Source: a virus. Taken from it: a stretch of 27,002 bases of DNA. Where the stretch lies: positions 1-27,002 of IMG/VR virus record IMGVR_UViG_3300025313_000106; one strand, given 5' to 3'. The notes beneath the pieces were generated by a model. It had not been told where the DNA came from and did not search any database. It saw only the letters and a list, made by a program, of their open reading frames with translations. Of the stretch, positions 1 through 27,002 are shown one piece after another. Every line of letters starts with the position of its first letter. Within the stretch, counting starts at the first letter, position 1. The position numbers and the translations under genes are program-made.

Positions 1-1
1 C

Positions 2-868
2 GCGCAGCTGGATGCCCTCCAGCAGGATGCTTTCCAGCAGGCGCAGGCGCGGGAGCAGAAGGCCTTGGAACAGAAGAACCCGGCCGCCTTCTTCCAGAAT
101 ATCGAGAGCCTTGGGCTGAGCCCGTCCGCCGTCCGCCTCGCGGCACAGTATTACGGGATGGACGAGGCCACCGCCGGAAACATTGCGTCCGAGTATGCCG
201 CCGGTAAACAGCGAGAGCAGCAACAAGCCGCCGAGTTACGCCGGGCCCCCGCAGATACGGACCTCACTTTTGCGCAGTACCAAGCACTCTCCCCCGAGCA
301 GCAAAAGCAGTTTGCCGATTTCCGTGGCCGGGGTAGCAGCCGCCCCGATGGGCTCACGGCAACCGAGCGGAATTTGTATACCAAACAGGGTACTGAGGCA
401 AAGCGTATCGTTGAGAGTTCTGCGCGCTTGGAGGGTACGATTGCCAAGCTAAAGACGCTTCCAAAAGAGCAATTCCTCCCCCTAGATCGCATCCAGGGGG
501 CGCTGGCGGCATCCGAGAATCCGCTCTTTAGCTTCGTAGGCGCTTATAAAATGTCGCCGGAGAAGCAGAGACTGTACCGCGTCATTATCCCGCAGGCATT
601 GGACGATTTGCGCAAAATTGGGGGGTCGGATACGGAAAAGGAATACGCACGCATCTCGAAACAGTACCCGAACCTATTCATGGACTACGAGCAGTTCCAG
701 TCGGCTATGAGCAGTATGGAGGATGCAATATCCAGGGATAGCAGCAATGCATCGGAAGCGCTTGCAGAGTCGAATAAAATGCTTAGCCAAGAGCGCCAGC
801 CATTTACCCCACCGCAGGCACAGTCAGACGATGAGCTAGTCAATAAGTATTTGGGAGGGGGGCGATGA
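2..868 (+). CDS. Partial phage structural protein (5' end cut by window)
   Basis: The frame is open to the window edge: the codons before the TTG at 65 continue an Ala/Gln/Asp-rich stretch with no start, so the gene begins upstream. The visible ~288 residues are hydrophilic, alanine- and glutamine-rich and look largely helical, with no membrane segment or catalytic motif. The 3' end overlaps the next gene by ATGA, which indicates translational coupling. Its place before a glycine-rich internal-virion-type protein and the tail fibre suggests a virion or DNA-ejection protein in the late operon, but this is inferred from position only. I do not recognise the family. Confidence 0.75.
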   Translation, partial: AQLDALQQDAFQQAQAREQKALEQKNPAAFFQNIESLGLSPSAVRLAAQYYGMDEATAGNIASEYAAGKQREQQQAAELRRAPADTDLTFAQYQALSPEQQKQFADFRGRGSSRPDGLTATERNLYTKQGTEAKRIVESSARLEGTIAKLKTLPKEQFLPLDRIQGALAASENPLFSFVGAYKMSPEKQRLYRVIIPQALDDLRKIGGSDTEKEYARISKQYPNLFMDYEQFQSAMSSMEDAISRDSSNASEALAESNKMLSQERQPFTPPQAQSDDELVNKYLGGGR

Positions 869-2382
869 CTACAAGGGAACAACTCCTCGAAGCACTGCGC
901 AAGGCGGACGCCGCTGGCGATGCCGCTGCCGCTACGGCCATCGCCCGTAGAATACAGGCGCTCAGTGCGCAGCCAGCGCCCCAACAGCAGTCCGCGCAAG
1001 ATTACAGCCCAGTGGATATAGGTGACTATGAGAATGTCATGGCAGGCGCTGGTAAGTCGGTCGTCGATGTTGGCTCGGCAGTGCAGCAGCTTTATAATCG
1101 GGCCGTGGGGGATGATGCCCGCTTGGCCGAGCTGCAACGTGAGGAAGATGAGCGCCGCCAGCGTGACGAGGCATTGACGGGTACCTGGGCCGGGTCTTTG
1201 GGGCATTTGGGCGGTGAGCTGGGTATGGCGGTCGTGCCAGGCGCGGCATTGGGTAAACTCGCCCCCCTTGGCCGCGCCATTGCCGCCGCCCCCGTTCGGG
1301 CAGGTACTGTCGGGGGTGTCCTGGGGGGTGCGTTGTCGCCGACTGCGGCGGAAGGTGAGCTGACCGAACAGATGCTCTTGGGGGGTGGTCTGGGTGCCAT
1401 GGGCGGTGCGTTGGGGTTGGGTAGCTCATATCTGGGTAAAAAGCTGTATGCCAAGACAGCCGACCAAGTAAAAGATTATTTGGCGGCGCGGTTGCGGGGT
1501 GGTGATACGCTGGAGTCGGGCGAGAAGATTATCCAGGCTCTGAACCAACGAAAGGCGGCCATTAATGCGGATTACGCGCAGGCCAAAGCCACCAACGAGG
1601 CTACCGGCGAGGTGGTCTTATCCGACGTGTCCAGAGAATTGGCTCGCTCCGCGTCCCCGGACATTGCGGAGGCAGTATTTCGGAGCCAGACGCCGCGCGG
1701 CGCTGGTGCTGGGTTTGAGGTCGTAGAAGAAATTACCGCGCTCCCCACGGCCGAAGCGCGAGACCTGTATCGCGCACTGAACGAGGAATACCGGAGCAAT
1801 ACGGCGCTCTATGCGCGCACCGGCAACCCAGAAGTTAAGCGCGCGAAAGATTTGGCGGCTCGGCTACGCGCATCCCTTGATTCAGACCTTGCCGCGAGTT
1901 TGCCAAAAGAGCAATACGACGCACTAAAAGCGGCGGATAAGGCGTACGGCTCTGCATTGGGTTCTTTCGGCGTGCGCGGATCTGCGGCGCGGAAGTTGAC
2001 TGCGGAAGGCGTTACACCGTCTAAAGTGGAAGCTCTCGTGAGTGCGGGGAAGGGTGGGGAGATTGCTGACCTATTGAAGCAAGGCGCAAATAAAGCGGAT
2101 TTCCGGGCTATTCTCAGCAATAAATTGTCGGGATCGCCCACGGCGCCTAAGTTGGGCTCTACGGAGGAAGTACTCTTGTCTCCCAAAGAGCGTGACTTGT
2201 ATCGGAAATTACTCGCCTCTTCCGGCGAACGTACCGATGGGTTGCGCGCTGGGCTCGGGATTCCGCACATGTGGGTTGGTAGTTCCGGTGGTCGCCGCAT
2301 AATCACCTCACCCTACGCGCAAGCACTCGATGATTTATTCCGTTCGGCTGGCACCGGTGCCGGCATTTATGCTGGGGATTGA
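865..2382 (+). CDS. Probable internal virion / DNA-ejection protein
   Basis: 505 residues from an ATG that overlaps the previous stop (ATGA), with a strong purine-rich site (GGGAGGGGGG) just upstream. Residues ~1-105 are charged and helical; ~108-190 form a long Gly/Ala-rich hydrophobic stretch (for example GGVLGGALSP and GGGLGAMGGALGLGSSYLG); the rest is mixed helix. Gly/Ala-rich amphipathic segments inside otherwise hydrophilic proteins are typical of podovirus ejection proteins that enter the host envelope with the DNA. No lytic transglycosylase motif is visible. The function is inferred from composition and from its position directly before the tail fibre. Confidence 0.6.
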   Translation: MTTREQLLEALRKADAAGDAAAATAIARRIQALSAQPAPQQQSAQDYSPVDIGDYENVMAGAGKSVVDVGSAVQQLYNRAVGDDARLAELQREEDERRQRDEALTGTWAGSLGHLGGELGMAVVPGAALGKLAPLGRAIAAAPVRAGTVGGVLGGALSPTAAEGELTEQMLLGGGLGAMGGALGLGSSYLGKKLYAKTADQVKDYLAARLRGGDTLESGEKIIQALNQRKAAINADYAQAKATNEATGEVVLSDVSRELARSASPDIAEAVFRSQTPRGAGAGFEVVEEITALPTAEARDLYRALNEEYRSNTALYARTGNPEVKRAKDLAARLRASLDSDLAASLPKEQYDALKAADKAYGSALGSFGVRGSAARKLTAEGVTPSKVEALVSAGKGGEIADLLKQGANKADFRAILSNKLSGSPTAPKLGSTEEVLLSPKERDLYRKLLASSGERTDGLRAGLGIPHMWVGSSGGRRIITSPYAQALDDLFRSAGTGAGIYAGD

Positions 2383-2384
2383 AC

Positions 2385-5378
2385 ATGCCACGCAATGGGT
2401 CTGGATCTTATACGCTACCTTCCGGTAACCCGGTAGTTTCTGGCACGCCTATAGAATCTTCTTGGGCAAATACCACAATGCCGGATCTCGGCGATGCGCT
2501 CACGAACAGTATTGCCAAGGATGGGCAGACCAATCCGACGGCAAACTTGCCGATGAACAGCTTCCACCATACCGCGTGCAGCGACCCAACCCTACGCAAT
2601 CAGTACGCCACGCTAGGCTTAGTGCAGGATGGTCGGCATATTCGCGTTACAATCCTAAGCGGACCCAATACGCTAACCGGGTCTATGATCGGAAGCCCAA
2701 CGGCATACTTTTCCGGGCAGCTAATCGTCTTCCAGGCGTCCGCCGACAATACCGGCGCGGTCACGTTGAACATTAATGGCATCGGCGCGCGGAGTGTCCT
2801 AACTACATCCGGTATTCAGCTTATCGCCGGTGATCTCAAGGCGGGGAAGTTCTATATAGCCCTGTATGATGGCGCGGCTTTTTTGCTGAATACGGAGTCA
2901 TCGAGCACGCTAGACACAACCCTGGAGCAGAATTGCGTATCCGGCTGGCTGCGCCCCGGCTCAGGGATCTACCCATCGCTGTCCATTGCCAGCCCGACAC
3001 AGGTCACCATTCCGGCCGGGTCGGGGTTCATCATCCCGCCCGGAGATCGCGGCTCTGAGAATGCAATCTCCGTAACGTGGGTTCAACAAACAGTAACACT
3101 CACCGGCCTGACCTCCAGCTATAGCACAACCTTCGCCATGGATAGCGCGGGCAGTGTTCAGCAATTTGGCGGGCAATTGGCGTCCTCGGTACTCCGTAAC
3201 TACATTGTCGTCGGTGCGGCAGCGCATGTTGCCGGCACCGTGTCGTCGGTCTCCACGCGCCCCGCGATTTTCGGGGACGATGGCTACCTCGCGCGGGATG
3301 CTGTTTCCATTCTGTCCAATACGCTAATCAGCGGCGGGCAGGTTACCGCGAACGGTAGCAACACCCTGCACATGGATATTCAAGGGGGGCAGGCGTTCCT
3401 CATTGGTGCCAATGCCGGGGACGACGACGACCCGAATACACTAACTTTCCCGTCGCAAATCGACATTTCTTTTTTCCCAACGGCCGGGGTCAGTACGGTG
3501 CAGGCGCTTACCGCCCTTGCCCCCATCGGGAGCTATGACCCCACCGGGGCCGGGGTGGTTACCGCTATTCCCGGGGGCGTAAGTACCACGGTCATCCATA
3601 GACTGTATTTCCTCTACAATTCCTTTGTCTGGGTCTATGGGCAGCGAACCTATACCGACCTGCCGACTGCCATTTCGCAGATTGTCTTCGACCGTAGTGC
3701 GTACAAGCCATCCCCCCGGTTGAGTGATGGTGCCCTGCTCGTTGAGATTATAGCGCGCAAAGACACGACCAACCTTAACGACACCAATCAATGCGTCATC
3801 ATCAATCGCGGCGGGTTTGATTTCGTCATAGGGTCGAGCGGCAGCATTAGTGAAGCGCCCAACGATAACTTGCTCTATGGGCGCAAAAACAGCGGCTGGT
3901 CGCTGTCGGTGGATGCAGCGGCACCCAATGTCACCGGCAACGTAACCATTACAAAAGCCTCGCCACAAGTGCAGATGATTTACTCGCCCGTTTCTGCGGG
4001 TGTGGCTGGGCTCGATATCCAGCAGCTGGGGTTTAATTGGTTCGGGCTTGAGGTTACCCACCCCGACGACAAGGCGTATTTCAGGTCCTACAATCCAGCA
4101 AGTGGCGCGCTCAGATTCACCACGACCTACGACCTTGCGACGGGCAGTTGGAGCTTTCCGAGCGCGTCGATTTCGTCAGCCGGCGCTTTCTTAACGATTG
4201 ACGCCACCTCGGGCACGGGAATTGTGAATATCCTGTCCGTCGCTGGGGCTGCCAGTACGCTTACTCTCCGCACTGGCGCGCTTACCCGCTGGAGCTTGGG
4301 CAAGAACGTTACTGCGGAGGGTGGCAGCAACGCCGGCTCTGATTTTGACTTGATTTCCTACACGGATGCCGGCGCAGCACTCACCACGGTGATGCGCATC
4401 TTCCGGGCTTCCGGCAACACCGTACTTAACGGTGCGGTTGATGCCGGTTATAAGCTGGATGTGCTTGGTACCACGCGCGCGCAAAGCTGGGAAGTCACCG
4501 GAGGCAGTCTGTTATCCACAGGCTCTAATGTCGGTATGGCCCGTCTGACCGGGGCCGGTCGTTTGTCGGCGGCCACGGCGGGCGGTTTGGCGTCCTTGAA
4601 CACTTTTGCAAATGATACCGTCGTGGAACTCTCGGCAGGGTCCACGACCCCGACTGGGATCGTGCTCAGTGGTTCGTCGGCCACGAACACAACACCTTCC
4701 ACCATACGGTGCATGGTAAACAACGCAGAAACGCTGCGCGTTTCTGCGGCTGATGTGCTTTTCTCCGTTCGGCCGACTATCGCCGTACCCTCTTCATGGT
4801 TCACCATGCGATCTACGCTTTCCGCAAGCTTTAATTATGGCGTTTTCCAAACCGTGGCCGGCGCTAGTTTGGCGTTGCTGGGGGGTGGGGGTGGTGGTGC
4901 CACTGGGGCCGGTGTGAGTAACGATTTTGCTCTCGTTGCGGATGCGGGTAGTCTTTATCTACAATCCAATACAGCAGGCGGCCGAATTAACTTTGCCCCC
5001 GAGAGCACTGCCGTGGCATTTGTCAACGCCAACGGGCTCTTCCCGTGGACGGACAACACCAAACAACTCGGTACGACGGGTAATATCTGGTCGGCCGTCT
5101 ACGCCACATCCCACTTGACGGCCTCCGCACTGAAATATAAGACCGACATTGTGCCGGCTAAGCTGGGCCTCAGCCGAATCGCCCGATTTGTGGACTTCAC
5201 TCGCCGTTCGGATGGTAGCCCCTCGACGGGGATCATTGCGGAAGAGATGGACAAGTACCGCCCCGAGTATGTCATTAAGGATGAACTTGGCGCGGCTAAC
5301 TCCGTAGACTACACGGCCATGCTCTGCGCCGTGATGGCCGATGTGGTGTCACGCCTCGATGCGCTGGAGATGGTGTAA
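2385..5378 (+). CDS. Tail fibre with C-terminal S74 intramolecular chaperone
   Basis: 997 residues from ATG 2385; a TTG two codons earlier overlaps the previous stop, but the ATG has GGGG 6-8 bases upstream. The N terminus (MPRNGSGSYTLPSGNPV..., then SSWANTTMPDLGDALTNSIAKDGQT) matches the virion-anchoring start of many podovirus tail fibres. The long middle is Ser/Thr/Gly-rich and beta-like, as in receptor-binding trimers, with a seven-glycine run near residue 830. The last ~84 residues are a peptidase S74 chaperone: SALKYKTDI holds the probable self-cleaving Ser and the Lys, followed by GIIAEEM and VDYTAMLCAV, then a short C-terminal coiled coil. In this family the chaperone guides trimer folding and is then cut off. 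The gene touches its successor by TAATG. Confidence 0.93.
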   Translation: MPRNGSGSYTLPSGNPVVSGTPIESSWANTTMPDLGDALTNSIAKDGQTNPTANLPMNSFHHTACSDPTLRNQYATLGLVQDGRHIRVTILSGPNTLTGSMIGSPTAYFSGQLIVFQASADNTGAVTLNINGIGARSVLTTSGIQLIAGDLKAGKFYIALYDGAAFLLNTESSSTLDTTLEQNCVSGWLRPGSGIYPSLSIASPTQVTIPAGSGFIIPPGDRGSENAISVTWVQQTVTLTGLTSSYSTTFAMDSAGSVQQFGGQLASSVLRNYIVVGAAAHVAGTVSSVSTRPAIFGDDGYLARDAVSILSNTLISGGQVTANGSNTLHMDIQGGQAFLIGANAGDDDDPNTLTFPSQIDISFFPTAGVSTVQALTALAPIGSYDPTGAGVVTAIPGGVSTTVIHRLYFLYNSFVWVYGQRTYTDLPTAISQIVFDRSAYKPSPRLSDGALLVEIIARKDTTNLNDTNQCVIINRGGFDFVIGSSGSISEAPNDNLLYGRKNSGWSLSVDAAAPNVTGNVTITKASPQVQMIYSPVSAGVAGLDIQQLGFNWFGLEVTHPDDKAYFRSYNPASGALRFTTTYDLATGSWSFPSASISSAGAFLTIDATSGTGIVNILSVAGAASTLTLRTGALTRWSLGKNVTAEGGSNAGSDFDLISYTDAGAALTTVMRIFRASGNTVLNGAVDAGYKLDVLGTTRAQSWEVTGGSLLSTGSNVGMARLTGAGRLSAATAGGLASLNTFANDTVVELSAGSTTPTGIVLSGSSATNTTPSTIRCMVNNAETLRVSAADVLFSVRPTIAVPSSWFTMRSTLSASFNYGVFQTVAGASLALLGGGGGGATGAGVSNDFALVADAGSLYLQSNTAGGRINFAPESTAVAFVNANGLFPWTDNTKQLGTTGNIWSAVYATSHLTASALKYKTDIVPAKLGLSRIARFVDFTRRSDGSPSTGIIAEEMDKYRPEYVIKDELGAANSVDYTAMLCAVMADVVSRLDALEMV

Positions 5379-5950
5379 TGGCCGGAGAAAAATTCTTTAT
5401 CCCGGATGGGAGGAGCTTCGCTCAAATCTTTGCGCCGGGTAATGCCGGCATCGTGACCCGATATTTCGACCCCAGTGGTACGGACCTGGGCAACCTTTTC
5501 GCCGCCGGGAATAGCGGGGTAGTGACCCGCTTTTTTAATCCGGCGGGGACCGATTTGGGTAACTTGTTCGCGGGCAGCGGCGGCAGTAGTCAGCTTACCC
5601 CCGGTGCGGTACCTACTTTCATTAGTGATGGGGTAACCAGCGGTACGGCCACGGCGTCTATGCTGTTCCAGACTACCGGGGGCATCTCTGGATCGGCATC
5701 CGGCACTTGGGCACTACCAGTAACAGGGTCGCTTTATGAAGTTTCTTGGGCGGCGGTATCTGGTACTATGACGAATACCCCGGCAGCGGCTGGAGTATTC
5801 GTTGGGCTGGGGACTCTCCGCACATTCAGTTTGGTGCGTTCTGTCGCAGGGGTAACGACGGCGGTCATTGATATCACCGTGCGGCGCATAGCTGCGCCGA
5901 CGGATACTTTCACTGTGCGGGTAACCTTTGAAGCCGAAATCATTGTTTGA
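5378..5950 (+). CDS. Fibre-adjacent protein with an internal duplicated segment
   Basis: 190 residues; the ATG shares a base with the tail fibre stop (TAATG). Residues ~18-66 carry two near copies of a ~24-residue unit: FAPGNAGIVTRYFDPSGTDL, then FAAGNSGVVTRFFNPAGTDL. A Gly/Ser linker follows, then a Ser/Thr/Val-rich C-terminal half that looks like a beta-sandwich. No signal peptide or enzyme motif is seen. Being directly coupled to the tail fibre suggests a virion decoration protein, fibre accessory or capping protein; that is inference from position and composition, and I do not recognise the family. Confidence 0.65.
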   Translation: MAGEKFFIPDGRSFAQIFAPGNAGIVTRYFDPSGTDLGNLFAAGNSGVVTRFFNPAGTDLGNLFAGSGGSSQLTPGAVPTFISDGVTSGTATASMLFQTTGGISGSASGTWALPVTGSLYEVSWAAVSGTMTNTPAAAGVFVGLGTLRTFSLVRSVAGVTTAVIDITVRRIAAPTDTFTVRVTFEAEIIV

Positions 5951-5975
5951 TATGCACAACCACAAGGAGCACACC

Positions 5976-6068
5976 ATGCAGAACTACGAAACCACTGCCG
6001 GGCAGGGCGACCAGCCGCCGAAGCCGGAAAAGACCACACCGCGCAAGGGCGGCGGCAAGCGCCGATGA
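5976..6068 (+). CDS. 30-residue basic small protein
   Basis: A short frame starting at ATG 5976 with an excellent ribosome site, AAGGAG at 5964-5969, six bases ahead. It encodes MQNYETTAGQGDQPPKPEKT followed by a Lys/Arg/Gly-rich tail ending KGGGKRR. Its stop overlaps the next start by ATGA (6065-6068), which supports real translation. The acidic/proline start and strongly basic end have no recognised domain; it could bind nucleic acid or a membrane surface, but nothing in the sequence settles this. Confidence 0.6.
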   Translation: MQNYETTAGQGDQPPKPEKTTPRKGGGKRR

Positions 6069-6532
6069 GCCCTTCGGGCATCGCAACTGTTGAGAGCGCG
6101 GCGATAATCGCCGCCTCCATTCTCTCAATGGGGAACACAAAAGCCTATCTTCTCTGTGTGGTTTTCGGGGTGCTGAACGCATTGCCGACCCTACTAGACG
6201 CCACGTCGTTAGGTGCTGAGTATTTCCTTTTTGTGAGCGCGGTAAATGTGGCAATCGGCATGGTTGGCACTTGGTCAGGCACGCGGCAAGGTCGGGTTGT
6301 CTGCGCGTCGGCCCTCATGCTGGTGGTCATTAACTTACTTTCGTTCGTGGACTTTGCTGCGCAGACGTATTGGCTTTATGACTACTATTCTGCATTTACC
6401 ATCACCTTGGAGGTTGTGCAGATATTCGCCCTTTTGGTGTTTACGCCCATAATTTGCTCGTTTCTTCCCTGCATATTTGCGTCGCGTGGCGCGGCTAAGG
6501 GGCATCGGCTATGGCTGGCGCAGATTCAATAA
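6065..6532 (+). CDS. Polytopic membrane protein, holin candidate
   Basis: 155 residues, ATG overlapping the preceding stop. Four hydrophobic segments are visible, at about residues 25-45 (KAYLLCVVFGVLNALPTLL), 50-70, 78-97 and 115-140 (VVQIFALLVFTPIICSFLP). There is no signal peptide and the C terminus is basic. It opens a cluster containing a TM/coiled-coil protein, a lipoprotein and an endolysin, so a holin or other lysis membrane protein is the simplest reading. Four segments are more than classical class I or II holins have, so the assignment is by context only. It overlaps the next gene by 22 bases. Confidence 0.6.
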   Translation: MSPSGIATVESAAIIAASILSMGNTKAYLLCVVFGVLNALPTLLDATSLGAEYFLFVSAVNVAIGMVGTWSGTRQGRVVCASALMLVVINLLSFVDFAAQTYWLYDYYSAFTITLEVVQIFALLVFTPIICSFLPCIFASRGAAKGHRLWLAQIQ

Positions 6533-6921
6533 TTATCCCGGTTTCTGGGATTGCAATCGTTAGCGGCTTGGTGGCGCTGTTACTCGCCATCGTGGGCTAT
6601 TTTATCTCCCAGCTTATCGCGCAAGTGCGCGAAAATACGCAAGCCATTGCTGCGATCCGAGCGTCCTCCTTCAGCACGGCGGATGGCCAAGCCTTAGATG
6701 CCCGATTTCGAGCAGAGCTCAAGGACTTCAAGCAACACGAATTGCGGCGAATTGACTCCCTAGAGGAGGATATTCGAGAGCAGCAAAAATCCATTGATGG
6801 CATGGGGCTTCGCCTGGCGAGCGCGGTTGATAAGTTGCGCGATGATGTCATGCGGGCGCTGAACGAGCGGTCGGAACTTCAGGAGCGACTACTCAAGGCA
6901 CTGATTGAGGCGAAGGTATGA
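6511..6921 (+). CDS. N-terminal TM plus coiled-coil protein, i-spanin or holin candidate
   Basis: 136 residues. Residues ~8-35 (IIIPVSGIAIVSGLVALLLA, then IVGYFISQLI) form one membrane span; residues ~45-125 are a heptad-rich charged helix (ELRRIDSLEEDIREQQKSID and following). An N-terminal anchor with a long periplasmic coiled coil is the shape of an inner-membrane spanin subunit, and the next gene encodes a small lipoprotein that could be its partner. XhlA-like lysis accessory proteins have a similar composition, so both readings are open. It starts inside the preceding gene and ends by ATGA overlap with the lipoprotein gene. Confidence 0.65.
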   Translation: MAGADSIIIPVSGIAIVSGLVALLLAIVGYFISQLIAQVRENTQAIAAIRASSFSTADGQALDARFRAELKDFKQHELRRIDSLEEDIREQQKSIDGMGLRLASAVDKLRDDVMRALNERSELQERLLKALIEAKV

Positions 6922-7070
6922 AGCACATTGCGAGTCTGATATTTTGCTTGTTACTGGTGTCCTGCGCTGACACCCCCACACAATCGGGCCCGTTCAGGAC
7001 TGGCGACGAAGTGACCCCACCCAGAGGGTGCGTTGAGATGCGCCAGCGTGATCCAAAGGCGGATTGCTGA
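6918..7070 (+). CDS. 50-residue lipoprotein, o-spanin candidate
   Basis: The frame begins at ATG 6918, overlapping the previous stop by ATGA, and encodes MKHIASLIFCLLLVSCADTP plus 30 further residues. A basic start, a hydrophobic core and the lipobox LVSC predict cleavage before Cys16 and lipidation, giving a mature protein of 35 residues that contains GPFRTGDEVTPPRGCVEMR. Size, lipobox and position after a TM/coiled-coil protein in the lysis cluster fit an outer-membrane spanin subunit. The mature part is not strongly proline-rich, so another small lysis lipoprotein remains possible. It ends in TGATG with the next gene. Confidence 0.7.
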   Translation: MKHIASLIFCLLLVSCADTPTQSGPFRTGDEVTPPRGCVEMRQRDPKADC

Positions 7071-7432
7071 TGAGCATTGATATCGTTGAGCAGGTATTCA
7101 AGGCGGTACTCGCTCGGTTTGCGTACCTGGCGGATCTGGAACAGTACGGCGAGCTAGAGCATTGGGAGCTTCCTGCCGGGGTCGAGTTACTGGGGGATTG
7201 CGAGGATTTCGCGTTGGCGTGCCGCGCTGCCTTGCGCGTGGCGGGGGTCGGCGATACGCGGCTCGTGGTCTGTCGGGACGAGACAGGCGCGGGGCACTGC
7301 ATCCTGGAGTGGCATGGGTGGGTGTTGGACAACCGGCAGAGTGCGGTAGTGCGTCGAGAAGACCTTCCCTACCGCTGGATAAAAATATCCGGGTACGCGC
7401 CCGGCGATGCGTGGCATGAGATTATAAACTAA
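7070..7432 (+). CDS. Transglutaminase-like cysteine peptidase
   Basis: 120 residues from ATG 7070, which shares a base with the previous stop; a TTG two codons earlier is less likely. The sequence has the signature of bacterial transglutaminase-like cysteine proteinases: GDCEDFAL (Cys44), GAGHCIL (His76) and WVLDNRQ (Asp87), giving a complete Cys-His-Asp triad in the expected order and spacing. Little lies outside the catalytic core and there is no signal peptide. Placed between the lysis lipoprotein and the endolysin, it may cut a peptide or isopeptide bond in the envelope or mature a virion protein; the substrate is unknown. Confidence 0.82.
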   Translation: MSIDIVEQVFKAVLARFAYLADLEQYGELEHWELPAGVELLGDCEDFALACRAALRVAGVGDTRLVVCRDETGAGHCILEWHGWVLDNRQSAVVRREDLPYRWIKISGYAPGDAWHEIIN

Positions 7433-7443
7433 GAGGCAATGCG

Positions 7444-7788
7444 ATGAGCCTGAAGCTCGGTGAGTCTCAGCGGCAATTCACGCGCATGGTGGGGGAGCTT
7501 ATCGCGTGGGCCTACGCGCATGGCTACGAGCTGTCTTTTGGTGAGGCGTGGCGCACACCCGAGCAATCCGCCTATAACGTCGCGCATGGGCTGGGCATCG
7601 GAAACAGCTTGCACCGTGACCGCCTCGCGGTAGATTTCAATCTGTTTCGGGATGGCGTGTTTCTGTCGTCAACGAGCGACCACTTGCCACTCGGTGTATT
7701 TTGGGAGGGGCTTGGGGGTTCTTGGGGTGGTAGGTTCTCCAAGCCCGACGGGAACCACTATAGTTTGTCGTGGGGAGGTCGGACGTAA
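7444..7788 (+). CDS. M15-family peptidase, endolysin
   Basis: 114 residues from ATG 7444, preceded by AAGAGG. It has the core of M15 D,D/L,D-carboxypeptidase endolysins: SFGEAWRTPEQ, then NSLHRDRLAVDFNLF with zinc ligands His57 and Asp64, and DGNHYSL with the third ligand His105. The family is zinc-dependent and cuts peptide cross-links of peptidoglycan. No cell-wall-binding domain or signal peptide is present, so release would depend on a holin such as the membrane proteins just upstream. The length is normal for the minimal single-domain form. It is joined to the next gene by TAATG. Confidence 0.88.
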   Translation: MSLKLGESQRQFTRMVGELIAWAYAHGYELSFGEAWRTPEQSAYNVAHGLGIGNSLHRDRLAVDFNLFRDGVFLSSTSDHLPLGVFWEGLGGSWGGRFSKPDGNHYSLSWGGRT

Positions 7789-8000
7789 TGGGGTCGAGTA
7801 TCCTAAATGCCTTGCAGGCCGCCGTGTGGTCCTTGTTGGCGCATGTGCTGACAGAGGCTTTCTTTGAGAAAGTACTGACCCGCCTCACCCTCGCCGGCTT
7901 GGACCGCTTAGCCGCCAGGACAAGCAATACACTCGATAACGCCCTCGTGCAAGATGTGAGGGTGGCGCTGGGGTGGGCAGACCATGCCAACGATTCTTGA
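7788..8000 (+). CDS. Small hypothetical lysis-cluster protein
   Basis: 70 residues from ATG 7788 (TAATG overlap with the endolysin). An amphipathic, moderately hydrophobic N-terminal half (ILNALQAAVWSLLAHVLTEA) is followed by a charged helix ending NALVQDVRVALGWADHANDS. The pattern resembles small phage proteins found near lysis genes, but no catalytic or binding motif is visible. It may associate with the membrane through the amphipathic helix. It overlaps the next gene by 17 bases. Confidence 0.55.
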   Translation: MGSSILNALQAAVWSLLAHVLTEAFFEKVLTRLTLAGLDRLAARTSNTLDNALVQDVRVALGWADHANDS

Positions 8001-8388
8001 ACTCCTGCGCGCAGAGCAAGCGCAATCCGGGGCCGAGCAGAGCGGACTACCGGGGGCGGCAGAGGGGCCGCAAGATGCCTACCGCCACGCACTCTGGAGT
8101 GCGCTCCTCGCACGGGACTATGGGCCGGCGGTCTCTCGGACAGTGACCGGCGCGCATGAACTCCTCGGCCTGGGGAAAGGCGCCTACGATGAGTTCGTCG
8201 AGGGGACACCCAATGCCTTGTCCGAAGCACGCCAATCGTCGGAGATGGATTTCAGAAATAATCGCCTCGGGGCTCGCCTGGGTGCGGGCATGCGCCCAGG
8301 GACGAGCGACGAGGCATTGCGGGCCGAGGTACTGGCCCGCGCACTTCGCGGCGAACTTACGTCACGCCGACCGCCAACCAATAATTAG
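7984..8388 (+). CDS. DUF6973-like protein
   Basis: 134 residues from ATG 7984. The core motifs are GPQDAYRHALWSALLARDYG (residues 28-47), TGAHEL (55-60) and EMDFRNNRLGARLG (87-100). The pattern D-A-x-R-H, A-H-E, M-D-x-x-N-N-x-x-G resembles the DUF6973 family, in which the conserved His, Glu and Asp/Asn residues suggest a metal site or hydrolase fold; related domains occur at the C termini of some wall-associated and polymorphic-toxin proteins. The activity is not known to me. It is the last gene of the plus-strand cluster and its 3' end overlaps the opposing gene by 32 bases. Confidence 0.65.
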   Translation: MPTILELLRAEQAQSGAEQSGLPGAAEGPQDAYRHALWSALLARDYGPAVSRTVTGAHELLGLGKGAYDEFVEGTPNALSEARQSSEMDFRNNRLGARLGAGMRPGTSDEALRAEVLARALRGELTSRRPPTNN

Positions 8389-8833
8389 ACTCTAGCAGCG
8401 CCACGAACCAGCCGATAAGTAAGGCGAAGACCGGCCAGATGCGTTGAGGGCGCCATGCCCCCGCCGCGCGGCAACTTCGCCCGATAAAGGGCAGTGTCAC
8501 CGCAGTGAGGATAAGACTCACTAGATTCACCAGCGCAATGTCTTTGGGCATCCAGGGAAGGACGTCGCTGTGCATGAACCCATCTAAGACGAGATGGCAG
8601 ACTGCCCCGAACAGCGCCCCCAGGCCCCACGCCCAACCAAGCGAACACCCCCAGACGGCCAGCGCCACGCACAGCGCGCCGAGCCAGGTATGGAATATGC
8701 CGTGCAGCGGCACATGCGCCCCCGATAGCGCGATGTAGATGGGTTCAAAATCAATCAGGACATTGGCATAGATAAACGGCCACGGATTTTTTAGCGCCGC
8801 AGCGGGCCAGATATGCAAGGGCGTCATTGGCAT
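8357..8833 (-). CDS. YdjM/DUF457-like membrane metal-dependent hydrolase
   Basis: 158 residues from ATG 8833, which has GGGGGG seven bases upstream; an ATG two codons later would give an ATGA overlap with the preceding gene. It begins MPMTPLHIWPAA, followed by ANVLIDFEPIY, PLHGIFHTWLG and CHLVLDGFMHSDVLPW, then two or three more hydrophobic segments. The spaced His/Asp/Glu residues on the edges of membrane helices are characteristic of the membrane-bound metal-dependent hydrolase family (YdjM-like). It is the last gene of the minus-strand chain, where it converges with the plus-strand lysis cluster. Substrate and role in the phage are unknown. Confidence 0.75.
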   Translation of the reverse strand: MPMTPLHIWPAAALKNPWPFIYANVLIDFEPIYIALSGAHVPLHGIFHTWLGALCVALAVWGCSLGWAWGLGALFGAVCHLVLDGFMHSDVLPWMPKDIALVNLVSLILTAVTLPFIGRSCRAAGAWRPQRIWPVFALLIGWFVALLESNYWLAVGVT

Positions 8834-9009
8834 GACGCACCCCCCAGGCAACTCGCGCACAGTTTCCGATGGAAAAATATCTTCTTCGAGGTGGTCGGCC
8901 GCACGCGATTACACCCGAGACAGACGAATTCATCGGGGATGGTCTGCAACAAGACAAGCCACCCCACAACCCACCCCACAACCGCGATCACAGAGAAAAA
9001 CTCGAACAT
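8824..9009 (-). CDS. Membrane-anchored zinc-ribbon-like small protein
   Basis: 61 residues from ATG 9009, which has GGGGGG six bases upstream, so this start is preferred to one 14 codons earlier. Residues ~3-23 (EFFSVIAVVGWVVGWLVLLQ) form a membrane span. The rest carries two CxxC knuckles, Cys30/Cys33 and Cys51/Cys54 (CLGC and CASC), separated by a basic linker, consistent with one zinc site. This resembles small anchored zinc-ribbon proteins of phage early regions; function unknown. Its end overlaps the start of the hydrolase gene. Confidence 0.65.
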   Translation of the reverse strand: MFEFFSVIAVVGWVVGWLVLLQTIPDEFVCLGCNRVRPTTSKKIFFHRKLCASCLGGASCQ

Positions 9010-9019
9010 GATATCCCCC

Positions 9020-9175
9020 CTAAACAAACATGAAGAAAAGGCTAAGAACAATTACGGCGTAGGCGGCGGTAGCCACAATATGCACGGGATTTTCTGCATT
9101 GATGTCCCCTCTACGGTACGCCTGAGCAACGCGCAGAGAATCTAAGTCCGAGTACCGTGTGGCTTGTTTACTCAT
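9020..9175 (-). CDS. Small protein with C-terminal membrane anchor
   Basis: 51 residues from ATG 9175, preceded by AAGGGG; a longer frame upstream lacks a better start and would overlap its neighbour heavily. The sequence is a polar, charged start (MSKQATRYSDLDSLRVAQAY) followed by one C-terminal hydrophobic helix (VHIVATAAYAVIVLSLFFMFV). It starts within the last codons of the upstream gene. It is a tail-anchored small membrane protein of unknown role. Confidence 0.55.
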   Translation of the reverse strand: MSKQATRYSDLDSLRVAQAYRRGDINAENPVHIVATAAYAVIVLSLFFMFV

Positions 9176-9386
9176 GTCCACGCCCCTTGCGCGGTGTGAG
9201 CGATCGCCACCGCTCATGCGGGCGCACATCCTCTTGCGGGCCACTCAATAGAAGCATGGCGTCCGCGATATGGTAAGCTTCCGCCGCCACAATCTCCCGC
9301 CAGTCGGACCCCTCGACCCCCGTCAACAAAAGCGACTGCATCGCCATCGCGGCAAAATAATCTCTTGTGGTAATGTGCTCGTTCAT
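9168..9386 (-). CDS. Conserved small phage protein (RDYFAA...IADAML type)
   Basis: 72 residues from ATG 9386, overlapping the previous stop by ATGA. The N-terminal part MNEHITTRDYFAAMAMQSLL and the later VAAEAYHIADAMLL follow a pattern common in small proteins of phage and prophage replication regions. It appears all-helical with a basic tail. No enzymatic motif is seen and the function is unknown. Confidence 0.65.
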   Translation of the reverse strand: MNEHITTRDYFAAMAMQSLLLTGVEGSDWREIVAAEAYHIADAMLLLSGPQEDVRPHERWRSLTPRKGRGHE

Positions 9387-9643
9387 AGCGTGTGCTCCAG
9401 GGAAACGATTAGCGCGGGGCTGCTTGCGGTCTCCGCGAGCTCCAGCTCGATTAACTTTTCCAGAAAGTGAGCCGCTTTTTTCAGGTCCTGGACACCCCCC
9501 TTACGCCGATGGCGGAAAAGGTATTTTGTGATCTGCCCCTCGAAGTAGCCCAGCCCCAGGATATGTACAACGTCCCAATGCTGAAGCTCTGCCCCCTGGT
9601 TCATGTAGTGGGAGCCGCCGATTTGATGACTATTCGCACTCAT
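9383..9643 (-). CDS. DUF3310 / SaV-like protein (T7 gp1.7-related)
   Basis: 86 residues from ATG 9643. It carries the DUF3310 signature: QIGGSHYMNQG, then LQHWDVVHILGLGYFEGQIT, KYLFRHRRKGGVQDLKKAAH and a helical tail. The family includes T7 gp1.7, which has nucleoside/nucleotide kinase activity; most members are uncharacterised. Position just after the helicase in the early block fits a role in nucleotide metabolism. It starts inside the end of the helicase gene and overlaps the next gene by ATGA. Confidence 0.85.
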   Translation of the reverse strand: MSANSHQIGGSHYMNQGAELQHWDVVHILGLGYFEGQITKYLFRHRRKGGVQDLKKAAHFLEKLIELELAETASSPALIVSLEHTL

Positions 9644-11033
9644 ATTCCATACCCTCTTGTTCCCGAATTAACCGACAAAACGCTTCCTGAAAATTACCGC
9701 GACACTCCAAGACCTTAGACATGACACCATCGACTGACCCGGTAGCGAGGATTCGATGCACAAAGACATGAGAGCTCTTGTTGCCGCTCCGCGCGACCCG
9801 CGCGTTCGCTTGGTCGTATTGCTCGCGGTCATAGAAAAGACCGAACCAGCAAACATGCTGCGCGTGACCCTCTTGCAGGTTTACACCATGCGCCATGCTT
9901 GCGGGGTGGACTAGGAGCAGTGGCAAATGCCCAGCATTAAACATTGCAATCTGAATATTGGCTTCCTCGATGGAGCAACCCCCACGGATGGCGGGTGTGC
10001 CCGGGAAGGCCTCCTGAATTCGTATGCGCTCGTGATCGTAGTGATAGAACAGCAACATGGGTGCGCCGTCCAGCTCCTCAAGGATGCCGGTGAGCGCATC
10101 CAACTTGGCGCGATGCACATGGACCCAATCTTTGGTTGTGGGGACGTAGACCGCGCCGCCAGCCACTTGCCGAAGTTTGGTAAGTGCCGCCGCCGCATTC
10201 GGCGCTACGATGGTTGCGCCGTCCAACTCCGCGATGAATTCGCGCTCAAGTTCCTTATAGGAGTGCATGGCGCGGACGGGCAGCGTGACCCAGTGATCTA
10301 ACGTAACGACTTCCGGCAGGGTAAGGTACTCGTTGGCGTCAAGTTGCAGCGTGAACGGGGCGATGCGCTCTGCGATCCGGGGTAACGCGGAGTGCATGGG
10401 TTCCCATGAGCCATCGTACTTTAACGTCATGTATTCCTGCCGAAAGTGCGTGATATAGCGCCCCAGGCTAGCCCCTTGGTCTAACAGGAAAATCTGACCA
10501 AACAAATTCTCAATGGACTTCGGCATCGGCGTTCCGGTCAGAATATATCGCTTATAGAACAGATTAAGGAATTTTTTTATTATCTTGAAGCGACGTGAGC
10601 CGCTGTTCTTGAACAGTGTGGATTCGTCAAGAACGAGCATCACGCGCCCCGCACCATCAACCCACTTTGCAAAAGCGTCATTGAATTCCGTTAAAATCCC
10701 CTCGACATTCATCAAGTACACGTCAGCATTCGCAGCTAGCGCCTTCTTTCGCTTGTCGCGCCCACCATGAATTATGGAATGCGTGAGGCCAGAAAAATTA
10801 CTCCACTTAGCCAATTCTTGTGGCCACGCCGAGCTTATGACCCGAAGCGGTCCAACAACGAAAAGCTTATCAATAAGGTTCTTCTCTTTCAGTATCCTGA
10901 ATGACTCCAAGACAATAGATGTCTTTCCCATGCCCGGATAGAGAAGGAGCCCAGCCGCACCATTCTGAAGGAGCATTTTTACGGCGCGCAGTTGATAATC
11001 GCGCGCTGCCCACAGGGGCAAAGTCGGTTGCAT
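9630..11033 (-). CDS. SNF2-like superfamily 2 DNA helicase
   Basis: 467 residues from ATG 11033. SF2 motifs in order: the Q-like start LWAARDYQLRAVKMLL; Walker A GMGKT at 34-38; Walker B DEST at 136-139; motif III LTGTPMPKS at 165-173; MAHGVNLQEGH near 380-390; and motif VI QANARVARSG at 408-417. This is the compact phage form of the SNF2-type helicase or translocase, common beside DNA polymerase and VRR-NUC genes. It probably acts in replication or recombination-dependent repair. The 5' half is visibly more AT-rich than the flanking genes. It starts 55 bases inside the nuclease gene. Confidence 0.92.
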   Translation of the reverse strand: MQPTLPLWAARDYQLRAVKMLLQNGAAGLLLYPGMGKTSIVLESFRILKEKNLIDKLFVVGPLRVISSAWPQELAKWSNFSGLTHSIIHGGRDKRKKALAANADVYLMNVEGILTEFNDAFAKWVDGAGRVMLVLDESTLFKNSGSRRFKIIKKFLNLFYKRYILTGTPMPKSIENLFGQIFLLDQGASLGRYITHFRQEYMTLKYDGSWEPMHSALPRIAERIAPFTLQLDANEYLTLPEVVTLDHWVTLPVRAMHSYKELEREFIAELDGATIVAPNAAAALTKLRQVAGGAVYVPTTKDWVHVHRAKLDALTGILEELDGAPMLLFYHYDHERIRIQEAFPGTPAIRGGCSIEEANIQIAMFNAGHLPLLLVHPASMAHGVNLQEGHAQHVCWFGLFYDREQYDQANARVARSGNKSSHVFVHRILATGSVDGVMSKVLECRGNFQEAFCRLIREQEGMEYECE

Positions 11034-11329
11034 ATTAGTTCTTTCACCTCAACGAGTGCAGCATCTAGGGTATCAAATGTTCTAACATCAAAGCCCATCC
11101 GCCGTAGGTTGTCATGGATGTGTGCTTGCAAAGGCCGCAACTTCTCCCCGCTGCGCTTCCACTCAATAAAAAGTATCCCCGAACCATTCCAAAGTATTAC
11201 GCGGTCCGGCCACCCACGAACACCGGCAGGCGTCATCTTTATATACTGAAGGTCAACCCCGACCGATGACGCCCAGCGCCCGATCTGCTCCCCGAAAGCC
11301 CGTTCCAGTGACGATTCAAGGCGCCTCAC
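10979..11329 (-). CDS. VRR-NUC domain nuclease
   Basis: 116 residues from GTG 11329 (GTGA overlap with the preceding gene). The PD-(D/E)XK-type VRR-NUC core is clear: GVRGWPDRVILW with Asp42, LFIEWKRSGEKLRPLQ with Glu56 and Lys58 and the conserved Gln68, then the helix AHIHDNLRRMGFDVRTFDT. Stand-alone phage VRR-NUC proteins are thought to act as structure-specific or Holliday-junction nucleases together with the adjacent helicase. The C-terminal ~20 residues (LCPCGQRAIINCAP) are cysteine-rich and overlap the helicase start. Confidence 0.9.
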   Translation of the reverse strand: MRRLESSLERAFGEQIGRWASSVGVDLQYIKMTPAGVRGWPDRVILWNGSGILFIEWKRSGEKLRPLQAHIHDNLRRMGFDVRTFDTLDAALVEVKELICNRLCPCGQRAIINCAP

Positions 11330-12042
11330 CGACGGACAACCATGCCGCGCAAACAGGGGCCACCATTATCCACGTTGTAGGGGCACCAACGACACCCGGT
11401 ACCGGGTCGGGTCGGGAAATTTTCTGACCCGCGATTTTCGGCTATGCTGGCGATGTGCACGTCGATACCCTTGGTCAAGCGCGGAAAATCGTCGTGCGCG
11501 TACTGCCACGTATCTACCGTGCCGGGTGGCTTGTCTAAGTAAATGAATGCTACGGTGAGGCTCTTGACCGGACTGCCGGGTGTGGTTGGCAGTAATGGCG
11601 CTGCCGCGTTATGTAAGGACGCGTAGGCCGCCCCCTGTGACTTATGCGAGTCGTAGCGATTGCCGGTCTTCCAGTCCAGAACCGTCACGGCCCCAGCAGC
11701 AGTCGTCAGTACAAGGTCAATCTTTCCGCGAAAGTAGGCGGTGGCGTCCGAGTAACTTACCGCCGCCCAGTGCGGGTCTACGGCCAACTCCAGCTCGGGC
11801 TGACAGACATGCTCACGCCGCAATGACTCGATAAACTCGCGCCAGGGGTCCAGCGAGGTACACGCCTCTGGCCATGCGCCACCGGCAAAAAAGTCCTCTA
11901 AGTGCGCGTGAATCTCCGTACCCCGCGCCGCTGCGGGGCCTGCGGGGTCTGCAAGTTTGTCGATATATTTGAACTTGTATTTCGCAGGACATTGCTCCCA
12001 GAGGGATATGGAACTGTACGACTCCGCCCGCGCCGGCATCAT
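11326..12042 (-). CDS. Cas4/AddB/RecB-like PD-(D/E)XK nuclease with Fe-S cluster cysteines
   Basis: 238 residues from ATG 12042, which overlaps the preceding stop; a GTG five codons earlier is less likely. Nuclease core: RGTEIHAHLEDF (His45), RGKIDLVL (Asp109), VTVLDWKTG (Asp123, Lys125) and HKSQGAAYA (Gln136). One cysteine near the N terminus (LWEQCPAKYKFKY, Cys18) and three near the C terminus (Cys217, Cys220, Cys230 in GCRWCPYNVDNGGPC) match the four-cysteine iron-sulphur staple of Cas4 and AddB nucleases. It is probably a DNA exonuclease used in replication-coupled recombination. It lies between the polymerase and VRR-NUC genes. Confidence 0.88.
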   Translation of the reverse strand: MMPARAESYSSISLWEQCPAKYKFKYIDKLADPAGPAAARGTEIHAHLEDFFAGGAWPEACTSLDPWREFIESLRREHVCQPELELAVDPHWAAVSYSDATAYFRGKIDLVLTTAAGAVTVLDWKTGNRYDSHKSQGAAYASLHNAAAPLLPTTPGSPVKSLTVAFIYLDKPPGTVDTWQYAHDDFPRLTKGIDVHIASIAENRGSENFPTRPGTGCRWCPYNVDNGGPCLRGMVVRR

Positions 12043-12227
12043 ATTATATATTCCCACTCTACGTTGGCCAGCGCATCGCTCAGCGCGCTCACACGCTTGG
12101 CTATGGCGGATAGTTCGGCAATAAAATCTTCGTCATAGGCGCGATCGTAGCGGTACTGGTCATAAAGTTTCACGGCATCGTAAAGCGCCTCTTCGGCGGC
12201 GTCTAGGGTGTTCGTTAATTTGCTCAT
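12039..12227 (-). CDS. Small acidic helical protein
   Basis: 62 residues from ATG 12227, preceded by AGAGG and overlapping the polymerase stop by ATGA. It reads MSKLTNTLDAAEEALYDAVK and continues as charged, acidic, probably helical sequence ending VEWEYII. No known motif. It sits between DNA polymerase and the Fe-S nuclease and is coupled to both, so it may be a replication accessory protein; function unknown. Confidence 0.6.
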   Translation of the reverse strand: MSKLTNTLDAAEEALYDAVKLYDQYRYDRAYDEDFIAELSAIAKRVSALSDALANVEWEYII

Positions 12228-13990
12228 TTTGTTGCCTCTGAATAGTTGTTGCCTGATTTGACCGATACGCGCATCGGGACATCCACGCGCAGCGCGTTTG
12301 CTGCGGCAAGATAGGCCGACTCCCATAACTGACCCGGCGCTGCGCTGATACTGATTTCATCGTGCACCGTGCCTAGAATAGTCGCGCCGCTGGCGTGTAA
12401 ATGGATCAACATTTCCTTTGTCTGGTCGGCCGCGCTCCCTTGAATCAGCGTGTTGATTGCCTTGTATTCATACGAGCGGGCGCCGCCCTCCGGCGAGAGT
12501 GTCGGGGGCTCGCAGAACATCACGCGACCCCCCACGGTGCGGACTTTGCCCCCGCGCTGAAACCGCGTTTTGCAGGTCTGAATGAGGGTCCCCAAGTCAG
12601 GAAATTCACTCAGAATACGGCCCTTCATCCGCTTGGCATCCACAATATCAATGCCAAGACTTTCCGCCAGCCGCGCTTGACCCATGGCATACAGAAGCCC
12701 CAGGAAAATCGTTTTCGCCATTTTCCGCGTGGTGCCCGCGCCGACAATCTCCGTAACGAAAACGTACGGATCTAACTCGGGGTCCGCGTTGTAGGCGGCC
12801 AGGAGCCTGCCATTCTCAAAATGCGCCGCCAGCCGTGGTTCTTGGCTCATCAAGTCGCCCGTTACCCACGCTGCCCCCAGTTCAGGCAGCAAATAACTGC
12901 GCAAGCTGGGAATTTCCGGGTAGCCATCGGGCGGCAACACGTCGAAGCGGGTTGGTACGTTTTGCAGATTGGGGCCTGAACTGCTCAGCCGCCCCGTACG
13001 GGTGCCGAAGCCGGCCGCATTGCGCGTCTGGTTGTATTTCGGGTAAATGCGCCCCGCACCCCGCGCAGCGATTTCCAACCAGGGCACCATAAACGTGCGT
13101 GTGACGGTAGACAGCGCGCCGCGATACCGTAATAGTTGTAACAAGTCGGTGTCCGCCACTGCCGCTGCGAGACTCTGCTTGCCCACACTCTGCGCACCTT
13201 TGGCGGTCAGCAGCAGTTTACTTGGGTCCGCGTGCCCGCCGCAGGTCAGAGCCTCCAGCAGTTCCGCGTCGCTGTCCAAATTGACGACCCCTAGACGGTC
13301 CATGAGCGCGGTTTCAGCACGGGCAAGCGCCTCTGCGCTGGTGTTCAGGTCAGCGGACAACCGCTCCACATCGAGCCGGACGCCGCGCGCCTCCACTTCC
13401 ATGAGGACGGGTAGTAGTTTGCGCTCCCGGTCGTAGGCGTTGGACATCCCCAATTCGAGGACCTCCGCGTGGAGGCGGGCAAAGAGTCCCAGCGTGCGGG
13501 CTACGTCACCCATGGCATAGGGGGCGACGAGATCAGCGGGGGCGCAACATATATAGGCCCCCGCTTGCTTGCGGGTACGGCAGGCCGCGACATTCTCCAC
13601 AATCCAATCCGTCAGCAGGTCGCGTTCCTCCGGGGCCAGGTGTAGATAATGCTCTGCCAGTGGTTTCAATCCCAGAGAGGTGGCGTTGGGGTCCAACAGA
13701 TAAGCCAGAAACATGGTGTCATGCAGCTTATCCCAGGCCGGGCACGGGAGATCTAACCAATATTTCGCTACGGCTAGGTCGAACTTGGCATTGTGCATCA
13801 CCAAATCGCCACCCCATAGGCGGGAGAGTGCCTGTCTTGCCTCTGACAGCGTGCAGTTATTCCCTGTGGGGTGCCCCCACGCCATGTAAATTGGTTCACT
13901 GTCGGGTGAGGAAAGCGCAACACCTACCGGCCGGGGCGGTGTTGCGCTCGTATCGTCGATGGCCTCGGTTTCAAAGTCGATGGCGTACAT
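12224..13990 (-). CDS. Family A DNA polymerase with 3'-5' exonuclease domain
   Basis: 588 residues from ATG 13990 (TAATG with the preceding gene). Exonuclease motifs: Exo I DFETE (Asp5, Glu7), Exo II HNAKFDL (Asp71), Exo III YAMGD (Tyr158, Asp162). Polymerase motifs: TGRLSSSGPNLQNVP (332-346), motif A GDLMSQEPRLAAHF (catalytic Asp379), motif B RKMAKTIFLGLLYAMG (Lys426, Tyr434), motif C TVHDEI (His543, Asp544, Glu545). There is no 5'-3' exonuclease domain, as is usual for phage replicative enzymes. It is shorter than E. coli Pol I or T7 gp5 but has all catalytic residues. It should be the replicative polymerase, working with the primase-helicase upstream in the operon. Confidence 0.97.
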   Translation of the reverse strand: MYAIDFETEAIDDTSATPPRPVGVALSSPDSEPIYMAWGHPTGNNCTLSEARQALSRLWGGDLVMHNAKFDLAVAKYWLDLPCPAWDKLHDTMFLAYLLDPNATSLGLKPLAEHYLHLAPEERDLLTDWIVENVAACRTRKQAGAYICCAPADLVAPYAMGDVARTLGLFARLHAEVLELGMSNAYDRERKLLPVLMEVEARGVRLDVERLSADLNTSAEALARAETALMDRLGVVNLDSDAELLEALTCGGHADPSKLLLTAKGAQSVGKQSLAAAVADTDLLQLLRYRGALSTVTRTFMVPWLEIAARGAGRIYPKYNQTRNAAGFGTRTGRLSSSGPNLQNVPTRFDVLPPDGYPEIPSLRSYLLPELGAAWVTGDLMSQEPRLAAHFENGRLLAAYNADPELDPYVFVTEIVGAGTTRKMAKTIFLGLLYAMGQARLAESLGIDIVDAKRMKGRILSEFPDLGTLIQTCKTRFQRGGKVRTVGGRVMFCEPPTLSPEGGARSYEYKAINTLIQGSAADQTKEMLIHLHASGATILGTVHDEISISAAPGQLWESAYLAAANALRVDVPMRVSVKSGNNYSEATK

Positions 13991-14727
13991 TAGAATTTCT
14001 CGACCTTGGTGCTCTCTACATGGGCCTCGTAGGGCCGCATGAGCACGTCATCAACCAGGGCGCGGCGGCGCAGAAGGGTAGATAGGCGCTCTTTTGGCAC
14101 GACACCCGCTAACTTCATGCACAATCTGAACTGCGACACCTCGTCAGGTTCCGTGTAGATGGTTGTGATCACACCCAGCGCGGGCAGGCGGGTAAGCGCG
14201 TAAACCTCGGACAGGTAATTAGCCCACCGCTTCACGCTCGTCACCGGCGGACGAAGAATGGCAATCTCCGAACTTAAAATCGCGGTGTCGCTTTCCAGAG
14301 CACTCGCCGGGATTAAAGCCAGACGCCGGGTATTTTTGCAGGCCTTGCCCTTCCCCTGCGCGGCAGATCCCCATTGATTCTTAGGGCAGGTGGTGCAACT
14401 GTCCGACTGCGGCGCACTGGAGCTCGGATGCGGGGCCATGTCGGAACCCGACGCGCTTAGCGCGAAGCAGACGGGGGACGCCAAATCATCCGCATCGTAC
14501 TTGCCCTCATAATATCGGTTTTCGTGCGCGCTATTCAGCACGACCACATCGAGCCTGTTGCCGGGGATTGTCTGCCCGTTGTACTTCAAAATACCGGCGC
14601 GGGTGCCAATCGTCCCACCATGGACGACCTCATTGGCGCGGTCATCCATGGCCAGGGCGGCGAGTTCGTCAGAGATTTCTGCGGGGATAAGTTCATCAGT
14701 CGTATTGGCTAGATCTTGGTGCTTCAC
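13990..14727 (-). CDS. Conserved phage replication-region protein with a Cys motif
   Basis: 245 residues from GTG 14727, preceded by GAGGAAAG. A central motif DSCTTCPKNQWGS followed by GKGKACKNTRRLALIP contains three cysteines that could bind metal; upstream are YYEGKYDADDLASPVCFAL and MAPHPSS, together a pattern I recognise from uncharacterised proteins next to phage DNA polymerases. The C terminus is helical and charged. A role as a single-strand DNA-binding or replication accessory protein is plausible from context but not shown. It overlaps both neighbours (GTGA and TAATG). Confidence 0.7.
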   Translation of the reverse strand: MKHQDLANTTDELIPAEISDELAALAMDDRANEVVHGGTIGTRAGILKYNGQTIPGNRLDVVVLNSAHENRYYEGKYDADDLASPVCFALSASGSDMAPHPSSSAPQSDSCTTCPKNQWGSAAQGKGKACKNTRRLALIPASALESDTAILSSEIAILRPPVTSVKRWANYLSEVYALTRLPALGVITTIYTEPDEVSQFRLCMKLAGVVPKERLSTLLRRRALVDDVLMRPYEAHVESTKVEKF

Positions 14728-15086
14728 TTGGCTTTCCTCATTGATAAGTTGATCACATCCACATTACTAATACCCGGAACGGCGATGCCATCATCTATGC
14801 GATGTCGGACGGCCGCCTGATTCAGCGCGCGATTCAGCAAATCAAACGCATCGGTAGAGCGGATAAACGCGTACAGCGCACTCCAGTCAACCGGGGAATA
14901 CACCACTTTGGTTTCCAGGGCATATTGGTAGCCCTCGGCAACCAAGCCATCCATCCCCGCATCGACGAGCGCGGCAATCAGGCCGCGTTTAGCCTCCGCT
15001 TCGCGTGCGGTCAGTTCATCCACCTCATGTTGCTTGTCGAGCCGAAGATTACGCAGTTCTCGATACAAGATGGCTAATTCTTTCAC
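14724..15086 (-). CDS. Conserved phage protein with N-terminal coiled coil
   Basis: 120 residues from GTG 15086, preceded by GAGGAC at about eight bases. Residues 1-45 form a charged helix or coiled coil (LYRELRNLRLDKQHEVDEL); the middle contains YQYALETKVVYSPVDWSALY; the protein ends VPGISNVDVINLSMRKAK, an ending common in small phage replication-region proteins. No enzyme motif is seen. Coupled by GTGA overlaps on both sides, it is probably a helper of the replication proteins encoded next to it. Confidence 0.62.
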   Translation of the reverse strand: MKELAILYRELRNLRLDKQHEVDELTAREAEAKRGLIAALVDAGMDGLVAEGYQYALETKVVYSPVDWSALYAFIRSTDAFDLLNRALNQAAVRHRIDDGIAVPGISNVDVINLSMRKAK

Positions 15087-15334
15087 GGTGTCAGGTCCTC
15101 AATTTCATATTGCACGGACCCGTTACGATAACAACGGACCCACCCTAAATGCTGTAACGCGCGCCCCACGTCACGAACATCCCGCAGGCTGTATGCGGAA
15201 TCCCCGTAAATTTGCGCGGCGACTGCCGACGCCACGACCCAGCGTTTGTGCGTGACTACCCGATGCTGTATGAGTACCCGCTCAAGTGCGGCGGCGACCA
15301 CATCATAAAATTGACTCGAAGGTGCGCTAAGCAT
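15083..15334 (-). CDS. Small winged-helix-like protein
   Basis: 83 residues from ATG 15334, with an excellent ribosome site (AAGAGGAG) upstream. The arrangement of a helix (QFYDVVAAALERVLIQ), a second helix (VASAVAAQIYGD), then LRDVRDVGRALQHLGWVRCY and a short beta wing (NGSVQYEIED) resembles small winged-helix DNA-binding domains. It is the first gene after the promoter-bearing gap at 15335-15423, so it could be an early regulator or replication factor. The fold is inferred by eye. Confidence 0.62.
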   Translation of the reverse strand: MLSAPSSQFYDVVAAALERVLIQHRVVTHKRWVVASAVAAQIYGDSAYSLRDVRDVGRALQHLGWVRCYRNGSVQYEIEDLTP

Positions 15335-15395
15335 GATTATCTCCTCTTAACAGGGTTAAGTGTATCTAATAGTTGTACCAAAGTAAACGACCGGA

Positions 15396-15410
15396 AAGTT
15401 ATACTAACTT
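15396..15410. promoter_or_regulatory. Palindromic operator-like element, copy 2
   Basis: A perfect inverted repeat with arms AAGTTA/TAACTT around TAC. Its 13-base core is identical to the core at 21145-21157. On the minus strand both place TATAAC in the -10 position ahead of a gene set. Binding by a repressor or a phage-specific transcription factor is inference. Confidence 0.55.
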
Positions 15411-15427
15411 AATGGCATATACTTCAA
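15398..15427 (-). promoter_or_regulatory. Candidate sigma70-like promoter for the replication genes
   Basis: On the minus strand TTGAAG (15427-15422) is followed after 18 bases by TATAAC (15403-15398), and the 15334 gene starts about 60 bases downstream. The -35 element overlaps the end of the primase gene. The -10 is embedded in the perfect dyad AAGTTAGTATAACTT (15396-15410, 6-base arms, 3-base centre), which also occurs at the head of the YD array, so the site could be both promoter and operator. A weaker TTTACT-N17-TACACT pair lies just downstream in the same gap. Confidence 0.55.
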
Positions 15428-17433
15428 AATTTGTCTTTTTTGATGTTGCCGCCCTCCATGTGCCGGAAAACGTCTAGGCGGTCGGCGGTTTCCCACGGGG
15501 AGTTTTTGCGACAAAAAAGCGTGTATTGCCGTTTGTTGATGTAGAACCGACCGCGATCACCCTGCGGGTCCTTCAAGCGGGTGAAAAAATTCTCTGCCCG
15601 TAGTGCGATCGCACCTTGCCCGTACCTAGCACCCCGCAATTCGAGCATCTGGCTGAATTGCGCGCTGCTGAACAACTCCCCCGCTGCATCATCCTCGCTT
15701 AATGAGATGAAAAACTCGTCCAGCGCATCCCGCGACGCCTCGATAATGTCGCGCTTCGCGCCGGACAGGGGCGGTCTGCCGAAGGGGTCGAACTGACTCA
15801 AATCTCGGGTCAAATACCAGTGCAGGAGGTTGTCATACCCGCCACCACGCAGCCATGTGAAGAGCGTCCCCACGTCGGACTTTGCGTCCGAGTTCTTGAA
15901 CCGGAAGACAGCGGCGCGGCGGTCGTCGGCGTCCAGTAACCCCGGAATGTCTTTATTACTGGTGAAGCACAGCGTAGCGACGTTGGGCACATCGTACCCA
16001 CGCACCCCTTTGGGGTTCATATATAATGTTTTGGAATCAGCGCGGTTTTTAATATACTCCTTGTTTGATTTTGTCAGGTCCTCCGACGCTTCATTTATGA
16101 TAAGGAGAATGGCGCCCTGGTCGCGTGTGAAATGGCTCGACCGTAAGTCGTGCATGGACGCCCGGACGACATTTTCCGGGTGCATCAGCCCACCAATAAC
16201 CTCAAAAAGGGACGATTTTCCCGTCCCGTGGTGCGTGGATTGTAGGAGGTAATAAGAGGGTATCCGCTCACCAATATGTTGGATCAGGTACGCTGTGCGG
16301 TCGTGGAACCACGCGATCTCCGCGTCGGTAGCGTCGAAGCGCGATTTTATGTGCCTCAACCACGGAGCTACGTCCCCCGCGCGCGGCACATAGCGCCAAC
16401 CGCGCCATAAATTCGCATGGCCGGAGTCGGTGATTTGACTCGGATCAGCCCCGTCAAAGGTGAACCCGCGAAGCTCCAAACGCTTCGGGTGGTGCAGCCA
16501 CACATCGAACATCGGAACGACCTTGACCCGGCCCTGCTCATCAATCTTGGTTATTTTACGCGGCATGTAGAGCAATTTCGCCTGCTCATGGCTGTACGTC
16601 GCGCGGGTTTCCAAATGATAAAAGCTCGCGGAGTCGCGCATGAAAGCAATCTCCGCATTAAGCGCCAGAGGACTGCACTCCGTCGGGGGGATGTCGGCGG
16701 TGGCGATTAGTCGCTGCCAGACGGGCAATTTTACCCGCGCCTCTGGGGTCTCCGGCCACGGCCCAGCCAGTAGGTAGTCGTCGATGCCGACTTTCCGCGT
16801 TTTATCGCTCACAACATCGTAGAGATTCAGACTCAAACAAGTAGAACCCGCCTTCCCGTGTAACAGGCTCATCAGATCGCCCATTGCGCGTGAGACCGGC
16901 GCTTTCCAGGGCATATCGCCGCCATCGAAGTCGAACAGAATGTAAACCAGTCGATTCTGACACAGCGTTTTTAATGTGGGGTGCAGAGAACCATCGACCC
17001 AATAGGAATTCACGCCACCGAGCGCGATGACCAAATACTCGGACGTACCGAGGAACTTTTGCAGGACAAGCGCTTTTTTCTCACCCTCCACCAGAATAAT
17101 TTTGTACTCCGTGCGGAGGGCGGCGCGCCACTGTACAAATTTGTTGAGATAAATTAAACAGCCCGTTTCACGGGGCTGTTGGTATTTCCCGCGCCCGACA
17201 TGATTCAGCAGGCGGATGCGGGAAATGCCCAGCGGCTGGGAGTCCATATCAAAATAAGGGATCTGAACGCCGGATTCGTGACCCTCAGATTCCCAGCCCA
17301 GTGCCAGGGCGACCGCGCTGGGCGATAGCAAGCGCAGCCCGTGTAAATCAATATCGGCCTGCGTCAGACGCAGCGCGGTGACAAAAGTTTCCCAGGAGTC
17401 CAATGGACTTTGTATGAACGAATGCACTGTCAT
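15424..17433 (-). CDS. Bifunctional primase-helicase (DUF3854 plus DUF5906-like)
   Basis: 669 residues from ATG 17433; a TTG three codons earlier is possible and neither has a strong ribosome site. The N-terminal third is DUF3854/TOPRIM-like: IILVEGEKKALVLQ with Glu116, and ILFDFDGGD with Asp168 and Asp170, the metal-binding residues of primases. The C-terminal half is the DUF5906-type helicase ATPase: STHHGTGKSSLFEVIGG with Walker A GTGKSS at 403-408, LLIINEASED as the Walker B region, then CFTSNKDIPGLLDADDRR as a sensor region. The pair would prime and unwind DNA at the phage fork. The gene follows the YD array after 19 bases and ends at the promoter gap before 15334. Confidence 0.9.
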   Translation of the reverse strand: MTVHSFIQSPLDSWETFVTALRLTQADIDLHGLRLLSPSAVALALGWESEGHESGVQIPYFDMDSQPLGISRIRLLNHVGRGKYQQPRETGCLIYLNKFVQWRAALRTEYKIILVEGEKKALVLQKFLGTSEYLVIALGGVNSYWVDGSLHPTLKTLCQNRLVYILFDFDGGDMPWKAPVSRAMGDLMSLLHGKAGSTCLSLNLYDVVSDKTRKVGIDDYLLAGPWPETPEARVKLPVWQRLIATADIPPTECSPLALNAEIAFMRDSASFYHLETRATYSHEQAKLLYMPRKITKIDEQGRVKVVPMFDVWLHHPKRLELRGFTFDGADPSQITDSGHANLWRGWRYVPRAGDVAPWLRHIKSRFDATDAEIAWFHDRTAYLIQHIGERIPSYYLLQSTHHGTGKSSLFEVIGGLMHPENVVRASMHDLRSSHFTRDQGAILLIINEASEDLTKSNKEYIKNRADSKTLYMNPKGVRGYDVPNVATLCFTSNKDIPGLLDADDRRAAVFRFKNSDAKSDVGTLFTWLRGGGYDNLLHWYLTRDLSQFDPFGRPPLSGAKRDIIEASRDALDEFFISLSEDDAAGELFSSAQFSQMLELRGARYGQGAIALRAENFFTRLKDPQGDRGRFYINKRQYTLFCRKNSPWETADRLDVFRHMEGGNIKKDKF

Positions 17434-17452
17434 GGGGGTCAACCTGTGGGGA

Positions 17453-17797
17453 TTAATTGTTCTTATGCGGGGCGGGTTCCGTGTAGTTGTCCAGATAGCT
17501 CAGGATAGTACCCTGCTCATCGCGCGTGTACTCGTACCAATAGCCCGTATTATCCCGGTAGCTCAAGATATTACCCCGCTCGTCACGAGTGTACTCGTAC
17601 CAGCAGCCCAGGCAGTCTATGTAGCTCTGGATAATCCCCTGTTCATCGCGGATGTACTCGTACCAATAGTCACTACTGTCCAGGTAGCTCAGCACCAGAT
17701 CGGCATCATCGTAGGTGCGTTCGTACCACTCGTCCGCCTCGTCCCGGCTGGCGATCACTTCGCCGGTTTTGCCGTTGTAGATCGTGGTGGTGGTCAT
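17453..17797 (-). CDS. YD-repeat small protein, last member of the array
   Basis: 114 residues from ATG 17797 (ATGA overlap; AGGAG eight bases upstream). It starts MTTTTIYNGKTGEVIASRDE, the same N-terminal type as the gene at 18418-18624. About five 21-residue units of the type GYWYEYTRDERGNILSYRDN follow, ending EPAPHKNN. The repeats resemble the YD/Rhs repeats of large secreted toxins and adhesins, but there is no signal peptide, Rhs core motif or toxin domain. The units use Ser/Tyr/Leu variants (ILSYLD) less like the others, so this copy is the most diverged. It precedes the primase-helicase gene by 19 bases. Function unknown. Confidence 0.8.
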   Translation of the reverse strand: MTTTTIYNGKTGEVIASRDEADEWYERTYDDADLVLSYLDSSDYWYEYIRDEQGIIQSYIDCLGCWYEYTRDERGNILSYRDNTGYWYEYTRDEQGTILSYLDNYTEPAPHKNN

Positions 17798-18099
17798 GCT
17801 TTGGGCTCCTGGGTGGGGGCGGGTCGTCCGCTAGAGAATACGGGCCGGGCGCTGCCTAGAAGCCCCTCCCTGACGGCCTCCGCCTGGAGCGCATCCGCCT
17901 CTAAATCGGTGGCACCTACATATTCCAGCGCACATTCAAAACGCTCCAGATCTCCGCGTCGGAACTGATAGGCGTGCGCTCCACCCTGTTTCGGGGTTTC
18001 TCGGATGAGTTGCAGAGGAAGCCCCTCCACCGCGACCAGGGCAACTCGGCCTACAACGATGCGGATTTGAGAGGGGCTGCGGTAGATCTCGGTGTTCAT
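17794..18099 (-). CDS. Hypothetical protein within the YD array
   Basis: 101 residues from ATG 18099, preceded by GAGGAT and overlapping the previous stop by ATGA. It contains no YD units: it reads MNTEIYRSPSQIRIVVGRVA, then YQFRRGDLERFECALEYVGA and a charged helix. The C-terminal tail PTQEPKA* carries the AGGAG ribosome site for the next gene, as the YQEQQA* tails of the YD genes do. A 19-base stretch of this tail also recurs in the leader of the first YD gene near 21064-21082, which suggests shared ancestry of the junctions. Family not recognised. Confidence 0.65.
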   Translation of the reverse strand: MNTEIYRSPSQIRIVVGRVALVAVEGLPLQLIRETPKQGGAHAYQFRRGDLERFECALEYVGATDLEADALQAEAVREGLLGSARPVFSSGRPAPTQEPKA

Positions 18100-18377
18100 G
18101 GCTGATCCTCATCGTCATCTACGATTTCTACGGTTTCAACATCCAGACAGGCCACACTAAGAACTAAACACTCGGTGCGCCCGCTCAAGGCCCGCCGGGC
18201 CGGGACTTCGATTGTGGCCGCGTTGCCCTCGCGCATCTGAAATTCGGCATCTTTCGCCCAGGCGGCGAGCTCTCCATATGAGAAAAACTCGGGCGGGTTG
18301 TTCAATGTCTCGCTGAGAAACCGGGCGATTTCAGTGAGTCCGATCTCGTTTACCGTGCCAATTGCGTAGGTGGTCAT
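18096..18377 (-). CDS. Hypothetical acidic protein within the YD array
   Basis: 93 residues from ATG 18377 with GAGG upstream and ATGA overlaps on both sides. It reads MTTYAIGTVNEIGLTEIARF, with an alpha/beta composition and a strongly acidic end (EIVDDDEDQP). It has no YD unit, signal peptide or recognised motif. Together with the next gene it interrupts the YD series, so the pair may have been inserted between repeat genes or may work with them. Confidence 0.62.
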   Translation of the reverse strand: MTTYAIGTVNEIGLTEIARFLSETLNNPPEFFSYGELAAWAKDAEFQMREGNAATIEVPARRALSGRTECLVLSVACLDVETVEIVDDDEDQP

Positions 18378-18421
18378 TCTGTAGCCTCGCCGGTGGTGCT
18401 GTAGATCGTGGTCGTGGTCAT
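18374..18421 (-). pseudogene. 15-codon collapsed YD gene
   Basis: A complete mini-frame MTTTTIYSTTGEATE with ATGA overlaps on both sides. Its first seven residues equal the start of the 17453-17797 gene (MTTTTIY), and its last eight match the tail STTDEATE that the gene upstream of 18624 would have without its frameshift. All repeat units are missing, as expected from an in-frame recombination between the two ends of a YD gene. It may survive only as a ribosome relay: its last codons hold the GAGG site for the gene at 18377. Confidence 0.6.
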
Positions 18422-18624
18422 GGGGTGGCCTCGTCGGTGGTGTTGTCGCGGCGGGTCAGGATGTTGCCTGCGGCATCGTAGGTGCGTTCGTAGGAAAAGC
18501 CTTTACTGTCCCGGTAGGTGAGCTCACGCCCCGCCTCGTCGCGGGTGCACTCGTGCCACTCGTCCACCTCATCCCGGCTGGCTATCACCTCGCCGGTTTT
18601 GTCGTTGTAAATCGTGGTGGTCAT
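18418..18624 (-). CDS. Short YD-repeat protein
   Basis: 68 residues from ATG 18624, preceded by GAGGCTACAG; the longer upstream frame is out-of-register repeat sequence. It starts MTTTIYNDKTGEVIASRDE (N-terminal type shared with 17453-17797), then has two YD units, TRDEAGRELTYRDSKGFSYE and TYDAAGNILTRRDN, and ends TTDEATP. It is the smallest intact member of the array. The ending is a variant of the STTDEATE tail and supplies the ribosome site for the following mini-frame. Function unknown. Confidence 0.72.
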   Translation of the reverse strand: MTTTIYNDKTGEVIASRDEVDEWHECTRDEAGRELTYRDSKGFSYERTYDAAGNILTRRDNTTDEATP

Positions 18625-18931
18625 TCTGTAGCCTCGTCTGTGGTGCTGTCCCGGTAGGTGAACACGCGGCCGGTAGGTGAACACGCGGCCGGTAGGTGAA
18701 CACGCGGCCGTCAGCGTCGTAGGCGTACGCGTAGGAAAAGCCCGTGCTGTCCCGGTAGGTCAGCGCGTTCCCGTCCGCGTCGTAGGTGCGTTCGTAGGAA
18801 AAGCCAGTGCTGTCATGGTAGGTCAGCTCGTTGCCATGCTCGTCGTTGGTGATTTCGTAGGATACGCCGTCACCTGCGCGGCCCCTATAGGTCAGCACGT
18901 TGCCATGCTCGTCGTAGGTGCGTTCGCCCAT
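18569..18931 (-). CDS. YD-repeat protein frameshifted by a 19-bp triplication
   Basis: 120 residues from ATG 18931, which has GAGGAG about eight bases upstream; a TTG two codons earlier would overlap the previous stop. It starts MGERTYDEHGNVLTYRG and has four YD units (for example TYDADGNALTYRDSTGFSY). At 18707-18651 a 19-base sequence is present three times; 38 extra bases shift the frame, so the protein ends in unrelated sequence (RPRVHLPAACSPTG...) running over the start of the next gene. With one copy the frame would read RDSTTDEATE* and stop with an ATGA overlap at 18624. The reading frame may therefore be on/off switchable or simply damaged. Confidence 0.68.
   Translation of the reverse strand: MGERTYDEHGNVLTYRGRAGDGVSYEITNDEHGNELTYHDSTGFSYERTYDADGNALTYRDSTGFSYAYAYDADGRVFTYRPRVHLPAACSPTGTAPQTRLQNDHHDLQRQNRRGDSQPG
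18651..18707. repeat. 19-bp tandem repeat, three perfect copies
   Basis: The unit CCGGTAGGTGAACACGCGG occurs at 18651-18669, 18670-18688 and 18689-18707, inside a YD gene. Since 19 is not a multiple of three, each change in copy number changes the reading frame; one or four copies keep the gene in frame with its expected tail. Confidence 0.95.
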
Positions 18932-18933
18932 GG

Positions 18934-19329
18934 TCAAATCTCCTCGTGAGTTAGTGAATCGCCGCGCTGTACGCCAGTGCTGTTCCTATAGGTCAACTCA
19001 TTGCCGGCGGCGTCGCGGGTGAATTCGGATGAATAGTCATCGCTGTCGCAGTAGGTGAGCATGTTGCCATGCTCGTCGTAGGTGTATTCGTAGAAAAAGT
19101 CAGTGCTGTCGCGATAGGTGAGCACGTTCCCATCCGCGTCGCGGGTGTACGCGTAGGAAAAGCCAGTGCTGTCCCGGTAGGTGAGCTCGCGGCCGTCGCC
19201 GTCGTAGGTACTTTCGCGATAGGTCAGCTCGTTCCCGGCAGCGTCATAGGTGTGATCGCACCAATAGCCGTCGCCGTCCCGATAGGTTAAGACTCGACCA
19301 CACTCGTCATAGGTAATTACCGGATTCAT
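18934..19329 (-). CDS. YD-repeat small protein
   Basis: 131 residues from ATG 19329 (ATGA overlap, GGAGCAACAAGC upstream). It starts MNPVITYDECGRVLTYRD, the N-terminal type shared with the gene at 19326-19799, the two being nearly identical over ~70 bases here. About six YD units follow; the second is short (NELTYRESTYDGDGRELTY), lacking about seven residues, a sign of an internal deletion. The C terminus (GVQRGDSLTHEEI) differs from the YQEQQA tail and carries GAGGAG for the next gene. No signal peptide or toxin domain. Confidence 0.8.
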   Translation of the reverse strand: MNPVITYDECGRVLTYRDGDGYWCDHTYDAAGNELTYRESTYDGDGRELTYRDSTGFSYAYTRDADGNVLTYRDSTDFFYEYTYDEHGNMLTYCDSDDYSSEFTRDAAGNELTYRNSTGVQRGDSLTHEEI

Positions 19330-19799
19330 GCTTGTTGCTCCTGGTAGTCACGGCGAATGCCGTTGCTGTTCCGGTAGGTCAGCTCGTTCCCAGCAGCGTC
19401 GTATGTGCGCTCGTAGCCGTTGCCGTTGCCGGTCCTAAAGGACAACTCCCGGCCGGCATCGTCGTAGGTATATTCGCGCCAGGTCTCGGCGCTGTTGCGA
19501 AAGGTCAGTTCGTTTCCGTTGGCGTCGTAGCTGCGCTCGCACCAATAGCCGTCGCTGTTCCGAAAGGTCAGCTCGTTCCCAGCAGCGTCGTAGGTGTGCT
19601 CGTACCAATGGCCACTACTGTCTGCGTAGGTTAGTACGCGCCCGGCAGCGTCGTAGGTGTGCTCGCACCCGTGGCCGCTACTGTCCGCGTAGGTCAGCTC
19701 GTGGCCCCAAACGTCATAGGTGTGATCGCACCAATAGCCATCACTGTCGCGATAGGTTAAGACTCGACCACACTCGTCATAGGTAATTACCGGATTCAT
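19326..19799 (-). CDS. YD-repeat small protein
   Basis: 157 residues from ATG 19799, chosen because it has GGAGCAGAAAGC upstream, overlaps the previous stop by ATGA, and gives the same start (MNPVITYDECGRVLTYRDSD) as the next paralogue. Seven units of ~21 residues follow, such as TYDAAGRVLTYADSSGHWYE and TYDAAGNELTFRNSDGYWCE, several with an extra cysteine. It ends IRRDYQEQQA*, whose codons contain the AGGAG site and ATGA start of the next gene. The protein is acidic and Tyr/Trp-rich, with no secretion signal. Function unknown. Confidence 0.82.
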   Translation of the reverse strand: MNPVITYDECGRVLTYRDSDGYWCDHTYDVWGHELTYADSSGHGCEHTYDAAGRVLTYADSSGHWYEHTYDAAGNELTFRNSDGYWCERSYDANGNELTFRNSAETWREYTYDDAGRELSFRTGNGNGYERTYDAAGNELTYRNSNGIRRDYQEQQA

Positions 19800-20080
19800 G
19801 CTTTCTGCTCCGGGTAGCCACGGCATTCGCCACGGCTGTTCCGGTAGGTCAGTTCGCGCCCCTGCTCATCGCGGGTGTACTCGTGCTCATAGCCGCTACT
19901 GTCCCGGTAGGTCAGCTCGTTCCCGGCAGCGTCGTAGGTGTGCTCATACCAGTAGTCGGCGCTGGTCCGGTAGGTCAGTTCGTTCCCGTCAGCGTCGTAG
20001 CTGCGCTCGGACCAGTAACCATCACTGTCGCGATAGGTCAGGATGTTCCCCAGCGCGTCGCGGGTTGTTTTTATGCTCAT
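19796..20080 (-). CDS. YD-repeat small protein
   Basis: 94 residues from ATG 20080 (ATGA overlap, GGAGCAACAAGC upstream). It starts MSIKTTRDALGNILTYRDSD, a start unlike the other types, then has four units including SYDADGNELTYRTSADYWYE and TYDAAGNELTYRDSSGYEHE. The end is ECRGYPEQKA*, a variant of the YQEQQA tail with the same embedded ribosome site. Acidic and without signal peptide. Confidence 0.8.
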   Translation of the reverse strand: MSIKTTRDALGNILTYRDSDGYWSERSYDADGNELTYRTSADYWYEHTYDAAGNELTYRDSSGYEHEYTRDEQGRELTYRNSRGECRGYPEQKA

Positions 20081-20676
20081 GCTTGTTGCTCCTGGTAGCC
20101 ACGGCGAATGCCGGCGCTGTCGCGATAGATTAGTGCGCGCCCCTGCTCATCGCGGGTGCGTTCGTGCTCATAGCCGCCACTGTCCCGAAAGGTTAGGGAC
20201 CGGCCGTCAGCGTCGTAGGTGCGCTCACGCCAGTAACCATCACTCTCTTGGTAAGTCAGCTCCCGCCCGGCAGCGTCGTAGGTGTGCTCACGCCAGTAAC
20301 CATCATTTTCTTGGTAAGTTAGCTCCCGCCCGTTGGCGTCGTAGGTGTGCTCGTACCAATGGCCGGTGGCGTCCCGAAAGGTTAGGGACCGCCCGTCAGC
20401 GTCGTAGGTGCGCTCACGCCAGTAACCATCACTCTCTTGGTAAGTCAGCTCGTTCCCGTTGGCGTCGTAGGTGTGCTCACGCCCGTAACCACCACTCTCT
20501 TGGTAAGTCAGCTCCCGCCCGTTGGCGTCGTAGGTGCGCTCGTACCAATGGCCGTTGGCGTCCCGAAAGGTTAGGGACCGCCCGTCAGCGTCGTAGGTGT
20601 GCTCGTACCAATGGCCAGTCCCAGGACGGGCGACTAGCTCGTTGCCGCCTTCGTCGTAGATCTTAATCGTGCTCAT
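20077..20676 (-). CDS. Largest YD-repeat protein of the array
   Basis: 199 residues from ATG 20676 (ATGA overlap, GGAGCAACAAGC upstream). It starts MSTIKIYDEGGNELVARP, as does the first gene of the array. Nine units follow in a higher-order order of three: one with RSLTFRD, one with RELTYQE, one with ELTYQESDGYWRER, the triplet repeated. At DNA level landmarks recur exactly 189 bases apart (20182, 20371, 20560), so segments of three 63-bp units have duplicated recently. It ends IRRGYQEQQA*. No Rhs core or toxin domain. Function unknown. Confidence 0.84.
   Translation of the reverse strand: MSTIKIYDEGGNELVARPGTGHWYEHTYDADGRSLTFRDANGHWYERTYDANGRELTYQESGGYGREHTYDANGNELTYQESDGYWRERTYDADGRSLTFRDATGHWYEHTYDANGRELTYQENDGYWREHTYDAAGRELTYQESDGYWRERTYDADGRSLTFRDSGGYEHERTRDEQGRALIYRDSAGIRRGYQEQQA
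20182..20640. repeat. Higher-order 189-bp repeats (3 x 63 bp)
   Basis: Within the largest YD gene the landmark GTCCCGAAAGGTTAGGGACC and its flank recur at 20182, 20371 and 20560, each 189 bases apart. The first two copies agree over roughly 78 bases with a single visible mismatch. This is a repeat of repeats, formed by duplication of three 63-bp units. Confidence 0.85.
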
Positions 20677-21056
20677 GCTTGTTGCTCCTGGTAGCCACGG
20701 CGAATGCCGTCACTGTCGCGATAGGTTAACTCACGGCCGTTGGCGTCGCGGGTGTACACGCGCCATGAATTGTTGTTGCCCTTGTAGGTCAGGATGTTCC
20801 CGAGTGCGTCGTAGGTGCACACGTAACGAGTGCCATTACTGTCGCGATAGGCGATGACGAGATCTTGCGCATTGTAGGTATGCACATGCCAAGCAAAACC
20901 CTGCGACTCGCAGGTGCATTCGCTCCAGGTGCCATCACTGTCCCGACTGGACAGCTCCATGCCCGCTGCGTCGTAAGTGCGTTCCTGCCAGTAACCCGTC
21001 TCCGGCCGGGCGACTAGCTCGTTGCCGCCTTCGTCGTAGATCTTAATCGTGCTCAT
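20673..21056 (-). CDS. YD-repeat protein, first gene of the array
   Basis: 127 residues from ATG 21056, chosen over an earlier in-frame start because AGGAGCAACAAGC precedes it and it matches the start of the next paralogue (MSTIKIYDEGGNELVARP). About five units follow, more diverged than elsewhere: one is disrupted (CTCESQGFAWHVHTYNAQDL), others intact (TRDANGRELTYRDSDGIRRG). It ends with the YQEQQA* tail. It lies ~90 bases downstream of the palindromic promoter element and so would be the first gene expressed in this early operon. Confidence 0.8.
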   Translation of the reverse strand: MSTIKIYDEGGNELVARPETGYWQERTYDAAGMELSSRDSDGTWSECTCESQGFAWHVHTYNAQDLVIAYRDSNGTRYVCTYDALGNILTYKGNNNSWRVYTRDANGRELTYRDSDGIRRGYQEQQA

Positions 21057-21084
21057 GCTTGTTGCTCCTGGGTGGGGGCGGGAC

Positions 21085-21126
21085 GCTGAGTGGGTGTGTG
21101 GAGAGGAGCATAACCACCCACTCAGC
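21085..21126. promoter_or_regulatory. Inverted repeat sharing the iteron core
   Basis: GCTGAGTGGGTG (21085-21096) and CACCCACTCAGC (21115-21126) are perfect 12-base inverted arms with an 18-base loop, in the transcribed leader of the YD array. The arms contain CCCACTCAGC, the core of the 15-bp iterons at 21876-21981. It could be an RNA hairpin or a paired binding site for the same protein as the iterons. Confidence 0.65.
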
Positions 21127-21143
21127 ATGGTGCAACTACTATT

Positions 21144-21158
21144 TAGTTATACTAACTA
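21144..21158 (-). promoter_or_regulatory. Palindromic promoter/operator element, copy 1
   Basis: On the minus strand TAGTTAGTATAACTA is a perfect dyad (arms TAGTTA/TAACTA) containing TATAAC at 21151-21146, in -10 position for the YD array. The 13-base core equals that at 15397-15409. No clear -35 hexamer lies 17-18 bases upstream, so an activator may be needed. Confidence 0.55.
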
Positions 21159-21181
21159 TATGCCTGACGCGAGGCGCGGGA

Positions 21182-21204
21182 ATATAGCGCGCGCGGCGCT
21201 ATAT
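21182..21204. promoter_or_regulatory. Dyad upstream of the array promoter
   Basis: ATATAGCGC, a GCGCG centre and GCGCTATAT form perfect 9-base arms. It lies ~30 bases upstream of the -10 element at 21146-21151, a position suitable for an activator or repressor site. The stem could also extrude as a cruciform. Confidence 0.5.
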
Positions 21205-21219
21205 AAGGAAGGGCTAGGG

Positions 21220-21261
21220 GTGGAATTGGATGGTGCGGGGGTGGAATTGGATGGTGCGGGG
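21220..21261. repeat. 21-bp direct repeat, two perfect copies
   Basis: The unit beginning GTGGAATTGGATGGTGC occurs at 21220-21240 and 21241-21261. It is noncoding as far as can be seen and lies upstream of the early promoter. Confidence 0.9.
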
Positions 21262-21307
21262 GTTCTGAGCGATGTTTAGCTAAGTGCCCGGAACGCCGTT
21301 CAAATGG

Positions 21308-21375
21308 GGCGGAAATGGGGGTATTGAGCGCCGTTTAATTGGGCGGAAATGGGGGTATTGAGCGCCGTTTAATTG
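21308..21375. repeat. 34-bp direct repeat, two perfect copies
   Basis: The unit begins GGCGGAAATGGGGGTATTGA and ends GCCGTTTAATTG; copies lie at 21308-21341 and 21342-21375. A degenerate third piece (GCCGTTCAAATGG) precedes them at about 21292-21305. Confidence 0.9.
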
Positions 21376-21386
21376 GGTCAAAATCC

Positions 21387-21440
21387 TTCCCCGGCTTTTT
21401 TGGAATTTGCCGGCGAGGGGGCCGGTTTTGAGCCGGGGAA
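21387..21440. repeat. Large dyad with nested hairpin
   Basis: TTCCCCGGCT (21387-21396) and AGCCGGGGAA (21431-21440) are perfect 10-base inverted arms. Between them CCGGC (21410-21414) and GCCGG (21421-21425) form an inner stem. No long T-run follows in either direction, so an intrinsic terminator is unlikely; an origin or protein-binding structure is more plausible. Confidence 0.6.
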
Positions 21441-21875
21441 TAGGAAAACATCGTTCATTCCCTGATTCCCTTCCCTGAGTGCACTTTTTGGAAATATTCT
21501 TGGTGCTTGGGTGGTCTCCCACGGGAGGTGGCGCGCCGGTCGGTGCCGGCGGGGGAACGGAGGGTGGGTTTTTTTATTTACGGTAGAATCAAGCACTTGG
21601 TGCTGCCTTTTCCCTACTCCCTTATTCCCTTATAAAATATATAATATATATAAAAAGAGGAAGTACGAAATAACACTACACATAAAAGAGTAGAAAAAGG
21701 GACGGATAGGAATTTACGTGGGGAACGGGAAGCGGGGGAACGGTGCGCTCCAACCGAACCCGTAAAAAACACCATTCAGCCCACCCGTTTAGTGCAGCGC
21801 ACAATGAGCAGTGTTTTGGGCGATTTGGCCCCAATATTCGGCCACTCATCCGACCACTAGACCGAGGTTGGCCCA

Positions 21876-21981
21876 CCCCACTCAGCGCGACCCCACTCAG
21901 CGCGACCCCACTCAGCGCGACCCCACTCAGCGCGACCCCCCTCAGCGCGACCCCACTCAGCGCGACCCCCCCTCAGCGCGA
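21876..21981. repeat. Iteron-like array, seven 15-16-bp units
   Basis: CCCCACTCAGCGCGA repeats in tandem from 21876: four perfect units, a CCCCCCTCAGCGCGA variant (21936-21950), another perfect unit and a 16-base variant, then a decaying partial copy to ~21998. The period is 1.4 helical turns. Such arrays bind replication initiators or regulators in many replicons. Open frames through it (PLSAT or GRAEW repeats) only reflect the period being divisible by three. Confidence 0.9.
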
Positions 21982-22002
21982 CCCCCCTCAACCTGCTCAG
22001 CG

Positions 22003-22054
22003 CCCAGCGTAATGCCCAGAACACGCAACCCACCCAGCGTAATGCCCAGAACAC
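22003..22054. repeat. 22-bp direct repeat, two copies 30 bp apart
   Basis: CCCAGCGTAATGCCCAGAAC plus AC occurs at 22003-22024 and 22033-22054. It immediately follows the iteron array and is probably part of the same control region. Confidence 0.9.
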
Positions 22055-22122
22055 AGCACTATGACCCTGAGATGCCCCTCTAAGCCCAAAGCGCTACGTG
22101 CCCGGTACTAGGGTAGTGGGTA

Positions 22123-22185
22123 GGGGTCATTTACTGCGTACTCGGCGTTTGGCGGGTACGCGCCTGAGGTCCGAGATCTGACCCC
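22123..22185. repeat. Nested inverted repeats
   Basis: GGGGTCA (22123-22129) pairs with TGACCCC (22179-22185), and within it GCGTAC (22136-22141) pairs with GTACGC (22156-22161). A strong hairpin follows directly. This is a possible structured leader or binding site; no T-run is present. Confidence 0.45.
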
Positions 22186-22215
22186 CCACCCCCCTGCGAA
22201 AAAACAGGGGGGTGG
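22186..22215. repeat. GC-rich hairpin with A-rich loop
   Basis: CCACCCCCCTG (22186-22196) and CAGGGGGGTGG (22205-22215) are perfect 11-base arms around CGAAAAAA. No U-tract follows on either strand. It could be a transcription pause or attenuation structure, a single-strand hairpin promoter of the type known in N4-like phages, or an origin element; nothing here distinguishes these. Confidence 0.7.
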
Positions 22216-22322
22216 TATACAGGTACTCCCCCCTGCCAAGTACAAAGTTCTCAACTCCCCACCCATAGTATTACTACCATAAGCCCCGAGTACTAAGCCC
22301 CCATCGCCCCACGCTTAGATCT

Positions 22323-22353
22323 TTGCCATCGCCCCCACCGGTTGTGGTATGCT
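22323..22353 (+). promoter_or_regulatory. Candidate plus-strand promoter for packaging genes
   Basis: TTGCCA (22323-22328) and TATGCT (22348-22353) are 19 bases apart, and the -10 has an upstream TGG giving an extended -10. The first plus-strand gene starts ~120 bases downstream at 22475. Spacing is longer than ideal, so confidence is modest. Confidence 0.4.
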
Positions 22354-22474
22354 GTCGATAACTTGCCCCTTATTGTGTGAGGCTTTGTGCGTGGCCAACT
22401 TTCCGCATCTCTCCCCCCCACCCTCCGACGGGCCGAGCCCCGCCCGACCCACCCGCATTTATTCGCGGCGGGGC

Positions 22475-22756
22475 ATGGAGCAAGCCTTTCTAGAGACGTT
22501 TGAGCTGGTCGGGGGTATCTCCCGGTTAACGTTGTGGGCCAACGAGGAAAAGAATTACCACGAATTCCTGAAGTTGCTGACGAAGTTGTTCCCGAAGGAA
22601 GTGCAGAAGAAGATAGAGGGTCGGGTGGTGCACATCACGACGGCAGTGCCGGAATCGCCCCTGGATGGTGCGCCGAGAGTCGAGCGTGTGGCGTACGCCG
22701 TGGATGACTTTGACGCATTTGACGCCAGCGCGACGGATGCGGAGTATGTGGAGTGA
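22475..22756 (+). CDS. Probable small terminase subunit
   Basis: 93 residues from ATG 22475, preceded by GGCGGGG; the open frame extends upstream, but that part is proline-rich noncoding-like sequence. It starts MEQAFLETFELVGGISRLTL and continues WANEEKNYHEFLKLLTKLFP, a helical pattern typical of small terminase or terminase-associated proteins encoded just ahead of podovirus large terminases. The C terminus is acidic (DDFDAFDASATDAEYVE). It overlaps the large terminase gene by GTGA. It would recognise genome DNA and help load the packaging motor. Confidence 0.72.
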   Translation: MEQAFLETFELVGGISRLTLWANEEKNYHEFLKLLTKLFPKEVQKKIEGRVVHITTAVPESPLDGAPRVERVAYAVDDFDAFDASATDAEYVE

Positions 22757-24090
22757 GTGCGGACAATCTGGTGCTGCACGACTACGTGCCCCGTAAATGG
22801 TTCGTGGCCTTCCACCAGCGCCACCAGCGCTTTGCTTGCCTCGTCTGTTCGCGACGTACGGGGAAGACAGTCGCCTGTGTCAATGACATGGTGGCGAAAG
22901 CGTTGCGCTCGGGTAAGGAGCGCCCGTTCTTCGCGTTCGTCGCCCCGTTTTACGCGCAGGCCAAGGCCATCGCGTGGGCCTACCTGAAGCAGGCCGTGGC
23001 TAACTTTTCGGAGGAGGTGCGCGAGAGCGAGTTGTCGGTGAAGTTGCCGAACGGGGCCATTATTCGGTTGTTCGGGGCCGACAACCCGGACAGTTTGCGC
23101 GGGCTGTACTTTGACGGGGTGGTCTTCGACGAGATGGGGGACATTCCGGGGACGGTGTTCACTTCGATCGTACTGCCGGCGCTGTTGGACCGAGAGGGTT
23201 GGGTGGTGTTCATCGGCACCCCCAAGGGGCGGAACAGCTTCTACAGCCTGTATCAGCGGTCGTTGCACGAAGCAACGTGGTTCTCGTTGCGCCTGACCTG
23301 CCACGACACGACCGCGCTAAGTCCGGCGGCGTTGCAACTGGCGCGGGATGAGATGGACGGGGACGAGTTTCAGCAGGAGTTTGAGTGCTCGTTCGACGCG
23401 GCGGTGCGCGGGAGCTATTACGGTAAGCTTTTGAACCAGCACGCCGACCACGTGCGGCCCATCGCCTGGGACCCGGCCTACTTGGTGCAAGTGGCGATGG
23501 ACATCGGGCACACGGACGACTGCGCCGCGTGGTTTTGGCAGGAAATCGCGGGCGAGCGGCGGTATTTGGAGGCGTTTTCGATCCCCGGCCTGGACGTGGC
23601 GGACGTGGTGGCCATCCTGCGGGGGTTTCCGTACCAGTACGCACCCATCGGCCTGCCGCATGACGCGAAGGCGAAGAGCTTCCAGACGGGGAAATCCGTG
23701 ATGGAGCAGTTCCACGCCCTGGACGTGCGCTACCAGAAAGTACCGTCACTGAGCTTTCAGGACGGGGTACAGGCGGTACGGAAAATCTTGCCCATAAGTT
23801 ATTTTAATAGCGAGTCGCCGGGCGTGATGGCGAGTTATGACCATTTGAAGTTGTATTCGAGGGAATATGATGAGAAAAACGAAGTATTTCGGGCATCGCC
23901 CAAGCACGATAAGCACAGTCACGCCGCCGACGGGTTTCGGTACAGCGCCATCATGGGGCGGGGTGCCGGGAGCGGTGAGAAGGGTCGCGTGGTGACGTTG
24001 CGCCCAGGCGCGCGGCGCGGCGCGGCGTTGAATTTGGAGTCGCTCTACGCCGACCGGAGTCAGCGCGTGCGCTCGGACAGGATCTCGTGA
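22753..24090 (+). CDS. Terminase large subunit
   Basis: 445 residues from GTG 22753. ATPase motifs: CSRRTGKT at 32-39 (Walker A-like), VVFDE at 123-127 (Walker B) and FIGTPKGRNSFY (coupling motif). Nuclease acidic residues: VAMDIGHTDD (Asp250), GLPHDAKAK (Asp304) and HSHAADGFRY (Asp393), the expected RNase H-like trio. The length is normal for a large terminase. It translocates DNA into the procapsid through the portal and cuts the concatemer. It lies 52 bases before the portal gene. Confidence 0.96.
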   Translation: MSADNLVLHDYVPRKWFVAFHQRHQRFACLVCSRRTGKTVACVNDMVAKALRSGKERPFFAFVAPFYAQAKAIAWAYLKQAVANFSEEVRESELSVKLPNGAIIRLFGADNPDSLRGLYFDGVVFDEMGDIPGTVFTSIVLPALLDREGWVVFIGTPKGRNSFYSLYQRSLHEATWFSLRLTCHDTTALSPAALQLARDEMDGDEFQQEFECSFDAAVRGSYYGKLLNQHADHVRPIAWDPAYLVQVAMDIGHTDDCAAWFWQEIAGERRYLEAFSIPGLDVADVVAILRGFPYQYAPIGLPHDAKAKSFQTGKSVMEQFHALDVRYQKVPSLSFQDGVQAVRKILPISYFNSESPGVMASYDHLKLYSREYDEKNEVFRASPKHDKHSHAADGFRYSAIMGRGAGSGEKGRVVTLRPGARRGAALNLESLYADRSQRVRSDRIS

Positions 24091-24142
24091 CGCTGCCCTC
24101 GTTCAAGCCAGGTAGCATAACAAAAAGAGGAGCACAAACCTG

Positions 24143-26131
24143 ATGCATCCAGCAGGTGCGGATTGGGGCACGGAGATTGCCAAAGCCGAGAAGTTCATGC
24201 AGGGCTCCTGGAAGCGTGGCCGGCAGATTTACGCGCGGTATGCCGACGACCGGGATGCGGACACCTACGCCAGCGCCGTCGGGCTGCGGCGGGTCAACAT
24301 TTTCTTTTCCAACACGAACACCATAGCGGCGAGTCTGTACAACAGCTTACCGCGTCCGGACGTGTCGCGGTTGCATAAGGGGGAGACGGAGGATGAGGCC
24401 TCGCGGGTGGCGGCGCTGATTTTACAGCGTGCGTTGACGTACGAAGTGCACTGCGCCCCGTGGTTCGACGCGGCGATAAAGTCGGCGATTCTGGACCGCT
24501 TGGTGCCGGGTGTGGGGCAACTTTGGGTTCGGTTCCAAGGGGCGACGGAGGTGGCGCCCGAGCAAGTGGCGGTTGACACTGTGTACTGGGAAGATTTCCT
24601 GTACCAGCCCGCGCGGACCTGGGTCGGGGTTAACTGGGTCGGTCGCCGGTTGCACTTGACGATGGCTGAGGTTAGGTCCCGCTACGGCGAGGAGGGGGAG
24701 GCGGTGCTCTCCACTACGCCCGAGCGCGACGCCATGACGCCGAAGGAGATAGAGCAGGGTACTTACTGCGTCTATGAGATTTGGGACAGGACGACCAAGA
24801 AAGTAATTCATTGGGCAAAGGGTGCTGAGAAGCCTTTACTGGAGCTGGAAGACCCACTCCGCCTGACGAATTTTTTCCCGTGCCCAGCTCCATTGATTGC
24901 CAACACGACGACGGTTAAGTATTTGCCGGTCCCGGACTTTCACATCGCGGAAGACCAGTACATCGTCATGGATACGTTGATGGCGCGCATCAACCTAATT
25001 ATCGAATCCGTGAAGGTGGCCGGCGTATACGATGCGGGTAGCCCGGAGATTGGCCGCATGTTGCAGGGCTGCGAGAACAAGCTCATCCCGGTGGATAATT
25101 GGGCCATGTTTGCCGAAAAGGGGGGTGCGAAGGGGACCATTGATTGGTTTCCGGTGGAGCACATCGTCCCGGTGCTGCAACAGCTTCAGGCGGCGTATGA
25201 ATTTACCAAGCAGACACTCTATGAAGTGACGGGAATGTCGGACATCTTGCGCGGAGCAAGCAATCCGTATGAGACCGCTGCGGCGCAGGGCATCAAGGCG
25301 CAATTTGCCAGTGTCCGCATGAATCAGTATCAGCGGGACGTGGCGACCTTTGTTCGGGATACCTTGCGCATCGTGGGTGAGCTGGTGTGTCAACTGTACA
25401 GTGACCAGAAGCTGCAATTGGTCGTGGGCGATTTGCCCCAACCGGACCTGCAATTCATACCACAAGCCGTGGCGATCCTGCGCAATGATTTCTTGTTGAA
25501 GTACAACGTGGATATCGGGGCGGACAGCCTGACGCAGGCGGATTGGGCGATGGAGAAGAGTCAGCGACTCGAATTCATGCAAGCGATGAGTCAATTCCTC
25601 AATTCGGCGGTGCCGGCCATCCGGGATGCGCCCGAGCTAGGCCCGTTATTGTTGCAGATGGTGAAATTCTCCATCGCCGGGTTCAAGGGGGCGGCTGAGA
25701 TGGAGGGCTGGGTAGACCAGCAATTGGATGCTTTGTTGAAGGCATCCCAGCAGCCACCACAGCCGCCCCCGCCGAGTCCAGAGGCGCAACAGGCGCAAAT
25801 GGAATTGCAGATGAGTCAGCAGAAGATGCAAATGGAAATGCAGAAGCTGCAAATGGAAATGCAGCAGGACGCGCAGGACGCGCAGCTACGGCAACAGGAG
25901 AGCGTGGGTAAATTGGCGGTCTCCGAGCAGGAGATGCGCCAATCATCGGAAGCGCAGCAACAAGAGCTGCAATACAAGCAGCAAAAGGCGAATTTGGAGC
26001 TTGAATATCTGGCGGCCAAGTATCAACTAGAGCTGGAAAAGGCGCAGGTTGAGCTACAGATAGCCAAGGAAAAGGGCGCGCTCTCTCTGGGCGCGACAGT
26101 CATGGATCTAAAAGGTGAGTTCAATGGTTGA
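24143..26131 (+). CDS. Portal protein
   Basis: 662 residues from ATG 24143, with AGAGGAG upstream. The core follows the podovirus portal pattern: RRVNIFFSNTNTIAASLYNS near residues 49-68, VYWEDFLYQPARTW, IAEDQYIVMDTLMARINLII, and YEVTGMSDILRGASNPYETAAAQGIKAQF split by family-typical loops. Residues ~535-640 are a long Gln/Met-rich coiled coil (MELQMSQQKMQMEMQKLQME), as in the tail of many portal proteins of this group. It forms the dodecameric ring at one capsid vertex. It overlaps the next gene by eight bases. Confidence 0.93.
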   Translation: MHPAGADWGTEIAKAEKFMQGSWKRGRQIYARYADDRDADTYASAVGLRRVNIFFSNTNTIAASLYNSLPRPDVSRLHKGETEDEASRVAALILQRALTYEVHCAPWFDAAIKSAILDRLVPGVGQLWVRFQGATEVAPEQVAVDTVYWEDFLYQPARTWVGVNWVGRRLHLTMAEVRSRYGEEGEAVLSTTPERDAMTPKEIEQGTYCVYEIWDRTTKKVIHWAKGAEKPLLELEDPLRLTNFFPCPAPLIANTTTVKYLPVPDFHIAEDQYIVMDTLMARINLIIESVKVAGVYDAGSPEIGRMLQGCENKLIPVDNWAMFAEKGGAKGTIDWFPVEHIVPVLQQLQAAYEFTKQTLYEVTGMSDILRGASNPYETAAAQGIKAQFASVRMNQYQRDVATFVRDTLRIVGELVCQLYSDQKLQLVVGDLPQPDLQFIPQAVAILRNDFLLKYNVDIGADSLTQADWAMEKSQRLEFMQAMSQFLNSAVPAIRDAPELGPLLLQMVKFSIAGFKGAAEMEGWVDQQLDALLKASQQPPQPPPPSPEAQQAQMELQMSQQKMQMEMQKLQMEMQQDAQDAQLRQQESVGKLAVSEQEMRQSSEAQQQELQYKQQKANLELEYLAAKYQLELEKAQVELQIAKEKGALSLGATVMDLKGEFNG

Positions 26132-26288
26132 AGACCTGAAATATAAGCTGTCCATTGCCGAATTACAGATTGTGCTCGACGCCCTCGCCGAGCAACCCTT
26201 CAAGAAGGTACATGAGGTCATTGCAACTTTACTTTCTCAGCACCGCACCCTAACAGAGGCCCAGAATGGAAATTCAATACCCGGATAA
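26124..26288 (+). CDS. 54-residue hypothetical protein after portal
   Basis: ATG 26124 lies inside the end of the portal gene. It encodes MVEDLKYKLSIAEL, then VLDALAEQPFKKVHEVIATL and a short tail. Small proteins with this helical pattern (a start of the L-x-x-A-E type, then 'ALAEQPFK.V..VI') are common immediately after portal or head genes in podoviruses. Function unknown. It overlaps the following gene by 23 bases. Confidence 0.6.
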   Translation: MVEDLKYKLSIAELQIVLDALAEQPFKKVHEVIATLLSQHRTLTEAQNGNSIPG

Positions 26289-26448
26289 CGCGACGGGGCA
26301 TTATTCCCGCCCGACGCTGCGCGACGTTTTCCCCGAGCCCGTACCCGAGCCCGTACCCGAGCCCGTACCCGAGCCCGTACCCGAGGAAGTGGTTACGGGG
26401 TCCGGGCCCAAGCCGCGCAAACGCAACACGCCGAAGGATGGGGCATAA
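26266..26448 (+). CDS. 60-residue protein with an EPVP repeat
   Basis: ATG 26266, overlapping the end of the preceding gene. The protein has a short start (MEIQYPDNATGHYSRPTLRD), then four exact EPVP units, then a basic end (GPKPRKRNTPKDGA). The Pro/Glu/Val repeat would form an extended rigid spacer, like a TonB-type stalk in miniature. No known domain. It could be a head-assembly linker or a DNA-contacting peptide; that is a guess. Confidence 0.6.
   Translation: MEIQYPDNATGHYSRPTLRDVFPEPVPEPVPEPVPEPVPEEVVTGSGPKPRKRNTPKDGA
26335..26382. repeat. 12-bp tandem repeat, four perfect copies
   Basis: GAGCCCGTACCC occurs four times in a row and encodes the EPVP repeat. Copy-number changes would keep the frame and alter only the length of the proline-rich spacer. 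Confidence 0.95.
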
Positions 26449-26450
26449 GG

Positions 26451-26861
26451 GTGCCGACCTACGATGCGATGTGCCATGCCTGCCATTTCCGGACGACCTA
26501 TGTCCGCCCGGTAGCGCAGTGTGAGGAGGTGCCGACTTGTCCAATCTGCGAGATGTCGATGGCGAAAGTCATCCTCTCCGCACCGGCGGCGTATGTGACG
26601 GGCAGTGAGTTCAGAGCGTTCCGCTCTTGCTTGGATGGGACACCTATTACGTCGCCCGCGACGTTGGCGGAGCATAATAGGCGAAATAACGTAGTCAATC
26701 TCAATGAAGGTTACAGCGACGAGGATATAAAGAATTTCTCGAATCGAGATTTCACGATAGCGCCAGACAAAGAAGAAATAAAACGCGATACCTTGGCAGC
26801 AATTGATGACTGCAAGCAAGGTTACAAGCCCCAAAGAGTGCACGAGGAAACCCTACCATGA
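26451..26861 (+). CDS. FmdB-like zinc-ribbon protein
   Basis: 136 residues from GTG 26451. The N terminus PTYDAMCHACHFRTTYVRPV has Cys8/Cys11 and is followed by TCPICE with Cys30/Cys33, a single zinc ribbon like that of FmdB-type regulatory proteins and of many phage head-region proteins. The rest is polar and contains a short acidic helix (EGYSDEDIKNF). The 3' half is AT-rich compared with its neighbours. It overlaps the next gene by ATGA. Role unknown; zinc-ribbon proteins at this position may aid capsid assembly. Confidence 0.72.
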   Translation: MPTYDAMCHACHFRTTYVRPVAQCEEVPTCPICEMSMAKVILSAPAAYVTGSEFRAFRSCLDGTPITSPATLAEHNRRNNVVNLNEGYSDEDIKNFSNRDFTIAPDKEEIKRDTLAAIDDCKQGYKPQRVHEETLP

Positions 26862-27002
26862 AAGAAAACACGGGCGCCCAGGAAGAGACCAGTATTCACG
26901 AGGACATGACTTCCGTCATGCAGGAATTGACGGCGCAGATGCCGTCGGATGCGGGTGAGGTGGCGCCTGCGGCTCCTGCGGCGCTCAGTGCGACCGCCGA
27001 GC
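26858..27002 (+). CDS. Partial gene, possible scaffold or head-assembly protein
   Basis: Starts at ATG 26858 by ATGA overlap and is cut by the window end after 48 codons. The visible part MKENTGAQEETSIHEDMTSV and following is acidic, Ala/Pro/Glu-rich and probably disordered or helical, with no hydrophobic core. Such a start directly downstream of portal and small head genes would suit a scaffolding protein, but the family cannot be named from this fragment. Confidence 0.55.
   Translation, partial: MKENTGAQEETSIHEDMTSVMQELTAQMPSDAGEVAPAAPAALSATAE

Follow-up and report, generated by a model that had tools for sequence, protein, structure and literature searches.

A candidate replication origin region in the long noncoding gap of a polymerase A phage, compared with phage relatives and satellite origins

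In plasmid-type iteron origins, direct repeats are arranged in tandem close to an AT-rich stretch, and not all such origins need DnaA, whose box has the pattern TTATNCACA. In the satellite phage P4, replication from ori and crr depends on the alpha protein, a primase-helicase that acts as initiator at short repeated sites. The origin of phage-inducible chromosomal islands (PICIs) is described, in a paper that also mentions the P4 origin system, as an AT-rich region with an iteron set on either side, which directly follows the primase/initiator gene at its 3' end (Fillol-Salom et al. 2018; PMC6092414). The plasmid pRN1 has an essential origin element just 3' of its primase-helicase gene, in the form of a 100-nt stem-loop (PMC4234260).

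We analyzed a virus record of 27,002 bases at its full length (hereafter the window), which shows no end repeat upon comparison of its ends and is a fragment, the genomes of near relatives measuring about 41 kb. Where replication starts in such PolA phages is not obvious from sequence. Our best explanation, to which we give a probability of about one half, is that the long noncoding gap of the window is the replication origin region of the phage and comprises two parts, a core with short sites and a separate array. The origin proper is probably the AT-rich stretch with its short flanking repeats, and the eye-catching 15-letter repeats would be a separate, adjoining element. The window resembles a plasmid-type iteron origin in that direct repeats in tandem lie next to an AT-rich region but differs from it by the 15-bp spacing and by the lack of an exact DnaA box in the gap; moreover, no plasmid Rep gene was found among the proteins scanned, a subset of the open reading frames. 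P4 is alike in combining a primase-helicase initiator with short repeats, its alpha protein being a possible counterpart of the DUF3854/DUF5906 protein. Relatives of the window share with pRN1 an element behind the primase-helicase gene, whereas pRN1 needs its 100-nt stem-loop and not flanking iterons. The PICI origin, likened by its layout, matches the element of the relatives, which also lies directly 3' of the primase-helicase gene, except that the relatives are tailed phages with free-standing genomes, which encode a PolA, a terminase, and a portal of their own.

Sequence features of the long gap

By using a simple script for all gene calls, we found a sole long noncoding gap at 21280–22474 (1195 bp, against 292 bp for the runner-up), with leftward genes before it and rightward genes after it; both the single gap and its position at a divergence point agree with an earlier note on this DNA. 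The leftward replication genes encode an SNF2 helicase, a family A DNA polymerase (12224–13990, minus strand; profile/protein scan), whose identity, also claimed in the note, is confirmed by PF00476, and a primase-helicase with DUF3854 and DUF5906 domains (15424–17442, minus strand; protein scan), the candidate initiator. They are followed by leftward repeat-protein genes, seen between the primase gene and the gap (17453–21128, minus strand) as a run of adjacent genes built from 21-residue repeats (TYDA-GNELTYRDS-like), with several near-paralogous copies that have their own 63-bp DNA repeats; Pfam RHS_repeat matched in one scanned gene of this run. The further labels of VRR nuclease, Cas4-like exonuclease, and DUF2815-like protein are putative assignments. 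On the rightward side lie the genes for the terminase small subunit (TerS; 22475–22756, plus strand; 43–52% identity to six relatives), the terminase large subunit (TerL; 22753–24090, plus strand), and the portal protein (24143–26131, plus strand), the last two identified by protein scan. In the window TerS, the conserved part already begins at 22454, upstream of its ATG (22475), and the N-terminal extension of about 27 residues found in relatives is lacking in frame (22349–22475). A perfect 12-bp repeat, CCCGAGCCCGTA, is present in 4.5 copies 3' of the portal gene (26332–26385).

The AT-rich stretch at 21628–21695 (78% AT) is, as the note had reported, a marked feature of this region and a candidate DNA unwinding element: no other 60 bp of the window are as rich in AT as those at 21630–21689 within it (82% AT), and its AT content is the highest among the nine genomes compared. 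Around it, at 21421–21740, we identified a cluster of 10 copies of GGGAA/TTCCC, a candidate origin, which gave the top short-word enrichment among 1108 segments of 320 bp when the repeat genes and the array were left out. TTCCC lies mostly to the left of the core and GGGAA mostly to the right, an orientation that was not significant in the inverted-repeat test (P = 0.10 for k = 6, P = 0.08 for k = 5, and no motif for k = 7) or in a version of it with degenerate motifs (P = 0.24). In the gap, no exact DnaA box was found and one site with a single mismatch occurs at 22353. The GC skew, whose cumulative form the note had suggested as a check, follows gene direction and was dropped because it gives no independent evidence for an origin.

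The seven 15–16-bp units of the note are real: CTCAGCGCGA occurs in seven exact copies starting at 21881, 21896, 21911, 21926, 21941, 21956, and 21972, with spacings of 15, 15, 15, 15, 15, and 16 bp. Tandem Repeats Finder (TRF) reports here an array at 21875–21990 with period 15, unit ACCCCACTCAGCGCG, and 7.7 copies, which carries CTNAG; its score of 202 is far beyond chance, as the ceiling was 55 in 1000 dinucleotide shuffles of a 1220-bp gap sequence and 75 in 200 shuffles of the whole window. The split 22-bp repeat that follows was also recovered, as two exact copies at 22003–22024 and 22033–22054. The array is probably not coding, because its 16-bp unit breaks the frame and the gene caller picks no gene there. 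Folding of the DNA at 21875–22060 is modest (z = −2.6). An IMG/VR contig (L002) is identical to positions 21601–26985 at 5385 of 5385 bases, array included, but because it possibly comes from the same virus population, it backs the assembly more than the function. Two adjacent 15-bp units were absent from the other viral contigs and from the genome contigs searched, and two relatives (L120 and L106) contain close single copies of the unit.

Additional features were noted in and around the gap: tandem repeats of 34 bp (2.4 copies, 21294–21377) and 21 bp (2.2 copies, 21217–21263) detected by TRF, and, between the array and terS, a perfect 11-bp hairpin with C and G runs and an 8-base loop, without a T-run (22186–22215). 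BLASTN of the gap against phage records gave no match, Rfam gave no match of the window to a known RNA, and a promoter and terminator scan of 21050–22600 found none; no relatives of the polymerase were found among genome contigs.

A core with flanking short repeats in relatives

A portal search yielded 80 loci, and seven phage contigs were taken whole and compared together with the Stenotrophomonas phage BUCT555 (MW291508), the nearest cultured phage by portal (portal 47.8% and TerL 33% identical). Three of the contigs (G001, G020, and G003) share with the window PolA (about 45% identity), SNF2, TerS, TerL, and portal, and all four primase-helicases scanned carry DUF5906. The ends overlap by 123–127 bases, as in circular assemblies, in five of the eight other genomes (G001, G020, G013, G014, and G011). 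In seven of nine genomes (the window, G001, G003, G020, G014, G011, and BUCT555), the peak of AT content over 60 bp falls in the noncoding DNA that separates the early genes from terS, and this region ranks second in G013 and third in G002. BUCT555 has, like the window, a divergent gap by terS, but its AT-rich core and its GGGGTC cluster are in separate gaps: the GGGGTC/GACCCC cluster occupies 38890–39250 (locus L084), in a gap at the record end, and the AT-rich gap lies apart from it (37341–37400). The available parts of two papers citing BUCT555 (PMC8228603 and PMC10747016) do not give its genome ends.

Other recurrent signals were observed in these genomes. Several relatives have, in their gap between early and late genes, single or tandem near-perfect matches to the sigma-54 consensus (GG-N10-GC) (24638 and 24668 in G002, 20730 in G020, 18324 in G013, 20545 in G011, 210–247 in L022, and 417–726 in L026), and none was found in the window gap. 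In addition, GGTAGTACC or its complement recurs, in an operator-like manner, near small early genes in gaps of G001, G002, G003, and G020.

In the relatives, a common layout recurs, in which a short motif (6–9 bp) that changes fast forms a cluster touching each side of an AT-rich core, the two clusters being inverted relative to each other; its usual places are just 3' of the gene for the DUF5906 primase-helicase or in the gap that precedes terS. In L016 (core at 4155–4370), for example, four copies of GGTTACAG, the core, and three CTGTAACC-type copies succeed one another directly after the stop codon of the primase-helicase gene. The motif changes between phages (GGTTACA, GTGTAAT, GGGGTC, AATACCC, or GGGGTGTG), and GGGGTC was rejected as a motif common to all relatives, as it occurs in G011, G013, G014, L018, L020, and L039, but no copy lies up to 650 bp from the core in G001, G003, G020, and G002.

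The layout was evaluated by picking the core by AT content alone and shuffling its flanks 500 times, in 16 regions comprising nine from eight whole records and seven added loci (L016, L064, L018, L039, L020, L058, and L044). An inverted motif (k = 6) was detected at P ≤ 0.004 in 11 of these regions and at P = 0.016 in G020, and not in the window (P = 0.10), either BUCT555 gap, or L058. Because the seven loci had been picked after an earlier scan showed the signal in most of them, we ran an unselected test on all noncoding stretches of at least 250 bp from 123 de-duplicated contigs (172 sequences, 49 near-duplicates being dropped), looking for short repeats in inverted order on the two sides of the 60 bp richest in AT, with P ≤ 0.01 as the cutoff. 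Behind the primase gene, 13 of 22 stretches matched, as did 13 of 48 upstream of terS, against 1 of 50 in other places of terL-bearing contigs and 10 of 138 where no terL was seen on the contig (behind primase versus the last two groups, Fisher P = 4.5e−9). Direct repeats are also in excess behind the primase gene (9 of 22, versus 5 of 48 upstream of terS, 2 of 50 elsewhere, and 5 of 138 without terL), so that inversion accounts for part of the signal only and repeats of either orientation mark these places. The P values of G020 over three runs (0.016, 0.023, and ≤0.01) differ by shuffle noise.

Among 63 contigs with a primase gene, 31 were testable, and 14 of them gave inverted and 10 direct repeats at P ≤ 0.01; the other 32, the window included, have less than 100 bp behind the primase gene or have it at the contig end. 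The listed cores behind the primase gene start 14–106 bp after its stop codon, mostly 50–106 bp. The genes on either side of the core converge on it in G001 and L016, hence divergent promoters do not explain it and are disfavored as the cause of AT-rich cores.

We infer that this layout marks an origin, with the primase-helicase as its initiator, and that the GGGAA/TTCCC cluster would be the version of it found in the window. The origin proper would then consist of the AT-rich core (21628–21695) and the short sites on both its sides; the primase-helicase or a partner would bind these sites, melt the core, and load or prime there, after which PolA would extend. The 15-bp array, located between this origin and terS, would be a separate set of recently amplified CTNAG sites, for which a DNA-binding protein of the phage is the most likely ligand.

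What the array may be

The CTCAG of the array is an instance of CTNAG, a gapped word that was spotted by eye before the ranked test and that ranks first of 136 such words upstream of terS in 13 relatives, the window being left out (71 occurrences versus 35.7 expected, present in 12 of the 13). Its densest stretch precedes the terS operon by 100–470 bp in the window, G001, L112, L116, and L126; in L016 and L106 it is next to the origin core, and the remaining 7 of 14 contigs have it in other places. On account of this ranking and of these positions, we take the array to be a CTNAG element that is common to the clade and was recently amplified here, distinct from the motif of the initiator, which may serve as auxiliary origin sites, in packaging, or in regulation, or may be a neutral expansion. 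As a general origin motif, CTNAG was rejected: beyond the cores the signal came mainly from L016 and L106, and the controls GANTC and TCNGA were equally enriched. Tandem arrays as such are concentrated in this part of the genome, with 26 in 49.7 kb of noncoding DNA up to 3.5 kb upstream of terL and none in the other 47.7 kb of these 47 contigs, where most noncoding stretches are short. When noncoding stretches of at least 200 bp are considered, 21 arrays lie next to the terS operon (22.7 kb in all), 10 lie further upstream (19.0 kb), and 1 lies in the remainder (20.8 kb), and the array sequences are unrelated between most phages.

The earlier note had interpreted the 15-bp units as the iterons of an initiator, forming with the AT-rich stretch a one-sided iteron origin. 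The array centre is indeed about 270 bp from that of the most AT-rich stretch; in L044, the repeats by an AT-rich core are unevenly distributed (TGTAAC, 1 copy on the left and 10 on the right), with a motif common to two-sided relatives; and the array of the window carries GACCCC, comparable to the GGGGTC of G011, G013, G014, L018, L020, and L039. However, the core of the window is surrounded by a different short motif, the origin motifs of relatives are shorter than the array unit, and the left side of the core has no match to the array (P = 0.92). Moreover, the spacing of 15 bp corresponds to a non-integer number of helical turns, and what the array shares with relatives is not their origin motif but the CTNAG of their terS-upstream DNA, in phages whose origin motifs differ. 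The gap as an origin is thus the part of the note's proposal that stands, on the basis of the core and repeat layout of relatives; the 15-bp units as its iterons are not retained, and we hold this role to be unlikely, even if it comes foremost among the alternatives. Next to it we would place, as also unlikely, an operator or enhancer serving the late (or early) promoters, a role in line with the location of the array between divergent gene blocks, with the frequent occurrence of CTNAG sites of relatives within short palindromes, and with the sigma-54-like sites in their corresponding region, but at odds with the window gap, where scans gave neither a sigma-70-like nor a sigma-54-like site.

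The concentration of arrays near terS bears on two other possibilities, both of which we regard as doubtful. The array could be a functionless minisatellite produced by copy slippage: the window contains many other tandem repeats, the near identity of the units points to a recent expansion, and array sequences are mostly phage-specific; against this, arrays avoid other noncoding DNA and the CTNAG enrichment is common to relatives. Slightly less probable, and the least favored of all, is a packaging element made of TerS binding sites (pac) upstream of terS. Such a function would fit the density of arrays beside the terS operon and the presence of an array 180–440 bp from this operon in L162, L016, L122, L106, and G001, where the origin core is more than 1.4 kb away, and the circular assemblies of five relatives are compatible with headful or repeat-ended packaging; in the window itself, 485 bp separate the array from the terS start. 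On the other hand, the densest CTNAG of L016 and L106 is by the origin and not by terS, array sequences vary between phages although TerS proteins are 43–52% identical, and the available parts of the literature report no packaged ends for these phages. As for the array being a terminal repeat, which the note had named as an outcome contrary to its proposal, the record, a fragment, has no end repeat, and five of the eight other genomes close as circles.

Relation to PICI-type origins

With the array read as an amplified CTNAG element beside a distinct origin core, the window can be set against the published PICI origin. An AT-rich melting region is present (21630–21689, 82% AT). Flanking iteron sets are seen in many relatives, and in the window the GGGAA cluster is centered on the core with an inverted-repeat P of 0.08–0.10. 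As to adjacency 3' of the primase gene, the pattern is present in 13 of the 22 gaps that follow this gene in relatives; in the window, the gene ends more than 6 kb from the core and has only 89 bp behind it. Because the primase gene is not adjacent, a defining feature of the published PICI origin is lacking and we do not file the window as PICI-type, although its origin probably works like one. We found no report of a PICI-type layout for this phage group in the open-licence literature.

Judged by these sequence comparisons, the chances are about even that PolA podoviruses with a DUF5906 primase-helicase form a widespread group with a satellite-type (PICI-type) origin whose motif changes between phages, the window having a version that is split from the primase gene and that has acquired a second, amplified CTNAG array beside the core. 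The case calls for some caution, as the most conspicuous tandem array near an origin need not contain the binding sites of this origin. A recognizable layout with a variable motif, made of an AT-rich core, inverted short repeats, and a neighboring primase-helicase gene, would provide many testable predictions of origins in phages of this kind, and would connect the origins of phages with the origins of their parasitic satellites.
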